The notes beneath the pieces were generated by a model. The model saw nothing but the letters and a program-made list of their open reading frames with translations. It was not told where the DNA came from and ran no database searches. This document shows, piece after piece, positions 1 through 63,597 of a stretch of 63,597 bases of DNA. How positions within the stretch are numbered: position 1 is the stretch's first letter; each line of letters opens with the position of its first letter. The stretch comes from a virus: positions 1 through 63,597 of the IMG/VR virus record IMGVR_UViG_3300033182_000943. One strand, given 5' to 3'. Made by a program: the position numbers and the translations under genes.

Positions 1-1
1 G

Positions 2-199
2 GCATTAACATTTAAAGTTATTTTGTTGGACGTAGAAAATCGATTGTGGTTAGCGTATGGTGGAAAGGCTGGAGGGGTTTTTTATACTCAAGATATACAT
101 GAAGCAGCACAATTTACAGACAATGTAGCAGTTAAAGATTTTTTAGAGACCTATGCACCGGGTGTCTTACTAGAACAGTTCTGGGTAACATATACTTAA
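2..199 (+). CDS. Partial hypothetical protein (5' end outside window)
   Basis: An open frame runs from the first bases to a TAA at 197-199 and gives about 65 residues with no start inside the window. I do not recognise it. Its pattern (a beta strand, a short ENRLW-like turn, an acidic helix, then an aromatic strand) resembles the next gene at 215-433, so the two look like tandem paralogues. The gap between them is 15 bases, which suggests one operon. Function unknown. Confidence 0.6.
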   Translation, partial: ALTFKVILLDVENRLWLAYGGKAGGVFYTQDIHEAAQFTDNVAVKDFLETYAPGVLLEQFWVTYT

Positions 200-214
200 A
201 AAGAAATTAGATAA

Positions 215-433
215 ATGGCACAACTTACTTATAGTGGATCATGTATAATTCGCAGATTAGAAGACAGGACGTGGTGGGCTGGTCAGGAAGCTGGATGGAC
301 TGAAGATAGAAACTCCGCAATTGTCTTCCAGGATCTTCAGGATGCTAGTAACGAAATTGAAAATAACATTGAAGGGTCTCCAGGTCAATTTATAACTATC
401 TACTGGCAAAACCTGGTTCAATACGTAGAATAA
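215..433 (+). CDS. Small hypothetical protein, paralogue of the upstream partial gene
   Basis: This encodes a 72-residue acidic protein rich in Trp. It has no signal peptide or membrane segment. A central EDRTWWAG turn, a helix with DLQDASNEIE and a C-terminal aromatic strand parallel the preceding partial protein, which suggests duplication. The leader AAATTAGATAA is A-rich with no Shine-Dalgarno, as for most genes here. The stop overlaps the next start (TAATG). I cannot assign a function. Confidence 0.6.
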   Translation: MAQLTYSGSCIIRRLEDRTWWAGQEAGWTEDRNSAIVFQDLQDASNEIENNIEGSPGQFITIYWQNLVQYVE

Positions 434-546
434 TGAAACACATAAAGAAGTATAACCAATTCAAAGGGGTTAGAGTTCTGGGAAGATCCACTTATGCCAA
501 AGGAAGCCAAATCTGCGCTAACATTCCAAACCATTCCAGGTTATAA
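433..546 (+). CDS. Very small basic hypothetical protein
   Basis: A 37-residue basic peptide begins with MKHIKKYNQF and starts on the TAATG overlap with the upstream stop, a common arrangement in this genome. No domain is visible. The tight coupling supports translation, but a peptide this short could be spurious. Confidence 0.45.
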   Translation: MKHIKKYNQFKGVRVLGRSTYAKGSQICANIPNHSRL

Positions 547-558
547 AATCAAAAGGCT

Positions 559-681
559 ATGAGAAAAGCAAAACTACTGGTAATAGCAATACTTTCAATA
601 CTCCTAATTGCATCGTGTACGCGCTATAGGTATCATAAGCATATAAAGCAAAGAGGTTCTATTCCACAATCTAAGTATTAG
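559..681 (+). CDS. Small lipoprotein
   Basis: The 40-residue product has a basic N-terminus (MRKAK), a hydrophobic stretch at residues 5-18 and a lipobox ending IASC with Cys20 as the expected lipidated residue. This is a clear type II signal peptide. The mature part is about 20 residues, rich in Tyr, His, Lys and Arg. Its likely location is the outer or inner membrane. It could be a lysis or superinfection-exclusion lipoprotein, but nothing in the sequence decides this. Confidence 0.6.
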   Translation: MRKAKLLVIAILSILLIASCTRYRYHKHIKQRGSIPQSKY

Positions 682-723
682 TAGTAAACAATCGCGTTTG
701 CTCAAACAATCAAAGGTCAGCAC

Positions 724-852
724 ATGGAGCACACTAATCAGACAAGCAAGCACAAACCACTAACAAAACCCCAGGAGCCCCAATGGATATTCCTGTATTG
801 GGATGAACCACCGCTACAGCCTCAAAGTGCTCAAAACGACCCTCAACCCTAA
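724..852 (+). CDS. Possible small hypothetical protein
   Basis: An ATG-started frame of 42 codons is rich in Pro and Gln and has a WIFLYWDEPP core. It overlaps the next small frame by 50 bases in another phase. No motif is recognised. It is listed because the surrounding 300 bases have no better frame. Evidence is weak. Confidence 0.25.
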   Translation: MEHTNQTSKHKPLTKPQEPQWIFLYWDEPPLQPQSAQNDPQP

Positions 853-955
853 CCACCACGCCATGCTCAACAACCCAATAGACCGGCTAGTCCTAACAGG
901 TATCTCAATACTCCTAATCCTGTATGGAATCGCGTTGACAGTAAGGATCCATTAA
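803..955 (+). CDS. Possible small single-pass membrane protein
   Basis: A 50-residue frame has a C-terminal hydrophobic segment at about residues 28-47 (LVLTGISILLILYGIALTV) preceded by basic and polar residues. The composition fits one membrane span. It overlaps the frame at 724-852, so probably only one of the two is real. The hydrophobic pattern favours this one. Confidence 0.35.
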   Translation: MNHRYSLKVLKTTLNPNHHAMLNNPIDRLVLTGISILLILYGIALTVRIH

Positions 956-1394
956 TTAATCGCGTGGATAACCTCCATAGCTAATACTATCCGTATACCC
1001 TAATACTCTCGTTATCGTACCGTCTACCAGTCCTCGCAGCTGCGCAGTCTGGTAATCCCTAATCTGGCCTTCCGGTTACCGTTCCAGATGTAGTGGATAT
1101 ATACTAGCCTTTTTAGGCTCTAGGGCTATCTAGATCGGCTAATTTACCTCACCTTACCCAAATGCCTTAACTGACAACTATCCTCCTTTACCCACGTAAG
1201 CCCATGTCACAGGGGTCAATCCAAATCCGGCCGTGAAGCGTGACACCCAATGGCTATCCCCAAATACGACGGCTAGTATTACTCGTAGTACAGCTAGACT
1301 ATGTAGATGTACACTTGATAGGAAATCCCCTGTAGTAGCGAAGGGACACCGAGAAAAAAATGAGCCCTAGAGAGAAAAAAGTTGCCCAAAAATT
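956..1394. other. Non-coding stretch, GC-richer and CTAG-rich
   Basis: I see no convincing frame on either strand here. The stretch is visibly richer in C and G than the late genes and contains six CTAG tetramers between 1100 and 1375, several within TCTAG or CTAGA contexts. An A/T-rich tract at 1375-1425 leads into the early promoter at 1395-1424. It may be a leader, regulatory or replication region. Confidence 0.5.
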
Positions 1395-1424
1395 TTTTTT
1401 TCCCAACAATTTGTTTTATATTTA
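1395..1424 (+). promoter_or_regulatory. Early promoter 1 (TATATTTA class)
   Basis: The -7 element TATATTTA lies at 1417-1424, 32 bases before the ATG at 1456. The -33 triplet is TTT rather than the TTC of the other four copies, at the same 19-base spacing. The pattern fits the Bacteroidota TTG-N19-TAnnTTTG model. This copy is the least conserved of the five. Confidence 0.55.
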
Positions 1425-1455
1425 AATATAACAAAAAACAATTAAAAACGGAACA

Positions 1456-1914
1456 ATGGTAAACTACTCTGACAAACCACAACTCGCACAGGACCTCAAC
1501 GAATCAAATGACTGCTTCGTCCGCGCCCTGGCTATCTCTGCTAATATTACTTACAACGAAAGCCACGGTATTGCCGAGGAACTGTTCAACCGTAATGTCG
1601 GTGAAGGTACAGAGAACGTGGAGGCTACCATCCGCTCTAAGGAAGGCCGCAACTACTTCGCACACCGCCACCTCCAATTGGAAGACGTCAACCATACCTA
1701 TGTCCGCCGAGACAAAAAGGTACATGCTCTGAACATCCGCGGATTCTACAACCGCTACGGTAAAGGAAGCTACCTGGTATTGGTCAACAAACATGCCCTC
1801 GCAATCGTTGATGGTGTTATCCAGGACTGGGAGTCCGCTAAGAAACACATTGGCCGTACGGTGGAAGCTGCCTACCGCGTAAAGAACCTCCGTCAACAAA
1901 CACTCTTTGCCTAA
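1456..1914 (+). CDS. Papain-like cysteine-peptidase-fold protein, phage family
   Basis: The 152-residue protein begins with a DC-FVRA motif (Cys20 in NDCFVRALAIS), then a helix, a middle region rich in Arg, Tyr and His, and near the end HALAIVDGVIQDW with His113. The Cys..His-hydrophobic-DG layout is typical of small C39/papain-like proteins common in phages and plasmids, where Cys and His are the putative catalytic pair. The substrate is unknown. It is the first gene behind early promoter 1 and its codons are unusually C-ending, which suggests strong early expression. The minus-strand open frame over it is a shadow. Confidence 0.65.
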   Translation: MVNYSDKPQLAQDLNESNDCFVRALAISANITYNESHGIAEELFNRNVGEGTENVEATIRSKEGRNYFAHRHLQLEDVNHTYVRRDKKVHALNIRGFYNRYGKGSYLVLVNKHALAIVDGVIQDWESAKKHIGRTVEAAYRVKNLRQQTLFA

Positions 1915-2021
1915 TGGAACTACTTACCGCAATATGGAACGACTGGTATATGACGGTACCACTGTGGATCATAATCTACATCAATTGGATCTCATACCGC
2001 GACCCTAAAGAAAATTGTTAA
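1914..2021 (+). CDS. Small membrane protein
   Basis: A 35-residue product starts on the TAATG overlap with the upstream stop. It has one hydrophobic, Trp/Tyr/Ile-rich segment at about residues 11-27 and a charged tail ending ENC. Its last codons lie inside the TTGTTAATAAC element that belongs to the next promoter region, so coding and regulatory DNA overlap. Function unknown. Confidence 0.5.
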   Translation: MELLTAIWNDWYMTVPLWIIIYINWISYRDPKENC

Positions 2022-2041
2022 TAACTTTCTCACAGAAAATT

Positions 2042-2071
2042 TTCAAATTCGGACAAAATAGTTTATATTTA
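2042..2071 (+). promoter_or_regulatory. Early promoter 2 (TTC-N19-TATATTTA)
   Basis: TTC at 2042-2044 and TATATTTA at 2064-2071 are separated by exactly 19 bases, and ACTATA follows the -7 box. A TTGTTAATAAC element lies upstream at 2015-2025. The ATG at 2094 is 23 bases downstream, so the leader is short. It drives the small gene at 2094 and probably the RadA-like ATPase. Confidence 0.75.
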
Positions 2072-2093
2072 TACTATACAAAATTAAACGGAT

Positions 2094-2261
2094 ATGGTAC
2101 AAAAAACAAATAACTTCCAGGTCGAACTCCGCAATGACCTACTGATGATCAAAGACAAAAGCGGTAACCTTCTCAAAGCTACTACTGTTCCTGTATGGAA
2201 CGCGGTTGAAAAGTTCAACGAGATGGTAAAGAGAGTAAAGGAAATCGAATCTAAAAAGTAA
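2094..2261 (+). CDS. Small hypothetical early protein
   Basis: A 55-residue soluble protein lies directly behind early promoter 2 and 4 bases before the RadA-like ATPase gene. It has a predicted beta hairpin (FQVELRNDLLMIKDKSGN) followed by a basic amphipathic helix ending EIESKK. It may partner the ATPase or be a small host-takeover factor. Context is the only clue. Confidence 0.6.
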   Translation: MVQKTNNFQVELRNDLLMIKDKSGNLLKATTVPVWNAVEKFNEMVKRVKEIESKK

Positions 2262-2265
2262 GACA

Positions 2266-3132
2266 ATGGCAAAAACGGAAAAACTGCAAAGTAGACTTAC
2301 ACAGATCAACAAAGTACAGTACGCTGATGGTCTGTTCGATGCTCACAAAACAGGTACCCCACTAGACGGTCTATTCTCAATCGACGGTGGTGTTCCTAAA
2401 GCAACCAACTGGATGGTGGTTGGCGATCCTGGTGTTGGTAAATCAACCGTTACACTGGATATCATTGCCAATGCACAGAAGAATGGTTCAAAGGTACTCT
2501 TTATCTCGGCTGAAATGAACCAGGTGGATCTGTACCTCTATGTACAACGCTATCCTAAGTTTGGTAACCTGGATATCTTCTTCCCCCAGGAACTTGCTGA
2601 TGATGAAGACCCTCGCCGTGTACTTAACGAGATCCTGGATACCGGGTACGATCTGGTACTAATCGATAGTTTCATTGAACTTCAACAAACTATCCGTGAA
2701 CACGCACACATGACGAGTAACGGATCAGAGAAGTGGTTATTGGATATGATGTACAAACAGAACCTTGGACAGAATGCGGCAGGTACCTTTACCTCCTTCC
2801 TTAATATCCAACAGGTCAACAAAGGTGGTACATTCGTTGGATCTAACAAACTAAAGCATATGACCACCGGGATGATGGAAATCCGATTTGTGGATGAACG
2901 CACCCAGGATGAACGATACGTGGTATTCTCTAAGAACCGCCGTGGCCATGTTGGCAAACAAATGTTCTTTGACCTTTCGGCTGCCGGAGATGTAGTATAC
3001 GATACTGAACGATTCAAGAAAGCCGAATCGCTGAAGCAATTGAAAAAGAAAGAAAAGGAACTGATCAAACAGGAAGGCCTTGAATTTGACAAACTGTTTG
3101 GATTAGGTGGTAACGATGAGGTTACTGAGTAA
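2266..3132 (+). CDS. RadA/RecA-superfamily recombination ATPase
   Basis: The 288-residue protein has Walker A GDPGVGKST at residues 53-61, a Walker B-type strand YDLVLIDS with Asp134, and KNRRG at 223-227, which resembles the KNRFG motif diagnostic of RadA/Sms. There is no N-terminal zinc finger or C-terminal Lon-like domain, so it is a core-only member. Its likely role is ATP-driven DNA strand exchange or branch migration in phage recombination-dependent replication, perhaps replacing UvsX. UvsY- and UvsW-like genes at 61-63 kb support this. A lysine-rich coiled C-terminus (about 250-270) ends in an acidic tail. A DnaB-like helicase is the alternative, but the KNRRG motif argues for RadA. 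Confidence 0.8.
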   Translation: MAKTEKLQSRLTQINKVQYADGLFDAHKTGTPLDGLFSIDGGVPKATNWMVVGDPGVGKSTVTLDIIANAQKNGSKVLFISAEMNQVDLYLYVQRYPKFGNLDIFFPQELADDEDPRRVLNEILDTGYDLVLIDSFIELQQTIREHAHMTSNGSEKWLLDMMYKQNLGQNAAGTFTSFLNIQQVNKGGTFVGSNKLKHMTTGMMEIRFVDERTQDERYVVFSKNRRGHVGKQMFFDLSAAGDVVYDTERFKKAESLKQLKKKEKELIKQEGLEFDKLFGLGGNDEVTE

Positions 3133-3134
3133 AA

Positions 3135-3202
3135 TTGTTAATAACTTTTGTGAAAAAAGTCCTAGAAAACCTTTCAATTCCCAAAAAATTGTTTTATATT
3201 TA
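3135..3202 (+). repeat. Long early-promoter repeat, copy A
   Basis: This stretch carries, in order, TTGTTAATAAC, an A-tract with GTCCTAGAAAA, TTCAATTCCCAA and TATATTTATACTATA. The same order and nearly the same bases recur at 15164-15235, and parts recur at 2015-2076 and 10053-10104. Conservation far upstream of the -33 region suggests a bound activator or repressor rather than polymerase contacts alone. Confidence 0.75.
3173..3202 (+). promoter_or_regulatory. Early promoter 3 (TTC-N19-TATATTTA)
   Basis: TTC at 3173-3175 is followed after 19 bases by TATATTTA at 3195-3202, then TACTATAC. The ATG at 3228 follows 25 bases later, behind the leader AATTAATTAAACGGAT. The ACGGAT leader is shared with promoter 2. 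Confidence 0.8.
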
Positions 3203-3227
3203 TACTATACAAATTAATTAAACGGAT

Positions 3228-3506
3228 ATGGATATTACAACAATCGACTTCAATGGAATGACAACCGAAGAACTGAAAACTCTTCGTAACCGCATTACCT
3301 CTGTACTTAACTACCGCTTCGGCGACGAACTCGCAATGGCTAAAGCCCAATTGTATATTGGAGCCGTTTGTAAAGTGGATCACCCTAAAGCCCACGGTAA
3401 ACAATTCCGTGTAGTAAAGATCAATCCTAAGAACGTGGTCTGTTCGGAATTAGGCAATGGCCGTAAATGGACAATCACCGCCTCAATGTTGCAGGTAATC
3501 GGATAA
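3228..3506 (+). CDS. Hypothetical protein with KOW/SH3-like C-terminal half
   Basis: The 92-residue product starts behind early promoter 3. Residues 10-45 form a basic helix. Residues 45-90 read as small beta strands with the pattern IGAVCKVDHPKAHGK...FRVVKINPKNVV, reminiscent of KOW or SH3-like nucleic-acid or protein-binding domains. No catalytic motif is seen. Such a fold would suit an early regulator of transcription or translation, but this is inference from pattern alone. Confidence 0.55.
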   Translation: MDITTIDFNGMTTEELKTLRNRITSVLNYRFGDELAMAKAQLYIGAVCKVDHPKAHGKQFRVVKINPKNVVCSELGNGRKWTITASMLQVIG

Positions 3507-3591
3507 ATACTATAGGTGAGAAAAAACCTCATCGCTAGGAAAAAACACTGAAACAAACCAAGTAAAAAAGCATATAAAAATAAACAAAGAT

Positions 3592-4749
3592 ATGGCAAAT
3601 TTAACAACCCTTTCTAACACCGCATTTGAACAGGCTAAGAAAGAAGCTATTGGAAACGAACTGATGCGTAAGGAAATCAGTCTGTCTGAATTTAACGTGG
3701 TGGATAACAACCACATTGAAATTGATGGAGTCCGCATCGAGGTAACGGATAAGGCATTCGGTAAACTACTTGGCCGCCTCCGTATTCCTAAGGCATTCGC
3801 AAAACGCTTCTCTGAAGGCTTCGGTAATGACGGTTTGCGTCAATTGGTAACAATGATGAAAACCATGAAGAGTAACCACAATGACCAAACGGTTACACTA
3901 TTGGTGGATCCATCCACTCGTAAGATTACCGATATCCTGCCTGCAGGGTATGCCGCTATCTCAAACGAATCGTTCTTTGACTTCGCAACCCGTTATATTG
4001 ACCAATATGGTCTGGGAGTAACCCACGTTGGATCTAGTCCATACGGTGGAGCCCAAATTAACTGCGTATCTAAGGATGGTATGTTCCATGTACCGGGTAT
4101 GTCCAATGAGGTATTTAATACTGGTGTTACCTTCCGCAATACTCCAACCAATGGATTGCAGGTATCCCCTTACCTCAGCCGACTGGTCTGTACCAATGGT
4201 ATGAGTTCTACCCAATTCGCTGAAACCTTCGGATTGCATCAATTCACGGATAAGAATATCAATGAATTCAATGAACATATGATCCGTATGGCTTCTACAG
4301 GATTCCAACCAGTTGGATTGGCTGATACTATTAAGAAAGCCCACAATACCGACGCGAGTTTGGCTGAAATGCAAAAAGCCATATCGGCTATTATGACCAC
4401 GGATAAGGCTGTGGACTACGACTATATCCAAAGGTACATTCCAATTGACCGCGCAATGAAAGCCTACGATATGGCAGGTGCTGACCCGGCTACCTTTACC
4501 GCTAACCAACTAAAGAATGCCAAGTCTGGTATGTCTGTCTGGGATGTTGTAAATGGTATGACCAATTTTGCATCTAACGATACCAGGTATAGTATCGATG
4601 ATCAGAAGATGGGAAATCTAATGATTACTGCTGGTAATATACTGACCAAGAAACAATACGATACCGAAGGACTACTCCAGGTAGATCCATTCGCTAACCG
4701 TAGCCTTCTGACCGAAGCTGAAGCTGCTCGTGTCCGAGGCGAAGCATAA
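3592..4749 (+). CDS. DUF932-like phage protein
   Basis: The 385-residue soluble protein has the hallmarks I associate with the DUF932 family of phage and plasmid proteins. These are a central GVTFRNTPTNGLQVSPYLSR stretch, the RLVCTNGM motif near residue 200 and a C-terminal NDTRYS-type segment near residue 335. The biochemical function of that family is unknown; members are often highly expressed early and lie near recombination genes. The gene has strongly C-ending codons like its neighbours and is closed by a strong terminator at 4778-4806, which ends the early operon. Confidence 0.65.
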   Translation: MANLTTLSNTAFEQAKKEAIGNELMRKEISLSEFNVVDNNHIEIDGVRIEVTDKAFGKLLGRLRIPKAFAKRFSEGFGNDGLRQLVTMMKTMKSNHNDQTVTLLVDPSTRKITDILPAGYAAISNESFFDFATRYIDQYGLGVTHVGSSPYGGAQINCVSKDGMFHVPGMSNEVFNTGVTFRNTPTNGLQVSPYLSRLVCTNGMSSTQFAETFGLHQFTDKNINEFNEHMIRMASTGFQPVGLADTIKKAHNTDASLAEMQKAISAIMTTDKAVDYDYIQRYIPIDRAMKAYDMAGADPATFTANQLKNAKSGMSVWDVVNGMTNFASNDTRYSIDDQKMGNLMITAGNILTKKQYDTEGLLQVDPFANRSLLTEAEAARVRGEA

Positions 4750-4777
4750 ATCCAGGTTTTTCCGTTTACCCCTGGTA

Positions 4778-4806
4778 GGGACCGCTGTAATGGTGGTCCC
4801 TTTTTT
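4778..4806 (+). terminator. Rho-independent terminator of the early operon
   Basis: GGGACC at 4778-4783 pairs with GGTCCC at 4795-4800, with additional pairing towards the loop, and six T follow directly. It lies 29 bases after the stop of the DUF932-like gene. A smaller CCAGG/CCTGG hairpin (4752-4775) precedes it. Confidence 0.85.
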
Positions 4807-4918
4807 GTGCCCAAAATACCCATCTAATAGGAAAACCCCTGCGTGGCTGAAGACCCAATCCGGGTATCCGGGTAAACCGGGTGCCCAAATAGGCCCAAAA
4901 TACACACATTTAGGCACA

Positions 4919-4963
4919 TCTAGAACGGTCCTCTAGAGCAGCCCCCTAGAAGGACCGTCTAGA
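4919..4963. repeat. Inverted repeat with TCTAGA ends
   Basis: The left arm TCTAGAACGGTCCT (4919-4932) pairs with the right arm AGGACCGTCTAGA (4951-4963) with a single bulged A. This gives a stem of about 13 base pairs around an 18-base loop that itself contains CTCTAGAG. There is no T-tract after it, so it is not an obvious terminator. It may be a protein-binding palindrome or an RNA hairpin. Confidence 0.7.
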
Positions 4964-5073
4964 GCCCATTATTTCACACTATTTCCGGGCTATATCGGCC
5001 CAAAACGCCTAGTAGTTTGCAAAAGGACCCAAAAACACCCAAAAAAGAGGCTCTAGAAGGCCCAAATACCGCC

Positions 5074-5229
5074 TATATGGTAATATACGGTAATAGAGCC
5101 AAATAGTGACAATCCTCAGCTAACCTATCTACTACCATAGTAGCTACAACCATCCCCTAGTACCGTATACCGTATACCATATAAAAGGCTAATCCTACAT
5201 CTAACGGATCTACCCCTATACGGTATAAA
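5074..5229. repeat. Iteron-like cluster of TATAyGGTA elements
   Basis: TATATGGTAA and TATACGGTAA stand in tandem at 5074-5093. The inverted form TACCGTATACCGTATACCATATA lies at 5161-5183, and TATACGGTATAAA at 5217-5229. Several copies in both orientations within 160 non-coding bases look like iterons or operator sites. No AT-rich melting region is obvious next to them, so an origin is only a possibility. Confidence 0.5.
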
Positions 5230-5637
5230 CAGTATTACCGGTCTAATCGCGGATCCGCCGTAGTTGTGGTAGTCCGGGGTGGTTATGGCCCTGGAGTACC
5301 CTAAGAGAATAATTCCCTCTAAGTGTATTTTTCTCTTGCCGCCGGAATGTGGGTCCGGGCCCATGGGCAGCCGCAGACCAAAAAATTCCAGCCGGAATTT
5401 CCAGACCCTCCAGAAGTGTGAGTAACCGGACATGTGATCTTAGCTCATTTCTAGTCTGGAAAAAAACTAGCCTGAAAAAACCGTGTGCCGCGAAGTGCCC
5501 ACTCACCTAGCGGACCCGGTCCGCAGACTACCCGCGGCTATCCCCTGGTAACCTAGGGTAACTTTTTTCTCTGGTCCCTTTCAGTTTTCCCGTAGACCTG
5601 TTACTATTATACTGTAATTACCGCAAAGGAATACCTT

Positions 5638-5919
5638 ATGAAACTCTTATTCTGTAAACAGTGTAACGATATATTCCGGTTATACGTAGACCATCCCAAG
5701 ACCTGCCACTGTGGCAAGACGGTGGGACAATACGAGAAGGATGGACTACACGCCTGGTACCGCGGTCCTGCCGTTCCCCTCGGGTTTGCGAATAGTTCAT
5801 TCGTTATGGCCTTACAGTTCCAACCGGATGGTCCAGGGTTAGGTAAGGATTTCCACGCGTTTGTTATTCCAAAGGAATGCGATACGTTTGTGAAACAAGA
5901 TAGGAATACTACCGTATAA
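5638..5919 (+). CDS. Zinc-ribbon protein
   Basis: The 93-residue protein opens with MKLLFCKQCNDIF and continues with CHCGKTVGQY. The pairs Cys6/Cys9 and Cys23/Cys25 form a small zinc-ribbon-like knuckle. The rest (PLGFANSSF, then DFHAFVIP) is a conserved-looking beta domain that I recall from hypothetical proteins of Bacteroidota phages and plasmids. Its molecular role is unknown; nucleic-acid or protein binding is likely. It stands alone after the long non-coding region. Confidence 0.65.
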   Translation: MKLLFCKQCNDIFRLYVDHPKTCHCGKTVGQYEKDGLHAWYRGPAVPLGFANSSFVMALQFQPDGPGLGKDFHAFVIPKECDTFVKQDRNTTV

Positions 5920-5935
5920 TAACTATATACATACC

Positions 5936-6079
5936 ATGAAAAAGTTTTTTGAACAATCCCTCTATCTCTGCATGAACTGTGTGGTTTGGGGACTCTCTGC
6001 AATGCTCCTTTGGGGAGTAACTCTGGCTGCCTTCCACATACTGGGTATACCGGTTCCGCAATGGTTATTTCCGGTCTAG
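5936..6079 (+). CDS. Small membrane protein
   Basis: A 47-residue product follows the zinc-ribbon gene by 16 bases. Residues 8-40 are almost entirely hydrophobic (LSAMLLWGVTLAAFHILGI), fitting one long or two short membrane spans. There are no charged residues after residue 6. Holin-like or envelope-modifying roles are conceivable but unsupported. Confidence 0.5.
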   Translation: MKKFFEQSLYLCMNCVVWGLSAMLLWGVTLAAFHILGIPVPQWLFPV

Positions 6080-6085
6080 GGGAAC

Positions 6086-6136
6086 TATGTGCTGCAATGT
6101 GCGACCGCCACTAGAAATATGTGCTGAACACTAGAA
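6086..6136. repeat. Short direct repeat TATGTGCTG / CACTAGAA
   Basis: TATGTGCTG (6086-6094, 6118-6126) and CACTAGAA (6109-6116, 6129-6136) each occur twice in the same order within 51 non-coding bases between two small genes. The meaning is unknown; a duplicated regulatory site is possible. Confidence 0.45.
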
Positions 6137-6188
6137 GTCTACTAATATCTAAATAAACCTCAACTTAATTTTTTAATCTTTAGAAACC

Positions 6189-6416
6189 ATGCAAATGGAT
6201 ACTATCTTTGTTAAGGCGCCGAAAGCCGGCGAAATGGTAAAGCTGTGGAGCTTGCCTACAGGAACAGTGGTTATCCGCGAAGGTCTTAGACTGGACGGAG
6301 GGAAACTTGTTGGACCTTTTACTATAACTAAACAGGCTGGTGCGGCCACCTTTGGAAAGACCTCGTGGGATTATGAATTCCACCTGGATGCTTCACTGGA
6401 AGTTACTGTGGCCTAA
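6189..6416 (+). CDS. Small beta-rich hypothetical protein
   Basis: The 75-residue protein has alternating hydrophobic strands (TIFVKAPKAGEMVKLW, GTVVIREGLRL, LEVTVA) and no signal or membrane segment. An alternative ATG at codon 3 is possible. The leader is T/A-rich with no Shine-Dalgarno. The all-beta character would suit a decoration or binding protein. Function not recognised. Confidence 0.55.
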   Translation: MQMDTIFVKAPKAGEMVKLWSLPTGTVVIREGLRLDGGKLVGPFTITKQAGAATFGKTSWDYEFHLDASLEVTVA

Positions 6417-6554
6417 CACTTGCGGCCGGTTCCTTAGACCACTACACCGGTTACTGGGTCTTTGGATTTAGTACGAGAGTACACGGCCTCATCCACCCTA
6501 CACACTCTACGAGTTCTGCACCTCTACAAAATTTTACATAGGTGCTATCAACAT

Positions 6555-6628
6555 GGGAATGTAGCTCAGTTGGTTAGAGCAGGACTCTTATACAGTCAAG
6601 GTCAATGGTTCAAGTCCATTCATTCCTA
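6555..6628 (+). tRNA. tRNA-Ile (anticodon TAT)
   Basis: A cloverleaf reads GGGAATG acceptor with CATTCCT, D-arm GCTC/GAGC, anticodon loop CTTATAC and T-arm AATGG-TTCAAGT-CCATT. Anticodon TAT decodes ATA, a codon common in this phage. The outer anticodon-stem pair is G-A, a mismatch. No CCA is encoded. Confidence 0.8.
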
Positions 6629-6647
6629 CAAACTCGTGTGTGAGGTA

Positions 6648-6721
6648 GCTTCTTTAGCTCAGTTGGTTAGAGCATCTGACTGTTAATCAGAGGGTCCTTG
6701 GTTCGAGGCCAAGAAGAAGCG
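6648..6721 (+). tRNA. tRNA-Asn (anticodon GTT)
   Basis: Acceptor GCTTCTT pairs with AAGAAGC, the D-arm is GCTC/GAGC, the anticodon stem TCTGA/TCAGA holds loop CTGTTAA, and the T-loop is TTCGAGG. CCA is not encoded. Confidence 0.9.
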
Positions 6722-6726
6722 CAAAT

Positions 6727-6808
6727 GGGAGTATCGCATAGCGGCTATTGCAGCGGACTGTAACTCCGCCGTCGTAAGACATCCCTGGTTCGAGTCCAGG
6801 TGCTCCCA
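6727..6808 (+). tRNA. tRNA-Tyr (anticodon GTA)
   Basis: Acceptor GGGAGTA pairs with TGCTCCC. Anticodon stem GCGGA/TCCGC holds loop CTGTAAC. The long variable arm, typical of class II tRNA-Tyr, runs before T-arm CCTGG/CCAGG. CCA is not encoded. Confidence 0.9.
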
Positions 6809-6813
6809 CAAAA

Positions 6814-6884
6814 GCGTCCATGATGTAATGGTAGCATAACGGTCTCCAAAACCGTTCGTCTAGGTTCGAGTCCTAGTGGGCGTG
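6814..6884 (+). tRNA. tRNA-Trp (anticodon CCA)
   Basis: Acceptor GCGTCCA pairs with TGGGCGT, using G-T pairs. Anticodon stem ACGGT/ACCGT holds loop CTCCAAA, and the T-arm is CTAGG/CCTAG. Discriminator base G. CCA is not encoded at the 3' end. Confidence 0.9.
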
Positions 6885-6890
6885 CAATAT

Positions 6891-6965
6891 GGTTCCTTAG
6901 CTCAGTTGGTTCAGAGCATCTCGTTTACACCGAGAAGGTCCTTGGTTCGAGCCCAAGAGGAATCA
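6891..6965 (+). tRNA. tRNA-Val (anticodon TAC)
   Basis: Acceptor GGTTCCT pairs with AGGAATC. Anticodon stem TCTCG/CGAGA holds loop TTTACAC, and the T-arm is CTTGG/CCAAG. Discriminator A, no encoded CCA. Confidence 0.9.
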
Positions 6966-6967
6966 CT

Positions 6968-7041
<74 letters not shown>

Positions 7042-7512
7042 CTAAAGTTTTTTCCTTACGGATAATTGAACAAACTCTTTTGCTGATGTAGTAAAAGAAG
7101 TCTCTAATGATAGACCTTCCTTAAGTTGGAGATGTGCATACACACTAGTAGGGGTTTTGTAGAAACCGTTTCTTGGTAAAGGTCCTAGTAACCAAAACGG
7201 TGCAACACCTAATCTTAAGTGGTCGTTAACCTGGTATTCAATCTGAGTTAGTCTTACTCTTACCTGGGCATTCATTTGATATGTGGAATCTTCTCCCTTA
7301 TATGAAACGGTATTGAAGAGATTGACTAGTTCTACTCTAGGACCAAATAACCACCTACCTTCTGTAAAAGTTTTTTCAACACTTATTGATAGTGAGTTAT
7401 AGTAAGATACATTAGCTGACATTTCTACTGCCCAGCTTTCTGAAGTATCTTTGGACTGTCCTAATACAAACGAGAAGAACAAACAGAGTAAGCATGTTAA
7501 AAAACTTTTCAT
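7042..7512 (-). CDS. Secreted outer-membrane beta-barrel-like protein
   Basis: The 156-residue protein has a type I signal peptide (MKSFLTCLLCLFFSFVLG, then Gln19; the G-Q cleavage site is typical of Bacteroidota). The mature part alternates polar and hydrophobic residues in strands of about 8-10 residues (WAVEMSANVSYYNSLSISVE, LRLGVAPFWLLG, VYAHLQLK) and ends in a strand LSVRKKL. This reads as an 8-stranded outer-membrane barrel. It is one of only four minus-strand genes and runs against the tRNA array, so it is likely a separately controlled accessory gene. A receptor-masking or superinfection-exclusion role is a reasonable guess, not shown. Confidence 0.65.
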   Translation of the reverse strand: MKSFLTCLLCLFFSFVLGQSKDTSESWAVEMSANVSYYNSLSISVEKTFTEGRWLFGPRVELVNLFNTVSYKGEDSTYQMNAQVRVRLTQIEYQVNDHLRLGVAPFWLLGPLPRNGFYKTPTSVYAHLQLKEGLSLETSFTTSAKEFVQLSVRKKL

Positions 7513-7667
7513 AAGGCTTTTCTTTATCTATTGAAGAATGAGACAGCTATACCTACATATAATGTAATATGACTGTAAACTAAATGAGGGTTAAGCAATA
7601 TAATAATAAATCAAACACAGTTTGGTTTAGCTTAAGAAACACAGACCGACCTTATTAGACTATTATA

Positions 7668-7841
7668 ATGCCAGTACCTACATTAGATGAACATATTCAG
7701 ATTCAAGAAATCTTAGCAGAAGCCCGTGCATACGGTTTACAACACGAAGTAAATGAATGGGCCGATAAGTTCATGGATGAATCACCAGAGCTAACTCCAC
7801 TTGAGGCTTATGTAATGGCATTCAATGAGTGGATTAAATAA
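7668..7841 (+). CDS. Small helical acidic hypothetical protein
   Basis: The 57-residue acidic protein consists of two predicted amphipathic helices (HIQIQEILAEARAYGLQHEVNEWADKF broken up, then TPLEAYVMAFNEWIK). It precedes the thioredoxin gene by 17 bases. The helix-turn-helix-like size suits a small regulator or partner protein, but no family is recognised. Confidence 0.6.
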   Translation: MPVPTLDEHIQIQEILAEARAYGLQHEVNEWADKFMDESPELTPLEAYVMAFNEWIK

Positions 7842-7858
7842 ACTAAAATAATTGTATT

Positions 7859-8152
7859 ATGATCACAGAAGATAAAAGCATTCTTAAGGAAGGTAAAGTA
7901 CTTATTGACTTTTGGGCTGAATGGTGTGGCCCTTGTAGAATAATGAAGCCAACTGTTCAAGGGTTTGCAGAATCTCACCCAGATGTAAATGTATACTTTT
8001 GTAATGTTGATGAAGACTCTGAAATGGCAGCAGCATTTGGGGTTAGATCAATTCCTACATTGGTTTATTTAGAAGATGGTGAAGTAAAAGGTCGTAAGGT
8101 TGGTAATGTACCACCTGCAATTATTGAGGAGATGGTTAACTTCAGTGCTTAA
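7859..8152 (+). CDS. Thioredoxin
   Basis: The 97-residue thioredoxin fold has the active site WCGPC at residues 22-26 and the cis-proline segment SIPT with Pro66. The length is close to that of stand-alone thioredoxins. It catalyses dithiol-disulfide exchange in the cytoplasm. In phages such proteins can supply electrons to ribonucleotide reductase or act as polymerase processivity partners, but neither partner is in this window. The stop lies 1 base before the next small membrane gene, so they are co-transcribed. Confidence 0.92.
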   Translation: MITEDKSILKEGKVLIDFWAEWCGPCRIMKPTVQGFAESHPDVNVYFCNVDEDSEMAAAFGVRSIPTLVYLEDGEVKGRKVGNVPPAIIEEMVNFSA

Positions 8153-8153
8153 T

Positions 8154-8339
8154 ATGCCTATCTTACAATACATAATGATTTATTTCCTAGTTGGTGCAGT
8201 GTGTGGGTTCTGTATAGAATTCATTATGCATCGTTTTAAAATGAATGAAGATACAACAATAGGCGAAAGAATTCTTTGGGTTTCTTTATGGCCATATTTT
8301 GTTCTTGCCTTTCTCTATGGCATGATGAAAGATGATTAA
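8154..8339 (+). CDS. Small two-span membrane protein
   Basis: I chose the ATG at 8154, just after the thioredoxin stop, rather than upstream starts that would overlap it. The 61-residue product has hydrophobic spans at about residues 4-23 (QYIMIYFLVGAVCGF) and 39-55 (ILWVSLWPYFVLAFLYG) separated by a charged loop. The second span, with its WPYF core, is typical of small phage membrane proteins of unknown function. Confidence 0.6.
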   Translation: MPILQYIMIYFLVGAVCGFCIEFIMHRFKMNEDTTIGERILWVSLWPYFVLAFLYGMMKDD

Positions 8340-8407
8340 TTTTTACTAATACTCTTTCAGAACATACATCCACTTGTTATAATTATTCTGAATTAATTAA
8401 ATAACAG

Positions 8408-8632
8408 ATGAAAGATAATTTAAGTTCTATCGCTGCCGCCTTTCTATTATTGATTGGTGCATTGCTAATCGGTCTTATCATGGCCTATCCCATGATGTGG
8501 CTATGGAATACCTGCCTAGTACCTGCAGTTACATTTGCAAGCCCTATTACATTTTGGCAAACCTGGGGATTATACATTCTTACCCAGTGGTTCTTTACTA
8601 AATCAACAACAGCAAAATACAAAAAAGATTAA
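8408..8632 (+). CDS. Small membrane protein with MWLWN motif
   Basis: The 74-residue product has a long hydrophobic N-terminal span (residues 6-27), a MMWLWNTCLVPAV motif and a second span followed by a basic tail. The PxMWLWN...P..T.WQ..GL layout is one I recognise from small membrane proteins widespread in myoviruses. Function unknown. It lies just upstream of tRNA-Leu. Confidence 0.65.
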   Translation: MKDNLSSIAAAFLLLIGALLIGLIMAYPMMWLWNTCLVPAVTFASPITFWQTWGLYILTQWFFTKSTTAKYKKD

Positions 8633-8638
8633 CCGAAT

Positions 8639-8726
8639 GGCCGGGTGGTGAAATTGGTATACACGAGGGACTTAAAATCCCTTGGACTGAAAGTCCGTGC
8701 GGGTTCGAGCCCCGCCCCGGCTACCA
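8639..8726 (+). tRNA. tRNA-Leu (anticodon TAA), CCA encoded
   Basis: Acceptor GGCCGGG pairs with CCCGGCT. Anticodon stem AGGGA/TCCCT holds loop CTTAAAA, a long variable arm TTGGACTGAAAGTCC follows, then T-arm GCGGG/CCCGC. Discriminator A is followed by CCA at 8724-8726. None of the other eight tRNAs I checked encodes CCA, so this gene probably has another origin. Confidence 0.92.
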
Positions 8727-8727
8727 A

Positions 8728-8782
8728 GTGGGGAGTTACACAATACGCGTTGGAACTATGTAACTTTAAAATAGAACCCCAC
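8728..8782 (+). ncRNA. Structured tRNA-sized element between two tRNAs
   Basis: GTGGGG (8728-8733) pairs with CCCCAC (8777-8782). Directly inside, AGTTACA (8734-8740) pairs with TGTAACT (8759-8765), leaving an 18-base loop and an 11-base A-rich bulge on the 3' side. Thirteen perfect pairs in 55 bases are unlikely by chance. It has no T-arm or anticodon arm, so it is not a normal tRNA. It could be a processing signal, a degenerate tRNA or a small RNA. Confidence 0.45.
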
Positions 8783-8787
8783 GATAT

Positions 8788-8861
8788 GCGCCGTTAGCTC
8801 AGTTGGATAGAGCATCTGCCTTCTAAGCAGACGGTCTCAGGTTCGAATCCTGAACGGCGTA
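8788..8861 (+). tRNA. tRNA-Arg (anticodon TCT)
   Basis: Acceptor GCGCCGT pairs with ACGGCGT, the D-arm is GCTC/GAGC, anticodon stem TCTGC/GCAGA holds loop CTTCTAA, and the T-arm is TCAGG/CCTGA. It decodes AGA/AGG, used heavily in the late genes. No encoded CCA. Confidence 0.92.
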
Positions 8862-8876
8862 CTAAATTTTAAACAC

Positions 8877-9128
8877 ATGAGTAAATTTGAAAAAGGACAG
8901 AAGGTAACATGGATCAAAGAGATGGCCGTTGTTCCCCACCCGGAAGGGAAAACAGATCGTAAAGGAAATGTACTTCCAGTATTTCGTGACAAAGAAATGA
9001 CAGGTACTATTGTAGGACCTTGTAGTAAAGGGTATGTCGTTAGACCTGATGGTAATCATAAACTGCCACACGGTATGGAAAGGTATTATGACATTACAGT
9101 TGAAACGGAAAAACTAAAAGCAATTTAA
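8877..9128 (+). CDS. Small hypothetical protein, SH3/KOW-like
   Basis: The 83-residue protein begins MSKFEKGQKVTWIKEM and continues through short strands (MTGTIVGPCSKGYVVRPDG). This is the usual look of a small barrel domain that binds nucleic acid or protein. It has no membrane segment. It is transcribed with the next gene, 3 bases downstream. Function unknown. Confidence 0.6.
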   Translation: MSKFEKGQKVTWIKEMAVVPHPEGKTDRKGNVLPVFRDKEMTGTIVGPCSKGYVVRPDGNHKLPHGMERYYDITVETEKLKAI

Positions 9129-9131
9129 GAA

Positions 9132-9353
9132 ATGGAATTCGACGTTTTAGACTCACGAGAAGTTTGGTGGCAAACCACTAACGAGTATGAACTCAGATTT
9201 GATGACGGCGAGGTTAAACAATACCGGGCATCTGAAAATCCTAAAGGTACTGAATTCTTTGTACTAACCAGTGATGGCTGGGAAGAACTAGAAGATGCAG
9301 ATGAATATGATGATGCCTTTTATGAAGCATGGTCTGAAGGAGAGTTAAACTAA
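9132..9353 (+). CDS. Small acidic hypothetical protein
   Basis: The 73-residue, very acidic protein has a beta-rich N-terminal half (EVWWQTTNEYELRFDDGEVK) and a helical acidic C-terminus (EELEDADEYDDAFYEAW). Strong negative charge is often found in phage DNA mimics, but here it may simply be an acidic adaptor. The end of the gene forms the stem of the terminator at 9337-9364. Confidence 0.55.
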   Translation: MEFDVLDSREVWWQTTNEYELRFDDGEVKQYRASENPKGTEFFVLTSDGWEELEDADEYDDAFYEAWSEGELN

Positions 9354-9364
9354 CTCTTCTTTTT
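9337..9364 (+). terminator. Rho-independent terminator overlapping a stop codon
   Basis: AAGGAGAGTTA (9337-9347) pairs with TAACTCTTCTT (9351-9361) with one G-T pair and a three-base loop, and the T-run continues to 9364. The stop codon of the acidic protein gene lies within the stem. Confidence 0.75.
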
Positions 9365-9411
9365 CCGTATAATAATAAATTGCTGCTATCAACAAAAAAA
9401 GCAATAACTAT

Positions 9412-9753
9412 ATGGAAACATTTTACTTTCTCTCAGGTGTATGTGCAGTTATCATTCTTATGATGGTTGTGGGTACGTTTGTAAACTACAGAACAATAGG
9501 TCGCTTGAGAAACGAACTTAATGATGCATTTGATGCAATTGACAATTTAGCAAAAGACTTAGAAAATGATCTAGGTCGCGCCGAAGAAAGCTTGGACTCA
9601 AACATTAACATGGTAGAGAAAAGCCTAACAGACGAAGTCAACGAAATTTATCGTACCCTTGATTCCAGGTTAGATAAGTTAACTGATGGCGTCTCAAAAC
9701 AAATCGCAAACATTTACACGGAGTGTGAGTGTTTAACAAAGGGGTCAAAATAA
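9412..9753 (+). CDS. Membrane-anchored coiled-coil protein
   Basis: The 113-residue protein has an N-terminal membrane span at about residues 5-24 (FLSGVCAVIILMMVVGTFV), followed by a continuous acidic coiled coil to residue 105 with heptad-like spacing of Leu, Ile and Val. A CEC pair lies near the C-terminus. The layout resembles small envelope-spanning or scaffold proteins. A spanin-like or membrane-remodelling function is possible but unproven. Confidence 0.6.
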   Translation: METFYFLSGVCAVIILMMVVGTFVNYRTIGRLRNELNDAFDAIDNLAKDLENDLGRAEESLDSNINMVEKSLTDEVNEIYRTLDSRLDKLTDGVSKQIANIYTECECLTKGSK

Positions 9754-9775
9754 ACTAAACCAAGATAGCAGCAAT

Positions 9776-9848
9776 GCGGGAGTAGCTCAGTTGGTAGAGC
9801 GATAGCCTTCCAAGCTATAGGTCGCGAGTTCGAACCTCGTCCCCCGCT
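9776..9848 (+). tRNA. tRNA-Gly (anticodon TCC)
   Basis: Acceptor GCGGGAG pairs with CCCCCGC with one A-C mismatch at the sixth pair. Anticodon stem ATAGC/GCTAT holds loop CTTCCAA, and the T-arm is GCGAG/CTCGT. It decodes GGA/GGG. No encoded CCA. Confidence 0.88.
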
Positions 9849-9862
9849 CAAATAAATAAAGT

Positions 9863-10063
9863 ATGATAATAATTAAGAAAGGGCCAAAGGATTCAATTGA
9901 TAAGATGCTTAAGAAGTATAAGCGTAAGTCTATTCGATGCGGATTGCTTAAACAAGTTAGAGAAAGGCAAGAGTACGAAAAGCCTTCATCCGTAAAAAGA
10001 AAGAAAAAGGCAAAGGCGGTTTATCGTCAGAAGATTAATTCTGATAGAGAAAAAAGATCGTAG
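9863..10063 (+). CDS. rpsU: Ribosomal protein bS21
   Basis: The 66-residue basic protein matches the bS21 pattern along its length: a short N-terminal strand (MIIIKKG), SIDKMLKKYKRKS, then GLLKQVRERQEYEKPS followed by a lysine-rich C-terminal helix. Length and charge fit bS21. The protein sits on the 30S platform near the anti-Shine-Dalgarno end of 16S rRNA. In Bacteroidota, bS21 together with bS18 and bS6 is reported to sequester that end, which fits the lack of Shine-Dalgarno sites here. A phage copy may replace the host protein and alter mRNA choice. It lies right after tRNA-Gly, and its stop overlaps the upstream part of early promoter 4. Confidence 0.88.
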   Translation: MIIIKKGPKDSIDKMLKKYKRKSIRCGLLKQVRERQEYEKPSSVKRKKKAKAVYRQKINSDREKRS

Positions 10064-10069
10064 AAAATT

Positions 10070-10099
10070 TTCAATTCCCAAATTAATTTGTTATATTTA
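10070..10099 (+). promoter_or_regulatory. Early promoter 4 (TTC-N19-TATATTTA)
   Basis: TTC at 10070-10072 and TATATTTA at 10092-10099 are 19 bases apart, with TTCAATTCCCAA identical to copies 3 and 5. ATG follows at 10120. The preceding GTAGAAAATT matches the upstream module; the TTGTTAATAAC element is missing. Confidence 0.78.
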
Positions 10100-10119
10100 A
10101 ACTATAAACAACTTCAATT

Positions 10120-10590
10120 ATGGATAAAGACATTGTAATTTTTGACCTTGATGGTACCTTGGCTGATATTGATCAGCGGAGAGAGATTTCCACCAAAGAC
10201 AATGGCAAGATGGACTGGGGCAAGTTTTTTGATCCTACTAACATTTCATTGGACCAACCAAACATTCCAGTAATTAAGACGGCTCAAGCGTTGGCTGACC
10301 AAGGTCTTAAAATTGTTATCTTTTCTGGTAGGAGTAAGGCAACCAAGGATGCAACCAAGGATTGGTTAAATCAATTTGGAGTACCGTTTTCTGTTCTTAA
10401 GATGAGACCGACCGGTAACCAATTTCAATTTATGCCTGATGATAAACTGAAGAAGATGTGGTTGGATGATCTTTTCCCTGGGGATACTAAAGACCGAATT
10501 CTTTGTATCTTTGATGATAGGCAAAAGGTCGTGGATATGTGGAGAGATAACGGTCTCTCTTGTTTTCAAGTTGCACCCGGAGATTTTTAA
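10120..10590 (+). CDS. HAD-superfamily phosphatase (polynucleotide 3'-phosphatase-like)
   Basis: The 156-residue HAD fold has motif I DLDGTLAD (nucleophile Asp9 and acid Asp11), motif II IFSGR near residue 70 and motif III/IV FDDRQKVVDMW with a DD pair near residue 133. The overall layout matches the C-terminal phosphatase half of T4-type polynucleotide kinase, including the FSGRS segment, so 3'-phosphate removal from nucleic-acid ends is likely. Other small-molecule HAD activity cannot be excluded. It has its own early promoter. Confidence 0.75.
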   Translation: MDKDIVIFDLDGTLADIDQRREISTKDNGKMDWGKFFDPTNISLDQPNIPVIKTAQALADQGLKIVIFSGRSKATKDATKDWLNQFGVPFSVLKMRPTGNQFQFMPDDKLKKMWLDDLFPGDTKDRILCIFDDRQKVVDMWRDNGLSCFQVAPGDF

Positions 10591-10592
10591 TC

Positions 10593-10808
10593 ATGGTAAA
10601 ATTTACATCACAGGATATGAAGCTGCTCGAGGTCTATAAGAATAGATATGTGAGCTTTGGCTTAAGGGAAGGGCAGTCATATATGAATGCTCTATATGAC
10701 ATTAACCCCTCTCTTTATGAGAAGGCATCAGGAACTGATGCTGATTGTTTTTATGTGGATGATAACATCCCGCAATTCCTAAATTTTCTAAATGATGATA
10801 ACGACTAA
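10593..10808 (+). CDS. Small hypothetical protein
   Basis: I chose the ATG at 10593, two bases after the phosphatase stop, over an upstream start that would overlap it. The 71-residue product has an N-terminal helix (SQDMKLLEVYKNRYVSFG) and an acidic, aromatic C-terminus ending NDDND. No family recognised. Its end overlaps the start of the PspC-domain gene, so the two are translationally coupled. Confidence 0.6.
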   Translation: MVKFTSQDMKLLEVYKNRYVSFGLREGQSYMNALYDINPSLYEKASGTDADCFYVDDNIPQFLNFLNDDND

Positions 10809-10968
10809 AAAATTGTACCGAGGTAATGGGTACATTGGTGGGGTATGTGCTGGGCTCGGTGAGTGGAGTGGAGTACCTGCAATCTTATGGCGAATTCTTT
10901 TCTTGTTTGTCGCCGGTAGTTTTTGGGCCTATCTATTACTGTGGGTCTTCGTTGAACAAAAAGATTAA
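10795..10968 (+). CDS. PspC-domain membrane protein
   Basis: The 57-residue product reads as a complete PspC domain: KKLYRGNGYIGGVCAGLGEW, then GVPAILWRILFLFVAG and a second span WAYLLLWVFV. The KKLyR...iaGVcaGLaey pattern with two hydrophobic spans is diagnostic. Cellular PspC acts in the phage-shock response, sensing or protecting the inner membrane, and with PspB opposes PspA. A phage copy next to the lysin may control membrane integrity before lysis. An alternative start one codon upstream (10792) is equally possible. It overlaps the preceding gene by 14 bases. Confidence 0.8.
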   Translation: MITTKKLYRGNGYIGGVCAGLGEWSGVPAILWRILFLFVAGSFWAYLLLWVFVEQKD

Positions 10969-10971
10969 GTT

Positions 10972-11547
10972 ATGTTTTATAAGTGGGACGAAAAAGAACT
11001 GCAGTTTGATAAAGTATGTATGAAAAGAATAACTCTTATTGTAATCACGCTTTCAGCAATCATACTTCTTGCAGGTTACCTTGTGGGAACGTCTGTTAAA
11101 AAGGAAACTGTAGTACAAGAGTTTACTGAGGCTGAGCAGGTTGTACTTATTCAGGAAATTGATACCTTTAGCCAAGAGGCTTTGGTGATTATGCTAAAGG
11201 AACTTAATGTAAAATATCCTCATATAGTATTGGCCCAGTCTATTGTTGAAACTGGTCATTGGACTAGTCACATCTTTTTGGAGAATCATAATCTCTTTGG
11301 TATGAAACAGGCTCGTCGTAGAATTACCACAGCAGATGGTACCTCCAGGAATCATGCTTATTATGGTCATTGGAGAGAATCCGTGTATGATTATGCATTT
11401 TACCAATGTAGGTATTTGTCTAAATTAGACTCAGAGGAAGAGTATTTTCAGTATCTCGGTTCAAGCTATGCGGAGGCACCTAATTATATAGGCTCATTAA
11501 AGACAGTGATCAAAAGAGAAAACTTAAAAGATCTATTTGATGAGTAA
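10972..11547 (+). CDS. Membrane-anchored glucosaminidase endolysin (GH73/FlgJ-like)
   Basis: The 191-residue protein has a short cytosolic N-terminus, a membrane anchor at about residues 19-40 (ITLIVITLSAIILLAGYLVG), a linker and a C-terminal GH73-type domain. That domain contains IVLAQSIVETGHWTSHIF, the catalytic Glu in VET, and LENHNLFGMK, both typical of FlgJ/Bax-like N-acetylglucosaminidases. It would cleave peptidoglycan from the periplasmic side. The N-terminal span suggests signal-anchor secretion as in SAR-type endolysins. A start at codon 17 (11020) would also keep the anchor. It follows PspC by 3 bases. Confidence 0.85.
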   Translation: MFYKWDEKELQFDKVCMKRITLIVITLSAIILLAGYLVGTSVKKETVVQEFTEAEQVVLIQEIDTFSQEALVIMLKELNVKYPHIVLAQSIVETGHWTSHIFLENHNLFGMKQARRRITTADGTSRNHAYYGHWRESVYDYAFYQCRYLSKLDSEEEYFQYLGSSYAEAPNYIGSLKTVIKRENLKDLFDE

Positions 11548-12172
11548 GGCTTTTTGTCTAGGCGTGTGGAAAACAGGTACTACTTCGGTAGGTAAGGCTC
11601 TTAATCAATTGATAGGTGGTTATCATGATGGTAATACTGATTGGTCCGATCATAGAGCACTTCATCTTAAAAATATAGTAGATGGAAATACTTCAAAGAT
11701 TGCTAGTCTTAATCATCTAATAAGTAGATATTCAACCTTTGATGATAATCCTTGGAATAGATCCATGGTAATTGAAGAACTTAAAAACTACAAAAAATAC
11801 AAATACATACTTACTACGAGGGATCCTGACGAATGGCATTATAGCGCATATTCATTTTATCGTAAGAAAATGGAAAGAGGAGAGCTTAGTGGTTTTGATA
11901 TTTGGAGTTTGTATCAAGCTGAATTCAAATGGGTGTTAGGTGATTCCGTTGATCTGACACAAGTAGTTGAAGATGATTTTTCAGGAATGGTTAAACATAA
12001 ATCATTTTGGGTTGATTGGTTTAACCAAAGGAATGAAAAGGTTAAAGGGATGTTTAAAGGTAATCTATTAGAGTACAATATATCCGATGGGTTAGGTTGG
12101 GAACCTTTATGTAATTATCTTGGTAAAGAGATTCCAACAAAACCTTTTCCAAGACTTAATAGCCAAAACTAA
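11540..12172 (+). CDS. Sulfotransferase-family protein
   Basis: The 210-residue protein opens with GVWKTGTTSV (residues 8-17), the phosphosulfate-binding loop of PAPS-dependent sulfotransferases, with Lys11. TRDPDEW at 93-99 fits the 3'-phosphate site and PFPRLN near the C-terminus fits the family's closing motif. It should transfer sulfate from PAPS to a carbohydrate or other acceptor. The acceptor is unknown; surface polysaccharide or a phage glycan are plausible. The ATG at 11540 overlaps the lysin stop, so it is co-expressed with lysis genes. A TTG three bases upstream is less likely. Confidence 0.78.
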   Translation: MSKAFCLGVWKTGTTSVGKALNQLIGGYHDGNTDWSDHRALHLKNIVDGNTSKIASLNHLISRYSTFDDNPWNRSMVIEELKNYKKYKYILTTRDPDEWHYSAYSFYRKKMERGELSGFDIWSLYQAEFKWVLGDSVDLTQVVEDDFSGMVKHKSFWVDWFNQRNEKVKGMFKGNLLEYNISDGLGWEPLCNYLGKEIPTKPFPRLNSQN

Positions 12173-12197
12173 AAAGGAACCTTAAGGTTCCTTTTTT
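12171..12197. terminator. Bidirectional terminator between convergent genes
   Basis: A perfect 26-base palindrome (A5-GGAACCTTAAGGTTCC-T5) lies between the sulfotransferase stop and the stop of the minus-strand gene at 12182. The A and T runs on each side let it act in both directions. Confidence 0.9.
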
Positions 12198-12577
12198 ATC
12201 TCTTCATCAGATTCTACTATGTAGTCATATTTAAGTAAGATAGGTTCTATTGCCTTTTGGACTGCATCTTTTATTTCATCTCTCATCTTAGCATTTGTAG
12301 ATGGACCAAATGCAGCAGGAATCATTTTAGAAAGGACATTCCTCATAAAGATCTTTACCTTTTCGTTAACCTCACCTTCGCTAAGGTTTGAAGTTTTCCA
12401 GTGTGGGCTTTGGTTATCGCCACGGGTAGGGTGTACATCATTAAAGCCTTGATACTCAGGAGTACCAAATGCATTAGTTTCTACACCAGCCATTTCATCC
12501 CAGTAATTCTTAAAGTCTTTTACCGTTCCTTTATAGTGGCGGATTCTACTCAGGTCTTCTCTTTCTTGGTTATCCAT
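12182..12577 (-). CDS. Hypothetical protein, minus-strand cluster
   Basis: The 131-residue soluble protein starts on a TAATG overlap with the stop of its upstream neighbour. The N-terminal half (RIRHYKGTVKDFKNYWDEMA) is basic and aromatic. The middle has PTRGDNQSPHWKTSN. The C-terminal half is helical with an acidic end. No family recognised. It is the last gene of a three-gene operon whose first products carry possible capsid-targeting N-termini. Confidence 0.65.
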   Translation of the reverse strand: MDNQEREDLSRIRHYKGTVKDFKNYWDEMAGVETNAFGTPEYQGFNDVHPTRGDNQSPHWKTSNLSEGEVNEKVKIFMRNVLSKMIPAAFGPSTNAKMRDEIKDAVQKAIEPILLKYDYIVESDEEIKKEP

Positions 12578-12825
12578 TATTTGCCGTATTTCTTTTTAAG
12601 ATCGTGTATAGCAGTTTGTACCTTTAACCCTTCAAGATCAATCTTATCCATTTTAATCTTTAGTTCATATAAAGCAATTGCAAAGTTATCACCACGATCT
12701 TGTGCTGCTCTATATCTTTGGATATTTTCCTGTTCTCTTTTCTTTAACCTTTGTGCCGCTGCGCTAGGATCAAACTCGTAATCACTTGCCTCGTTTAGGT
12801 ATTCGTTAAATGTAGGTAAACTCAT
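12577..12825 (-). CDS. Small helical protein with capsid-targeting-like N-terminus
   Basis: The 82-residue, almost entirely helical protein begins MSLPTFNEYLNEASDYE. This matches the capsid-targeting leader of T4 internal proteins (MKTYQEFIAEA in IPIII), with a possible L-x-E prohead-protease site at YLNE. The remainder is a charged coiled coil. It may therefore be packaged in the head, or act as a head-assembly chaperone. No function is otherwise evident. Confidence 0.6.
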   Translation of the reverse strand: MSLPTFNEYLNEASDYEFDPSAAAQRLKKREQENIQRYRAAQDRGDNFAIALYELKIKMDKIDLEGLKVQTAIHDLKKKYGK

Positions 12826-12827
12826 AA

Positions 12828-13274
12828 TTAAAATGTATTGTCCATTATCATTACCTGTACGGCATCCTTTACCATGTTAAGGTTAACCCCAGGCTTAAGC
12901 ATTTTAGAACTTGCAAGATTATCAACAATAACCCCTGCTAAGACTTTAGCCCCAGCGGGTTTGTTTCTTCCAGCAATACCAACCATTGCTTCATTAGTTG
13001 CACCATAGGCTTCGCATGCTTCATCGATCTTTTTATTAATTAGATCCTTTGCTTCTTTAACATAACCTTCTGCCGTATGTTCGGGGTTATCGTTAGCTTC
13101 ATGAGCATATGCCTGTTCGGCTACCTTATTACAAGTTTCATCTAAGGTAGGTCCTACAAAGGCATCCATGTTATACCCGGTGTTAATATTTCTACCACTT
13201 GCCCCAAATGAGGTTGAGTTATTTGTACCAAACCCAACAGGAACAAAATCTTCAAACATTCTAATCTTATCCAT
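12828..13274 (-). CDS. Hypothetical protein, possible internal head protein
   Basis: The 148-residue protein begins MDKIRMFEDFVPVGFG, loosely similar to a capsid-targeting leader. A Gly/Asn/Ser-rich segment follows (residues 15-40), then helices (DETCNKVAEQAYAHE, EGYVKEAKDLINKKIDEACEAYG) and a C-terminal hydrophobic half. It is the first gene of the minus-strand operon, 32 bases from the candidate promoter at 13291-13299. Function unknown. Confidence 0.6.
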   Translation of the reverse strand: MDKIRMFEDFVPVGFGTNNSTSFGASGRNINTGYNMDAFVGPTLDETCNKVAEQAYAHEANDNPEHTAEGYVKEAKDLINKKIDEACEAYGATNEAMVGIAGRNKPAGAKVLAGVIVDNLASSKMLKPGVNLNMVKDAVQVMIMDNTF

Positions 13275-13290
13275 TACTTTTTTGATTTTT

Positions 13291-13299
13291 TTATATATT
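13291..13299 (-). promoter_or_regulatory. Candidate late promoter motif AATATATAA (minus strand)
   Basis: The minus strand reads GAATATATAAA here, 17-25 bases before the ATG of the gene ending at 12828. It is the same motif seen before several plus-strand late genes, and the only copy found facing left. Confidence 0.45.
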
Positions 13300-13344
13300 C
13301 ATAAACTAAGTAAGGTTTCCACATATAAAAATAAACCATAGAAT

Positions 13345-13539
13345 ATGTCAGACTTTTTTAGAACCGTAATGGGCCGCAAATTTTACGAGGCAGATATTCC
13401 TAAATTGACTAATGCATTAGAAAGAATTGCAAATCAAATGGAGGTTGCTAATAAATTGGAAGAAAAGAAAATGCTCTTAAATGAAAAATTAGCAAAGCTT
13501 CAAATGAAAGAGATCAATGAAAACCGAAGCAGTAAGTAA
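13345..13539 (+). CDS. Small coiled-coil hypothetical protein
   Basis: The 64-residue product has an N-terminal SDFFRTVMGRKFYE segment followed by an amphipathic helix (KLTNALERIANQMEVANKLE) and a Lys/Glu/Leu-rich coil. It could dimerise. It overlaps the next gene by 23 bases. The leader is A-rich (AAAATAAACC) with no Shine-Dalgarno. Function unknown. Confidence 0.6.
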   Translation: MSDFFRTVMGRKFYEADIPKLTNALERIANQMEVANKLEEKKMLLNEKLAKLQMKEINENRSSK

Positions 13540-13792
13540 AGAAGACTTTCTTAAAGCCTTAGATAAAGGTAAGAAATGTTATCTTAGGAAACCTAGATCA
13601 TGGCAAAAGGTTTGGTATTGGTGGGAGATAGATAAAAAGGATCCTACTGAAAGATGGTTCATGAACATTTACCGATCCGATAAAAAAGGTAAAGAAAACT
13701 TTGATCAATCAAGTTGGATAATCGCAAAAGACTTAGACACCTGGCTTAATCATGCAGAACGAGAAGGCTACAAATATTACATACATGAATAA
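13517..13792 (+). CDS. Hypothetical protein, Trp/Lys-rich
   Basis: The 91-residue basic protein is rich in Trp and Tyr, with strands WQKVWYWWEIDKKD and RWFMNIYRSD and a C-terminal helix DLDTWLNHAEREGY. No membrane span. The aromatic, basic face suggests nucleic-acid or ribosome binding, but no family is recognised. It overlaps both neighbours, so the group is translationally coupled. Confidence 0.6.
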   Translation: MKTEAVSKEDFLKALDKGKKCYLRKPRSWQKVWYWWEIDKKDPTERWFMNIYRSDKKGKENFDQSSWIIAKDLDTWLNHAEREGYKYYIHE

Positions 13793-14129
13793 TCTTATAC
13801 TTGCTTTTTTACTATTCTTTGCAGGACAATCTCTTATATGGTTTCAATCAAACGGACAATTCGTATGGCCTTGGTTTAAAGAAAATCCTTGGACTGTATC
13901 TATTATCTTTGGTACTGTTGCAAGTTACATATTCATTAAAGCAACAGAGGCCGTGTACACACACTTTAATGGTGTTTTGTGGCCTGGTAGGTTTATAGGT
14001 TTCTCTAGTGGTATCGTAGTCTTTGCCGCATGTACCTATATCTTTATGGGCGAAGGAATAAATGCAAAAACAGTAGTGTCATTAATTTTGGCTATCGCAT
14101 TAGTGTGCGTGCAGATATTTTGGAAATGA
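13785..14129 (+). CDS. Four-span membrane protein
   Basis: I chose the ATG at 13785, which overlaps the upstream stop by a few bases, over 13752, which would add 11 polar residues. The 114-residue product has four hydrophobic spans at roughly 3-17, 32-50, 64-84 and 93-113, with conserved-looking loops QSNGQFVWPWFKENPW, GVLWPGRFIGF and FMGEGINAKT. I recall similar proteins from other large Bacteroidota phages, without a known function. The stop overlaps the DnaJ start (ATGA). Confidence 0.65.
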   Translation: MNNLILAFLLFFAGQSLIWFQSNGQFVWPWFKENPWTVSIIFGTVASYIFIKATEAVYTHFNGVLWPGRFIGFSSGIVVFAACTYIFMGEGINAKTVVSLILAIALVCVQIFWK

Positions 14130-14938
14130 AAAACCCATATCACATATTAGGTGTTCAAGAAGGTGCTTCGGATGCTGATGTAAAAAAGGCATATAGGAAA
14201 CTGGCCAAAGAGCACCACCCTGATAAAGGTGGAGACGATGCTAAGTTTAAAGAAATTGCAGAAGCATATGATATCTTAAGTGATCCTAAAAAGAAATCAC
14301 AATGGCAAAATAGAACAACCTTTGGTGGTGGTTTTGATGAACAATTCTTTGAAGATTTTTTACGTAACCAAGGTTTTGCCGATGCGTTTAATTCAAGGTA
14401 CGGTTGGAATCAAAACGGTAAAGGCCAAAATGTAACCGCACAGATACATGTTACTTTAGAGGATTCATACTATGGATCAAGTAGAGAAATAAGATTAGGA
14501 CTTAAGACAGTATCGGTTAACATTCCTAAGGGTGTAAAACATGGGCAGAGATTAAGACTTAAAGGGTTAGGTCAAAAGGGAATGACAGAAGACTTACACG
14601 GCGACCTCATCTTAACTATACTGATAGTTGATCATTCCGATTATATGTTAGATAATAGAGGTTTACATAAGATGCATAAAGTAAATCTGTTTGATGCATT
14701 ACTTGGCGGAAAATCCACTATAGAAGTTTTTGATAAGAAGATAATATTTTCAATACCACCCGGTACACAAAATGGTACAATGTTAAGATTACAAGGTAAA
14801 GGGTTTCCAATCTATAATCAAGATAGATGTGGTGATTTATATGTTAACATCATGGTTGATTTACCTAATGATTTGACCGATGAGGAGATCTCTTTAATTA
14901 AACAAGTAAAAGATAAAATAGATGAACGCAAAGGATGA
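14126..14938 (+). CDS. dnaJ: DnaJ/CbpA-type co-chaperone
   Basis: The 270-residue protein has an N-terminal J domain (residues 2-65) with the HPD triad at 31-33 in KEHHPDKGG, a short Gly/Phe linker and two C-terminal substrate-binding domains (about 110-265) containing VNIPKGVKHGQRLRLKGLG and FSIPPGTQNGTMLRLQGKG. It lacks the CxxCxGxG zinc fingers, so it is a CbpA-like type B J-protein. It stimulates DnaK ATPase and would recruit host DnaK to phage clients. I chose the ATG at 14126, since longer starts lie inside the previous gene. With the phage GroES at 58.6 kb it forms a chaperone set. Confidence 0.92.
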   Translation: MKNPYHILGVQEGASDADVKKAYRKLAKEHHPDKGGDDAKFKEIAEAYDILSDPKKKSQWQNRTTFGGGFDEQFFEDFLRNQGFADAFNSRYGWNQNGKGQNVTAQIHVTLEDSYYGSSREIRLGLKTVSVNIPKGVKHGQRLRLKGLGQKGMTEDLHGDLILTILIVDHSDYMLDNRGLHKMHKVNLFDALLGGKSTIEVFDKKIIFSIPPGTQNGTMLRLQGKGFPIYNQDRCGDLYVNIMVDLPNDLTDEEISLIKQVKDKIDERKG

Positions 14939-15170
14939 GTTTCTAAAGGCTATTTTGGCTAATCTTGAAATGTATAATTGGGATGAGTTTATGAACTTAA
15001 GCTATAACCTTTTAGTAAGTTTTCCACAAGACGCAATAGATCATAATGTTGATAAAATTGCAAAGGTTGAAAACATTGACAAAATGATTAAGCATTTTGA
15101 GAATAAAGAAGAGTTTGAAAAGTGTGCTGCTTTACAAGAGTTGAGAGAAGTCATAGACAAAAATTGTTAA
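14922..15170 (+). CDS. Small protein with UVR-like helical hairpin
   Basis: The 82-residue acidic protein overlaps the end of the DnaJ gene. Its C-terminal half (IDKMIKHFENKEEFEKCAAL then QELREVID) resembles the UVR helical hairpin of UvrB, UvrC and ClpC adaptors, which mediates protein-protein contact. The final codons ENC-like DKNC lie in the TTGTTAATAAC element of early promoter 5. It may be an adaptor for a chaperone, protease or repair complex. Confidence 0.6.
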   Translation: MNAKDEFLKAILANLEMYNWDEFMNLSYNLLVSFPQDAIDHNVDKIAKVENIDKMIKHFENKEEFEKCAALQELREVIDKNC

Positions 15171-15235
15171 TAACTTTTTAAAAAAAGTCCTAGAAAAATT
15201 TTCAATTCCCAATTATTTGTATTATATTTATACTA
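15164..15235 (+). repeat. Long early-promoter repeat, copy B
   Basis: It repeats 3135-3202 nearly base for base: TTGTTAATAAC, A-tract, GTCCTAGAAAA, TTCAATTCCCAA, then TATATTTATACTATA. It overlaps the end of the upstream coding region, so the element constrains both protein and DNA. Confidence 0.75.
15201..15230 (+). promoter_or_regulatory. Early promoter 5 (TTC-N19-TATATTTA)
   Basis: TTC at 15201-15203 and TATATTTA at 15223-15230 have a 19-base spacer. The ATG of DNA ligase follows 24 bases later behind AATTAATTAATCGGAAT, a leader like that of promoter 3. Confidence 0.82.
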
Positions 15236-15253
15236 TAATTAATTAATCGGAAT

Positions 15254-16558
15254 ATGGAAAATTTGACAAAAGACCTTAACTATCTGCAATCCTTCCTGGA
15301 TGAAATGAACGAATCATCCTCAGGTAATCATAAGATTGCTACTATCCGCAAACATACTGATAACGAATTCCTTAAGAAGGTCTTTCACTATACTTATAAC
15401 CACTTTAAGAAGTACGGAGTTCATACAAGAATTCTGAAGAAACACCCTGACTTGGTAGCACCTACCAATAACTACCCTGACCTTTTCCAATTGTTGGACA
15501 ACCTGGCAGATAACAATCTAACTGGTCATGCTGCTATCATGGCGGTTAACTCATTCGTTAACCAACTTCCAACTGACCAACAAAAATTGGTCCACTATAT
15601 TTTAGATAGAGACCTTCGTATGGGAGCCTCTATTACTTCAATCCTTAAAGTACATCCTAACATTGTTCCAGTGTTTAAGGTGGCATTGGCAAATCCTTAC
15701 TCACCAAGCCGAGTGGATTTCGTAAACGAAAGCTGGTACGGTTCACGTAAGTTGGACGGTGTCCGTTGTATTTGCCGTAAAGAAGGTAACACTGTAACTT
15801 TCTATTCAAGGAACGGTAAAGAATTCCTTACCTTGGATCGCATCGCCGATGAGGTACTTAAGGTGCCTGGTAACTTTATCATGGATGGAGAAATCTGTTT
15901 AGTAGACCAAAACGGTAATGAAGACTTCCAAGGTATTATGAAAGAGATCCGCCGTAAGAATCATACAATTGAAAATCCTAAGTTCTTTGTATTTGACTAT
16001 CTAACCCTCGAGGAATTTGATAATCATAGTGGTACCACTCCGTTGTCTACAAGGCTTCGCAATGGCTATGACAATCTTCCTGAAAACATTAACTCTGACC
16101 GATTGGATTTTCTACCTCAAATGGAAATTAATACCGAGGAAGAATTTACTGAAATGGCCAAAGATGCTGAGATTAATGGATTTGAAGGTATCATGGTCCG
16201 TAAAGATATCGGATATGAAGGTAAGAGAAGCCATAACCTTCTGAAGGTAAAAAAATTCCATGACGAGGAATACACGGTATTGGAATGTGTCAATGGTACT
16301 ATCCGATGGACTGAGGATGGACAACAGGTAGAAAAAGACTGTCTAAGCAGTATCATTATTGAACATAAAGGTTACCGAGTATCGGTAGGATCTGGTTTCT
16401 CAAAGGAACAACGAGAGTATTACCTTACTCGCCATGATGAACTCATCGGTAAGACTGTAACGGTTCAATACTTTGAAGAAACTCAAAACCAAATGGGTGG
16501 CTATTCCCTCCGCTTCCCGGTTGTAAAACACATATATGAGAACGGTCGAGATTGTTAA
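15254..16558 (+). CDS. ATP-dependent DNA ligase
   Basis: The 434-residue protein has the nucleotidyltransferase motif I KLDGVR with the adenylated Lys166, motif III MDGEICL near 214, motif IV EGIMVRK near 315 and motif V LLKVKKF near 330. An OB-fold follows to the C-terminus. An N-terminal helical domain (1-140), including LDRDLRMGASITSI, matches the T4/viral ligase DNA-binding domain. It seals nicks in phage DNA during replication and recombination using ATP. It has its own early promoter and uses more C-ending codons than the late genes. Confidence 0.93.
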   Translation: MENLTKDLNYLQSFLDEMNESSSGNHKIATIRKHTDNEFLKKVFHYTYNHFKKYGVHTRILKKHPDLVAPTNNYPDLFQLLDNLADNNLTGHAAIMAVNSFVNQLPTDQQKLVHYILDRDLRMGASITSILKVHPNIVPVFKVALANPYSPSRVDFVNESWYGSRKLDGVRCICRKEGNTVTFYSRNGKEFLTLDRIADEVLKVPGNFIMDGEICLVDQNGNEDFQGIMKEIRRKNHTIENPKFFVFDYLTLEEFDNHSGTTPLSTRLRNGYDNLPENINSDRLDFLPQMEINTEEEFTEMAKDAEINGFEGIMVRKDIGYEGKRSHNLLKVKKFHDEEYTVLECVNGTIRWTEDGQQVEKDCLSSIIIEHKGYRVSVGSGFSKEQREYYLTRHDELIGKTVTVQYFEETQNQMGGYSLRFPVVKHIYENGRDC

Positions 16559-16618
16559 TCACTCTCTGCTATCTCACCTCTAGGGGGGAGAACACAACTT
16601 AACCGATAAATATTATAT

Positions 16619-17206
16619 ATGAAGCTATATGAAGGATACAACAAAAATAAAAGCATCACCATATTTGACGTGGATGATACCCTTGTTGTAACCAAGAGTA
16701 AGATAAAGGTTTATAACCCTAAGACTGGTTTCTCTACGGAGCTTACACCGCAAGAGTTCAATACCTTTCAACAAAGACCTAATGACAAGATGGATTTTTC
16801 GGATTTTCAAAATCCTAATATTCTTAAAGGTGGTCTGATCATTGAATGGGTATTTGAAATTTTAAAAAGAACAATTGCAAAAGGTCAACCTGTAGGTATT
16901 ATAACTGCTAGAGATAGTGCCGACCTTATCTATGATTTTCTCTCACATCATGGGGTTCATATTGATCCTCAATATATCTTTGCAATTAATGATCCTAGTT
17001 TAGGCTTCACAGGATCTACCGCAGAAAAGAAAAAAGAAGCCTTTATGAAATTCGTATCAATGGGATTCAGAAACTTTAAGTTCTTTGATGATGACAAAGA
17101 AAATGTTAACATAGCCAAAAAATTGGCAAGAGAGAATAAGGACATAAGAATGGATGCCACATTAATCAAACAAAAATGGATTCCAAAGTTCAACGACTTC
17201 AGTTAA
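16619..17206 (+). CDS. HAD-superfamily phosphatase
   Basis: The 195-residue protein has motif I FDVDDTLV (Asp17 and Asp19), motif II IITARDS near 97, a Lys-rich segment and motif IV FFDDDKENV near 157. The T-A-R-D form of motif II occurs in phage 3'-phosphatase and nucleotidase relatives. The substrate is uncertain: nucleic-acid ends or nucleotides. It is the second HAD enzyme in the window, after 10120-10590. It overlaps the deaminase gene by 31 bases. Confidence 0.72.
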   Translation: MKLYEGYNKNKSITIFDVDDTLVVTKSKIKVYNPKTGFSTELTPQEFNTFQQRPNDKMDFSDFQNPNILKGGLIIEWVFEILKRTIAKGQPVGIITARDSADLIYDFLSHHGVHIDPQYIFAINDPSLGFTGSTAEKKKEAFMKFVSMGFRNFKFFDDDKENVNIAKKLARENKDIRMDATLIKQKWIPKFNDFS

Positions 17207-17649
17207 AGTTAGATGTATTTGTAAATATTTTAACGAATATCAAAAACCTCTCTAATTCTTCAACTACAAAGGTTGGGTGCATGGCATTAAGAAAAGATTT
17301 TAGTAAAATTGCCAGCTTTGGATATAACGGATCTTATAGTGGTGCTGGTATTAATGATGAAACCGGAACAGAGGAAGATTCATTAGTACCTGGTGAAAGT
17401 GGGTTTATCCATGCTGAGGTTAATATGATTGCTAAATTCAAGGAGTATGATCCTGAAAATTACATTGTTCTATTGACACTTTCACCGTGTAAAATGTGCA
17501 CAAAGATTTTAGTTAATGCAGGTTTTAAACATGTTTATTGGCTAACCGACTACCGTGATACTGATCATCTTTCAATTTTTAAAAACGTAGGAGTTACTTC
17601 AGGTAACATTCAAAACCTATTAAGTGACTACCATTCCATAAAGGGTTGA
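17176..17649 (+). CDS. Deoxycytidylate (dCMP) deaminase-like protein
   Basis: The 157-residue zinc deaminase has the motif HAEVN with His79 and catalytic Glu81, and PCKMC with zinc ligands Cys105 and Cys108. The N-terminal STTKVGCMA segment fits dCMP/CMP deaminases, and the gap between motifs suits the dCMP family. It would supply dUMP for dTMP synthesis from the host pool. A tRNA-editing or cytidine deaminase is less likely given the phage DNA-metabolism context. No thymidylate synthase is in the window. Confidence 0.85.
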   Translation: MDSKVQRLQLKLDVFVNILTNIKNLSNSSTTKVGCMALRKDFSKIASFGYNGSYSGAGINDETGTEEDSLVPGESGFIHAEVNMIAKFKEYDPENYIVLLTLSPCKMCTKILVNAGFKHVYWLTDYRDTDHLSIFKNVGVTSGNIQNLLSDYHSIKG

Positions 17650-17657
17650 ATATATAC
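17649..17657 (+). promoter_or_regulatory. Candidate late promoter motif AATATATAC
   Basis: AATATATAC overlaps the end of the deaminase gene region, 17-25 bases before the TTG start at 17675, at the border between metabolism and virion genes. Confidence 0.45.
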
Positions 17658-17674
17658 AAAAAAGTATATTCCCA

Positions 17675-18250
17675 TTGGTAGTTGAGGCTCTTACATTTAA
17701 ATTAGCAATAGACTTTTTTAGATATCTCTCCAAGAATAAGATTAATCTTGAGAATACTAGACTAAGCTATTATGACCGCATTAAGCGAGAGTATGTAGGT
17801 TACTCTTCCATAGCTGATATGCAATCTTACTTTGATGAAAATTATCTTATCTTAGATAATTGCGTTTTAGGAGACCTGGTTTCAATTGAGACCTTTGGTA
17901 TAAGTAGTGATGTATATGATTTTAACACTGGTTACATTGGTACTGACGTTACTTCAAATTATAAACTAGTTTCAGGCTCTTCTTATGATATAGAAAGAAA
18001 TAGCCAATGGTTAATACTTAAGAATAGACAAATAGGATTAGTTAATAATGCAGTTGCTGATTATCTTAAGTTTTATAATGAAATAAAAATGATCTATGTT
18101 ACAGGTATTTACTCTCCGTGTTATGCGGTGCCTGGGTGGTCTCAGAATACTTGGTATCTAAAGTCTTTAAGAGAAGGGTTACTTAGAACAGACCCGGTTG
18201 ATCAATTTCCTTATGATAATACTAAGATAGAAAAAGAACCGCCTGCTTAA
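17675..18250 (+). CDS. Hypothetical virion-cluster protein with TTG start
   Basis: The 191-residue protein has no ATG upstream of codon 49, and TTG at 17675 is the best start, 17 bases after a candidate promoter motif. The N-terminal 35 residues are helical. The middle is beta-rich ([36 protein letters not shown]). It ends in a proline-rich tail. It precedes the collagen-like fibre gene by 28 bases and may be a fibre-associated structural or attachment protein. Confidence 0.6.
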
Positions 18251-18278
18251 TAGAATAAATAAAAAAAGAATTGCATCA

Positions 18279-21194
18279 ATGGCATTTAATTTAAAAGAAT
18301 ACATTCTTTATAGAACCGAGATTAACCGTGAGCTTTTTAATAGTGAAGTTGACACTAACTTTAAAAGTGTTGCTAATCCATGGGTAGAAGAAAGAGTGTA
18401 TGAGGAAGGTAATATCGTATATCATCCAGTCACTGTTGAATTAGCAACAGGATCCGAGGAGGAGGCCTTAGCATGGTGGAGAGCAAACCAAAGAACAACG
18501 CAAGGTTCATTTGACACCAATGAATGGGACCTTATTGGAGGTATAGGTACTGGTGATATTACCATAGGTGCCCAACCTGGATTCGGAAAGATCGTTGTTA
18601 ATTACACTGGAACTACAGGTACTTTCCAAGCAGGCAATGATGCTGTTCTATCTGCAACGGTTCCTAATGATACCACTAGGCTTATAGGCGGTGCGGGTAT
18701 TAATCTGCAATATGATACCACAACAAATACAGTTAAGATAATTAATTCAGGTTCTGTTGGTGAAGCAAATCATGGAGTTAATATAGGTGTTGGCGGCCAG
18801 GATGTTTATGCAGGTTTAGATGGAACCGATTTAGAGTTTAGAGGATTTGATGTTAATGCTTCAAGTAGTCCTGCATTAACAATATCTTTAGATGCTACAA
18901 ATAATAATATTGAATACGGACTAAGTGAAGGAGCAATAAGCTTGGCTAACTTAGACGGTGGATCTCCTACCATTACAGATCTTTCTGACGTATCATCAAC
19001 ACCTCCTACAAATAATTACATTCTTCAGTGGAATAGTGGTACAGGTCTTTGGACTCCAGTAAGTGTTGCTTCATCAGGTGCACAAGGTCCTCAAGGTTAC
19101 CAAGGTTACCAAGGTTACCAAGGACTTACTGGTTCTGGTGCTACTGGTGCTACTGGTGTAGCCGGCCCACAAGGTAATACTGGTGGATCTGGGGCAACTG
19201 GACCTATAGGATATACTGGAGCAACCGGTTCTGGTGCTACTGGGGCAACCGGTCCACAGGGATTTGATGGAGAGCAAGGAAATGTTGGTGCCACTGGTTC
19301 TGGTGCTACTGGGGCAACCGGTCCTGCTGGGACTGGAGCAACTGGAGCAACTGGTCCTGCTGGGACTGGTGCCACTGGAGCAACTGGTCCTGCTGGGACT
19401 GGAGCAACTGGAGCAACTGGTCCTGCTGGGACTGGTGCCACTGGAGCAACTGGTCCTGCTGGGACTGGTGCCACTGGAGCAACCGGTCCTGTTGGTGCAA
19501 CTGGTGCTGGTTCCATTGGAGCAACCGGTAATCAGGGTGATCCTGGTTCTATTGGAGCAACTGGGGCTCAGGGTGATACTGGGTTTACTGGAGCAACTGG
19601 CTCTGGTTCCATTGGAGCAACTGGGGCTCAAGGTGATACTGGGTTTACTGGTTCAACTGGAGCCCAAGGAGATACGGGATTTACTGGTTCAACCGGAGCC
19701 CAGGGTGATACCGGGTTTACTGGTGCCACTGGATCTGGTCTCACTGGAGCTACTGGAGCCCAGGGCGATACCGGGTTTACTGGTGCCACTGGATCTGGTC
19801 TCACTGGAGCTACTGGAGCCCAGGGTGATACCGGGTTTACTGGAGCCACTGGTGCCCAAGGGAATATTGGAGCCACTGGAGCCCAAGGAGATACCGGGTT
19901 TACCGGTTCAACTGGAGTGCAAGGTGATACAGGATTTACTGGAGCTACTGGTTCTGGTCTCACTGGAGCAACTGGGGCACAAGGTGATACCGGGTTTACT
20001 GGTGCCACCGGATCTTCTGGAGCCCAAGGATTTACAGGTGCAACTGGAGCCCAAGGTGATACAGGATTTACCGGTTCAACTGGGTCTTCTGGGGCCCAAG
20101 GATTTACCGGGTTCACTGGAGCTACTGGCGTAAAAGGATTTACTGGAGCTACTGGAGCACAGGGATTTACTGGAGCTACTGGAGCACAGGGTAACGATGG
20201 TGGTATTGGTGCCGATGGTTCAAATGCACTTAGATGGGAATTTGGTGGTGTTTCAATATCTAATCCACCGTCAGGAGAATTTTATGCTAATAATGTAAAC
20301 ACTGGCGGTGTTGGATCTTTTAATATTAGTTATGATGATACAAACTCAACTAACGTAAGTACATGGCTTTCTAATTTGGAAGCAGGTGATACTCTTGCTA
20401 TTTACCAATTAGACAACACTTCACAGTTTGGAATTTATATAGTCAATTCAGTCACAGACGTTCCGGCTGATAGTTACTATACAATTACTTTTAGCTCGGT
20501 GGTTGCTTCTAGCGGATCATTTAGTATTGGTGAAACGTGGTCCATTTCTTATAACAAAGCCGGTAATACTGGAGCTACTGGGTTAACTGGAGCTACTGGG
20601 GCGCAAGGTGCTACTGGTGGTTCAAGTACACTAGGTAAAGAAAATCCTATAGCAGAAACATCAATCTATATTCAGGGTGGACTTCCAGTTGTATCAACAT
20701 ATGCGGTCTGCGGTCGGAACACTGATGGGGGCTGGTCTCAAAACTGGACCGCTGCTAGTGGACAGATAAATTCAAGTACCTTGAGATTAAGTTATGATTA
20801 TTCTAATGCTGCAATTAATCTGATAGATGATCTCCAGGCGGACCAGGCAATATATGTTAGATATAAAATTACATGGCCACATGTTGGCGGTACCAGCGGT
20901 GATATAGGAATTCGTGCATTTAAACATACGTGCGGTGATGATGATGGTGCTGGGTCCATGAACATTCAAAATATAAATTCAGCAGGATATACTTCATCCA
21001 CCACGGTTTATGATGGTAGTGGTAATTGGGCAACCGATTGTGGAGTGGCTGTATTACCGTTGACCCAAGTGGTTACTGCTTCTACCGATAGAATCTTTAT
21101 AGGTTTTGCTGTAAATGTATCTGAAAGAGAATTGCAAACCGCTAACATTCAACTTTCATGGAAGGCATGGGTAGATGATGCCCCAGTTCCGTAA
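18279..21194 (+). CDS. Collagen-like tail fibre protein
   Basis: The 971-residue protein has an N-terminal attachment domain (about 1-260) opening [20 protein letters not shown], a long Gly-X-Y collagen-like region at about 266-647, a globular insert at about 650-765, a second short GATG run and a C-terminal beta domain to the end. Collagen-like triple helices form shafts of phage fibres, with the C-terminal domain binding receptors. The Gly-X-Y part is rich in Thr and Ala rather than Pro ([11 protein letters not shown]). The minus-strand open frames over the repeats are artefacts of its periodicity. Confidence 0.85.
19074..20218 (+). repeat. DNA repeats encoding the collagen-like shaft
   Basis: The shaft is encoded by nested repeats. 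A 33-base unit encoding [11 protein letters not shown] is present in about five nearly identical copies at 19329-19490. It is followed by looser 36-51-base units encoding AQGDTGFTG and SGLTGATG. Synonymous changes between units are few in the first block, which suggests recent expansion by recombination or slippage. Confidence 0.8.
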
Positions 21195-21229
21195 ACAATT
21201 TGATTAATTTTCCGTATAAAAAATAAACA

Positions 21230-21727
21230 ATGGTAGATAGTATAGAAACCGTAGACCCTATTAAGTATCAGTGGATTAAAGGAGATAAGATAGGTACGGT
21301 AGAAATTCTTGATAAACAAGAGGGTGAATGGTCAATTTTTAAAAGTGGAGGTAGAATTAATACCTCACTTATACCAGAATTTATGTTAGAGGTTGATGGT
21401 GAAGAGTTGGATTTTGATCCGCCAACACCAGCTCTTGTTAATGCAGCAGAGACATATAAGAAACGGGTAAAAAACCAACCTAAGAATACATCACCAATAC
21501 GTACTCTGTTAGATAAACAAAAGAAACTTGATAAACATAATATTCAAATTTCAATTCCTATAGACTTACTTAGTCTTGATATGTATAGTTTACTTAGTAC
21601 TTCATTTGATGAAGAAGAAGTAAATCAAGAACTCCAACAATTTATAGAAGATCAAATCCAATCGGATAAGGTTATAGGTATGGTACAGGAAAGTATCCAA
21701 TCTCTCATTAAAGAGAGATACTCATAA
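21230..21727 (+). CDS. Hypothetical virion-cluster protein
   Basis: The 165-residue protein has a beta-rich N-terminal part (KYQWIKGDKIGTVEILDKQ, SLIPEFMLEVDGE) that looks like a small barrel. A linker and a helical acidic C-terminal half follow (SLLSTSFDEEEVNQELQQFI). Such two-part proteins are often adaptors. No specific family recognised. Confidence 0.6.
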   Translation: MVDSIETVDPIKYQWIKGDKIGTVEILDKQEGEWSIFKSGGRINTSLIPEFMLEVDGEELDFDPPTPALVNAAETYKKRVKNQPKNTSPIRTLLDKQKKLDKHNIQISIPIDLLSLDMYSLLSTSFDEEEVNQELQQFIEDQIQSDKVIGMVQESIQSLIKERYS

Positions 21728-21748
21728 TAACAGCTACAAATAATAGAT

Positions 21749-21757
21749 AATATATAA
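21749..21757 (+). promoter_or_regulatory. Candidate late promoter motif AATATATAA
   Basis: AATATATAA lies 14-22 bases before the ATG at 21771, which opens a block of four overlapping genes. Confidence 0.45.
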
Positions 21758-21770
21758 TAAAATTGAAAGT

Positions 21771-22145
21771 ATGAATAACATTCCTAATCGTAGAGAAAGA
21801 AGAGCCGCAATGCGCTACCAAGGTGTCCTAAAGGCTAAAAGCAAATTACCTTTTGCTAAATGGCTAGAACTTATTAGAGAAACTAATAAACAAGGTAAGG
21901 AAATATTTGAAACCAAAAGAGATGCTACTGAACAATCTATTGCAGATCAATTGGAAGCCAAAGAATTGGTACAAATTGAGAGATGGAAAGAACAGGGATA
22001 TACACAAGAAGAAATTGAAAAGCTTAGAGAAGCTTGGGCCATTCTTACCATTAGGGATAAAGAAACTTGGCATACAGATAAAAAGGTAGCTAGAAAAATT
22101 TTAAAAGAAACTTCTGAAGCTCTGTATAATAGAAAGAATGATTAA
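21771..22145 (+). CDS. Basic helical protein, possible assembly chaperone
   Basis: The 124-residue, highly charged, almost fully helical protein begins NIPNRRERRAAMRYQG, a start I associate with phage tail-assembly or chaperone proteins. A coiled region with EEIEKLREAW follows. It overlaps the next gene. The assignment is weak and rests on composition and place within the virion cluster. Confidence 0.5.
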   Translation: MNNIPNRRERRAAMRYQGVLKAKSKLPFAKWLELIRETNKQGKEIFETKRDATEQSIADQLEAKELVQIERWKEQGYTQEEIEKLREAWAILTIRDKETWHTDKKVARKILKETSEALYNRKND

Positions 22146-22467
22146 GATAGTTTTAGAACCAGCAAGAAATGGTGTCATTAAAAGAATCATAGATGATAAT
22201 CACGGTGGGAGTAAAGAAAGATGGTCCTCTACTGATGTATATGAAAGTAGCGACGATGACACGTCAGACTATCATTATGTGATGAAATTCTTTTATGAAC
22301 TATGTGAAGATTTAGGAATTAATTTAGGAAATAAATTTAACAAAAAGGTTGTCAAAATTGATACCGCATGGGGTACTCATTATGAACCTTCTGCTAAAGA
22401 AATTGATTCAAAAATAAAAGAGCTCGAGGCAGAGATACAATTACTTAAAGAATGGAAGAATTCTTAG
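22138..22467 (+). CDS. Hypothetical protein
   Basis: The 109-residue protein has an N-terminal beta part (MIKIVLEPARNGVIKRIIDDN), an acidic middle (SSDDDTSDYHYVMKFFYELCED) and a C-terminal coiled coil (IDSKIKELEAEIQLLKEW). The start overlaps the previous stop and the end overlaps the next start, so the block is translationally coupled. Function unknown. Confidence 0.55.
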   Translation: MIKIVLEPARNGVIKRIIDDNHGGSKERWSSTDVYESSDDDTSDYHYVMKFFYELCEDLGINLGNKFNKKVVKIDTAWGTHYEPSAKEIDSKIKELEAEIQLLKEWKNS

Positions 22468-22850
22468 ACTTTGTTTTTGTACATTCTAAAGATGCACTAA
22501 AGGTAAAAACATTTTTAGGTACGGTTCCTAGAAATATAGAGTGCATCAATTATATGGATATTTACAACAAATTAACTAAGAATGATTACTTTCAAACTGA
22601 ACCATCCGATGCTGTAGTATCATCTTATCTGATGAGGCAGTTACAGAATCTAATAAACAAAGATACCACCAGAACAATATACTATGTATTGGAGGAATTG
22701 GATGAAGACATTATTTTAGGAATAAAAGAATATGTACTATCATTAGCAGATAAAGATGTTAATTACCATCTGATAGTATCGGATGATTTAATTGATGCGG
22801 TAAACGGTTCAGCAAAACTTTTTGAGTCGGTCAATGAATTTGAAGTGTAA
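22452..22850 (+). CDS. Hypothetical protein
   Basis: The 132-residue acidic protein has mixed helix and strand pattern (FVFVHSKDALKVKTFLG, YYVLEELDEDIILGIKEYVL, VNYHLIVSDDLIDAVNGS). The alternation suggests an alpha/beta fold of the P-loop or Rossmann type, but no Walker motif is present. It sits in the coupled block between fibre and tail-tube genes. Function unknown. Confidence 0.55.
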   Translation: MEEFLDFVFVHSKDALKVKTFLGTVPRNIECINYMDIYNKLTKNDYFQTEPSDAVVSSYLMRQLQNLINKDTTRTIYYVLEELDEDIILGIKEYVLSLADKDVNYHLIVSDDLIDAVNGSAKLFESVNEFEV

Positions 22851-23413
22851 TGAAGGCTCATCGTATTTTTACAAAAGGGCAGATTGTCTATTGTCTATTA
22901 TCATCTCATAGTAGACCTAATATCTTATTACCCGTAAAAGGTATCATAGTTGATACATCATGGGATCCAGTAAATCCTTTATATAAAATTAGGATAACTA
23001 AGATGTATGATAATATGGGTTATCTAAAAACTCATTTCTTTGATATGAATTTTAAATATGAGTTTGATAACCGTGCTAGAAAAATGCCTCTTAAAAAAGA
23101 AGACTATAAAACCACAAAGTCTTTAGAGGATAGGTTTAAAGAAAAGGACCACGAAAGATTCTATGTTATAGTTGAATCTGTTATGTGTACCAAAACAAAA
23201 ATAGACTTACAGGAATTATTTGGCCGGGTACAATTCTATATCATATCCAAGAACCTTAAAGAGATAAGAGAAACTTCAGCCAGACCTTTTTATAAAGGTA
23301 CCCTTTCTATAGATGGTGTAAAAGAATTTGATGCAAGGTTCAAAAAAGGTTGGAAAGATAAATTTGAAAACTCTGATATAGACATTGATAAGTATCTCAA
23401 TAGCTTAGGCTAA
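22850..23413 (+). CDS. Hypothetical protein, basic
   Basis: The 187-residue basic protein begins with a barrel-like segment (KGQIVYCLLSSHSRP, VKGIIVDTSWDP) and continues with strands and a lysine-rich helical C-terminus ending IDKYLNSLG. Possibly a tail-assembly or regulatory protein. No catalytic motif. It ends on the next candidate promoter (23413-23421). Confidence 0.55.
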   Translation: MKAHRIFTKGQIVYCLLSSHSRPNILLPVKGIIVDTSWDPVNPLYKIRITKMYDNMGYLKTHFFDMNFKYEFDNRARKMPLKKEDYKTTKSLEDRFKEKDHERFYVIVESVMCTKTKIDLQELFGRVQFYIISKNLKEIRETSARPFYKGTLSIDGVKEFDARFKKGWKDKFENSDIDIDKYLNSLG

Positions 23414-23421
23414 ATATATAC
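23413..23421 (+). promoter_or_regulatory. Candidate late promoter motif AATATATAC
   Basis: The motif starts at the last base of the upstream stop codon and lies 20-28 bases before the ATG at 23441. Confidence 0.45.
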
Positions 23422-23440
23422 AAAAAATAGATCATAGTCT

Positions 23441-25237
23441 ATGGCGTTTAATCTCAAGGATACAATCAACGATTTAAATGATGCAATGGCACCTTTCCCA
23501 TCTAGTAATAGTGGAGATAGGTTATCTGCTTTTGGTGGGGAGTCTGCTGGTTTTGCTCATGGTTTTGCCGAAGAATACGCAAAGGCTTTTTATGCAGAAA
23601 AGACCGACCCTGATGCATACACTGTAGCAAAAGGTCAAGGTGCCATACCGCGCTCTATTTTTAATCAATACGCCTTATTTAATTTTAAAGGTATGTATGG
23701 GTCTTTGGCTGGTGATGTTTCAGCTGATTATAGAGATTCGGAAAATAATTCTTTAATGGGTGGAGCTGATGCTAAGAATGTATCAGTAACCAGCCTAGTG
23801 GGAGCCTTTTCAGAAAGATATCCAAAGATAAGCTATAAGGCACAGGACTTTTTATATGCTAAGTATTATAAGAAAATTCCAATCAACCATCTGATTACTT
23901 TAAGAAGATTTCCTACACCAGTGGTTGATAATATTTTTGAAACTTCAATAACACCGGCACCTAAAGAAAAAGGAGAGGCGTTCGGTGATCCGGTTGATTC
24001 AACCCAAACCGCTGGGGTTACTGCTGTTACTTACTTAAGTGAAACTGCTGGAAATAAGCTTGATGATATTCTTAAGTTTACATACGGACTTACCTGGAAA
24101 GAAGTAGAATCAGAAATGGAAAGTATATCATCTGGTGATGGTGGTTATACACAGCAACCTTTTTACAGTAAAATTGGTGGAGCTGGTAGAGCAATCGCCG
24201 ATGCGTTAAAAGGAGATTCGGCTGGTGCTAAATTTAGAAAATCTATAAACTCAACTGGAGATAAGTTAGGAACTACATATGCAAATTTTGTAATTGGACC
24301 AGTTAACGTTGTTAATAAAACTACCGTCAGGGATCGCGGTATTAATTTTGCAAATGATATAACTCTTAACTTTGAATATGAACTTAAATCTCTGTCATAC
24401 GTTAATCCTAAAATTGCAATGATTGACATTATGAGTAATATGTTAACTATGACAACTAATAATGCCCAGTTCTTTGGTGGGGGTCACCGGTACTATGGAA
24501 GCGGTGGTTATGTTGCTAGTCAATTTGGTGATATTAGTAAACTTAGAAACGGTGACTTTGCTGGATATATTGGTAGTGTGGTATCTGATGTAGAGACCGG
24601 TATGAAACAAGTATTTGGTGGTGGTGCATCTGGTGGTGGAGATTTTAGTCTAGAAAATATTCTTGAAGGGTTTAAGACAGTAGGTAAAACAATGCTAGGT
24701 AATATGCTAGGTGGTTTCCTTGGAGAAAATGTAGGAGCGGTTGGTGGTACACAGGCTACCAAGGCATTCATTAGCGCTGAACCGACTGGGGACTGGCATA
24801 TTACAGTAGGTAATCCTTTTAACCCAATTGTTATGATGGGTAATATGTATTGTGATAGTACTACAATGACATTAGGTAGCGGTTTAGGTTATGATGACTT
24901 TCCAATGGAGGTTAAATTTGAAGTTGGATTAAAGCACGGTAAGCCAAGAGATAAAGGCGATATTGAAAATATGTTTAATGCAGGTAAAGGTAGAATATAT
25001 GCATCTGCTGCAGGTGAAGATGATATTCTTAACCTAAGAGGATTAGATGTTGCTACATACGGTTCGGTTAAAGCAGGAACTACAAATATTCAATCTGGGC
25101 AAGCAGCCAATGCGATGGGTGCATCCCCATCGTCTGTAAATAATAGTAATGTTTCAAACATTAAAAAACAGGGTAGCAGTTCAACTGAGTCTGGTGAATA
25201 TGTTTCAAACTTAGTATCTATGGTAATTGATTCTTAA
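23441..25237 (+). CDS. Large tail-tube/baseplate-junction structural protein
   Basis: The 598-residue protein begins MAFNLKDTINDLNDAM, similar to the start of the collagen fibre. It contains IPINHLITLRRFPTPVVDNIFE near 150, a strand pattern seen in tube-fold proteins, and an aliphatic strand (FANDITLNFEYELKSLSYV) near 300. A Gly-rich loop region lies at about 340-420. Immediately downstream are LysM-, hub- and spike-like genes, so it probably caps or initiates the tail tube (T4 gp48/gp54-like role). This is inferred from context and fold pattern, not from a defining motif. Confidence 0.6.
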   Translation: MAFNLKDTINDLNDAMAPFPSSNSGDRLSAFGGESAGFAHGFAEEYAKAFYAEKTDPDAYTVAKGQGAIPRSIFNQYALFNFKGMYGSLAGDVSADYRDSENNSLMGGADAKNVSVTSLVGAFSERYPKISYKAQDFLYAKYYKKIPINHLITLRRFPTPVVDNIFETSITPAPKEKGEAFGDPVDSTQTAGVTAVTYLSETAGNKLDDILKFTYGLTWKEVESEMESISSGDGGYTQQPFYSKIGGAGRAIADALKGDSAGAKFRKSINSTGDKLGTTYANFVIGPVNVVNKTTVRDRGINFANDITLNFEYELKSLSYVNPKIAMIDIMSNMLTMTTNNAQFFGGGHRYYGSGGYVASQFGDISKLRNGDFAGYIGSVVSDVETGMKQVFGGGASGGGDFSLENILEGFKTVGKTMLGNMLGGFLGENVGAVGGTQATKAFISAEPTGDWHITVGNPFNPIVMMGNMYCDSTTMTLGSGLGYDDFPMEVKFEVGLKHGKPRDKGDIENMFNAGKGRIYASAAGEDDILNLRGLDVATYGSVKAGTTNIQSGQAANAMGASPSSVNNSNVSNIKKQGSSSTESGEYVSNLVSMVIDS

Positions 25238-25240
25238 GGC

Positions 25241-25789
25241 ATGAATATAAAAAGTTTAAATTTAAAGAATAAGCTCATAGATGATAATACTGGCCAGTAT
25301 TATTATGATTTAACGGCACCTTCATTTATTTATGATTCTGATTTAGGTGTAAAGGCATTGCATTATGTGTTACCAGATCAAGTTGGTAGGATAGATAAAA
25401 TATCGGAAATCTATTTTGGTAGTGGGGAATTTATTGACGCAATATGTGTAGTGAATAACATCTTTAATCCTTTTTCTTTAAGTGAAGGTGATGTTTTAGT
25501 TATACCTAATTTAGCTAGAAAGGATTTAGTATATAAGAGACCTAATCCTGCGAGCAGACCTACTAATCCACAGGAAGCTTATATTGATACTGGAAGAATG
25601 TCCGAAAAGGACCAGAGTAGAATACAAAGATTAATTGAAAAGGCAAAGACTAAGAAGTCTGGGGTTAAGACCCCAATGCCACCTAATATGTTACAACCTG
25701 GCCAAGAGGCTAAGAAGTACGAAGGCGGTAAGGTTAAACTAGGTACTAATCTTAATTCAAGAAGTACGTTTACTAATAACCCTGAATAA
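25241..25789 (+). CDS. LysM-like baseplate protein (gp53-like)
   Basis: The 182-residue protein has a domain at about 25-85 with HYVLPDQVGRIDKISEIYFG, NIFNPFSLSEGDVLVIPN. This is the LysM-like pattern found in T4 gp53 and in proteins next to the hub of contractile tails. A low-complexity basic C-terminus follows. It would join wedges to the hub or tube. It sits 3 bases after the tube-junction gene and 2 bases before the hub gene. Confidence 0.7.
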   Translation: MNIKSLNLKNKLIDDNTGQYYYDLTAPSFIYDSDLGVKALHYVLPDQVGRIDKISEIYFGSGEFIDAICVVNNIFNPFSLSEGDVLVIPNLARKDLVYKRPNPASRPTNPQEAYIDTGRMSEKDQSRIQRLIEKAKTKKSGVKTPMPPNMLQPGQEAKKYEGGKVKLGTNLNSRSTFTNNPE

Positions 25790-25791
25790 GA

Positions 25792-27285
25792 ATGTCAGCT
25801 GTAGATAGAAACATATTAACGGTCATTGAACCGACAATCGTATTGGATGAATTGGCGATACCTGATTTTGAAAGCGGTAGCGATAACCAGGTTGGTGATG
25901 GTGAACCTCCTATGGTTGAAAAGGGTTCAAAGTTTAGTACTATGATACCTCTCATTAGAGTAAATCAATATGAAATACAGGGTGATAGATTGGAGATGTT
26001 TGAGCTGAGTTGTACAGGCTTTTATCCAACATGTAGATTTTCTTTTTATGACAGGGATGGTTTATTTACTGCTAGACATTACCCCAAAGACGGGGACATT
26101 ATCCAACTTAATATTAGATCACAAGGTGAAGAAACTACATTTAAGCCTATAAGAATTGATTTTACGATTGAAGATATTAAACCAATGGGAGGTGGTGGAT
26201 CTACTAACTCTTCTTCACAACTTATGATAAGCGGTAGAATGCATGTACCTAATCTATTTACAGAAAAGGTTCAGTTCCAAGATAACACCAGTTGGAATTC
26301 ATTACTTTCAATTGCAGAAGAACTCCAATTAGGATATGCATCAAATGTTGAAGATACTGATGACCAACAGATATGGACTAATCCGTATGACACTGCATAT
26401 AAGTTTATGCAAGACATTACTGCAAATAGTTACCTAAACGATGATTCGTTTTTTACTTCGTATATAGATCCTTATTATTACTTAACTATGGTTGATGTAA
26501 ATAAGTTATTTGATAATGAAGACCAGGACCTAGAAGCAGTAAAAGCCTTTTTACAAAATGCACCTGATACTATTGGAAGAAATGACGGAGACGATTCAGA
26601 TTTTGATGCACCTTACTTTTTAAGTAGCCTTACTCAATATCAAGGTACTGCAAATTACATTTCAAAATATCAGCAGGTTAATAAGAGTGGTCAAATTTCA
26701 AAAAACAATGGATATAAAAGATATACTCAGTATTGGGATTTAGAAGCAAAGGAATTTATTAGTGAGTTTGTTGATCCTATAGTTGGTGATACACCAGGTA
26801 TGGTACCGGCAACTAAAGGAAGGTTGGTACAAGGGGAAGTAGAAGGACCGAGAAATGATCAAGTAAAGTTTAAGTACTTAGGGACACAGGGTGATAATGT
26901 ACATGCTAATTATTACTATGGTTCTATTCTTAACTATCAAAATATGCAAGAGATTGAAAAGTTTGGAATGGAATTAGAGTTAGATACAATTAACCCATCC
27001 ATTTTTAGGTACAGTAGAATATATGTTGAAATTATTGAAACTGCAACAAATGTTAAGAGTGTTTTAACTGGACCTGATAATGATGACAATGTTCCAGAAG
27101 ATGCGCAAAGAAGGCAGGATAAAGATCCTGAGGTTACTGCTGATAAGACGAGTGACACAGGAATAAAGAATGAATACTTATCAGGTTTTTATGTCATAAC
27201 AGGAATTGAATATATTTTAACAAAACCTGGTGGTGTTAGACAGAGACTTCATTTAAGAAGGCGAGAAGTGGTTCCAACAACATAA
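25792..27285 (+). CDS. Baseplate hub protein (gp27/gpD-like)
   Basis: The 497-residue protein has the layout of gp27 and late-control D hub proteins: an N-terminal barrel (SCTGFYPTCRFSFYDRDGLF, DIIQLNIRSQGE), the NTSWNSLLSIAEELQLGY segment near 165, then FMQDITANSYLNDDSFF and a Tyr-rich domain. A final barrel follows (GFYVITGIEYILTKPGG) with HLRRREV. The hub is trimeric and carries the spike encoded two genes downstream. The order tube-LysM-hub-tube-spike supports this. Confidence 0.75.
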   Translation: MSAVDRNILTVIEPTIVLDELAIPDFESGSDNQVGDGEPPMVEKGSKFSTMIPLIRVNQYEIQGDRLEMFELSCTGFYPTCRFSFYDRDGLFTARHYPKDGDIIQLNIRSQGEETTFKPIRIDFTIEDIKPMGGGGSTNSSSQLMISGRMHVPNLFTEKVQFQDNTSWNSLLSIAEELQLGYASNVEDTDDQQIWTNPYDTAYKFMQDITANSYLNDDSFFTSYIDPYYYLTMVDVNKLFDNEDQDLEAVKAFLQNAPDTIGRNDGDDSDFDAPYFLSSLTQYQGTANYISKYQQVNKSGQISKNNGYKRYTQYWDLEAKEFISEFVDPIVGDTPGMVPATKGRLVQGEVEGPRNDQVKFKYLGTQGDNVHANYYYGSILNYQNMQEIEKFGMELELDTINPSIFRYSRIYVEIIETATNVKSVLTGPDNDDNVPEDAQRRQDKDPEVTADKTSDTGIKNEYLSGFYVITGIEYILTKPGGVRQRLHLRRREVVPTT

Positions 27286-27306
27286 AATAAATAAAATAAA
27301 CCTAGT

Positions 27307-28734
27307 ATGCCCTTAGTAGATTTAGCAAACCCTTTAAATAGTGGAGGCCTTAGACAATTGGCCGGACCATTTGGTGATGTATTTGGGCCAGGTGATCAAT
27401 TTCCTAATTCATATGAGTTCGGTAAAAGATTTGTTTCTACTGCCTCATCTGTATCAGGTGGAGGTAACGGTGTTACTAGTTTAGATGACCCGACATATTT
27501 AGGGTTTCAGATTAGATTTGATGGTATGAGTCCTCTATTTAACGGAGCAGAGATAGGGTCTACAGAACCTCCTGTCAACCAGGTACCATCAATTGCAGAT
27601 TTAGCAGCACAAGAGTTAGGATTTATAAATGGAAACCCTGATGATACTACTAATGCTAATTCAGGGAGCCATCCATCGGGTGAGTCTGCTGTAGGTTACT
27701 TGGAAAAGGTAGGTGAAGCAAACAGAGCTAATTATCTTAGATCATTTGTACAAGGTATTAGACACATAGAGAGAACTAGGCCTTATTATTTTCAAACCAT
27801 TGAAGGGCTATCGGAAGCATGGAACAAAACCGTTAATATGGTTGATCCTTATGGTGGAGCTGCCGAAGGCGAAGGAATTACGATAGGATTGCTTGAAGCT
27901 ATCGACCTAAAAATGTCAGCTCTATTTAGTCTTTATAAATTGGCATGTTATGACACTAGGTACAAAAGAACAGTTTTACCTATTAACCTAATGTACTTTA
28001 ATGTTGATGTTGATGTATTTGAAATTAGAAAATTTAAAACAGTTAGAAATTGGTTAGCTGCTCTTAATCTTAGCGATACTTCACCAGATACAATTAACTT
28101 CGTAAATGAAAATACTTCAAAGATTACCTTTAGATTTGAAGAATGTAAATGGGATCCTACCCAAACCGGAGTTATATTTGGTAATGTTACAAATGCAGGT
28201 GGAAATGCCATGGCCGTCAGTTCTATGAAATGGAGTTATGGGAGAGTTTTAATGGATTCCCAATTCTCAGGTTACAACTCAGCTCTTAAAGATGCAGCGC
28301 AACAAAAACCTGAATCACCTACATTAAAGAATGCAGTTAAAAACTTTGCAAAAGATCAATTAGCAAATGCAGCTAAAGGGGCTGTGAATAATTTACAAAG
28401 AGGGTTATCTTCAAAGTTTCAAAGTTTTGCTTTAGGTAATGTATTTGGTTTAAGAAATCAAATATTTAATGCAATACAAAATCCACAAGCAGTATTAAGT
28501 GCTGCACAAGGTGCATTGGTTCAAACCGAGCAAATAGGTGGTGATTTAGCTAAAATAAATAGGCTAGGAGATAATCCATTGGGTGAAGCAGTACAACCGC
28601 CTAACTCATTACCTACTGATAATATAAACGCAGGACAGATCCCATCGGATCCTAGTCCTTTAAGTTCTAATAATATATTTGGGCGTGGACCATCAGGACC
28701 CGCCCCTCTTGAATCTAATAATGTATTTGAATAA
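27307..28734 (+). CDS. Tail-tube-like baseplate protein
   Basis: The 475-residue protein has a central tube-like domain (about 140-310): RTRPYYFQTIEGLSEAWNKT, then helix DLKMSALFSLYKLACYD, strand VLPINLMYFNVDVDVFEI and ITFRFEECKWDP. This is the strand-helix-strand order of gp19-type tube proteins. The C-terminal 150 residues are low complexity, rich in Asn, Ala and Pro. It lies between hub and spike genes and may be a tube-initiator ring. Its stop overlaps the spike start. Confidence 0.62.
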   Translation: MPLVDLANPLNSGGLRQLAGPFGDVFGPGDQFPNSYEFGKRFVSTASSVSGGGNGVTSLDDPTYLGFQIRFDGMSPLFNGAEIGSTEPPVNQVPSIADLAAQELGFINGNPDDTTNANSGSHPSGESAVGYLEKVGEANRANYLRSFVQGIRHIERTRPYYFQTIEGLSEAWNKTVNMVDPYGGAAEGEGITIGLLEAIDLKMSALFSLYKLACYDTRYKRTVLPINLMYFNVDVDVFEIRKFKTVRNWLAALNLSDTSPDTINFVNENTSKITFRFEECKWDPTQTGVIFGNVTNAGGNAMAVSSMKWSYGRVLMDSQFSGYNSALKDAAQQKPESPTLKNAVKNFAKDQLANAAKGAVNNLQRGLSSKFQSFALGNVFGLRNQIFNAIQNPQAVLSAAQGALVQTEQIGGDLAKINRLGDNPLGEAVQPPNSLPTDNINAGQIPSDPSPLSSNNIFGRGPSGPAPLESNNVFE

Positions 28735-29621
28735 TGGGAAGATTAAGTGCAAGAGACCTAGCATCTGATAGTTTAAGAGGTACCCAATGGGTTGGGGTGG
28801 TTGAAGATACTGAAGACGAACTTTTTGAAGGAAGGGTTCGCTTAAGAGTTTTTGGTAAGATGGATCAAAGAGTAGACCCAGAGGATCCTGAGAGTGATTA
28901 TGTAATGCCTACAGCTGCATTACCTTGGGCAAGGCCTTCTGTTGCATCTTCCGGTGGAAGCAATAGTGGAAGTGGAACCTTTTCGGTTCCTAAGATAGGT
29001 ACTATAGTTAGGGTTACTTTTGATAACGGAAATTACTATTCTCCAGTTTATCATGAAAGCTTATATCCTTCAGATGAGCTGAAGGCTGAAATAGAAGCAT
29101 CATATCAGAATTCTCATGTACTTATTTACGATACCGCCTTTGGTTTAACTGGCGGTGGTAATGAAGAAGTTACTAATGAAAGAGAAGGTGAAAGTATAAA
29201 GGTTTTCTTTACTGAGGAAAAGGGACTAATGATGGATTATACCACAACGGAAGGTCCTACTACAGTTAACATTAAGCCTGATAATTCTGTTGAAATAATA
29301 AATGCAAACGGGGATTCAATTGTAATGCTTAATGATGGTAACATTACATTTACACATTCCGCAAAATTCATAATTAATAGTACTGATAACACAGAGATTA
29401 ATTGTAAGGATGCAATTATTAATTGCCAAAATACTATTATTAATCATTCATCATCAATTGAATTAGGCCAAGGTGCTAGCGAAAAGATCATATTAGGTGA
29501 TACCTTTATGAAGTTCTTTAATCAACATACACATGTTGGAAACCTCGGGGCTCCTACCTCGCCTCCTATAGTACCTATGTCTCCTGCACAACTTAGTAAG
29601 AAGAACGTCAAATCTCTATAA
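28734..29621 (+). CDS. Central spike protein (gp5/VgrG-type, without lysozyme)
   Basis: The 295-residue protein has an N-terminal OB-fold (WVGVVEDTEDELFEGRVRLRVFG; then VPKIGTIVRVTFDNGNYYSP). A regular beta-helix follows from about 175 (SVEIINANGDSIVMLNDGNI, DNTEINCKDAIINCQNTIIN). It ends in FNQHTHVGNLGAP, the HxH-type metal-binding tip typical of spikes. T4 gp5 carries an internal lysozyme domain; there is none here. It punctures the outer membrane. Confidence 0.85.
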   Translation: MGRLSARDLASDSLRGTQWVGVVEDTEDELFEGRVRLRVFGKMDQRVDPEDPESDYVMPTAALPWARPSVASSGGSNSGSGTFSVPKIGTIVRVTFDNGNYYSPVYHESLYPSDELKAEIEASYQNSHVLIYDTAFGLTGGGNEEVTNEREGESIKVFFTEEKGLMMDYTTTEGPTTVNIKPDNSVEIINANGDSIVMLNDGNITFTHSAKFIINSTDNTEINCKDAIINCQNTIINHSSSIELGQGASEKIILGDTFMKFFNQHTHVGNLGAPTSPPIVPMSPAQLSKKNVKSL

Positions 29622-29629
29622 ATATATAA
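29621..29629 (+). promoter_or_regulatory. Candidate late promoter motif AATATATAA
   Basis: AATATATAA overlaps the spike stop codon and lies 17-25 bases before the ATG at 29646. Confidence 0.45.
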
Positions 29630-29645
29630 ACTAATAAATTAAACT

Positions 29646-29933
29646 ATGGCACTAGTACCTCCAACTCTACAAGAATCATTAACAGCTGCTTATGCGGCGG
29701 CATTAACAGACTTCATTGCAGTCATTAAAGCTAACCCACTAGGAACCGATGCAGGCGCCGCGAACTTAACAGCAGCTGTCGCATCTTCATCTGTGATATT
29801 TGGTAAGTTATCCGGAACTGCAATTGATGCATATATTAGATCTGCACAGGTTGCACCAGGCCAGGTTGTTACAACTGCGGGTACCGCTGTTGCCCAGACT
29901 GGTGCTACAACAACCCCAGGTGTTCTGGTATAA
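29646..29933 (+). CDS. Small Ala-rich baseplate-associated protein
   Basis: The 95-residue protein has an Ala-rich helical core (LTAAYAAALTDFIAVIKANP, then TAIDAYIRSAQV) and ends PGQVVTTAGTAVAQTGATTT followed by PGVLV. The layout 'helices, YI-SA-V-PGQ-V, T-PG' is one I recall from small proteins encoded next to spikes in contractile tails and injection systems. It may be a spike-tip or tube accessory protein. Function unproven. Confidence 0.55.
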   Translation: MALVPPTLQESLTAAYAAALTDFIAVIKANPLGTDAGAANLTAAVASSSVIFGKLSGTAIDAYIRSAQVAPGQVVTTAGTAVAQTGATTTPGVLV

Positions 29934-29949
29934 AACAATTTGCTTTCAT

Positions 29950-29958
29950 AATATATAA
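29950..29958 (+). promoter_or_regulatory. Candidate late promoter motif AATATATAA
   Basis: AATATATAA lies 33-41 bases before the ATG of the S1-like gene at 29991, giving that gene its own possible promoter inside the virion cluster. Confidence 0.45.
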
Positions 29959-29990
29959 TCTATATAGTTCAACTCTTTAAACAAAAAATA

Positions 29991-31154
29991 ATGATCGAAC
30001 AAGAAATTACGATCCAATTAAGCGACGATCCGTTTGACACAAAAACAATTAAAGTCCTAGTTCCACCAGGAACCAAAATTTTATCCACAGAGCCTTATGT
30101 AGCCGATGTACTTGAAATGTACAGTCTTTCAGAATCTGTAGAAAAGCAACTTCATTTATGCGAGGATATGCAAAGCTATACCACCCAAGGCGAAATAGTT
30201 GGATTTTCATTAGATAAAGAAGGTAATAAAACTACCGCAATAATTGACTTAGGAACTAAGTACACTGCAATATGTCATTTATTGAAAGAACCTAAACACA
30301 TAGTAGAACAATTAGAAGAAGGTATTGTTGTAGATGTTAAAGTTAAGCCTGGTAAAAATGGAAATGTTATAGCTTCAATCTCAGATGCAATAGATGAAGT
30401 TAAGATGAAGGAAATTATGAATGCTATTGGTGATAAGACCATAGGATTCACTGGAAAGGTTACCGAGCTGTTACATGGTGGTTACTGGGTTGAGGTTGGT
30501 GGTATACAATGCTTTATGCCAGGTTCTCTAGCAGGCCTTAATAAGTTATACGATTTTAACTCTTTAGTTGGAAAGGAAATTATAGTTATGCCAATATCTT
30601 ATTCTGATGAAAAGAATACGATTATTGTTTCTCATAGAGAATACTTAAGAACTTTAATTCCTAGCGCAGTTGAATCGGCTAGAGAAAATATCAAAGATCA
30701 TATAACCGGGTTTGTTACAGGTACTACTAAGTTTGGTATATTTGCTGAGTTTAATGAATGCTTAACAGGTCTTATTCCATTATCTGACGTAGATGAAGAT
30801 ACATTAACCAAGTTTAATAATAGAGAGATTAAGCCAGGTGATGATATCAGTTTCTGGATTAAAGAAATTATCACCGAAAGAAAAATTATCTTATCTCAAA
30901 CCGGTCCTAAAGAAAACATCTGGGATGATGCTAATGATAAGTATAAGCCTATGATGATTACACCCGGTAAAGTTACAAAGGTTACTAAATACGGAGCCTT
31001 CGTTGAACTAGAAAAAGGTATCAGCGGATTAATTCATAAATCTAAACTTAAAGAAATTGAGTTAACTAAAGGTGATGTTGTTAATGTAAAAATACAAAGC
31101 ATCAATGCAAGTGATAGAAAGATAACTATGAATCTAGCTGAAAGTGAAGGGTAA
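29991..31154 (+). CDS. Ribosomal-protein S1-like, four S1 domains
   Basis: The 387-residue protein has an N-terminal extension (1-60) and four S1/OB repeats at about 64-132, 150-216, 235-303 and 321-382. The last is a textbook S1 domain: GKVTKVTKYGAFVELEKGIS, GLIHKSKLKEI, KGDVVNVKIQSINASDRKI. Repeat three has GFVTGTTKFGIFAEF. Cellular bS1 has four to six repeats and delivers mRNA to the 30S subunit. A phage copy could bind phage mRNAs and recruit ribosomes, or interfere with host bS1. It is encoded among baseplate genes, which is odd for a translation factor. It overlaps the methyltransferase gene by 11 bases. Confidence 0.88.
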   Translation: MIEQEITIQLSDDPFDTKTIKVLVPPGTKILSTEPYVADVLEMYSLSESVEKQLHLCEDMQSYTTQGEIVGFSLDKEGNKTTAIIDLGTKYTAICHLLKEPKHIVEQLEEGIVVDVKVKPGKNGNVIASISDAIDEVKMKEIMNAIGDKTIGFTGKVTELLHGGYWVEVGGIQCFMPGSLAGLNKLYDFNSLVGKEIIVMPISYSDEKNTIIVSHREYLRTLIPSAVESARENIKDHITGFVTGTTKFGIFAEFNECLTGLIPLSDVDEDTLTKFNNREIKPGDDISFWIKEIITERKIILSQTGPKENIWDDANDKYKPMMITPGKVTKVTKYGAFVELEKGISGLIHKSKLKEIELTKGDVVNVKIQSINASDRKITMNLAESEG

Positions 31155-31722
31155 AGAGAAACTTATAATAAACGATGAAAGGATCGTCTACGCAGATCCT
31201 AGCTCAGCTAGCTTAGGTCAAGGAACTATGGTTATGATGCGGTGGGAGGACGAGATCATGAGGTTAAGCTCAAAATGGGTAACTTATAATCAAGGTGATA
31301 TTTTGGAGTTTGGTTTTGGTATGGGATTATCTGCTGGTCATATACAATCATATAAACCAAAAAGTCATACTATAATTGAAATACACCCTGAGATTGCAAA
31401 GAAAGCTGAAGAATGGGCAAAGGATAAACCTGGGGTTAAAATCATAAATGCAGATTGGTGGGATGTAAAGGATGATTTGGAAATGTATGATGGTATATTT
31501 TTTGATACATTTAATGATCGCCATGAACCCGACTGGTTTAAGGTAGCCCAGAGTAAATCAAAGCCAAACTGCCACATATCATTTTATAATAACAGGCCGT
31601 ATAGAGGTAATGCATACGGCATAGAAGTGGTTGACTATATTCACAAGAGAGTTATGCCACCTAAGAATGACTATTACTGGTACACCAATTATTATGTACC
31701 TTTGGTTATTCATAATCCATAA
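31144..31722 (+). CDS. GAMT/RMT2-like guanidino-group N-methyltransferase
   Basis: The 192-residue SAM-dependent methyltransferase has VMMRWEDEIM at 30-39, motif I ILEFGFGMGLSAGHIQ around 53-68, the acidic strand end HTIIEIHPE at 75-83 and YDGIFFDTF at 115-123. VM.RWE..yM, LE-GFGM and DGI-yDT are the conserved motifs of guanidinoacetate methyltransferase and the yeast arginine delta-N-methyltransferase Rmt2, which methylates a ribosomal protein. The substrate may be a protein arginine or a small guanidino compound. The start lies inside the S1-like gene, so the two are translationally coupled. Confidence 0.82.
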   Translation: MKGKEKLIINDERIVYADPSSASLGQGTMVMMRWEDEIMRLSSKWVTYNQGDILEFGFGMGLSAGHIQSYKPKSHTIIEIHPEIAKKAEEWAKDKPGVKIINADWWDVKDDLEMYDGIFFDTFNDRHEPDWFKVAQSKSKPNCHISFYNNRPYRGNAYGIEVVDYIHKRVMPPKNDYYWYTNYYVPLVIHNP

Positions 31723-31735
31723 TCTTTATGCATGG

Positions 31736-31744
31736 AATATATAA
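31736..31744 (+). promoter_or_regulatory. Candidate late promoter motif AATATATAA
   Basis: AATATATAA lies 17-25 bases before the ATG of the amidoligase-like gene at 31761. Confidence 0.45.
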
Positions 31745-31760
31745 ACAAATTAGATAATGC

Positions 31761-33059
31761 ATGTATTCCAACGAACAGCTTAATGCCATATATTCGTCTA
31801 AGGTAGGTTTTGAATTTGAATTTTTTGCTAATGAAGATATACAAGAAGCAAAAACAAGCATAGCCAATACTCTTAATAAGAAAATCCGTATCGAGGAAAA
31901 GGCCCATAGTGACTTTACCCCAACCGATGAAGTATTTAAGATGGAGCCTGATAATTCCGGTGGTACTGGAATGATTGAGCTAGTTACCGGCCCACTACCT
32001 TTTGTTGAAGCTAAAATAATAATGGCTAAAACTTTAAAGTGGATTCAGGAAAATGGATCAACTAATGATAGATGTTCTATTCATGTTAACTTAGCATTTG
32101 ATGGTAAAAAGTTAGGACCAATAACCAATATGTCTAAACTGGATATTGGTAAGTTTGTTTTAAACTTTGATGAAGATAAAGTATATGAAGCCTTTCCAAA
32201 CAGAAAGGATTCTGTTTATGCTAAATCAATTAAGTTTATCGTGCCTCTTAGCGGAATGACTCAGAATTCGCCAGGTAAAAATATGTGGCATAATTACATG
32301 TTTGTTAATGAGAAGTATTATGGAATTAATTTTACCAAGATTCCTAAGGGTTATATTGAATTCCGTTACTTAGGTGGTAAAGATTATGAAAAGAAGTATA
32401 ACACCATTCTTTCTATGACTGAGCATTTTCTGCTTTCTCTTTATGAAACATTAACCAATCCAACTTATAGCGAGGATGATATGAAAAAGCTTGATGCTGT
32501 TCTTGAAAAACACCAAGATGTAATTCAATCATATAAGACCTATCAAAGGTTTAAGGAAAAGTTTCCAGATGTTAAGATTATGATTGATCTTAAAACTGCT
32601 GATCAAATAGTAGAAATGTATTATCCTAGAATAAGAGATCGCATTTTTGATTTGCTTACTAAGGCAGATTTAAAAGAAGGACTTATAAACTATGATAGCG
32701 ATACTGGGCGTATTCAAATAAAGGATGCCGAGTTAAAAAGATGTTTTGAAATCAATGATGTTGATATTGTTGATTGTATAATAAAAGGAAACATTAAGGG
32801 CTGTGATATATTTAGCAGTGAATTGGTGGATTCATCAATTTTTGAATGTAACCTTTTCGGTGGTACTGAATGTAAAGGATGTAAGATTGAAGAATCTTAT
32901 GTTAGTAGAAATGTAACTGCTGATGAGTGCTATGTGTTTGGTCATAGGGGTGTATTCAGTGGAGAGATGGAAGGTGGAATATTTAGACAAGGCAGAGCCA
33001 CAAAGTTTGCCAGATTTAGTGATACCACTGAGGTCATAGAAATAGAAAAAATTAAATAA
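31761..33059 (+). CDS. Amidoligase-like enzyme with C-terminal pentapeptide-like repeats
   Basis: The 432-residue protein has the pattern of the glutamine-synthetase-fold amidoligases: VGFEFEFF at 15-22, MIELVTGPL at 71-79, CSIHVNLAF at 105-113 (His108, Asn110) and YIEFRYLGG at 198-206 (Glu200, Arg202). Those enzymes form amide bonds between carboxyl and amino groups using ATP. Residues about 335-415 form a second domain with short repeated steps such as IVDCIIKGNIKGCDIFSSEL and several Cys, like a pentapeptide-repeat helix. A protein- or peptide-tagging role is plausible. The neighbouring methyltransferase and S1-like genes suggest a common target. Confidence 0.72.
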   Translation: MYSNEQLNAIYSSKVGFEFEFFANEDIQEAKTSIANTLNKKIRIEEKAHSDFTPTDEVFKMEPDNSGGTGMIELVTGPLPFVEAKIIMAKTLKWIQENGSTNDRCSIHVNLAFDGKKLGPITNMSKLDIGKFVLNFDEDKVYEAFPNRKDSVYAKSIKFIVPLSGMTQNSPGKNMWHNYMFVNEKYYGINFTKIPKGYIEFRYLGGKDYEKKYNTILSMTEHFLLSLYETLTNPTYSEDDMKKLDAVLEKHQDVIQSYKTYQRFKEKFPDVKIMIDLKTADQIVEMYYPRIRDRIFDLLTKADLKEGLINYDSDTGRIQIKDAELKRCFEINDVDIVDCIIKGNIKGCDIFSSELVDSSIFECNLFGGTECKGCKIEESYVSRNVTADECYVFGHRGVFSGEMEGGIFRQGRATKFARFSDTTEVIEIEKIK

Positions 33060-33061
33060 GT

Positions 33062-33904
33062 ATGCCATACGTAGACTGCAATGATCCGGATGCTAAAGAT
33101 TGTTTAGACGCTCTCATTAAGGAAATAAATGAAGAGCTAACTATTACATGCCAAATACCTTTTACCGTTCCTAAGAAGGAAATAGCTAGAATAGTAAGTA
33201 AAGCAAAAAACTATTTCTATAAGATCTATGAAGATAGTGTAGAGGAAATGTATATTGCATTACCTAGATCTGCGTGGGCTAAAACAAGCTTTAGAAAAGG
33301 TATTAACGATGAGAGTGATGCTCTATCTAAAACCAACCTAGATAGTACAAGAGGGATAGTACCAATGCCTCCTGGTGTATGGGCTGTAAATAATGTTTGG
33401 GAATGGTCAGGTTTTAGTGGAGAAGATGGTGGATTTGGTAGTACTTCTTTTTCCGCAGGCGATCCGGATTTTTCAATTGATAAGTTTATTTACTCTGATA
33501 CATACGGTGCTGGTATAGGTTCAGAAAACCTGATGTATTATGTAATTAATTCTAAGTTTATTGATAATGCAAGACAAGTATTACAAGCACAAATATCATA
33601 TTCCTATAATAGGTTAACTAATAAGTTTAGATTCCAAGGACAGTTACCCAAACATGCATGTATCTTCCAAATATACAAAACAATTCCAGACTGTGCACTG
33701 TTCCAAGATGAAGCCTTCTACCGTTATTGCGTAGGTATGGCTAAAATACAGCTATCTAGAATTCTAGGGACCTTCCAATTTAATCTACCAGGTAACATTA
33801 CCATAAACTACGATATGATAGCCAGTGAAGGGAGAGAAGATGTTGATCGTGTAGTTGAGGAGATTAAAGGAGATGAAGGTGTTGACTATTTCTTCACAGG
33901 ATAA
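33062..33904 (+). CDS. Virion structural protein
   Basis: The 280-residue protein has an N-terminal helical part (KKEIARIVSKAKNYFYKIYE), a middle Trp/Gly/Ser-rich segment and a C-terminal part with YRYCVGMAKIQLSRILGTFQ and ITINYDMIASEGREDVDRVV. It directly precedes gp25. That C-terminal pattern recurs in baseplate- or neck-associated proteins of large phages, but I cannot name the T4 counterpart. Confidence 0.6.
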   Translation: MPYVDCNDPDAKDCLDALIKEINEELTITCQIPFTVPKKEIARIVSKAKNYFYKIYEDSVEEMYIALPRSAWAKTSFRKGINDESDALSKTNLDSTRGIVPMPPGVWAVNNVWEWSGFSGEDGGFGSTSFSAGDPDFSIDKFIYSDTYGAGIGSENLMYYVINSKFIDNARQVLQAQISYSYNRLTNKFRFQGQLPKHACIFQIYKTIPDCALFQDEAFYRYCVGMAKIQLSRILGTFQFNLPGNITINYDMIASEGREDVDRVVEEIKGDEGVDYFFTG

Positions 33905-33935
33905 TTATAATCTAAGATCGGTACTTTTTTAAGAG

Positions 33936-33944
33936 AATATATAT
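33936..33944 (+). promoter_or_regulatory. Candidate late promoter motif AATATATAT
   Basis: A variant of the motif lies 17-25 bases before the ATG of the gp25-like gene. Confidence 0.4.
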
Positions 33945-33960
33945 TAAAAGAATATTCTCC

Positions 33961-34323
33961 ATGATTAGAGACATATATAGTAGGAATGCCGAGGCCTTCA
34001 AATATAATGAAGATGTTGTAGAGGTTACAGATGAGGTGTCTCAGCTTATACTGAAAATAGAGAACGTTTTGTTTTCAAGAAGAGGCGATGTATTAGGAGC
34101 ACCGGGTTATGGCTGTAATCTTGATGATCTTATCTTTTCTTTAGTATTTAATGAAGCAGTAGTTAAGCAGAGAATTGTATCCCAGATACAAGCATATTGT
34201 TTACCTGATGATTCAAGGTTCTCTATTGATGTACAGGTTAAATTCTTTCAAACATTAGAAAGAGCAGGTGCATTGGTGGATATTTTTATTAATGAAAATA
34301 GGGTCATAGGCGCATTATTTTAA
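33961..34323 (+). CDS. gp25: Baseplate wedge protein gp25-like
   Basis: The 120-residue protein matches the gp25/TssE family: ILKIENVLFSRRGDVLGAPG then YGCNLDDLIF, where the RxGe..g.P.yGc motif is the family signature, followed by helices and a C-terminal barrel. gp25 forms the core of the wedge and starts sheath assembly. The length is close to T4 gp25 (132 residues). The gp6-like gene follows by 14 bases, the usual partner. Confidence 0.88.
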   Translation: MIRDIYSRNAEAFKYNEDVVEVTDEVSQLILKIENVLFSRRGDVLGAPGYGCNLDDLIFSLVFNEAVVKQRIVSQIQAYCLPDDSRFSIDVQVKFFQTLERAGALVDIFINENRVIGALF

Positions 34324-34337
34324 AAATATAGAATTGA

Positions 34338-36194
34338 ATGTCATTCTTTAGTAGAACACGAATAAAGGCAACAGAGCTGTTTCAGGATTCATTTGAATAC
34401 CTGGCAAGAACTTATGAACAGGCAAGAGAGGTGTTTACTCCAGCTTCGCCGTTTGGGCAAATCCTTACTGTGATAGCTAATTTAGGTGAAATGATTTTCT
34501 TTTATATTGAAGCAGTTGCTACCGAGCTCAATATATCAAGAGCAAGAAACATTGAATCTATTTACGGTCTTTCAAGATTAACCGGTCACGATCCTACGAG
34601 AGGTATTTCTGCCAGGGGAATTATAGGATTAAGATTAAATCAAAATGCAAGTGCATTAGTAAACGGTGACTTTGTTCAAATTATGAATAAAGCAAAATTT
34701 GAAGTAGGGAACAACGGATTATCCTACTTCTTAAACTTTGATAGTGATTACATTAGATTAGAAAAGACAGATAGACAATTTGTAAATGTTGAAATTATAC
34801 AGGGGGAGGTTGAAGATCAAACATTTACTGGAAGCGGTACATCATTACAGAGTTACAATCTTACCACCAAAGAACCAACGGACCAACATCTTGTAACGGT
34901 TCATGTTGATGGGCAGCTTTGGAGAAAGGTTGATTCACTGTATGATATGGGTCCTAATGAAAAATGTGTAATGGTCAAAACCAGCGTTAATGGTGGTTTA
35001 AGTATATTCTTTGGCAATAATCAGTTTGGTATGGCTCCTGCATTAGGATCAATTATTAAAGTTACTTATGTTAAGACTAGAGGTAATGCAGGTAATATAG
35101 GTGGTAAGAATTTAGATATTAAGTTCCAAGATGAAGGTACTGATTACATCGGTGATGGGGTTGATCTTAATGAGGTTCTTTCTTTAGATATTGTACGTAA
35201 TCCTAATTTTGGATCTGATACTGAAGACCCAGCGTTTACAAGATTAATTGCTCCATACCAAAGCAATTCATTTGTATTGGCAAATCCTAATAATTACATT
35301 TACTATCTTAGTAAGTATGATGCGTTTTCTTTCATAGATGCATACAATACGAAAGATGACCAATATTTAGATGATGACAATATCATTTATCTTTTCTTAG
35401 TTCCAGATATTAAGAAAAAGATTACAAGCGATAAGGATTACTTTAATGTAGCTGAAGAAGAGTTTACTTTAACGGCTGATGAAAAGGAGCAGGTTTATGA
35501 AATCTTAAATGCTAGCGGTAGGCAAGTAGTAACCGCTGAGGTTAGAATTAATGATCCTATAATAAAAAGATATGCTCTTAACATTGTTCTTAGGTGGATA
35601 GAAGGATATGATAAAGATGATATTACTGTAGAGATAAGAAAGCAATTAAATGACTATTTCTTAAATGTAAATAGAAGAGATCGTATTCCAAGATCTGATA
35701 TTATTTCAATCATAGAAAATGTTGAAGGGGTTGACTCTGTTAATGTGTTCTTTATTTCACAGGAAAATGAAAAGGCAATTGCCGATGGTTTTTATTTTGT
35801 GCCGGTTTATGGTATTGATCCAGCAACAGATCAAAAGGCATTGATTGAAAATAAAAAGATTGTATTAGCAGAAGGGGAAGATCCACAAATAGGTTTGGAT
35901 GAATTTGGTGATATTATTATTGGCCCTGATGATATAGCAATTATTAGAGGTGGTTGGAAAGACAGAAACGGTACGTACTTTGAAGAAGTTCCTGTTAAGA
36001 ATGGTATCGGTTCATTGAATGTTTTCTATAAGTCTGTAATTTCAGGTAACTTATACAACAAAACTCAACAAGAAAGATATGATCAGTTAAGAAGAAACAG
36101 AGGTACTACTATTGCTACTGGTAGAAATTCTAGATCATCTAATACTGGAAGATTACAGGGCGAATCAACACAAAAAGTAATTAACAACTTATAA
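34338..36194 (+). CDS. gp6: Baseplate wedge protein gp6-like (baseplate J)
   Basis: The 618-residue protein begins with a helical FSRTRIKATELFQDSFEYLA and SPFGQILTVIANLGEMIFFY. These are followed by LNISRARNIESIYGLSRLTG, typical of gp6/baseplate J. The middle has VNGGLSIFFGNNQFGMAP and a C-terminal VEGVDSVNVFF. Length is close to T4 gp6 (660 residues). It forms the ring-closing heterotrimer with gp7 in T4. The C-terminal 50 residues are Arg/Asn/Gly-rich and look disordered. Confidence 0.85.
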   Translation: MSFFSRTRIKATELFQDSFEYLARTYEQAREVFTPASPFGQILTVIANLGEMIFFYIEAVATELNISRARNIESIYGLSRLTGHDPTRGISARGIIGLRLNQNASALVNGDFVQIMNKAKFEVGNNGLSYFLNFDSDYIRLEKTDRQFVNVEIIQGEVEDQTFTGSGTSLQSYNLTTKEPTDQHLVTVHVDGQLWRKVDSLYDMGPNEKCVMVKTSVNGGLSIFFGNNQFGMAPALGSIIKVTYVKTRGNAGNIGGKNLDIKFQDEGTDYIGDGVDLNEVLSLDIVRNPNFGSDTEDPAFTRLIAPYQSNSFVLANPNNYIYYLSKYDAFSFIDAYNTKDDQYLDDDNIIYLFLVPDIKKKITSDKDYFNVAEEEFTLTADEKEQVYEILNASGRQVVTAEVRINDPIIKRYALNIVLRWIEGYDKDDITVEIRKQLNDYFLNVNRRDRIPRSDIISIIENVEGVDSVNVFFISQENEKAIADGFYFVPVYGIDPATDQKALIENKKIVLAEGEDPQIGLDEFGDIIIGPDDIAIIRGGWKDRNGTYFEEVPVKNGIGSLNVFYKSVISGNLYNKTQQERYDQLRRNRGTTIATGRNSRSSNTGRLQGESTQKVINNL

Positions 36195-36463
36195 TGAATA
36201 CTTTAACTGAAAGAAGAAAAGGTTTTGATAGTCCGTATAAGGCAATGTATGAACATGGGTGGGATCTAAAAAATCTTGGAAATGATTATTCTAAAAATTT
36301 AATGACTAACTCTTTTTCAAAGTATATGTTCGGGAACAAGAGATTAGCCGACTTTATTTTACTACACCTTCAACCATTAATGACATTCTTTATTAACAAG
36401 GTTAAGTATTTAAGAATTTACTATAACTTCGCTGTACCTAAAGATTATCAAAAAATAAACTAA
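36194..36463 (+). CDS. Small hypothetical baseplate-cluster protein
   Basis: The 89-residue basic protein overlaps the gp6 stop and lies 1 base before the next large gene. It contains LADFILLHLQPLMTFFINKVK, which is amphipathic to hydrophobic. It may be a wedge linker. No family recognised. Confidence 0.55.
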   Translation: MNTLTERRKGFDSPYKAMYEHGWDLKNLGNDYSKNLMTNSFSKYMFGNKRLADFILLHLQPLMTFFINKVKYLRIYYNFAVPKDYQKIN

Positions 36464-36464
36464 G

Positions 36465-39400
36465 ATGAATCGCTGGGAACATTTATATTTCTTTGATAAG
36501 AACGGTAAGTATTATAACTTTGAATATGATTCTACTAATGATATGTGGACAGGTGACATATACCTTCCTGAAGTATCGGTAGGTCTTTTTGAGGTTGGTC
36601 AGCTTTTTATTCTACAAAAATTTGTTGATACTACAACGAATACATTTAAGTTTGGTTTTCCACATTCTTATATAGGAGGTACTACTGGAATCACTGGAGC
36701 CACCGGGAGTTGCGATTGGTTGGTTTCTTGGGAAACAACTGACCCTTCTGATATTTTACTTTTTCAATTTGATTTAGATTATGATACAGGTACTCAAACT
36801 TCATTGGAGATTGAAAATGCCGGTCCTCCTATTGAAAAGTATGATACTATTGATATACCTTTAGAATATGACCCCACTCAAACGGTTGATGCCAACGGTT
36901 ATGTTAACACTAACGTAATTACATCTGAAGCAATTCAAATTAATTTTGCCATTAACTCAGAAGAGGAGAATACATTTAAGAGAACCTTAGTTATAGAAGA
37001 TGAATGTACCGGTACTACGATTGCTAAGTTTGTTATTTATGCTGAGACTATAGGGGAAGATGAACGACTAAGGGTAATGACAAATAACTTAGGTTATAAC
37101 ATTGCACTTAGTGATAGTAAGATTTTTAGAGATACTAACATATATGAACAATTTCCTGACTTTATAGAAATTAATCGCAAGAGAAAGGAAATCATGTTGG
37201 AAGGACATAACATATACCCTTTCATTGGTTCTTATAAGGGTTTGATTAATGCAATAAATTACTTTGGTTATAATAACTTACAGGTTAAGGAATTTTGGAG
37301 AAATGTAAATTCATCCTCTCCTAATTATGGAAAGTATATTCAATCTTCACCTATAAAGATTTTTGATCCTACCGTCTCTTTAAATGATTTAAGTATTACT
37401 TTACCTAATAAAAACTTTAGAAAGACCAGCCTTTTTAGTTTAGTTTACAAAATTAATCAGGTTGTTGATGGTAAGTATGACATTGAAGATCTTCCTGTAA
37501 CAGAAGAGGTTTTTGACTATACAATAGAGGAAGTATTAATTAAGCTATTTGGATTAAAGAATAAATTAGAAAAAGAATTCCTACCTCTTAATGCTAGGAT
37601 TAAAGATATCACAGGTGAGGCAGACTTCTTTGGTCTTTTAGAAGTTACTAATACATTAAGCAGAAACGATAAGAGAAATATATCGGCTGGAATTGCAGCA
37701 GATTTTAAAGTTAGTCCTGAAGGATGTAATTACTTAGAAGATCTTAGATCATTTGCAACTTTTTGTTTACAGGAAGAGGCTGTAGTAGGTCAGGCAATTA
37801 TTAATTTCTGTAATGCTTACATTGCGCCACTGTTCGGTGGCACAGGCAGCACTAGTTCTGTTAGTGGCGGGTCTAGTGGGGTGGGGCAGAGAAATTTAGT
37901 ACTAGGTCCTTATGATGATGGTGATCCTTTACCCCCAGCACCTATAGGTCCTGATATTAATGATATCTTAGGATCTCCTTATGGTGGACAAAATTTAACA
38001 GTCGATGGTATTGCTGATGTATATCTTGCTTACTTTTCAAAATATGCACCTAATCTTAAAGAGATTGGATACCCAGAAGATGGTTGGTCTTCTCTATACT
38101 TACCTGATAAACCAGGTATTCCGGTTGGTGCTTTAACTGTATTAGAAAATACAAGCTTTAATAATTTAACATGGAATAATATAGATATGACATGGGATCA
38201 AATATCAAATGCTAATAGATTCCATACATATGACTTAGATCCACAGGGTGCTGTACCTGGGGATGTTTATAGAATATTTGATCCTATATCAGAAACCGAA
38301 GCATTATACACAGTACAGGCTGGAGATACCGACAGCGACATTAGAGACCAATTGTACAATCAATTGGTTGCATTTAGAACATCATTTGTTGACCCTTGGG
38401 TATTTTGGGATATATCAAAGGAAAATTTACCAACCGAAGGGGATGTGATTAGAATATTTGGTGATGGTACAGAAAGGATAGTGTTAAGTGTTACGACATC
38501 ATCAGGTGCATTATTTAGAAAGATTGACTACACAGGAGAATTACTCTATACATGGGATAGTATACAAAGAGGTAACTTTAGTGAAATTGAATGGACAGTT
38601 TATAAAGATAAGACCGATGTATCCCCTGCATTTTATTACAATATAAGAGGGCCTATTGCTGATTATAATAGATTACCTATAACCCTCCCTTATGTTGGAA
38701 ACTATTCTGTAGAAATGAGGTTATATGATTTATACAATAACATATCTTCTCTGGTTAAGACTGATGAAATTTGTATAGATGCTAAAGAAGTAGAATACTC
38801 GGGGTGGTATCAGGCAAGGAAGGCTGAGTATACTTGGAACGGTGAAGGTAAGTGGAAATGGAATGATTATGGATCAATGTGGAATCTCCCCATTGAACCT
38901 TCTGTTAACTGGGATGAAGAAACGCCTAGTTTGTATGAATCTTTAGATAGGGTTAATGCTATACTCAATACATTTGGTTTAGGTGTTAGTCCAAATTTTC
39001 AATTACTTAACTACCAAGATGACGGTAAGGTCAGCTTTATGGGACCTTATTATTGGAATAATATTAAAGAAGGTACCTGGAATGATTCATACCACTTATG
39101 GTGGGATGTTACTGCTGTTACTGGTGATACTCCAGCATTTTTTCAGTTTAAAGAAATTCAACCAGATTCTTATCTTAAGATAATAGATAATAAAGGAAAG
39201 GTTGGTGAACATTATTTTAGCCCAACAACAACTACATTAGCCCAAGCAGCAACTCAACTTAATCTGAGTAAAGATCCCGTAATTAATAAGTATGTCTATA
39301 ATGTAGTATATGATGCTTCAAATAATCAGAAGTTTATACAGGCTGTTGCAAGATACTTTGGTGTCTATGGTGATTGGAGATTCTTAGATATGGTTGATGT

Positions 39401-39806
39401 TAATGGTGATAGAATTTGTGCTAGTACCGGATCTACTGGGTCTACCGGGTCTACCGGGTCTACCGGATCTACTGGTACCGGGTGTGAGAGTTTAATTTAT
39501 AGAAGCGGATTACATAAATCAAGTAACCCAACATGGAGTACAGGTAAGTTTATAAATGACGGCGTAACCTTACCTAAACTAACATGGATAATGTTTGTAT
39601 ATGATAAGTGTAAGATCAAAGGTAAAGGAAAACCTAGATGGACTATTAAGAATACTACTGCACGAAATACATCCGATATATATTTTGAGAGTAAATACTT
39701 AACTTACCTATTTCAGGATCCAGGGAAGTATGAAATAACTTTAGAACTTACAGATTCTAATGGGAATAAATATAAAAAAGGAAGAAACATCCTAATAATA
39801 AAATAA
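36465..39806 (+). CDS. Very large baseplate wedge protein (gp7 position)
   Basis: The 1113-residue protein follows gp6 and a small gene, the position of gp7 in T4, whose size (1032) is similar. The N-terminus is beta-rich with Trp and Tyr. GTTGITGATGS near residue 72 and a GST repeat near 989-1003 interrupt it. The middle has FIEINRKRKEIMLEGHNIYP and GLINAINYFGYNNLQVKEFW. The C-terminal 100 residues read as a PKD/Ig-like domain (DPGKYEITLELTDSNGNKY). The assignment to gp7 is by position only. Confidence 0.6.
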   Translation: MNRWEHLYFFDKNGKYYNFEYDSTNDMWTGDIYLPEVSVGLFEVGQLFILQKFVDTTTNTFKFGFPHSYIGGTTGITGATGSCDWLVSWETTDPSDILLFQFDLDYDTGTQTSLEIENAGPPIEKYDTIDIPLEYDPTQTVDANGYVNTNVITSEAIQINFAINSEEENTFKRTLVIEDECTGTTIAKFVIYAETIGEDERLRVMTNNLGYNIALSDSKIFRDTNIYEQFPDFIEINRKRKEIMLEGHNIYPFIGSYKGLINAINYFGYNNLQVKEFWRNVNSSSPNYGKYIQSSPIKIFDPTVSLNDLSITLPNKNFRKTSLFSLVYKINQVVDGKYDIEDLPVTEEVFDYTIEEVLIKLFGLKNKLEKEFLPLNARIKDITGEADFFGLLEVTNTLSRNDKRNISAGIAADFKVSPEGCNYLEDLRSFATFCLQEEAVVGQAIINFCNAYIAPLFGGTGSTSSVSGGSSGVGQRNLVLGPYDDGDPLPPAPIGPDINDILGSPYGGQNLTVDGIADVYLAYFSKYAPNLKEIGYPEDGWSSLYLPDKPGIPVGALTVLENTSFNNLTWNNIDMTWDQISNANRFHTYDLDPQGAVPGDVYRIFDPISETEALYTVQAGDTDSDIRDQLYNQLVAFRTSFVDPWVFWDISKENLPTEGDVIRIFGDGTERIVLSVTTSSGALFRKIDYTGELLYTWDSIQRGNFSEIEWTVYKDKTDVSPAFYYNIRGPIADYNRLPITLPYVGNYSVEMRLYDLYNNISSLVKTDEICIDAKEVEYSGWYQARKAEYTWNGEGKWKWNDYGSMWNLPIEPSVNWDEETPSLYESLDRVNAILNTFGLGVSPNFQLLNYQDDGKVSFMGPYYWNNIKEGTWNDSYHLWWDVTAVTGDTPAFFQFKEIQPDSYLKIIDNKGKVGEHYFSPTTTTLAQAATQLNLSKDPVINKYVYNVVYDASNNQKFIQAVARYFGVYGDWRFLDMVDVNGDRICASTGSTGSTGSTGSTGSTGTGCESLIYRSGLHKSSNPTWSTGKFINDGVTLPKLTWIMFVYDKCKIKGKGKPRWTIKNTTARNTSDIYFESKYLTYLFQDPGKYEITLELTDSNGNKYKKGRNILIIK
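39429..39473 (+). repeat. Nine-base tandem repeat encoding GST
   Basis: Five units of GGxTCTACy in a row encode (GST)5. It is a likely site of slippage in the gp7-position gene. Similar GST or GGST runs occur in the 46546 gene. Confidence 0.8.
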
Positions 39807-39814
39807 CAAAAAAG

Positions 39815-40465
39815 ATGGCAATTAGCGTAACAGAAATTCTCGGAACGGATTCTTTATCAGGATCTAGGTTAGTTATCAATGATAACTTTAACATTCTTGC
39901 TAGTGAGATTAATGCAATGGAGGTTTACTTCAATCCTACATCTGGAACTCTTAACAACTTGAATGATGTTAAGACAGAATCCTTAAGAGTTGGGTTAAGT
40001 ACCGTCTTATTGGATATTAATGCTAGCACATTTGACATTTTAACTAATGTTGAATCGACTGGAAACATTACTTTAACCGGCGCAGGTTTATTTAGAAATG
40101 ATGTTGACCCACAAACTCTTAATGATACTTTTGCAGGTCCTTCATTGACTATCAGCGTTGGTACTAGTACTGCAATTCCTCCTTACACGGTGGAAAGAGT
40201 AGGTAACTCTAACACAAGTGCATTAACTATAGAACTTCATGATGGATCAATCGGTCAGGAAATTTTCTTTGTTTATTCAGAAGCTCAAACCGGTGTTGTA
40301 GATATCACAGGTGCAGTTAATCCTTTGGTATTACCTGGAGCTGGTGGAACTCCTACAGTTTCATTGAACGCGCAAGGTGAAAGTGTACACTTACTATGTG
40401 TTGATGATGGTACTGGAAATGGAGATTGGTATTTAGTAGGAGGAGTTGGATATTCTATTTCCTAA
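39815..40465 (+). CDS. Small fibre or baseplate attachment protein
   Basis: The 216-residue protein starts MAISVTEILGTDSLSGSRLV followed by INDNFNIL. The gene at 51234 starts similarly (PITIQELLASDTISQAVDKI, then NFNFDQL). The rest is beta-rich, with GSIGQEIFFVYSEAQTGVVD and a C-terminal GDWYLVGGVG. The shared N-terminus suggests a common docking module. Confidence 0.6.
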   Translation: MAISVTEILGTDSLSGSRLVINDNFNILASEINAMEVYFNPTSGTLNNLNDVKTESLRVGLSTVLLDINASTFDILTNVESTGNITLTGAGLFRNDVDPQTLNDTFAGPSLTISVGTSTAIPPYTVERVGNSNTSALTIELHDGSIGQEIFFVYSEAQTGVVDITGAVNPLVLPGAGGTPTVSLNAQGESVHLLCVDDGTGNGDWYLVGGVGYSIS

Positions 40466-40484
40466 TTAAAAAATTAACAATTGA

Positions 40485-42599
40485 ATGGCTACGACGCCCT
40501 TAATAAAAACACCACAAGCAGATGGAGGTACATTTTATACCTTCTCGTCTTCAGCAAGAGACCTATCTAAGACTCTTAATAATGATAATCTTAGACTGGT
40601 CTTTTCTAAGTTTGTGCTTTTAAATATTCCGGATTTTGATAGGTTAGATCCTACAACCTTTAGCAATTATGAAAACTATATGCAGTTTGATACCATTGAT
40701 GGTATGATTGCAAATGGCGGCTTAAAGGGAGATCCTAATGTTAACTGGGCAGAAAGCTTTCAAAACTATGCTCTTAACCTTGAAGAATTAATCATAAGCG
40801 ATCCTGACTATGATAACACAGAAAGAAGATCTGTTTCCGAGAGGGTCTTCTTTAAATGGTTAAAGGAAACTGGAGCAATGAGATTCCGCGAAGCCACTAA
40901 CTTAGAAAAAAGTGGTGCTGTAACTAATTCATTATATGTTGAAGAAGATGAAGTAAAGTCTGGCCCAATCCAATACCGTAGGGTTGTTAAATACATAGGC
41001 GATATTGATATTGTAAATAATGTAGATAGGGCCGGCGAGGCATATACGGAATTATATATAAATGTACCTACAGAGGTGGGTGGCACTCCTACAATCCTCT
41101 TTGACACCGTGTCTGATAATAACTATCAGCCTGGTTTAAAGATCCAAGGAGATAGTGAATATATCTTAGGGCGAGGGACTAGTACAGTTCATCCACAAGG
41201 ATTAGATTTATTTGCATTTTATGATTATGATCAACCGCTATTGGGAGGAGGGCCTGCTGGATATACAGATCCTAATGCAAACTGGATGAATGAATCAACT
41301 CCGCCTAATACTACCGATGCATACTTTACAGAGCCTACCACATTTGATAGCGCGGCTAATGTTGATATTAGAAAATATCCAGCTGACTATGGGAGCCCAG
41401 CCGGTTATTCTGGGTCTGCATATAGAAGATCAAGTTTAGATGGAATATCTGTTGATTTTACTGCTAGCGATTACCAGCAAATAGTACAAGATCCTACTAT
41501 ATCTACTATTGCTCAATTTAATGGAACTGACCTTGCATCTACCTTTGAGTTTAATGCAGCGTTAGTTTATTATGATTTGGTTGATTTAAGTAACAGTGCA
41601 AATACTACCACTAACTTATATGGTATTTTACTCTTAGATAATATTACACCAACTACTGACGGTGGATACATTCAAAGATATCCTAAGTATAAACCAAATA
41701 AGGTTACCGGGCAAAACGGTAATAGCTATGGGTTTAAAATAAATTTAAGATTTGATGCATCACCAGGAACGGCTGGAATTGATACGATTGTCAATGACTA
41801 TAACACATTCTCAATGGGTCTATTCGCAGATGCTACCGCGCAATTGCAAGAATCGGCCAGAATATTCCAAAGACAACAGATTGAAATATCTGAGATTGAA
41901 CAAAGAGTACAAGGATTAGAAAATACAATAAATGCAATAAGTACCTCAACTACATTACAGAGCCAATTAGATAATATACAGAATCAACTTGATAATGCAA
42001 GCCTTGCTTTTGCAAGTGAAAGTTCTTTATTGGATCTTATTGCTAAAAACTCTGATGAAATACAAGGGTTGGCAAACGGTAACGTTGCACAAACCTTACA
42101 ATACAACACAGACGTTTTAAGAGGGGGTCCTGGGATTAGACTTAACAAGAATACACCTAATCAGGTTAGAGTGGATCTTGTAACACAACAATATAATTTA
42201 ATGATACCATTTGATGAAAACAGTGTACAAATCTCTGTTGGTAATCCTTTGGATTTAAATGTAGTTTCACCTAAAGCTTATGCTGAACTAATACCGTTTA
42301 CAAATATGCTTAGGTTGGATACTGTGAATGATCCTAATGGTGATTTATTGATATACATTGATGATACTGATACACAATGGTCAGTAGGACAGACGGTAAG
42401 ATTGACATTTAACAATAATGTTAACTTATCATCAAGAAATGTTAGAATATTTACCGATGCGCCAAATAGGCTTAATACCGGGGTTTATGGTAAAACCATT
42501 GCAAACATTACCGGTGGTGAGTTAAGCACAAGACCTATTATAGAATTAATATGTACCGAGCAAGGTATCTTAAATTTCGTATACGATGTTATCAAATAA
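40485..42599 (+). CDS. Large virion structural protein with central coiled coil
   Basis: The 704-residue protein has an N-terminal alpha/beta part (LSKTLNNDNLRLVFSKFVLL), a Tyr/Asp/Gly-rich middle, a coiled coil at about 455-515 (QQIEISEIEQRVQGLENTI, LQSQLDNIQNQLDNA) and a beta-rich C-terminal domain. A trimeric fibre or baseplate arm would suit this. No specific family recognised. Confidence 0.6.
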   Translation: MATTPLIKTPQADGGTFYTFSSSARDLSKTLNNDNLRLVFSKFVLLNIPDFDRLDPTTFSNYENYMQFDTIDGMIANGGLKGDPNVNWAESFQNYALNLEELIISDPDYDNTERRSVSERVFFKWLKETGAMRFREATNLEKSGAVTNSLYVEEDEVKSGPIQYRRVVKYIGDIDIVNNVDRAGEAYTELYINVPTEVGGTPTILFDTVSDNNYQPGLKIQGDSEYILGRGTSTVHPQGLDLFAFYDYDQPLLGGGPAGYTDPNANWMNESTPPNTTDAYFTEPTTFDSAANVDIRKYPADYGSPAGYSGSAYRRSSLDGISVDFTASDYQQIVQDPTISTIAQFNGTDLASTFEFNAALVYYDLVDLSNSANTTTNLYGILLLDNITPTTDGGYIQRYPKYKPNKVTGQNGNSYGFKINLRFDASPGTAGIDTIVNDYNTFSMGLFADATAQLQESARIFQRQQIEISEIEQRVQGLENTINAISTSTTLQSQLDNIQNQLDNASLAFASESSLLDLIAKNSDEIQGLANGNVAQTLQYNTDVLRGGPGIRLNKNTPNQVRVDLVTQQYNLMIPFDENSVQISVGNPLDLNVVSPKAYAELIPFTNMLRLDTVNDPNGDLLIYIDDTDTQWSVGQTVRLTFNNNVNLSSRNVRIFTDAPNRLNTGVYGKTIANITGGELSTRPIIELICTEQGILNFVYDVIK

Positions 42600-42620
42600 A
42601 TAATAAAAGTATAAAAACTG

Positions 42621-45600
42621 ATGGCCGAACAAAACTCAATATCTACTCTCTTACCTGAATTATTAAGACTATTTAATAATTCTATGGAGAGCTTTGAAAA
42701 AGTGAATCAGGCAATTACCTCAAGCAGGGATTCTGTCACGATTAACTTACAAACAGAGGATGGTACTAACCAGCGTGTTACTGTACCTTCGTTTGGCTTT
42801 TTGAAAAACTCTATCGATAGATTAGATGCTAATGTTAATACTATAACTAATGTAGATGGCGGTGGAAGTTCAATAAGACTATCGGATGGAACATTTAGAA
42901 AATTAGTATTAGCAAAATTACCAACAGAGGCGCCTGACTTAACAGGTATTAATTCTGTTAATGAATTCAATATTAAGCCTAATTGGTTTTTTGAAGAGCT
43001 TATTAATCCCTTACTTTATGTTTCATTTGATTTAACTGACCAGGTACCTATTGATACCGAAAGAGCAATTATCCAAAGATACATACTAGATACCAATACA
43101 CAAAGTAAGATTCAGTTTTTTGATAATACCTATAATGGTAGATCTGAAATTAACTACAATGACTTTTTACAGAGTATAGTTGAAAGGAACATTTCATATG
43201 TATTGGATGAAGCCGTTGTTGATTTACCACCTAGAGTAAAAAGATATAGTGGTAAGTTTGGTGTAACCAGAATTACTGAAACTGATTTTACTGAGGAAGT
43301 TAACGGGGTAACTGTTACCACAAAGAAAAAGCAATATAAATTAAATAAGCTTTTCTATTCTGATGCCGAAGCCGATTTTCCTGATACAATTCAACTTAAA
43401 GTAGGAGATTCATTAGAAGTTATATCAAACCCTATTGATACTAGATACATAGTTAAGAGCGTTGATAGTAGTACAAATACAGTAATTTTAGAATTGGTTG
43501 AAGGTAGTAAACCAATTCAGATAGGTGCAGATATTCTTAAGATAGGTTCTGATTTGAATGATCAAATTCAGGTTGACGTTACCGTTGGTTTTAATGAAAG
43601 GTGTGTTACCTTTATTAAACCTATTGATCCTGATTCAAAGATACCTTCTGTTAATTGGTCACCAGGTTCTGGTTTTTATACAAACACATTAACTACTATT
43701 GCATCAAATGGTACAAGACAGACCTTAGCCGATTATTACCAACGTAATGCTGTTGATTTTGGTAGATTCTTATTATCATTTGCACAAGATAAGATGCCAA
43801 CAAGTAGAGAAGGCTTGGTGCCTAATGCCCCACTCTTATCATCTACTGATTTTAGTGTAAAGCTTATTAATGGGCAAGTTACAAACTCAGATGCAATTGT
43901 ACAATTAGAGGATTTAAATAATCAAAAGAATACTCTTGAATCTGGGATTAAAGAATTGGATAGTGCAATATCCCAAACGAGAACAAAGATACAAACTACC
44001 AATTATGCAACTGCCGTTGAAAGAAATGCTGATAAGAATGCTTTACAAGGCTTAATTACAGAAAGGGCTTCTAATGCACAGCTTTATTCATCTGTAGTAA
44101 AAGAGATTGATGCCAAAAGTAAAGATAATTCTGTAGGCAGTGTAACTCCTAAATATAGGGTTAGAGGTTTTTGGCCAATGCCTGCCGAAAAATCTAGTCC
44201 TGCTACAGGAGTACAATCAATCATTAAATACAAAATAAGATACAGATATCTTTCACAAGATGGTGCAGCTAATCCTGTTGACCAATTTACATATGAAGAT
44301 GGACAAACCGCCAGCCAAGGCGCATTTTCTAATTGGAATATTGTTGAAAGTGTATTAAGACCAAGATATAAGAACAGTATTACAGGGCTTTATGAATGGG
44401 CACCTATTGATAATGACAATGCGGATGCTGTCAATATTAACCAATTGGATATTCCAATAAGAAAAGGTGAAATAGTTGAAGTACAGGTAAAATCTATATC
44501 TGAAGCAGGGTGGCCTTCTAATCCTCTTGAGAGTGATTGGTCTGCTGCTACTAGGATTGAGTTTCCTGCAGATTTAAGTTCGGATAGTGCAGTTGAAGCT
44601 ATACTTGCCCAGAATTCTGAAGACTTGGCAAAAGTTAGTTTACAGGAGCAATTAGATGCCCAAGGAATTAATGAACATTTATCGAGTTCATTTACCGCAA
44701 ATGAAACTTATTTTGCACACAGTGCGCCGGTCATTGCTTCAGGGTTCTTGTCAGAAAACCAAACACCTATTGATTTATTTACTAAGCTAACAGAAATGCA
44801 GGCAAGGTTAGATGAGTTTGCTGAAATTCTTAGAAATGCTGCAGGTGAACTATCGGTTACTTTATTAGATGAACAAGGAAATGTACAAAGACTTAAAAAG
44901 AATGCAACCACTAAGATATTTGCTGGATTTTACTTTAATGAAGTTAAGGATTTGGATGATCCTAGAGGAGCGGTTGTTACCAAAACATTCTTTATTAATT
45001 TAGCTAATACTGAACAAACAGGTTTAAGATTAATTTCAAGATTAGCAGGTTCACGAGTTAGGATGGGTAAACAATCCGAAAACCCATCATACAGTTTATC
45101 TGAGGCATCAGGTGGAAGCGTAATATTACCTGCTACATATTCTTGGTTAGATAATAGCCAGGCTAATCAAAGCAACGGTAAAGCTACTTATGATACAAAT
45201 GATTCAGACTATAATACCATTCGTAAGTATGATCTAACACCTATTCTTTTAACTAACCCAACCGTTGATGTTAATGATAAGTATGGGCAAGATGTTTCAT
45301 TAGCCCCTTATCAGTCTGCACAAAACAAAAATCAATTAATTTATTCAAGATTCCAGGATGTATCTTCTGAAGAATCATTCTACGATTATACTAACCCTGA
45401 TGGTAAGTATACATTTAATCTTGACACAGCAGAAAACTTTTACCTAAAAGATACGTTTGATACAGTTGCTACAACTGGTGAATTTATTTGGGGTGGTGGA
45501 TTTGACGCAAGCGGTAACCCAACAACGGCTGCTGCTTTTGATTTACCACAAGGTGATGAAACTATTGAGGTGCATATTACTCACCCGTGGGTGGCTTCAT

Positions 45601-46487
45601 ATGAAGCATATAGAACTGCATATGTAAGTTTAACTGGAGATAACACTACATTACCTTCAGTGTTAACTGGAACCATTGATTGTACATCAGGTGGTAATGG
45701 TACTGCTCCAATTTTGTTTAGACAATCTAAATTTATTCCATTAACATCGGATCAAGTTAAAGGTAAAAAACAGGCCATTTATCTAAATGAAAATGCTAAT
45801 GATTTAAACGCTTTAGCAAATGCAACACCTATATCATTTGGAGGTACAGGTCAAACATTAGAAACGAGCCCAACGTTAGCGGCAATACCTGCTCTTAGTG
45901 ATGGAACAGATCCTAACTTTATTGATTATAGCAGAAATGTTAAAACTTCGTTTGAGGCATTTGATCAATACTTATTAGGAAAAAATACATGCGGTTCTTA
46001 TCTCTTTATATCTGCCGATGATCATGAAGTAATACAAGTAGATGGGGATTCGGTACAGTCTAGCAAAATTGTACAGTTCGGATCTTCTAATTCTATTAAC
46101 ATACCTTTAGTATTCCAATATAGAATGACTGATTACTTTGGTACGGGCTCAGGCTCGGGTGGTGGGGTAGGAAATATTGCAGGTGATAGCACTGGAGCAA
46201 CAACTAATTTAACTTATTCAAAGAAAATTGGATTTGATGTTTACCCTAACAGTGTAGAGCCATTCCAATTTGATGTTGAAATATTTGCTAAGTATAAGTC
46301 AGATAATCTTAATGTAGATGTATTCCCTGCTGCAACCGTTACCAAAGGATTGAATGATTTGGAAAAAGTAATTTCTAAATTATCACCTTCAGTAACCGCC
46401 ACTAAGGTTAATCAGGTTGTAAGATCAGGTGGCGGTAGATCTTCTTCTGCAATCAGTAGAGGGTTTGTGAATGAGGCTACTCAATAA
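42621..46487 (+). CDS. Very large virion structural protein with coiled coil and FN3-like domain
   Basis: The 1288-residue protein opens with helices (STLLPELLRLFNNSMESFEK). A beta-rich body follows, then a coiled coil at about 425-500 (DLNNQKNTLESGIKELDSAI). An FN3-like stretch at about 505-640 contains YKIRYRYLSQDG, EVQVKSISEAGWPSNP and SDWS. A second part ends in an Arg/Ser/Gly-rich tail. It is probably part of a side fibre, fibre knee or baseplate. Confidence 0.6.
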   Translation: MAEQNSISTLLPELLRLFNNSMESFEKVNQAITSSRDSVTINLQTEDGTNQRVTVPSFGFLKNSIDRLDANVNTITNVDGGGSSIRLSDGTFRKLVLAKLPTEAPDLTGINSVNEFNIKPNWFFEELINPLLYVSFDLTDQVPIDTERAIIQRYILDTNTQSKIQFFDNTYNGRSEINYNDFLQSIVERNISYVLDEAVVDLPPRVKRYSGKFGVTRITETDFTEEVNGVTVTTKKKQYKLNKLFYSDAEADFPDTIQLKVGDSLEVISNPIDTRYIVKSVDSSTNTVILELVEGSKPIQIGADILKIGSDLNDQIQVDVTVGFNERCVTFIKPIDPDSKIPSVNWSPGSGFYTNTLTTIASNGTRQTLADYYQRNAVDFGRFLLSFAQDKMPTSREGLVPNAPLLSSTDFSVKLINGQVTNSDAIVQLEDLNNQKNTLESGIKELDSAISQTRTKIQTTNYATAVERNADKNALQGLITERASNAQLYSSVVKEIDAKSKDNSVGSVTPKYRVRGFWPMPAEKSSPATGVQSIIKYKIRYRYLSQDGAANPVDQFTYEDGQTASQGAFSNWNIVESVLRPRYKNSITGLYEWAPIDNDNADAVNINQLDIPIRKGEIVEVQVKSISEAGWPSNPLESDWSAATRIEFPADLSSDSAVEAILAQNSEDLAKVSLQEQLDAQGINEHLSSSFTANETYFAHSAPVIASGFLSENQTPIDLFTKLTEMQARLDEFAEILRNAAGELSVTLLDEQGNVQRLKKNATTKIFAGFYFNEVKDLDDPRGAVVTKTFFINLANTEQTGLRLISRLAGSRVRMGKQSENPSYSLSEASGGSVILPATYSWLDNSQANQSNGKATYDTNDSDYNTIRKYDLTPILLTNPTVDVNDKYGQDVSLAPYQSAQNKNQLIYSRFQDVSSEESFYDYTNPDGKYTFNLDTAENFYLKDTFDTVATTGEFIWGGGFDASGNPTTAAAFDLPQGDETIEVHITHPWVASYEAYRTAYVSLTGDNTTLPSVLTGTIDCTSGGNGTAPILFRQSKFIPLTSDQVKGKKQAIYLNENANDLNALANATPISFGGTGQTLETSPTLAAIPALSDGTDPNFIDYSRNVKTSFEAFDQYLLGKNTCGSYLFISADDHEVIQVDGDSVQSSKIVQFGSSNSINIPLVFQYRMTDYFGTGSGSGGGVGNIAGDSTGATTNLTYSKKIGFDVYPNSVEPFQFDVEIFAKYKSDNLNVDVFPAATVTKGLNDLEKVISKLSPSVTATKVNQVVRSGGGRSSSAISRGFVNEATQ

Positions 46488-46545
46488 GGTACGATCTAAC
46501 TTTTCACTACCGTCATGGTGAATAAATAAAAAAAGTGAAAAATAG

Positions 46546-49500
46546 ATGGTCGAGACCTTATTAGATAAAGCATCGTTTAACTTATTAAGAACTAATCCTA
46601 AATTAACTGGAAATGTCAAGCTCGTAAGTAATGGGAATGACCTGTACTTAGAATCATTTAGTGCAAATGGTCCTTTGTCATCTTCATCATTTAAGGCCTT
46701 TAAGATTGACGGTAGTCAAACTTATGATACTGATGTTTATAACTTTTTTCAAAGAGGAAAATTTCCAACCGATTTAGCTTACGAGGTATTTCAGGAATTT
46801 GAAGATGTATCTGTATTGTCATCGTATTCAGGGCAATATGAAATGTTTTATTCTGCAGGTACAAGATCAATAGCATCTGAGGCGTATAATGAAAACTTAG
46901 GTATGCTATCACCTTTATGGTTAAATCAAAAAATACCCAATTACTTTGTTATATTTAGGTTAGATAATCCGTCGGCTGTAAATAACACTGATGCTCTATT
47001 ACCTAATGAGGATGAAACCTTAGCACAAACTTCTGAAAAATTTACTGAGTTTGTATTACAAAATTGTACAGCGATAAAGACATTTGATCTTACTGAAAAT
47101 TCTAAACTAGGATCTTATATTAGAAGATATAGAAATAAGGAAGGTTTTCCTAAAGCCCCATTAACCGTAAGTTGGAGAAAGGATGAGCCTATTACATGGA
47201 ATGGTATTTCATATAAGAAAGGTGGGTTTAGTTCAGGTGGGAGTTTTTCATATGATGATTTAATAGGTCAAGATGCCACCATTATTCAAAATGAATTTTT
47301 CTTTACTCAAGGGTTTGAGAGAAATGGTATTCTTTTAGCTAACCTGATTAATATGGAGTTTTTATTCTCCGATCCTGATGCAGATGATTATTCAATTAAT
47401 AGATACTTTGGTTTATACGTTAATGAAATAGAAGAAGGTACTTTTGATATATCAGGTGAAGGTTTTTATAAGAATACTGAAAAGACACAATTGCCTGCTA
47501 TTAAGACAATCAATGAAGTTTCTCAATATCTTAATAAGCCATTTGAAATGACAAATGAAAACGGGATATTGGTATTTCTTGATCCTTCTAAAACAACAGA
47601 GATTACAGGATTGCCTACACCACAGAGGGTAAATGAAGTAGAGTCTATTTTCTATGTTAAAGATAAAACAAACCAATTTCATACTATTAAAAAAGGTTCT
47701 AGGTGGGGCAAGAATCAAATCAGACTTTTTGATAAAAAGATTGATATATCAAAACTTGCAGGATATAAAAATCCTGATACTTTTGCAAATGCAACAGTCA
47801 TTAATAAAGCAGGATCATCGTCTTCTTTTATTAACATACTAGGAGAGTTGCCTATAGGTGCTACAATTACATTTTATGATGGTAATACCCAGATAGGTCA
47901 GGTAGCTGCTAATGAATCTTTAACCAATGGTCCAGGTACTTCGTTTGAATCGTTTTTTAATCCTAAAGGTACAACTGCTGAAATTGCAAAAGCTATAACA
48001 AAGGCTGTAACTTTTGGTATTATTCCGGATAAAAGATTTTTTAATGCTACTATTAATGGATCAACTGTTTATTTTACTAGTAGGTTTAGTGGATCAAGAT
48101 TCAATAGACTTAAGGTTAAAATAAACTGGGATGACTATCCTAGTGAACTTGAGGGAAATATTGAAAGCTATCCTTTAACTTCTGTTGGTAATGAAACTGC
48201 AAATTTTGTTGGTGGTAATGATAAGACCTCATCTTTATTAAAAGTAACCGCAGGTGACCAACTTAGATTTGTTAAAGGTAATTATGTAAAGACTCAATCT
48301 GGGTTTGCATTAATATCTGATTGGGTTCCTTATTTAGAAGAGCCTATCTTTGATGGCAGAGGTAATCAATTAGGTTATACTGACGTTGATAAATATGTCA
48401 TAATTACAATCGAAGATAATCAAATTGATGTAACAAGATCTGGACAAGTTCAACTATATTCTGATTACAAGCCATCATTTGGAAGATTTTCTTTCTTCCC
48501 GGTTAAAGATTTTGACTTTGATTTTTATAGTGATTTGTATAGTGAGCTAGGGGAACTTAATTATGAGATAGCTGAATACAATCAGTATGATGGAACTGCT
48601 ACTGGTACTACTGGTGGATCTACAGGTGGTTCTACGGGTGGCGCCATAGATTATACTGGGATTAGTGCATGGAACGATATTAGAGAGTTTTATGATGCAG
48701 GTGGTTTTACTAATCTAATAGGATTACTTAAAGATTCTGATCCTGATATTATTTTTGACTCTTCTATTTCATCAGAGTATAAAAGATTAGAAGAAAATTA
48801 TTTAAAGCAGCAAGCTGTTGCTTCTAGAATTATTCCTTACATAAATAAGTGGGGGTGGTATAACGGTGGAACTGATGTAAGAAACCACCCATACAGATTA
48901 GACCTTAGTCTTGCTTTCGGTACTAATAACTTTGCCCCATCTAAATGGGATACGGGTAGATCACCACAAGGCTTCAGTCATGAATGGTATTACTTATGTG
49001 AATTTCCATCTTACTTTACGGATGATGCTATAAAATCATCTTGGAGTTATTTTGATGAAGCCCCAGTTGATAGCAGCTTTGATAAAACGGGTGCCTATGT
49101 ACCAGGTACATTCCAAAGAACAGATAAGAATTTCTTTAATGAGTATTTTATAACAGATAGATTTAAAACCGGCGGTTCTATAAATTTAGTAGATAGACAA
49201 CTTAGATACGGTAGATTTACTGGTGGTGATAGACAAAATTTTGCAGAAGCATTTTTAAGAGGCGTTAGAATTTCAGTTAAGCCTAAATCTAGCGGTGAAG
49301 AAAAACCTAACTTTAATGCCACGAAGCTATCATACATTAGAGATGGTAGGTTTAATGATTATATGTTCTCTGTTATGTTAGTACCTAATGCCCCAGATAA
49401 ACCAAAGAATCAAATTAAATTTATAAAGAATGAGAAATGGAAAACCGTTGTTATGCTTATCTTTATTTCATTTGATGATGCATGTTTAAATGGCGGTAGA

Positions 49501-51225
49501 CAGTCTATAGATAGGACATCTCTATATTCCATGAATAGTTCAATTGAGACACTAGCGGACTGTTCGCCTGATGTTTCATACGGTACATATTCATATCAAG
49601 ATTCTGTGATGCAAGGTTCAATTAGTTTTACTTCTTCTAGTTGGGAACCTGCTGTTAATGCATATCTTATCCAAGGTGTACCTGATATCTTTGGTAATCC
49701 TACTAGGTTTATTAGGGATATCCAAATTGGATCAACTGGCCAATTTAATGACATCGGTTTTAAAATAGAAGGAACTAGTGACACTTACGTTATTAAAGGA
49801 ATAAGTAGAGTATTAAATGACAATCAGCTTTATGCAAATGAGATAACAAAAAATGGTGTTAGTATTACATTACCTGATCCAACCGTCCCTTCTATTTCAT
49901 TAAAGAGATCAACTTATGTTGTAATTGGCGGGGGGTATAATGAATATACTGATGTATTAAATAAAGTTAGTTTTGCTGAAATATTAAACGCAGTTAATGA
50001 CGGAGACCCTAACATTATTTATGAAACTATAGATAAAAACGGAAATAGGGTTCTTAATCCTGATGGTAGTCTTGCTATGACCTTTGCGGTTCAATTAAGA
50101 GCACAGGAGGATATTCTAAAGGCTTCTTATATTGGGGTTTTACCGGATCCTAATAAACCAACTGTCTTTAACTTAACTGATATTATTGGTTATGATTTAT
50201 CATTACAAACAAAACCAAGAATTAATCCTATAGGTAGACATTCGGGTTGGTATGAACCTATTACATCGCCTATACTGTTTTTTAAAGATCCATATTCAAA
50301 TATAGATTTTGATAATTCTTATAATACAGGCAGCACAGGAAGCACGAGTAGTACATCATATCCTGTTATACCTGATGAGGTTTATAAGTTTAAGGTTTTT
50401 GAACTATGTAGATATGCTAACGCAGAATTTAATAGTACCTATTTAAATTTTGGACAACTAAAAAACTTTTTCTATCATAAGGTTAACCAAGAAGATCCAT
50501 CTACGATTTTAGAGTTATCTAACGATAGTGCATTTCTTAGCTTATACCCATTAATCAATGAGGTAGGTATAGACTATAAAGATTTTTATGTATTTTCATC
50601 AAACTGGGAACCTGGTTATTTTATAAAAAGTATTGATAAGTCTAAGATACAGTCCGTGATTGGTACCAGATCAATGACAGAAAAGAAATCATTTTTTGGT
50701 TCAAAATATCTTAAGGTACCAGAGCAGATAACTTTAGAGACTTTTGTACCTAGTGAATTTTTCATTGATGCGATTAAAGACCCTGCTCTAATTGATGGAA
50801 CATTTATGTATGAGGAAGATGAAGCCAATATTAAGTTTTACCTTTTTATACAAAAGAGATTAACAGAATACTTGTTTAACGAGATTAAGCCTAAGTTTGA
50901 AGAATACGTTAATCCTGAATTTGGGTTTGGTAATATTGAAACTTTAGATGATGATGTTAATCAATACATTGAGCAAAACATATTAAAGCTATATAAAATA
51001 GGTAGTATTAATTTCTATGTTAGAACTAATAGAGCCAACGTACCTCCTAATTATGATACGGCAGAATTAACTAATTCTGAAAAAGGTGCGGCTGGTCTTT
51101 CAATAGATAATAATGTATCATCTAAAATACTTAATACAAACCCATTTGATTTAAGGCTAATATATAACAAAAGGACCGGTTTCTCTGAATCTTTTGGATT
51201 TAGTGTTACACTAGTTAAAAAATAA
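46546..51225 (+). CDS. Giant virion structural protein
   Basis: The 1559-residue protein starts SFNLLRTNPKLTGNVKLVSN then LYLESF, an opening I recall from large structural proteins of Bacteroidota phages. It is beta-rich and aromatic throughout with no enzyme motif. Low-complexity runs TGGSTGGSTGG near residue 690 and GSTGSTSSTS near 1265 look like flexible linkers between domains. It is the largest gene in the window. A baseplate-fibre network or receptor-binding assembly is likely. Confidence 0.6.
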   Translation: MVETLLDKASFNLLRTNPKLTGNVKLVSNGNDLYLESFSANGPLSSSSFKAFKIDGSQTYDTDVYNFFQRGKFPTDLAYEVFQEFEDVSVLSSYSGQYEMFYSAGTRSIASEAYNENLGMLSPLWLNQKIPNYFVIFRLDNPSAVNNTDALLPNEDETLAQTSEKFTEFVLQNCTAIKTFDLTENSKLGSYIRRYRNKEGFPKAPLTVSWRKDEPITWNGISYKKGGFSSGGSFSYDDLIGQDATIIQNEFFFTQGFERNGILLANLINMEFLFSDPDADDYSINRYFGLYVNEIEEGTFDISGEGFYKNTEKTQLPAIKTINEVSQYLNKPFEMTNENGILVFLDPSKTTEITGLPTPQRVNEVESIFYVKDKTNQFHTIKKGSRWGKNQIRLFDKKIDISKLAGYKNPDTFANATVINKAGSSSSFINILGELPIGATITFYDGNTQIGQVAANESLTNGPGTSFESFFNPKGTTAEIAKAITKAVTFGIIPDKRFFNATINGSTVYFTSRFSGSRFNRLKVKINWDDYPSELEGNIESYPLTSVGNETANFVGGNDKTSSLLKVTAGDQLRFVKGNYVKTQSGFALISDWVPYLEEPIFDGRGNQLGYTDVDKYVIITIEDNQIDVTRSGQVQLYSDYKPSFGRFSFFPVKDFDFDFYSDLYSELGELNYEIAEYNQYDGTATGTTGGSTGGSTGGAIDYTGISAWNDIREFYDAGGFTNLIGLLKDSDPDIIFDSSISSEYKRLEENYLKQQAVASRIIPYINKWGWYNGGTDVRNHPYRLDLSLAFGTNNFAPSKWDTGRSPQGFSHEWYYLCEFPSYFTDDAIKSSWSYFDEAPVDSSFDKTGAYVPGTFQRTDKNFFNEYFITDRFKTGGSINLVDRQLRYGRFTGGDRQNFAEAFLRGVRISVKPKSSGEEKPNFNATKLSYIRDGRFNDYMFSVMLVPNAPDKPKNQIKFIKNEKWKTVVMLIFISFDDACLNGGRQSIDRTSLYSMNSSIETLADCSPDVSYGTYSYQDSVMQGSISFTSSSWEPAVNAYLIQGVPDIFGNPTRFIRDIQIGSTGQFNDIGFKIEGTSDTYVIKGISRVLNDNQLYANEITKNGVSITLPDPTVPSISLKRSTYVVIGGGYNEYTDVLNKVSFAEILNAVNDGDPNIIYETIDKNGNRVLNPDGSLAMTFAVQLRAQEDILKASYIGVLPDPNKPTVFNLTDIIGYDLSLQTKPRINPIGRHSGWYEPITSPILFFKDPYSNIDFDNSYNTGSTGSTSSTSYPVIPDEVYKFKVFELCRYANAEFNSTYLNFGQLKNFFYHKVNQEDPSTILELSNDSAFLSLYPLINEVGIDYKDFYVFSSNWEPGYFIKSIDKSKIQSVIGTRSMTEKKSFFGSKYLKVPEQITLETFVPSEFFIDAIKDPALIDGTFMYEEDEANIKFYLFIQKRLTEYLFNEIKPKFEEYVNPEFGFGNIETLDDDVNQYIEQNILKLYKIGSINFYVRTNRANVPPNYDTAELTNSEKGAAGLSIDNNVSSKILNTNPFDLRLIYNKRTGFSESFGFSVTLVKK

Positions 51226-51233
51226 ATAAAGGA

Positions 51234-53549
51234 ATGCCAATTACTATACAAGAACTGCTAGCATCGGATACCATATCACAGGCAGTTGATAAAATTAATT
51301 TTAATTTTGACCAGCTTATTCTGAATGGTGGAGGTCCTGTTGGGCCTGCTGGTGTTGCTGGGCCTACTGGTCCAATTGGGGGCAGAGGTATTAGAGGCGA
51401 AAAGTGGTATGAAGATCCTAATGTAACTGCAACCGATCCTAATACATTAATTTTCACGGACCTTATCGAAGGTGATAATTACCTTGATGCAAATGGGGTG
51501 GTGTGGAAATATAATGGAACATCTTGGGTTATAACACCCGTTGACTTAACTGGGCCTACTGGGCCTGCAGGTAGTGCAGATGGTTTTCTTTTCTTTGGTG
51601 GTTTCCCAGGTGGAGCACCTGCTGGTAATGAAAACGTTGCGTATCCTACACTGATGCCTAGTGGTACTGCAGGTGGTGCCAATTCAACCAATGAGGCGGT
51701 GCCTTCCCTGATCATTGCAGGTATACCCCAAAATGCGCCAGCAACTTCTGGTATAACTTACACCGATGCATATCAGATAAGTACGGCAATGATGGAAGAT
51801 TTGGATTCATCTGTTGTGAGTACTATCATTCACCAAAAGGACAGTGGTACTAGTGCTATTAAGTTTATGGGTGGTGGTGCTTTATTATCTGAAAATTTTG
51901 AACAAGATGATGTTACTCAACTATCAGGCATAAAGTTAACTGAGGACGATACTTTAAACATTATTGTACCTAAACCTGCAACGTCACCTACTGTTATTAG
52001 CGATCTTATTGGATTTAATCTTAATACAAGTAGAAGAGGACAACAGTTTAGGGCAGGTAAGCAAATTGATATTATATCTGGGGTTGATAGTACTCCGTCA
52101 GGTTTAGTTTCTGAACACTCAGATATTACATTTACCGTTAACACAGCAAATCCTGCTACCCCAGCAAAACTTTCTATGGCCAGTACAAACACGGCTTCAA
52201 CTGCTCTGTTTGAATTGGGTGGAAATATTTCATCACCTACAACTACTACAAACACAGGAAGAATTTATGGAGCTGCCGATAATGTTAGATTTGTTGGTGG
52301 TACAGAAGTAGGAATGAGAATTGGTAACAACTTTATGATAGTTGAACCAAGTAACATTACTATTGAAAGTGCATTAGGTGATGTTCAAATTAATACAAAT
52401 AACAATGACTTTATTGTACAGGCTGGTTCATCCGGGACTCTTGATCTAAATGGTTTTTCTATTAGCGGTAGTGCTGCTGATGATGTGACATTCTCAGCTC
52501 CTGATATTGATCTTATTGGACCAGATATAAAGTTAAAAGCACAAAGTGGTACCCATCAACTATTTGTAGACAATAGCTCTATTACCACAGGTGGCATAAA
52601 ACTTACAGGTAATGTGGTTTGGGATTATTCCGGTGTAGGTTCCCCATCCCCTTATACCTCAACCCGCCAAATACTTATTAGACCGCAGAACACCACAAAC
52701 CCTCCCTTAATTATACAAAGCTTTTCGGGGGATGGGGGTACTTTGAAAGGTATAAGAATTGCAACAGGTACCGGTACCGGTGTCTTTGTAAATTCAACTG
52801 AAATTTATAATGCAGGTGTTTATATTGATGGTAATTCAGCAGCTACTGGTATTATAGGATTTAGATTAAATGCAGAGGATAGTGTCTCCAGCAGGAATCA
52901 TACCCAGTTTCACGCAAAGCGAGATACAACTGAGATTGGAAATAGACTTCGGTATGTTAGGAGATCAGTAAACGTTAATCCATGTACTGCAGGTATTACT
53001 GGTGGTTCTGGTGGAACAGGTTATACTGTACCTGCTGCAGCTATGGATGCAACTTATCTTGATATCCAATTTGCCTATCCAGGAGGTCCTACCTCGCCGT
53101 CCCCCGCCGCATCCGACGATGAATTTGATTTCTATTTACCGGATGGTGCGTATGAAGGGCAAAAACTTGTTTTACATATAACGGCTGCACCGAGTAGAAA
53201 TTTACTTAATGACGGGTTTGGGTACAGTTATTATGATTGGCCTTCAGCTTCTGGAAGTGGTGGAGAAATAACCATTTACGTTAAGAGCTCTTCTAATGGC
53301 TATAGCACAACCTATGAACAGATTGCCCAGATGGAAGTTGGAAAGGTGGGTTCTTCTCCTAGAAACGGTTCCGAATTTTTAGCTGAGTTTATCTGGAGTG
53401 GTAGAACATATACAGCAGTTGAGGATTCTATCGGTGGTTCTACAATCAGAAGAAGAACTATGGGTTGGATTATGGTAAGTGGCCCTGGTGTAGTTAGCGC
53501 TACGGCTGGGCAATATAAGGCGGTTGAAAATACACAACAATATTCTTAA
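51234..53549 (+). CDS. Tail fibre protein with short collagen-like segment
   Basis: The 771-residue protein begins with the docking-like N-terminus PITIQELLASDTISQAVDKI. A collagen-like GPVGPAGVAGPTGPIGGRG run follows at about 36-54 and a second at 104-112. Next come long beta-helical stretches (DVQINTNNNDFIVQAGSSGT, FSISGSAADDVTFSAPDIDL) and a C-terminal globular domain with GAYEGQKLVLHITAAP. The layout is typical of trimeric tail fibres. The tip probably binds the host receptor. Confidence 0.75.
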   Translation: MPITIQELLASDTISQAVDKINFNFDQLILNGGGPVGPAGVAGPTGPIGGRGIRGEKWYEDPNVTATDPNTLIFTDLIEGDNYLDANGVVWKYNGTSWVITPVDLTGPTGPAGSADGFLFFGGFPGGAPAGNENVAYPTLMPSGTAGGANSTNEAVPSLIIAGIPQNAPATSGITYTDAYQISTAMMEDLDSSVVSTIIHQKDSGTSAIKFMGGGALLSENFEQDDVTQLSGIKLTEDDTLNIIVPKPATSPTVISDLIGFNLNTSRRGQQFRAGKQIDIISGVDSTPSGLVSEHSDITFTVNTANPATPAKLSMASTNTASTALFELGGNISSPTTTTNTGRIYGAADNVRFVGGTEVGMRIGNNFMIVEPSNITIESALGDVQINTNNNDFIVQAGSSGTLDLNGFSISGSAADDVTFSAPDIDLIGPDIKLKAQSGTHQLFVDNSSITTGGIKLTGNVVWDYSGVGSPSPYTSTRQILIRPQNTTNPPLIIQSFSGDGGTLKGIRIATGTGTGVFVNSTEIYNAGVYIDGNSAATGIIGFRLNAEDSVSSRNHTQFHAKRDTTEIGNRLRYVRRSVNVNPCTAGITGGSGGTGYTVPAAAMDATYLDIQFAYPGGPTSPSPAASDDEFDFYLPDGAYEGQKLVLHITAAPSRNLLNDGFGYSYYDWPSASGSGGEITIYVKSSSNGYSTTYEQIAQMEVGKVGSSPRNGSEFLAEFIWSGRTYTAVEDSIGGSTIRRRTMGWIMVSGPGVVSATAGQYKAVENTQQYS

Positions 53550-53559
53550 TAACTAAGAA

Positions 53560-53802
53560 ATGAATATAGAAGATAGAAAAGAACTTAAAAACTTTATAGA
53601 TCGCTATAAAGAAATTGAAACATCAATTGAATTAATGCAAAAGAGCATTGAATCTTTAGCGGAAAAAAGAGATAATCTTTTTGACGAGTTAGACGGCCTT
53701 AAGAAAAGGGAAGAAGCCTTTATGAATAGGTTAATTGAAAAATACGGAGCAAGTGAAGTAACCCCTCATAAGTTACTACAACTTTACGAAGAAGGTATAT
53801 GA
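53560..53802 (+). CDS. Small coiled-coil protein
   Basis: The 80-residue product is a nearly continuous charged coiled coil (NFIDRYKEIETSIELMQKSI, LAEKRDNLFDELDGLKKREE) ending in a short PHKLLQLY motif. It overlaps the start of the spanin-like gene. It may be a structural rod, linker or lysis regulator. Confidence 0.6.
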   Translation: MNIEDRKELKNFIDRYKEIETSIELMQKSIESLAEKRDNLFDELDGLKKREEAFMNRLIEKYGASEVTPHKLLQLYEEGI

Positions 53803-54569
53803 TAGTTATTAAAAACATATTAGCTTTTTTAACAGATACAAGGAATACTAGAATGCTACTGTTAGGTGGAATTGTGGTATTGGTTATGCTATTGTTTAGA
53901 CAGTGTCAGGCAACGGCGGAGGCCAGACGAGAAGTAACAAGAGTTGTGAATAACTATGAAGCTGCAAATGATACAATCAGAAATTACATAAATGAGTTAG
54001 GAAACGCAGAGGCAGAGAAAAAAGCATTAGTATTAACTCTCACGGAGGTTAGAGATTCATTAGAATTTGAAAAAAATAAACCACCAATTACTGTTATTAA
54101 GTATCGTACTAGAATAGTTGAAAAGATTGTTGAAGTACCGGTTTATCAAATAGATACCATCATAGGTGATTTTAGTTCTGCTTTTACTATTGATAAATGG
54201 TCAAGTTGGGGAAAGAGCTCTAGAAAAATTAAGTTTTTGGTTCCTTATGAAACGCAAGGTGACTCTCTTACCTTAGGTAATGCTACAATCGATTTGGAAC
54301 AGAACATTTGGTTAACTGCATCAATTCTAAGAGATAAGAAAACTGAAGAGGTGTTTGTAAACTTAACAAGCGATTATCCAGGAACGACCTTTAATAGCGC
54401 GCAAGGAATTATGATTGATCCTAATAGCAAAGGTTTATTGGATCTTCAATATCAAAATAGAAAAACATTAGGACTGGGATTGCAATTAGGTGTAGGCCTT
54501 AGCGGTACGGGCTTTACTCCGTATGTTGGTCTAGGTTTAAATTACACCCCTAAGTTTTTACAGTGGTAA
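53799..54569 (+). CDS. Envelope-spanning protein, possible unimolecular spanin
   Basis: The 256-residue protein has an inner-membrane span at about 18-35 (RMLLLGGIVVLVMLLF) and a periplasmic coiled coil (EARREVTRVVNNYEAANDTI, EKKALVLTLTEVRDSLEFEK). A proline/valine strand region follows (IVEKIVEVPVYQID). It ends in a hairpin of two outer-membrane-like strands (LGLGLQLGVGLSGTGF, PYVGLGLNYTPKFLQW) with a terminal aromatic residue. Linking both membranes this way suits a spanin acting at lysis or a trans-envelope tether. It lies among virion genes, so a virion role is possible. Confidence 0.62.
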   Translation: MIVIKNILAFLTDTRNTRMLLLGGIVVLVMLLFRQCQATAEARREVTRVVNNYEAANDTIRNYINELGNAEAEKKALVLTLTEVRDSLEFEKNKPPITVIKYRTRIVEKIVEVPVYQIDTIIGDFSSAFTIDKWSSWGKSSRKIKFLVPYETQGDSLTLGNATIDLEQNIWLTASILRDKKTEEVFVNLTSDYPGTTFNSAQGIMIDPNSKGLLDLQYQNRKTLGLGLQLGVGLSGTGFTPYVGLGLNYTPKFLQW

Positions 54570-54582
54570 ATAAATAGAATAG

Positions 54583-55962
54583 ATGGAATCTTCTAGATTT
54601 ATACAAATAACCCCAGAGATCTTGATTGAGTATATCTATACCGATCAAACGAATCCTACTACATTTAATACCTCTACTTATCCAATAGAGATAATGAGAG
54701 ATGGGCATACTGGAGGATCTTATATGTTTAATACAGATTCTGTTTCTGCCACTATGGGTAATTACAGGGACATATCAGCAGCTGCACTAAATCAAAACAA
54801 ATCGCAGTATGTATCATTAGATACTGATGTAGGTGTACCTTATAATGATTATGATCCGGAATTAACTGATAGTGCTAACCTACTGCAGACTTTTACACCT
54901 TTCCTTGATATTGAATATGATAGGGTTAGAGTACATTTTATTGCAGGATTTAATTTTCAAGGATATGATGGTTTAATTTTTAATGTAACATGTCCAAGAA
55001 GGGATGGCGTTGACATTAATCTTTCTGCTATTAATTTTCTAAAAGATGATACCCCGGTATTTAATCCTGACCCTTTACTTATAGCGGATAAGTTATTCTC
55101 AACATACATTGAATGGAGAGTACCTTCTCTGTACTTTATGAATGATAACTTTGTTACAAGTGATCCTAATGGATTAGGTTATAGGTTAACAGAAGGTCAA
55201 GGGTTTAAGACTACCCCAACATTAAATTTACAGGTACTAGGAATATCAAAAACTACTGTTGATAACGGCTATAGTTTTTATGAAGTACGTGAACTTAATG
55301 CAGTTAATATATTAAGTAGAGATATTTATGATAATCTCTATGCACAGGTAGTTGAATCAAGTATAGGTGATTACTTTGAACTAACTGGGATAGTTACAGG
55401 ATCTTCTCTATCTAATTTTATCGCCCAGTTAAATTCTTCTGGTGGTGATTACATAATATTTCATGAAATTACTGTTAGTGAACAGATTGGAAGTTTATTT
55501 GAACAGTCAAGTAACCAGATAATATCGCAAACTACTGATTTTGATGAACCTATATTATTTAGGCCAATTATACTTAACAGTGCAATAGCGGTATCATTTG
55601 CAATTAACTATACATTAAGACTTTATAACAGAGCCGATAGTACACAGATTATTAAAAATGCTAGATTAGTTTCAACTGATACTAAGAAGTATGGAAGAAG
55701 ACTTATGAAGATTAATTTAGGAGTAGTTCCTACTGTTGCTAATGTAGTTAATCAAATAGCACCTGATGATGGTAGAAATATTATCGTTTCAACAGGATCT
55801 TCTTTAGGATCCAATAGGGCTAATACATCTGAGCAGATTACAGAAAAATTAGTGGTTAAGACTAAGTATGTTACTAGCTTTAGGGATAGAATAAATGTAA
55901 AGGCATCAATAGCGCCGGTAAAAATACAAAACATAACAGAGACAGATGGCGGTACAAACTAA
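54583..55962 (+). CDS. Virion structural protein, beta-rich
   Basis: The 459-residue protein is rich in Asp, Asn, Tyr and Thr with many strands (VRVHFIAGFNFQGYDGLIFN, AVSFAINYTLRLYNRADS). The C-terminus is basic and beta (LVVKTKYVTSFRDRINVKAS). A baseplate wedge (gp8-like) or adhesin is possible. Its end overlaps the next gene by 17 bases. Confidence 0.6.
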   Translation: MESSRFIQITPEILIEYIYTDQTNPTTFNTSTYPIEIMRDGHTGGSYMFNTDSVSATMGNYRDISAAALNQNKSQYVSLDTDVGVPYNDYDPELTDSANLLQTFTPFLDIEYDRVRVHFIAGFNFQGYDGLIFNVTCPRRDGVDINLSAINFLKDDTPVFNPDPLLIADKLFSTYIEWRVPSLYFMNDNFVTSDPNGLGYRLTEGQGFKTTPTLNLQVLGISKTTVDNGYSFYEVRELNAVNILSRDIYDNLYAQVVESSIGDYFELTGIVTGSSLSNFIAQLNSSGGDYIIFHEITVSEQIGSLFEQSSNQIISQTTDFDEPILFRPIILNSAIAVSFAINYTLRLYNRADSTQIIKNARLVSTDTKKYGRRLMKINLGVVPTVANVVNQIAPDDGRNIIVSTGSSLGSNRANTSEQITEKLVVKTKYVTSFRDRINVKASIAPVKIQNITETDGGTN

Positions 55963-56893
55963 CATAGCATTAACAGAAAAGGAGACTAAGATTTATAAGA
56001 AGTTTAAATCTCTTTCTGTAAATGAAGATCCTAAATTGCAAGGAGACGGTGTTATTAGAATATCTCCCTTTGATGATTACTTTTTGTTTACACTCTTTAA
56101 TGAAATCAATTCTGAGAATGTCCCGATTGATTTGACTAATGTAGGTACTCTTTATATGGTTTTTGTTGGTCAGAATGATGAAATAAGAATTCCTAATTAT
56201 ACAAATGTACAGGATATTGATATGTCATCCGGGCAGGTATTATTTAGAATAGATAAGGAAAATTCAAAAAAGATACTTGCATTAGATAATAAAAACTTCT
56301 ACATATCAACTATTATGGTTGATGCGGATGGTGAGTCTGATGAATCTGTAGTTTATACCGGAACCTTTTTATCATTTGAAGATGGAGCAAAACAATCAAC
56401 CACCGATCAAATAGAGGAATTAAGAATTCAGTATTCTAAAGAACTTGCAGCATTGCAATCAAAAATAGAATCACTTAATACTACGGTATCGGATTTAACC
56501 GAGACAAATGAAGAGCAATTGGTTACCATAGAAGCTCTTAAAAATAGTAATGTTAATCTTACAAATGAAGTTGCATCATTAAGTGAAGCCTTAGGTGATT
56601 CGCAAGCCGAGACTTTACTAGCGGAAGCACAAGCGGCTCAGCGTGCGGCTGAATTGGCTCAATTGCAGAAGCAACAGCAGATTGCTTTAGCTTCATCTGG
56701 GACTGGCGGTTTTAATTATATAGCAGCTTCTAAGAATTTACAAAATTATACATTAGGCGTAAATCCTGTTACATCAGGTACTTCAGGAGTATCTTCTATA
56801 GTTACACGATCATTTAACCCACCTGGTCCAATTAGTGTTGCAGGTAGGGCACAGGGTGTAAGTGGTGTAAGTGGAGAAAGAGGAATTGATTAA
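55946..56893 (+). CDS. Virion protein with N-terminal beta domain and coiled coil
   Basis: The 315-residue protein has a beta sandwich at about 35-150 (IRISPFDDYFLFTLFNEINS, GQVLFRIDKENSKKILALD, YTGTFLSFEDG). A coiled coil follows at about 155-245 (IEELRIQYSKELAALQSKIE, ATEN-type repeats) and a Gly/Ser/Pro-rich tail. The N-terminal sandwich resembles the BppU-type domain of phage fibre-holding proteins. Likely a fibre or baseplate connector. Confidence 0.6.
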   Translation: MAVQTNIALTEKETKIYKKFKSLSVNEDPKLQGDGVIRISPFDDYFLFTLFNEINSENVPIDLTNVGTLYMVFVGQNDEIRIPNYTNVQDIDMSSGQVLFRIDKENSKKILALDNKNFYISTIMVDADGESDESVVYTGTFLSFEDGAKQSTTDQIEELRIQYSKELAALQSKIESLNTTVSDLTETNEEQLVTIEALKNSNVNLTNEVASLSEALGDSQAETLLAEAQAAQRAAELAQLQKQQQIALASSGTGGFNYIAASKNLQNYTLGVNPVTSGTSGVSSIVTRSFNPPGPISVAGRAQGVSGVSGERGID

Positions 56894-56900
56894 TTAAGAT

Positions 56901-57455
56901 ATGTTATTAAGCGCAAGAAATAATCAGTTTAGGTTTTCTTTTCCAAGAAACTTTATACCTAAGGAAATTGCAGATAAGTACAGACCTTATCTCAATCGCA
57001 TGCCTGGTGGTTTAATTAAGGAACCTATTGACTTTTTTAATTATGGTATTCAATCGTTAAATTTACCAGGTCCTAGTTTTGATCCTACTACCCAAAACGA
57101 TTTTCCTGGTAATACCAGAAGATTTAGATCAAGCATACCTAAACAAGAGCTCTATGATAAATCATTGACAGTAACAATGCAAGCGTTTGATGGGTGGGTT
57201 AATTATTGGATGGCGGTTGAGGTCTTTGATTATTACTATAGATTAGATGGTAAGAATCCATTTTTACCAGAAGGAGTAGGAATCCAAATGTTAGATGGTG
57301 AAGGTAACGTATTTGTTACTGCTAGGTTAGGCGAAATGATTATGTCTAGTGTTAGTGCATTAGATCTTAATTTTTCAAGTAACACAATTGAATTCCAAAC
57401 GTTTGATATAGACTTCTCATATAACATTCTAGATGTCACGGTAAATCTTACCTAA
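56901..57455 (+). CDS. Tail-tube-like structural protein
   Basis: The 184-residue protein begins LLSARNNQFRFSFPRNFIP and has LTVTMQAFDGWVNYWMAVEV then FDYYYR. A loop and strands follow (VFVTARLGEMIMSSVSALD, FDIDFSYNILDVTVNL). Size and strand order suit a gp19-like tube or tube-terminator protein. The Trp/Tyr-rich helix is unusual for a tube monomer. It ends on the candidate promoter at 57454. Confidence 0.6.
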   Translation: MLLSARNNQFRFSFPRNFIPKEIADKYRPYLNRMPGGLIKEPIDFFNYGIQSLNLPGPSFDPTTQNDFPGNTRRFRSSIPKQELYDKSLTVTMQAFDGWVNYWMAVEVFDYYYRLDGKNPFLPEGVGIQMLDGEGNVFVTARLGEMIMSSVSALDLNFSSNTIEFQTFDIDFSYNILDVTVNLT

Positions 57456-57462
57456 TATATAA
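57454..57462 (+). promoter_or_regulatory. Candidate late promoter motif AATATATAA
   Basis: AATATATAA overlaps the upstream stop and lies 21-29 bases before the ATG at 57483. Confidence 0.45.
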
Positions 57463-57482
57463 TTAAATCAATAAGTAGAATA

Positions 57483-57836
57483 ATGAAAACTTTTAAAGAT
57501 TATCTTACCGAGACTCATACTGATTCTTTAGACATCTATCATACTTTAAATGAATCAAATTTGACAGAAGAACAGGAAGCTGCGATCGACGAAGCAGTCT
57601 CTCGTATTATGGAAGAGCACGAGAAAGGCAAGAATATTGAAGAAGTAATGGAAGAAATTGTTAATGAAGGTATTCTAGGCTCTGTATTAGGTGGTCTTAC
57701 TGGTTTTGCTTTAGGTAAAGCAGTAGGTAAAGCTCTTGCCAAAGTATTAGGAATTGAAAAAGGTGCTCTTTATGATTTGTTAACCAGTCGATTAGTAGGT
57801 GCTGCTCTCGGTGCAGTACTTGGTAAGAGGCTCTAA
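57483..57836 (+). CDS. Probable internal head protein with capsid-targeting leader and glycine-zipper C-terminus
   Basis: The 117-residue protein starts MKTFKDYLTETHTDS, closely like the capsid-targeting leader of T4 IPIII (MKTYQEFIAEA). L-x-E sites for a gp21-like protease occur at LTE 8-10, LNE 22-24 and LTE 27-29. An acidic helical middle follows, then a Gly/Ala/Leu-rich C-terminal region with GSVLGGLTGFALGKAVGKAL and LVGAALGAVLGKRL, like a glycine-zipper membrane insert. After packaging it could be ejected and insert in the host membrane. Inference. Confidence 0.65.
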   Translation: MKTFKDYLTETHTDSLDIYHTLNESNLTEEQEAAIDEAVSRIMEEHEKGKNIEEVMEEIVNEGILGSVLGGLTGFALGKAVGKALAKVLGIEKGALYDLLTSRLVGAALGAVLGKRL

Positions 57837-57846
57837 TATTTGTAAT

Positions 57847-58500
57847 GTGATTTACATAGGAATAGACTTCTCTCTTAATAGTCCAGCTGTTTGTACACAA
57901 GATAACAAAGGTAAGTACAGATTCATTTCATTTTTTAATTTTGGTAACCGTCTTTGGGAAAGCGAAAAGATCCCAAAGGCATTTTCTGTGCATAAGGAAC
58001 TTTCCGATGATAATACAATTTTAGCAATACCCTATAACAGACAAGTTGACAGTAAAGACTTTCTTACTAGGGAGAGGCAGAAGTTAGACGATGGTGCTGC
58101 AATTGCTCAACTTATGTCTGATGTTCTAATTACTTTTTACGGTACCCAAAATGTTACAATTGGTCTTGAAGGATTTTCTTATGGATCTAAAGGTAACTCC
58201 TTTATCGACATTGTACAATACAATACCTTTTTAAGAAATGCTATTTTGCAAACATATGGGTCAGAAAAGATAAATGTATTTCAACCATCTCATGTAAAGA
58301 AATTGGCTGGTAAAGGTAATGCAAATAAACACTACATGGTTAAGGCATTTCAAGATGATGTCTTTAATGATAAAGACCTTAGAGATACAAAATTTTGGAA
58401 ATGGTGTAAAGGAAAGGACTTTTCGGAAAAGATCCCAAAACCTATTGATGATCTTGTAGATTCATACTTTATACTTAAATCTATACAAGCTAACCAATAA
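57847..58500 (+). CDS. RuvC-like Holliday-junction resolvase
   Basis: The 217-residue RNase H-fold nuclease has IGIDFSLNSP with Asp7, GLEGFSYGSKGNSFIDIVQY with Glu, and a C-terminal DDLVDSY acidic pair. PSHVKKLAGKGNANK between them is typical of RuvC. It would resolve branched DNA before packaging, the role of gp49 in T4. I chose GTG at 57847, since an earlier start would overlap the previous gene and the ATG at 57845 is followed at once by TGA. No Shine-Dalgarno is seen. Confidence 0.8.
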   Translation: MIYIGIDFSLNSPAVCTQDNKGKYRFISFFNFGNRLWESEKIPKAFSVHKELSDDNTILAIPYNRQVDSKDFLTRERQKLDDGAAIAQLMSDVLITFYGTQNVTIGLEGFSYGSKGNSFIDIVQYNTFLRNAILQTYGSEKINVFQPSHVKKLAGKGNANKHYMVKAFQDDVFNDKDLRDTKFWKWCKGKDFSEKIPKPIDDLVDSYFILKSIQANQ

Positions 58501-58567
58501 ATACTATTCTTTCAATCAATTAGTTAAATTTTATATTGTAGATCCAGAAAATAGTTTCAGCTTTTTT

Positions 58568-58855
58568 ATGATAAAGGCAATAAAAAATAGAATAATTCTT
58601 ATAAAGGATGAACAACCAGACAAAATTGGTTTAATCTATGTACCGAAATTAGAAGGGCAGCACGCACCGCCTTATTCAGGTACAATCATTTCAGTAGGCC
58701 CAGGCGTAGAAGATACTGATTATGTGGAGGGTGCTCGTGTACTATTCCACGACTTAGCAGGTACCGAATTTGAAGTTGATGGACAAAAAGTGTTTAGTAT
58801 CAGGGATAACGATGTGACTGCAATACTTTATGATAAAAATATTCAAATTCGCTGA
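58568..58855 (+). CDS. groES: GroES-type co-chaperonin (gp31-like)
   Basis: The 95-residue protein has the Cpn10 layout: AIKNRIILIKDEQPDKIGL, a mobile-loop region IYVPKLEGQHAPPY, then SGTIISVGPGVEDTDYVEGA and RVLFHDLAG, ending FSIRDNDVTAIL. T4 gp31 replaces GroES to fold the capsid protein in GroEL; this one is closer to bacterial GroES in length. Its mobile loop (about 24-36) differs from the bacterial consensus, which may suit a phage client. Confidence 0.92.
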   Translation: MIKAIKNRIILIKDEQPDKIGLIYVPKLEGQHAPPYSGTIISVGPGVEDTDYVEGARVLFHDLAGTEFEVDGQKVFSIRDNDVTAILYDKNIQIR

Positions 58856-58872
58856 AACTAAGTAGGGAATTG

Positions 58873-58881
58873 GATATATAA
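58873..58881 (+). promoter_or_regulatory. Candidate promoter motif GATATATAA
   Basis: A variant of the late motif lies 145 bases before the SSB start, at the head of its long leader. Confidence 0.35.
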
Positions 58882-58929
58882 TTAACAAAGGAACTGATTA
58901 TTCAGGGACTTTTAAACTGGCACTAACGA

Positions 58930-59032
58930 GGCAAAGAATATTGGCAATTCCCGGGCAAGCAAATAGGCAATGCTAAGTTAGGCTTTTAATAAACAAAAGT
59001 TAAACTTAAAAAAAGGCAAAGTAAAATGGCAA
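58930..59032 (+). promoter_or_regulatory. SSB leader with six GGCAA repeats
   Basis: GGCAA occurs at 58930, 58943, 58954, 58966, 59015 and 59028; the first four are 11-13 bases apart, and the last overlaps the start codon of the SSB gene (ATGGCAA). The whole leader is 170 bases, the longest in this region. T4 gp32 represses its own translation by binding its leader, so these repeats could be the operator. Confidence 0.55.
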
Positions 59033-59931
59033 ATGAATTTGACATCTTCAGTGTAAGCGTTAATGACCTTGACACTGGCGACAGAGAAAGAACCGCTGGT
59101 TCTGATCTCTACGCCCCGAAGCCCGACCAAGGGCAAGACGGTACTTACCGTTCTCTAATTAGGTTTCTACCTAACATTAAAAATCCACGTAAACCTTTCG
59201 TTCGTAAATTCGTTTATTGGTTAGAAGACCGTGACGGAAATGGTTTCTACGCTGATTCACCATCAACAGTTGGAGATAAGTGTCCAGTACAGGATATGTT
59301 CTTTAAACTTCGTAATAGTGAATCTGCTGTAGACAAAAAAATGTCTGAAAGTTTAAAGCGTAGAGAAGTATTCTATGCGTTGGTTCAAATCGTAAAGGAT
59401 CCACAAAACAGAGATCTTGAAGGTCAAATCAAAGTATTCAAATTTGGATATAAGATTAAGACTAAGATTGATGAAGAATTGAATCCACAGTTTGATGAAC
59501 CTACTCAGGTATTTGATCCGTTTGAAGGTAAGAACTTTGAATTGGTAATCTCTAAGAAAGGTGGTTATCCTAACTATGATTCTTGTAAATTCCAAGGTTC
59601 TAAATCTGCAATGGCTATCCAAGGTGAAAATGTAACTGATTCCGACGAAGGAAGAAAGGCAATCTTGGAATACCTTAAGGATGCACCTGATCTTGGTAAC
59701 TTTGATTACAAGGCATGGACTGACGAAACGCGTAACAAAGTAATGAATGTACTTTCTCAATACAGCTCGCCGGGGGCTTCTATTGAAACTGTTATGAAAA
59801 AGTCTGAACCTACATCCCAACCAAAGAAAGTTGAAAAAGCGGCTGAAGCCGTAACTGAAACTGCCGAAGCTTCAACAGATTCTTCAGGCGGAGACGACTT
59901 TGATGATTTCATTAACGGATTAGATCTTTAA
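59026..59931 (+). CDS. gp32: Single-stranded DNA-binding protein, gp32-like
   Basis: The 301-residue protein has the T4 gp32 layout. The N-terminus is polar, and a central OB-type core contains RSLIRFLPNIKNPRKPFVRK, KCPVQDMFFKLRNSE and YALVQIVKDPQNRDLEGQI. GGYPNYDSCKF follows. The C-terminus is Ala/Glu-rich then acidic, ending GGDDFDDFINGLDL, which recruits replication partners. Length matches T4 gp32 (301). Only two Cys are visible, so the gp32 zinc site is not complete. The primase gene follows by 4 bases. Confidence 0.88.
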   Translation: MANEFDIFSVSVNDLDTGDRERTAGSDLYAPKPDQGQDGTYRSLIRFLPNIKNPRKPFVRKFVYWLEDRDGNGFYADSPSTVGDKCPVQDMFFKLRNSESAVDKKMSESLKRREVFYALVQIVKDPQNRDLEGQIKVFKFGYKIKTKIDEELNPQFDEPTQVFDPFEGKNFELVISKKGGYPNYDSCKFQGSKSAMAIQGENVTDSDEGRKAILEYLKDAPDLGNFDYKAWTDETRNKVMNVLSQYSSPGASIETVMKKSEPTSQPKKVEKAAEAVTETAEASTDSSGGDDFDDFINGLDL

Positions 59932-59935
59932 TCCT

Positions 59936-61006
59936 ATGGCAACGGAAGTAGTAATTTCTTCTGAGATGAGAACTCGGATTATCGATAAGATAGTCCGGGT
60001 TCTTCATCATAGCCATTCTCACCCAGAGAAAAGAAGACCGTTAGAGAGTAGGGACCGCTTAAATTTTGCATGTCCTTACTGTGGCGATTCCTCTGATAAC
60101 CCTAGAAAGAAAAGAGGTAACCTTTATTGGAACGATCTGTATGTACACTGTTACAATTGCTCTGCTCATGTTTCATTAGATGTATTCCTAAAGGATCATA
60201 ATCTAAATTTTGAAGGAGAAGATAGAGTAGAGGTTTTAAATTACATAAAGGAAAATAAAAGAAACTTTTCATTTGGTGAAAGTTTAGACTTTTACCTTTT
60301 TGATAAAGCAAAAGAACTTGCATTAACCTTTGATGAAATAGCATTAGGATTTAATGTCTATCCAATTAATTCATTAACATATAGAGCTTATCCATATCTT
60401 AAGAGTAGATTACTTCATCATAAAGCTGCTCACTTCGGATATGACCCTCGTAGAAAAGAACTCTTTGTTTTTAACCTAACACCAGAAGGTAAGATATTAG
60501 GTTTTCAAACTAGAGCATTAGATGGAAATGGCCCTAAATACAAAACATGGAATATCCAAAGAATTTATGATAGATTAAAGAAGCCACTGAATGTATCCGA
60601 TGAAGAGTTAGATAATCTTAATAAGATATCAATGTTGTTTGGTATTCTTACGGCTGACTTTAGTAGAGAATTCACTGTATTTGAAGGTCCTATAGATTCT
60701 ATGTTTATGACAAATTCAATAGGCTTAACTGGAGTTAAGAAACAGATTATTGAATTCAATGAAATACCTACGGTGAGGTACTTTTTTGATAATGATGTTG
60801 AAGGTAAAACCAGAATGATAGAAAAACTTAAAGCAGGTCAACATGTATTTATGTGGGATAAGTTTTTAAAGGATTATGCTATACCAAGTAAAAAGGTAAA
60901 AGACCTTAATGATTTGGTTAAGTATGAATACTCTAATCGTACTGGGTGCCTTAAAGAGATTGATAGATATTTTACAAATAACCACTTGGACATTATTTTT
61001 ATATGA
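59936..61006 (+). CDS. DNA primase (CHC2 zinc finger and TOPRIM)
   Basis: The 356-residue protein has an N-terminal zinc finger CPYC (46-49) and HCYNC (71-75), then PEGKILGFQTRAL near 185 and a TOPRIM domain with FTVFEGPIDSMF near 247-258 and FFDNDVEG near 283-290 (Glu250, Asp285, Asp287). It makes RNA primers for lagging-strand synthesis, as T4 gp61 does. It is closer to bacterial DnaG in motif layout. The end overlaps the next gene by 4 bases. Confidence 0.9.
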   Translation: MATEVVISSEMRTRIIDKIVRVLHHSHSHPEKRRPLESRDRLNFACPYCGDSSDNPRKKRGNLYWNDLYVHCYNCSAHVSLDVFLKDHNLNFEGEDRVEVLNYIKENKRNFSFGESLDFYLFDKAKELALTFDEIALGFNVYPINSLTYRAYPYLKSRLLHHKAAHFGYDPRRKELFVFNLTPEGKILGFQTRALDGNGPKYKTWNIQRIYDRLKKPLNVSDEELDNLNKISMLFGILTADFSREFTVFEGPIDSMFMTNSIGLTGVKKQIIEFNEIPTVRYFFDNDVEGKTRMIEKLKAGQHVFMWDKFLKDYAIPSKKVKDLNDLVKYEYSNRTGCLKEIDRYFTNNHLDIIFI

Positions 61007-61215
61007 TTAAGAATTTCATAACATTTGTAAACGAACAGTTTGATGATTTCTATGAAGACTTTGAAGATAGTCAAAAAAGACTTAAGCTGTTTGCTAAATT
61101 TACAAAGAGTGAATTGAATCATGAAGAAAAAGGAATTAAGATCGGTAATCCTAAGAAAAGGTTTCAACCTAAAGTAAAGGTTATGTCTAAGAAAACTGAT
61201 AAAGGAATATTTTAA
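61003..61215 (+). CDS. Small basic protein
   Basis: The 70-residue protein begins MIKNFITFVNEQFDDFYEDF, somewhat like a capsid-targeting leader, and ends in a very basic tail (GNPKKRFQPKVKVMSKKTD). It is coupled to primase and the UvsY-like gene by overlapping stops and starts. It could bind DNA or help load replication proteins. Function unknown. Confidence 0.6.
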   Translation: MIKNFITFVNEQFDDFYEDFEDSQKRLKLFAKFTKSELNHEEKGIKIGNPKKRFQPKVKVMSKKTDKGIF

Positions 61216-61664
61216 TGGCGTTTGATGATACACAGATAAAACAGGCTAATGAAGAATTAGAAACTCGGTTGGCCAATGATCGTATAGATTGGAAAAATAA
61301 GATCAATGATCTTGTCCATAAGATTAAGAATATGAATGACTTGGCAGAATGTCAGGTTAATATGCTATCCTATAGACAAATACTTTTAGATAAGGTTACT
61401 GATTTTAAGACCATGATATATAAAAGGAACGCGACATGGGAAAGATACTATCGCCAGCAATATCGTGAATATACTCTTGACTATGATGTAAAGTTAACGA
61501 GTGGTGAAAAACACCAATTCATTAAAGCCGACCTATCTGCACTAAGAACACAGATTGATATGTTACAATCCCATGTTGATTATTATTATGAATGCATTAA
61601 GACATTGGATAATATGGCATTTGCAATTCGTAATAGAATTAGACTTGATGACGAACAACAATAA
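61215..61664 (+). CDS. uvsY: Recombination mediator UvsY-like protein
   Basis: The 149-residue, fully helical protein has the UvsY pattern, with a conserved Trp/Tyr patch ATWERYYRQQYREY, the KADLSALRTQIDMLQSHVDY segment and a final IRNRI helix, and is close to T4 UvsY (137 residues) in size. UvsY loads the recombinase onto SSB-covered DNA. It overlaps the UvsW gene by 1 base, the gene order seen in T4. The RadA-like ATPase at 2266 could be its partner. Confidence 0.75.
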   Translation: MAFDDTQIKQANEELETRLANDRIDWKNKINDLVHKIKNMNDLAECQVNMLSYRQILLDKVTDFKTMIYKRNATWERYYRQQYREYTLDYDVKLTSGEKHQFIKADLSALRTQIDMLQSHVDYYYECIKTLDNMAFAIRNRIRLDDEQQ

Positions 61665-63166
61665 TGGAACTATCACTCTCTGATAATAAAAAGTTTTTGG
61701 TTATTGACTCATGTACTGAATTGGAATATGAGCAGCTAAAAAGTAGCTTAACCAAAAAGATTGAAGGATGGCGATTCCACCCTTTGGTTAAAAAGAGAGT
61801 GTGGGACGGTAACATTTCATTCATTAAACGTAATAAGATACCTGCCGGTTTATGGAAAGAGGTCATTGATATTTGTAAAGAATATGATCTTAAGTATAGC
61901 CTTAACGGTATAACTGAAATCTTTGATACCAATATCAAGGAATCAGACTTTTTAGATTGGGTTGAAGACTTTTTTAAGGATTCTGATATTAAGCCTAGGG
62001 ATTATCAAATTGACGCAGCCTTTAAGATCCTAAGGTACCGCCGCTGTCTTGCTGAACTAGCAACCTCTGCTGGTAAAACTCTTATCTCATTTATGGTGGT
62101 TGCCTATATGATGGAACAATTAGGTATTAAGAAAATTTTGATGATCGTACCTAACGTTAGTTTGGTTGTACAGGCTACTGGAGATTTTGAACAATACAAT
62201 AAAAGTAGAGTTCCAATCAGAATCCAACAGATTTATGCAGGCGTTAAGATAAGAAAAAGCTCAAACATTGTTATTGGTACTTATCAATCGTTAACCAAGA
62301 AAGATGAGGAATACTTCCAACAGTTTGATGCTGTCTTTGTAGATGAGACTCATAAGGCAAAGGCAAACTCAATTCAGAAAATCATGGATATGTGTTGGCA
62401 TTGTGATTATCGTTTTGGTCTTAGTGGAACTATTCCAAAAAGAGGTACGGTTAATCGCTTAAGTCTTATGTCAGCCATGGGACCTTTGGTTACACAAGTT
62501 AAAGCCAATTACCTACAAGACGAAGGGCATATTGCAAAATGTAAAGTGTTACAGATCCACATGGATTATGCAACTAATGAACAGAAGGAAGCATTCTCTA
62601 ACTTATCTAAAAATCCTTATGATAGACAAAAACTGTTTACATTAGAACAAAACTTTATTAACCAGAGCGACAAAAGGCTAGAGTTTGTATGTAATGTAAT
62701 TAAAAAGTCAACTTCTAATTCTCTTGTCCTATTCCATAAAATTGCATACGGGGAAAGACTCTATCAAAAGCTAAGAGAAATAACAGATAAGAAAATCTAT
62801 TATGTAGATGGCTCGGTTAATGCAGAGATCCGCGAAGAGTTTAAAAAGAGAATGGAAAAAAATGATGATGTAATTATTGTTGCGTCTTATGGTACTTTTT
62901 CTACAGGTATTTCCATTAAAAATATACATAACATCTTTTTTACAGAATCATTTAAGTCTGAGGTTATTATTAGACAATCAATCGGTCGTGGTTTAAGAAA
63001 GCATGCATCTAAAGATACTGTTAAGATTTATGACTTTATTGATGACTTTAGATATAAAACTGAAGATCATGATTGGTTAAACTATATTTACCGCCACGGC
63101 ATGTCACGGAGAACAATTTACAAAGAAGAGAAATTTCCATTTGATGTACAAAATATCAAATTCTAA
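61664..63166 (+). CDS. uvsW: UvsW-like DNA/RNA helicase
   Basis: The 500-residue superfamily 2 helicase has an N-terminal UvsW-type domain (1-105), the Q-like motif PRDYQIDAAF, Walker A ATSAGKT (133-139), box II VDETHK (226-231), motif III GLSGTIPKR and motif VI RQSIGRGLRKH. T4 UvsW is 503 residues. It moves branched DNA and unwinds R-loops at origins, which switches replication from origin- to recombination-dependent. It ends the replication block. Confidence 0.92.
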   Translation: MELSLSDNKKFLVIDSCTELEYEQLKSSLTKKIEGWRFHPLVKKRVWDGNISFIKRNKIPAGLWKEVIDICKEYDLKYSLNGITEIFDTNIKESDFLDWVEDFFKDSDIKPRDYQIDAAFKILRYRRCLAELATSAGKTLISFMVVAYMMEQLGIKKILMIVPNVSLVVQATGDFEQYNKSRVPIRIQQIYAGVKIRKSSNIVIGTYQSLTKKDEEYFQQFDAVFVDETHKAKANSIQKIMDMCWHCDYRFGLSGTIPKRGTVNRLSLMSAMGPLVTQVKANYLQDEGHIAKCKVLQIHMDYATNEQKEAFSNLSKNPYDRQKLFTLEQNFINQSDKRLEFVCNVIKKSTSNSLVLFHKIAYGERLYQKLREITDKKIYYVDGSVNAEIREEFKKRMEKNDDVIIVASYGTFSTGISIKNIHNIFFTESFKSEVIIRQSIGRGLRKHASKDTVKIYDFIDDFRYKTEDHDWLNYIYRHGMSRRTIYKEEKFPFDVQNIKF

Positions 63167-63193
63167 TATGTAATATCTTTCTTGATGTACATG

Positions 63194-63202
63194 GATATAT
63201 AA
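63194..63202 (+). promoter_or_regulatory. Candidate late promoter motif GATATATAA
   Basis: The motif lies 27-35 bases before the ATG at 63229, at the start of what appears to be the head-gene block. Confidence 0.42.
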
Positions 63203-63228
63203 AAAAAGAACAAAAAAAGCAATTTACA

Positions 63229-63597
63229 ATGAAGCCTATTAAAAAGTTTTCAACGATTTCAACTGGTACTACTAAAAGTACCGACTCTATTTTGGAATCT
63301 GCAAATCTTAGCCCAGAAGCATTAGCTGAACTCGTTCAGAAACTGGGTTATAACAATATTGATGAAGTAAAGAAAGAAAAAGCTTTACTTTCTAAGTTAG
63401 AAGCTCTACTTAAAGAGTTTGCCCCTAAGGACGATGTTAGCGAAGACGATGCTGAAGATATCGAAGATGAGATTGTTGCTATGGGAGAACCTAAATCATT
63501 GGAAGATGAAGAAGGTGAAAAGGAAGAAGATAAAGAAGTAGGTGCTGAAGGCGAGGTTGCTGAATCTGACGATGACGATGACAACGATGACGACGAA
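63229..63597 (+). CDS. Acidic scaffold-like protein (3' end outside window)
   Basis: The partial 123-residue product has a basic start (MKPIKKFSTISTG), a helical part (LSPEALAELVQKLGYNNIDE) and a long acidic run from residue 66 ending SDDDDDNDDDE. No stop is reached. Strong acidity, a leader of the capsid-targeting kind and the position after UvsW fit a prohead-core or scaffold protein. The minus-strand frame over it is an artefact of the repeats. Confidence 0.65.
   Translation, partial: MKPIKKFSTISTGTTKSTDSILESANLSPEALAELVQKLGYNNIDEVKKEKALLSKLEALLKEFAPKDDVSEDDAEDIEDEIVAMGEPKSLEDEEGEKEEDKEVGAEGEVAESDDDDDNDDDE

Follow-up and report, generated by a model that had tools for sequence, protein, structure and literature searches.

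The window analysed here is the whole 63.6-kb stretch of IMG/VR virus record IMGVR_UViG_3300033182_000943 (63,597 nucleotides), which derives from a tailed phage, large in size, whose baseplate genes are of the contractile-tail kind. The region of interest lies on the + strand and is preceded by a gene for a gpV-like baseplate spike protein (28734..29621, +; Pfam Phage_base_V, PHROG baseplate hub) and by a 95-residue protein of unassigned function (29646..29933, +), which has no family match and is often found at the same place in relatives. These are followed by an S1-like protein of 387 residues (29991..31154, +), a GAMT-fold SAM methyltransferase of 192 residues with a GTG start (31144..31722, +) and an Amidoligase_2-like protein of 432 residues (31761..33059, +), in which a GS-like domain (residues ~1–300) is joined to a C-terminal β-helix (~305–432). 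On the downstream side are a head-tail-adaptor-like protein (33062..33904, +; PHROG head-tail adaptor Ad2, E = 5.6e-9), a gp25-like baseplate wedge subunit (33961..34323, +; PHROG baseplate wedge subunit, E = 7.6e-4) and a 618-residue protein (34338..36194, +) that is presumed from its position to be the large, gp6-like baseplate wedge. An earlier note on this DNA had placed the three central genes among baseplate genes and had listed their coordinates, their motifs and an 11-base overlap between S1 and the methyltransferase; all of these are correct in the window ORFs, with the gpV-like spike gene on one side of the block and the gp25-like wedge gene on the other. Elsewhere in the window are nine tRNA genes (6555-9849), a sulfotransferase (11540-12172; PF17784, E = 5e-31) situated in the stretch that separates the tRNA cluster from the structural genes, and a GroES-like co-chaperonin (58568-58855).

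Scans of viral contigs revealed at least 511 relatives of the S1-like protein, at least 528 of the amidoligase and at least 460 of the methyltransferase, and gene order was read around the 80 best of each. Among the best 80 amidoligase loci (of at least 528), S1 lies directly upstream in 72 of the 72 with a long enough contig; among the best 80 S1 loci (of at least 511), the amidoligase lies directly downstream in 75/75 by the same measure. For S1 and the amidoligase these counts show a conserved neighbourhood in related phages. The gap between the two genes is 40–49 bases in 121 of 155 locus pairs, some contigs having been read twice, and in a 270-kb phage record the genes overlap by 11 bases. 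Relatives keep the order of the spike, S1, amidoligase, adaptor, gp25-like and large wedge genes, and the same order is found, with extra genes in between, in LR756500, a 462-kb metagenomic phage. The block is far beyond chance, since dozens of independent contigs have these genes in this order. The phages that share the pair are a group of large, uncultivated phages, and no description of an S1 locked to an amidoligase inside a baseplate operon was found in the literature searched. The junction of the two genes is also an insertion spot, where a 135-residue ORF (L008 type), a 333-residue ORF (L183) and two reverse-strand ORFs (L002) were observed. In LR745206 the amidoligase is near baseplate genes with S1 far away, and in LR756504 it is near the adaptor and gp25-like genes; the amidoligase therefore tracks the virion genes more faithfully than it tracks S1.

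The methyltransferase was found between S1 and the amidoligase in only two contigs of the loci read, the window and L139. When 32 other S1-amidoligase records were searched whole (the window, a further methyltransferase-bearing record, is not counted among them), the enzyme was present in two, in the same slot in L139 and behind a tail fibre in the record of L071. Its own relatives occupy a different setting. Among the best 80 methyltransferase loci (of at least 460), a single large cluster of repeat/fibre proteins is directly upstream in 59 and a family of ~230-residue proteins directly downstream in 70, and most of the 80 (L088-L167) have the order tail fibre, methyltransferase, ~230-residue protein; example loci with this cassette order are L158:9989-10555 and L245:4279-4839. 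Nine of the upstream proteins were compared with PHROG families, and six of them match tail or tail-fibre families; in 44/72 loci the methyltransferase start lies within the end of the upstream gene, with a one-base overlap. In the 270-kb record, the methyltransferase sits behind a gene of the fibre cluster, ~70 kb from the S1-amidoligase pair. One member of the ~230-residue family has weak CBM96 similarity, and the window itself encodes a collagen-like tail-fibre protein of 971 residues (18279-21194), distant from the methyltransferase. An Arg-x-x-Gly-Tyr motif is conserved near the C terminus of 29 of 72 upstream fibres, and it is not proposed as a substrate because it is missing from the window's own fibres.

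The methyltransferase of the window is, consequently, a rare passenger from a separate and normally tail-fibre-adjacent family, and what had been described as a cassette is a conserved S1-amidoligase pair with a rare methyltransferase insertion. A three-gene operon was rejected on the basis of synteny, and the proposal that the three genes form one system is not supported. The mechanism attached to that proposal, in which the amidoligase and the methyltransferase modify S1 or the ribosome and so redirect translation, draws on the very tight adjacency of S1 and the amidoligase, including their overlap in the 270-kb record, and on the finding that every huge-phage record with a full-length amidoligase match also has a strong S1 match. 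It appears very unlikely, however, given that the methyltransferase occupies the slot in two contigs only and belongs to tail-fibre cassettes, that S1 and the amidoligase are unlinked in LR745206, and that S1 is kept beside a catalytically dead amidoligase in one clade.

The sole strong family match of the window methyltransferase is GAMT (phmmer against the mammalian enzyme, E = 3.6e-10 as a single sequence and 9e-22 as a family profile), which is also the best PDB match of its AlphaFold model (pLDDT 92; TM up to 0.82). In GAMT, Glu45 contacts the guanidino group. Asp134 is the proton acceptor (PMC12471008). Residues E35 and D121 of the window protein align to Glu45 and Asp134, respectively, and are invariant in 47 relatives. 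With the GAMT fold predicted and this guanidino pair in place, the GAMT/Rmt2-like label given earlier is right in kind, although its two halves fare differently. Rmt2 has an N-terminal domain ahead of its methyltransferase domain. Because no such domain precedes the catalytic fold of the 192-residue phage protein, which has ~27 residues ahead of the VMMRWE motif, Rmt2 proper was rejected and the Rmt2 option is not favoured. From sequence and predicted fold, the phage enzyme is classed as GAMT-like and not as GAMT proper. Its GTG start is backed by the L139 orthologue, which has an ATG at the homologous codon (MKGKE...), sharing a single base with the stop codon of S1. There was no convincing PHROG match among the family members tested, a phage collection searched with two methyltransferase queries returned one record only, a huge metagenomic phage, and single-sequence scans with the window methyltransferase and the LR756504 amidoligase as queries found no relative or only one. 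A genome scan for relatives of the methyltransferase yielded one contig of a Flavobacteriales bin, in tail-fibre context, and two GAMT-like genes, in Saprospiraceae and Thiothrix. No paper describing a GAMT-like enzyme or an arginine methyltransferase from a phage was found in the literature search.

Methylation of a guanidino group is the probable activity of the enzyme, with a protein arginine as the most likely target. Action on a small guanidino metabolite such as guanidinoacetate, arginine or a relative, rather than on protein, would fit the fact that the closest solved structure, GAMT, is a small-molecule enzyme; it is nonetheless improbable in view of the tight coupling to tail-fibre genes and of the lack of any recognised metabolic gene as a consistent neighbour.

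Against the Pfam family Amidoligase_2 the window amidoligase scores 20.1 bits, just below the cut-off of 22, and the orthologue from the same locus in L087 passes with 27.1 bits; 18 of 38 members match at E <= 0.01. The AlphaFold model (pLDDT 90) is comprised of a GS-like N-domain, which carries the E/E/H/N/E/R active-site pattern, and the C-terminal β-helix. Foldseek searches with the model returned glutamine synthetases, with low TM-scores, and also viral proteins annotated as amidoligases. The presence of the quoted motifs and the predicted GS-like fold bear out the amidoligase assignment in kind. The Cys-rich repeats described earlier are, in the model, a β-helix or pentapeptide-like domain and not a metal-binding array, and a relative has a weak pentapeptide-repeat match.

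Amidoligase_2 genes are found in phage cassettes of predicted peptidoglycan or surface role (PMC5498523, PMC3890496); in the podovirus cassette, genes for a glutamine amidotransferase and an ATP-grasp enzyme lie next to the amidoligase. By analogy, the window protein might be a cell-envelope enzyme that introduces unusual amide bonds into peptidoglycan or surface peptides of the host, perhaps as a defence against superinfection. This seems unlikely, since no GATase or ATP-grasp gene was seen among the window proteins searched, the gene belongs to a baseplate operon, with baseplate genes as its neighbours, rather than to an early cassette, and one clade retains the protein without its active site.

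That clade consists of three full-length amidoligases at the same locus (L183:12204-13505, L196:1598-2899 and L228:11219-12520), in all of which the active site is destroyed. E18, E73 and E200 are changed in 3/3, H108 and R202 in two of the three each, and E20 and N110 in one each. The three are 61–71% identical to the window copy and form a single clade in the tree (100/98), beside the active copy L035. The dN/dS among them is 0.13–0.29, and 0.21–0.29 for the N-domain, well below 1 and thus indicative of purifying selection, and pairs of active amidoligases with a finite value give 0.04–0.09; these values are rough because dS is ~1 or more. No second amidoligase copy was found in the three records, which are fragments of 28–79 kb. 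On the simplest reading of the three sequences, catalytic activity disappeared in a single event and the protein was retained for another role. Because one clade keeps the protein with a destroyed active site, the amidoligase probably also has a non-catalytic role, an argument drawn from three sequences, one loss event and incomplete records; given its location within the baseplate gene set, this role is likely to be in structure or assembly.

The S1-like protein matches the bS1 chains of solved ribosomes with E = 6e-34, and its assignment to the S1 family was right in kind. NCBIfam S1 profiles cover residues 48–383, collinear with bS1 domains 1–4; domains 5–6 are absent from the phage protein, and the window copy passes no bS1 equivalog cut-off among these profiles. 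Four S1 domains had been described, and bS1 profiles do align across domains 1–4, although Pfam is significant for two stretches only. L243, at first sight a shortened S1 containing a gap, is in fact an S1 reading frame split in two. In a tree with cellular bS1 sampled from Bacteroidota and Pseudomonadota, the phage S1 proteins fall outside the cellular sequences as one group on a long branch, and therefore look like an old phage lineage. As the group lies outside both sampled phyla, S1 phylogeny was uninformative as a guide to the host.

The start regions of the window show no enrichment of Shine-Dalgarno motifs (5.7% versus 3.9% in shuffled sequence). An A is present at −13, and likewise at −12, in 50 of 70 predicted genes (P = 2e-5 each), and A is not enriched at −3 or at −6, positions used by Flavobacterium. 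In the pooled starts of relatives the frequency of A at −14 to −12 is 0.65–0.74, with SD-like motifs slightly above chance (5.8% versus 2.3%). The A(−13/−12) pattern has been described for Flavobacterium (Bacteroidetes), where bS1 has been proposed to read it (PMC6847099). We infer a host without Shine-Dalgarno use, most likely one of the Bacteroidota. Huge phages with a possible rpS1 rarely show an identifiable SD (Al-Shayeb et al. 2020, PMC7162821), and the bS21 gene of Bacteroidetes phages, which is late-expressed, is situated with the structural genes (Chen et al. 2022, PMC9723584). On the strength of these two precedents and of the SD-less A(−13/−12) starts, the S1-like protein is best read as an initiation helper that acts late in a Bacteroidota host. 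A general RNA-binding or virion protein, for example one that is delivered along with the phage DNA or that protects phage mRNA, is a less likely alternative: the gene sits among baseplate genes, a long branch separates it from cellular bS1, and S1 domains are common in non-ribosomal proteins (PMC6375957), whereas the collinear alignment with bS1 domains 1–4 and the start pattern of the window argue for the initiation helper.

Taken together, the homologies and predicted folds, the residues kept and lost, the gene order and the start pattern suggest a late-expressed initiation helper S1, an assembly-associated amidoligase and a mobile guanidino-methyltransferase, a reading to which we give an even chance. 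The S1-like protein would be produced together with the virion proteins, would probably bind the 30S subunit of the host, the A-rich leaders of phage mRNAs or both, and would thereby favour initiation on phage mRNAs in a non-Shine-Dalgarno host. The amidoligase would be tied to tail or baseplate assembly; in most of these phages its GS-like domain probably spends ATP on an amide bond in a virion or envelope substrate, and the protein may double as a scaffold or structural component. The pairing of the two genes probably represents shared late expression and not S1 as a substrate of the amidoligase, although their near-perfect adjacency could reflect a functional link that is understated here. 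The methyltransferase family normally travels with tail fibres, in cassettes where its translation would be coupled to that of the fibre gene, and has here been inserted at the S1-amidoligase junction. Modification of virion proteins is plausible. It is possible, if on balance doubtful, that phage GAMT-fold methyltransferases modify arginines of the adjacent upstream tail fibre and that, separately, the amidoligase is a recruited virion or assembly component, purely structural in one lineage.

The strongest surprises are the fibre-linked family of GAMT-fold methyltransferases and the inactivated amidoligase clade. If correct, the reading bears on how phages of non-Shine-Dalgarno hosts win ribosomes, through a phage S1 and a testable −13/−12 A motif, on whether phages alter the chemistry of their own virions through guanidino methylation of fibres, and on how a ligase turns into a structural protein, for which the inactivated clade would be a natural experiment separating both roles.

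Compared with GAMT, the phage methyltransferases share the fold, the VM..WE motif, the E45/D134 equivalents and the D-T motif, but the family is 192 residues long, is found in tail-fibre cassettes and has D in place of GAMT's R before WE in 36 of 47 members. Rmt2 shares the GAMT-like catalytic domain and a guanidino substrate; its N-terminal domain sets it apart from the phage enzyme and the short segment before VMMRWE there. The Amidoligase_2 proteins (PF12224) of LUZ24-like and PSA-HP1-like podoviruses likewise have a GS-like fold and an E/E/H/N/E/R active site, whereas the proteins described here have an extra C-terminal β-helix, a baseplate location and one catalytically dead clade, with no GATase or ATP-grasp partner seen. 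Phage rpS1 (PMC7162821) and bS21 (PMC9723584) are likewise phage copies of initiation-related ribosomal proteins in SD-poor genomes, and bS21 is likewise located among virion genes in phages with predicted Bacteroidetes hosts; here, in contrast, S1 is locked to an amidoligase gene in a baseplate operon across a phage clade.
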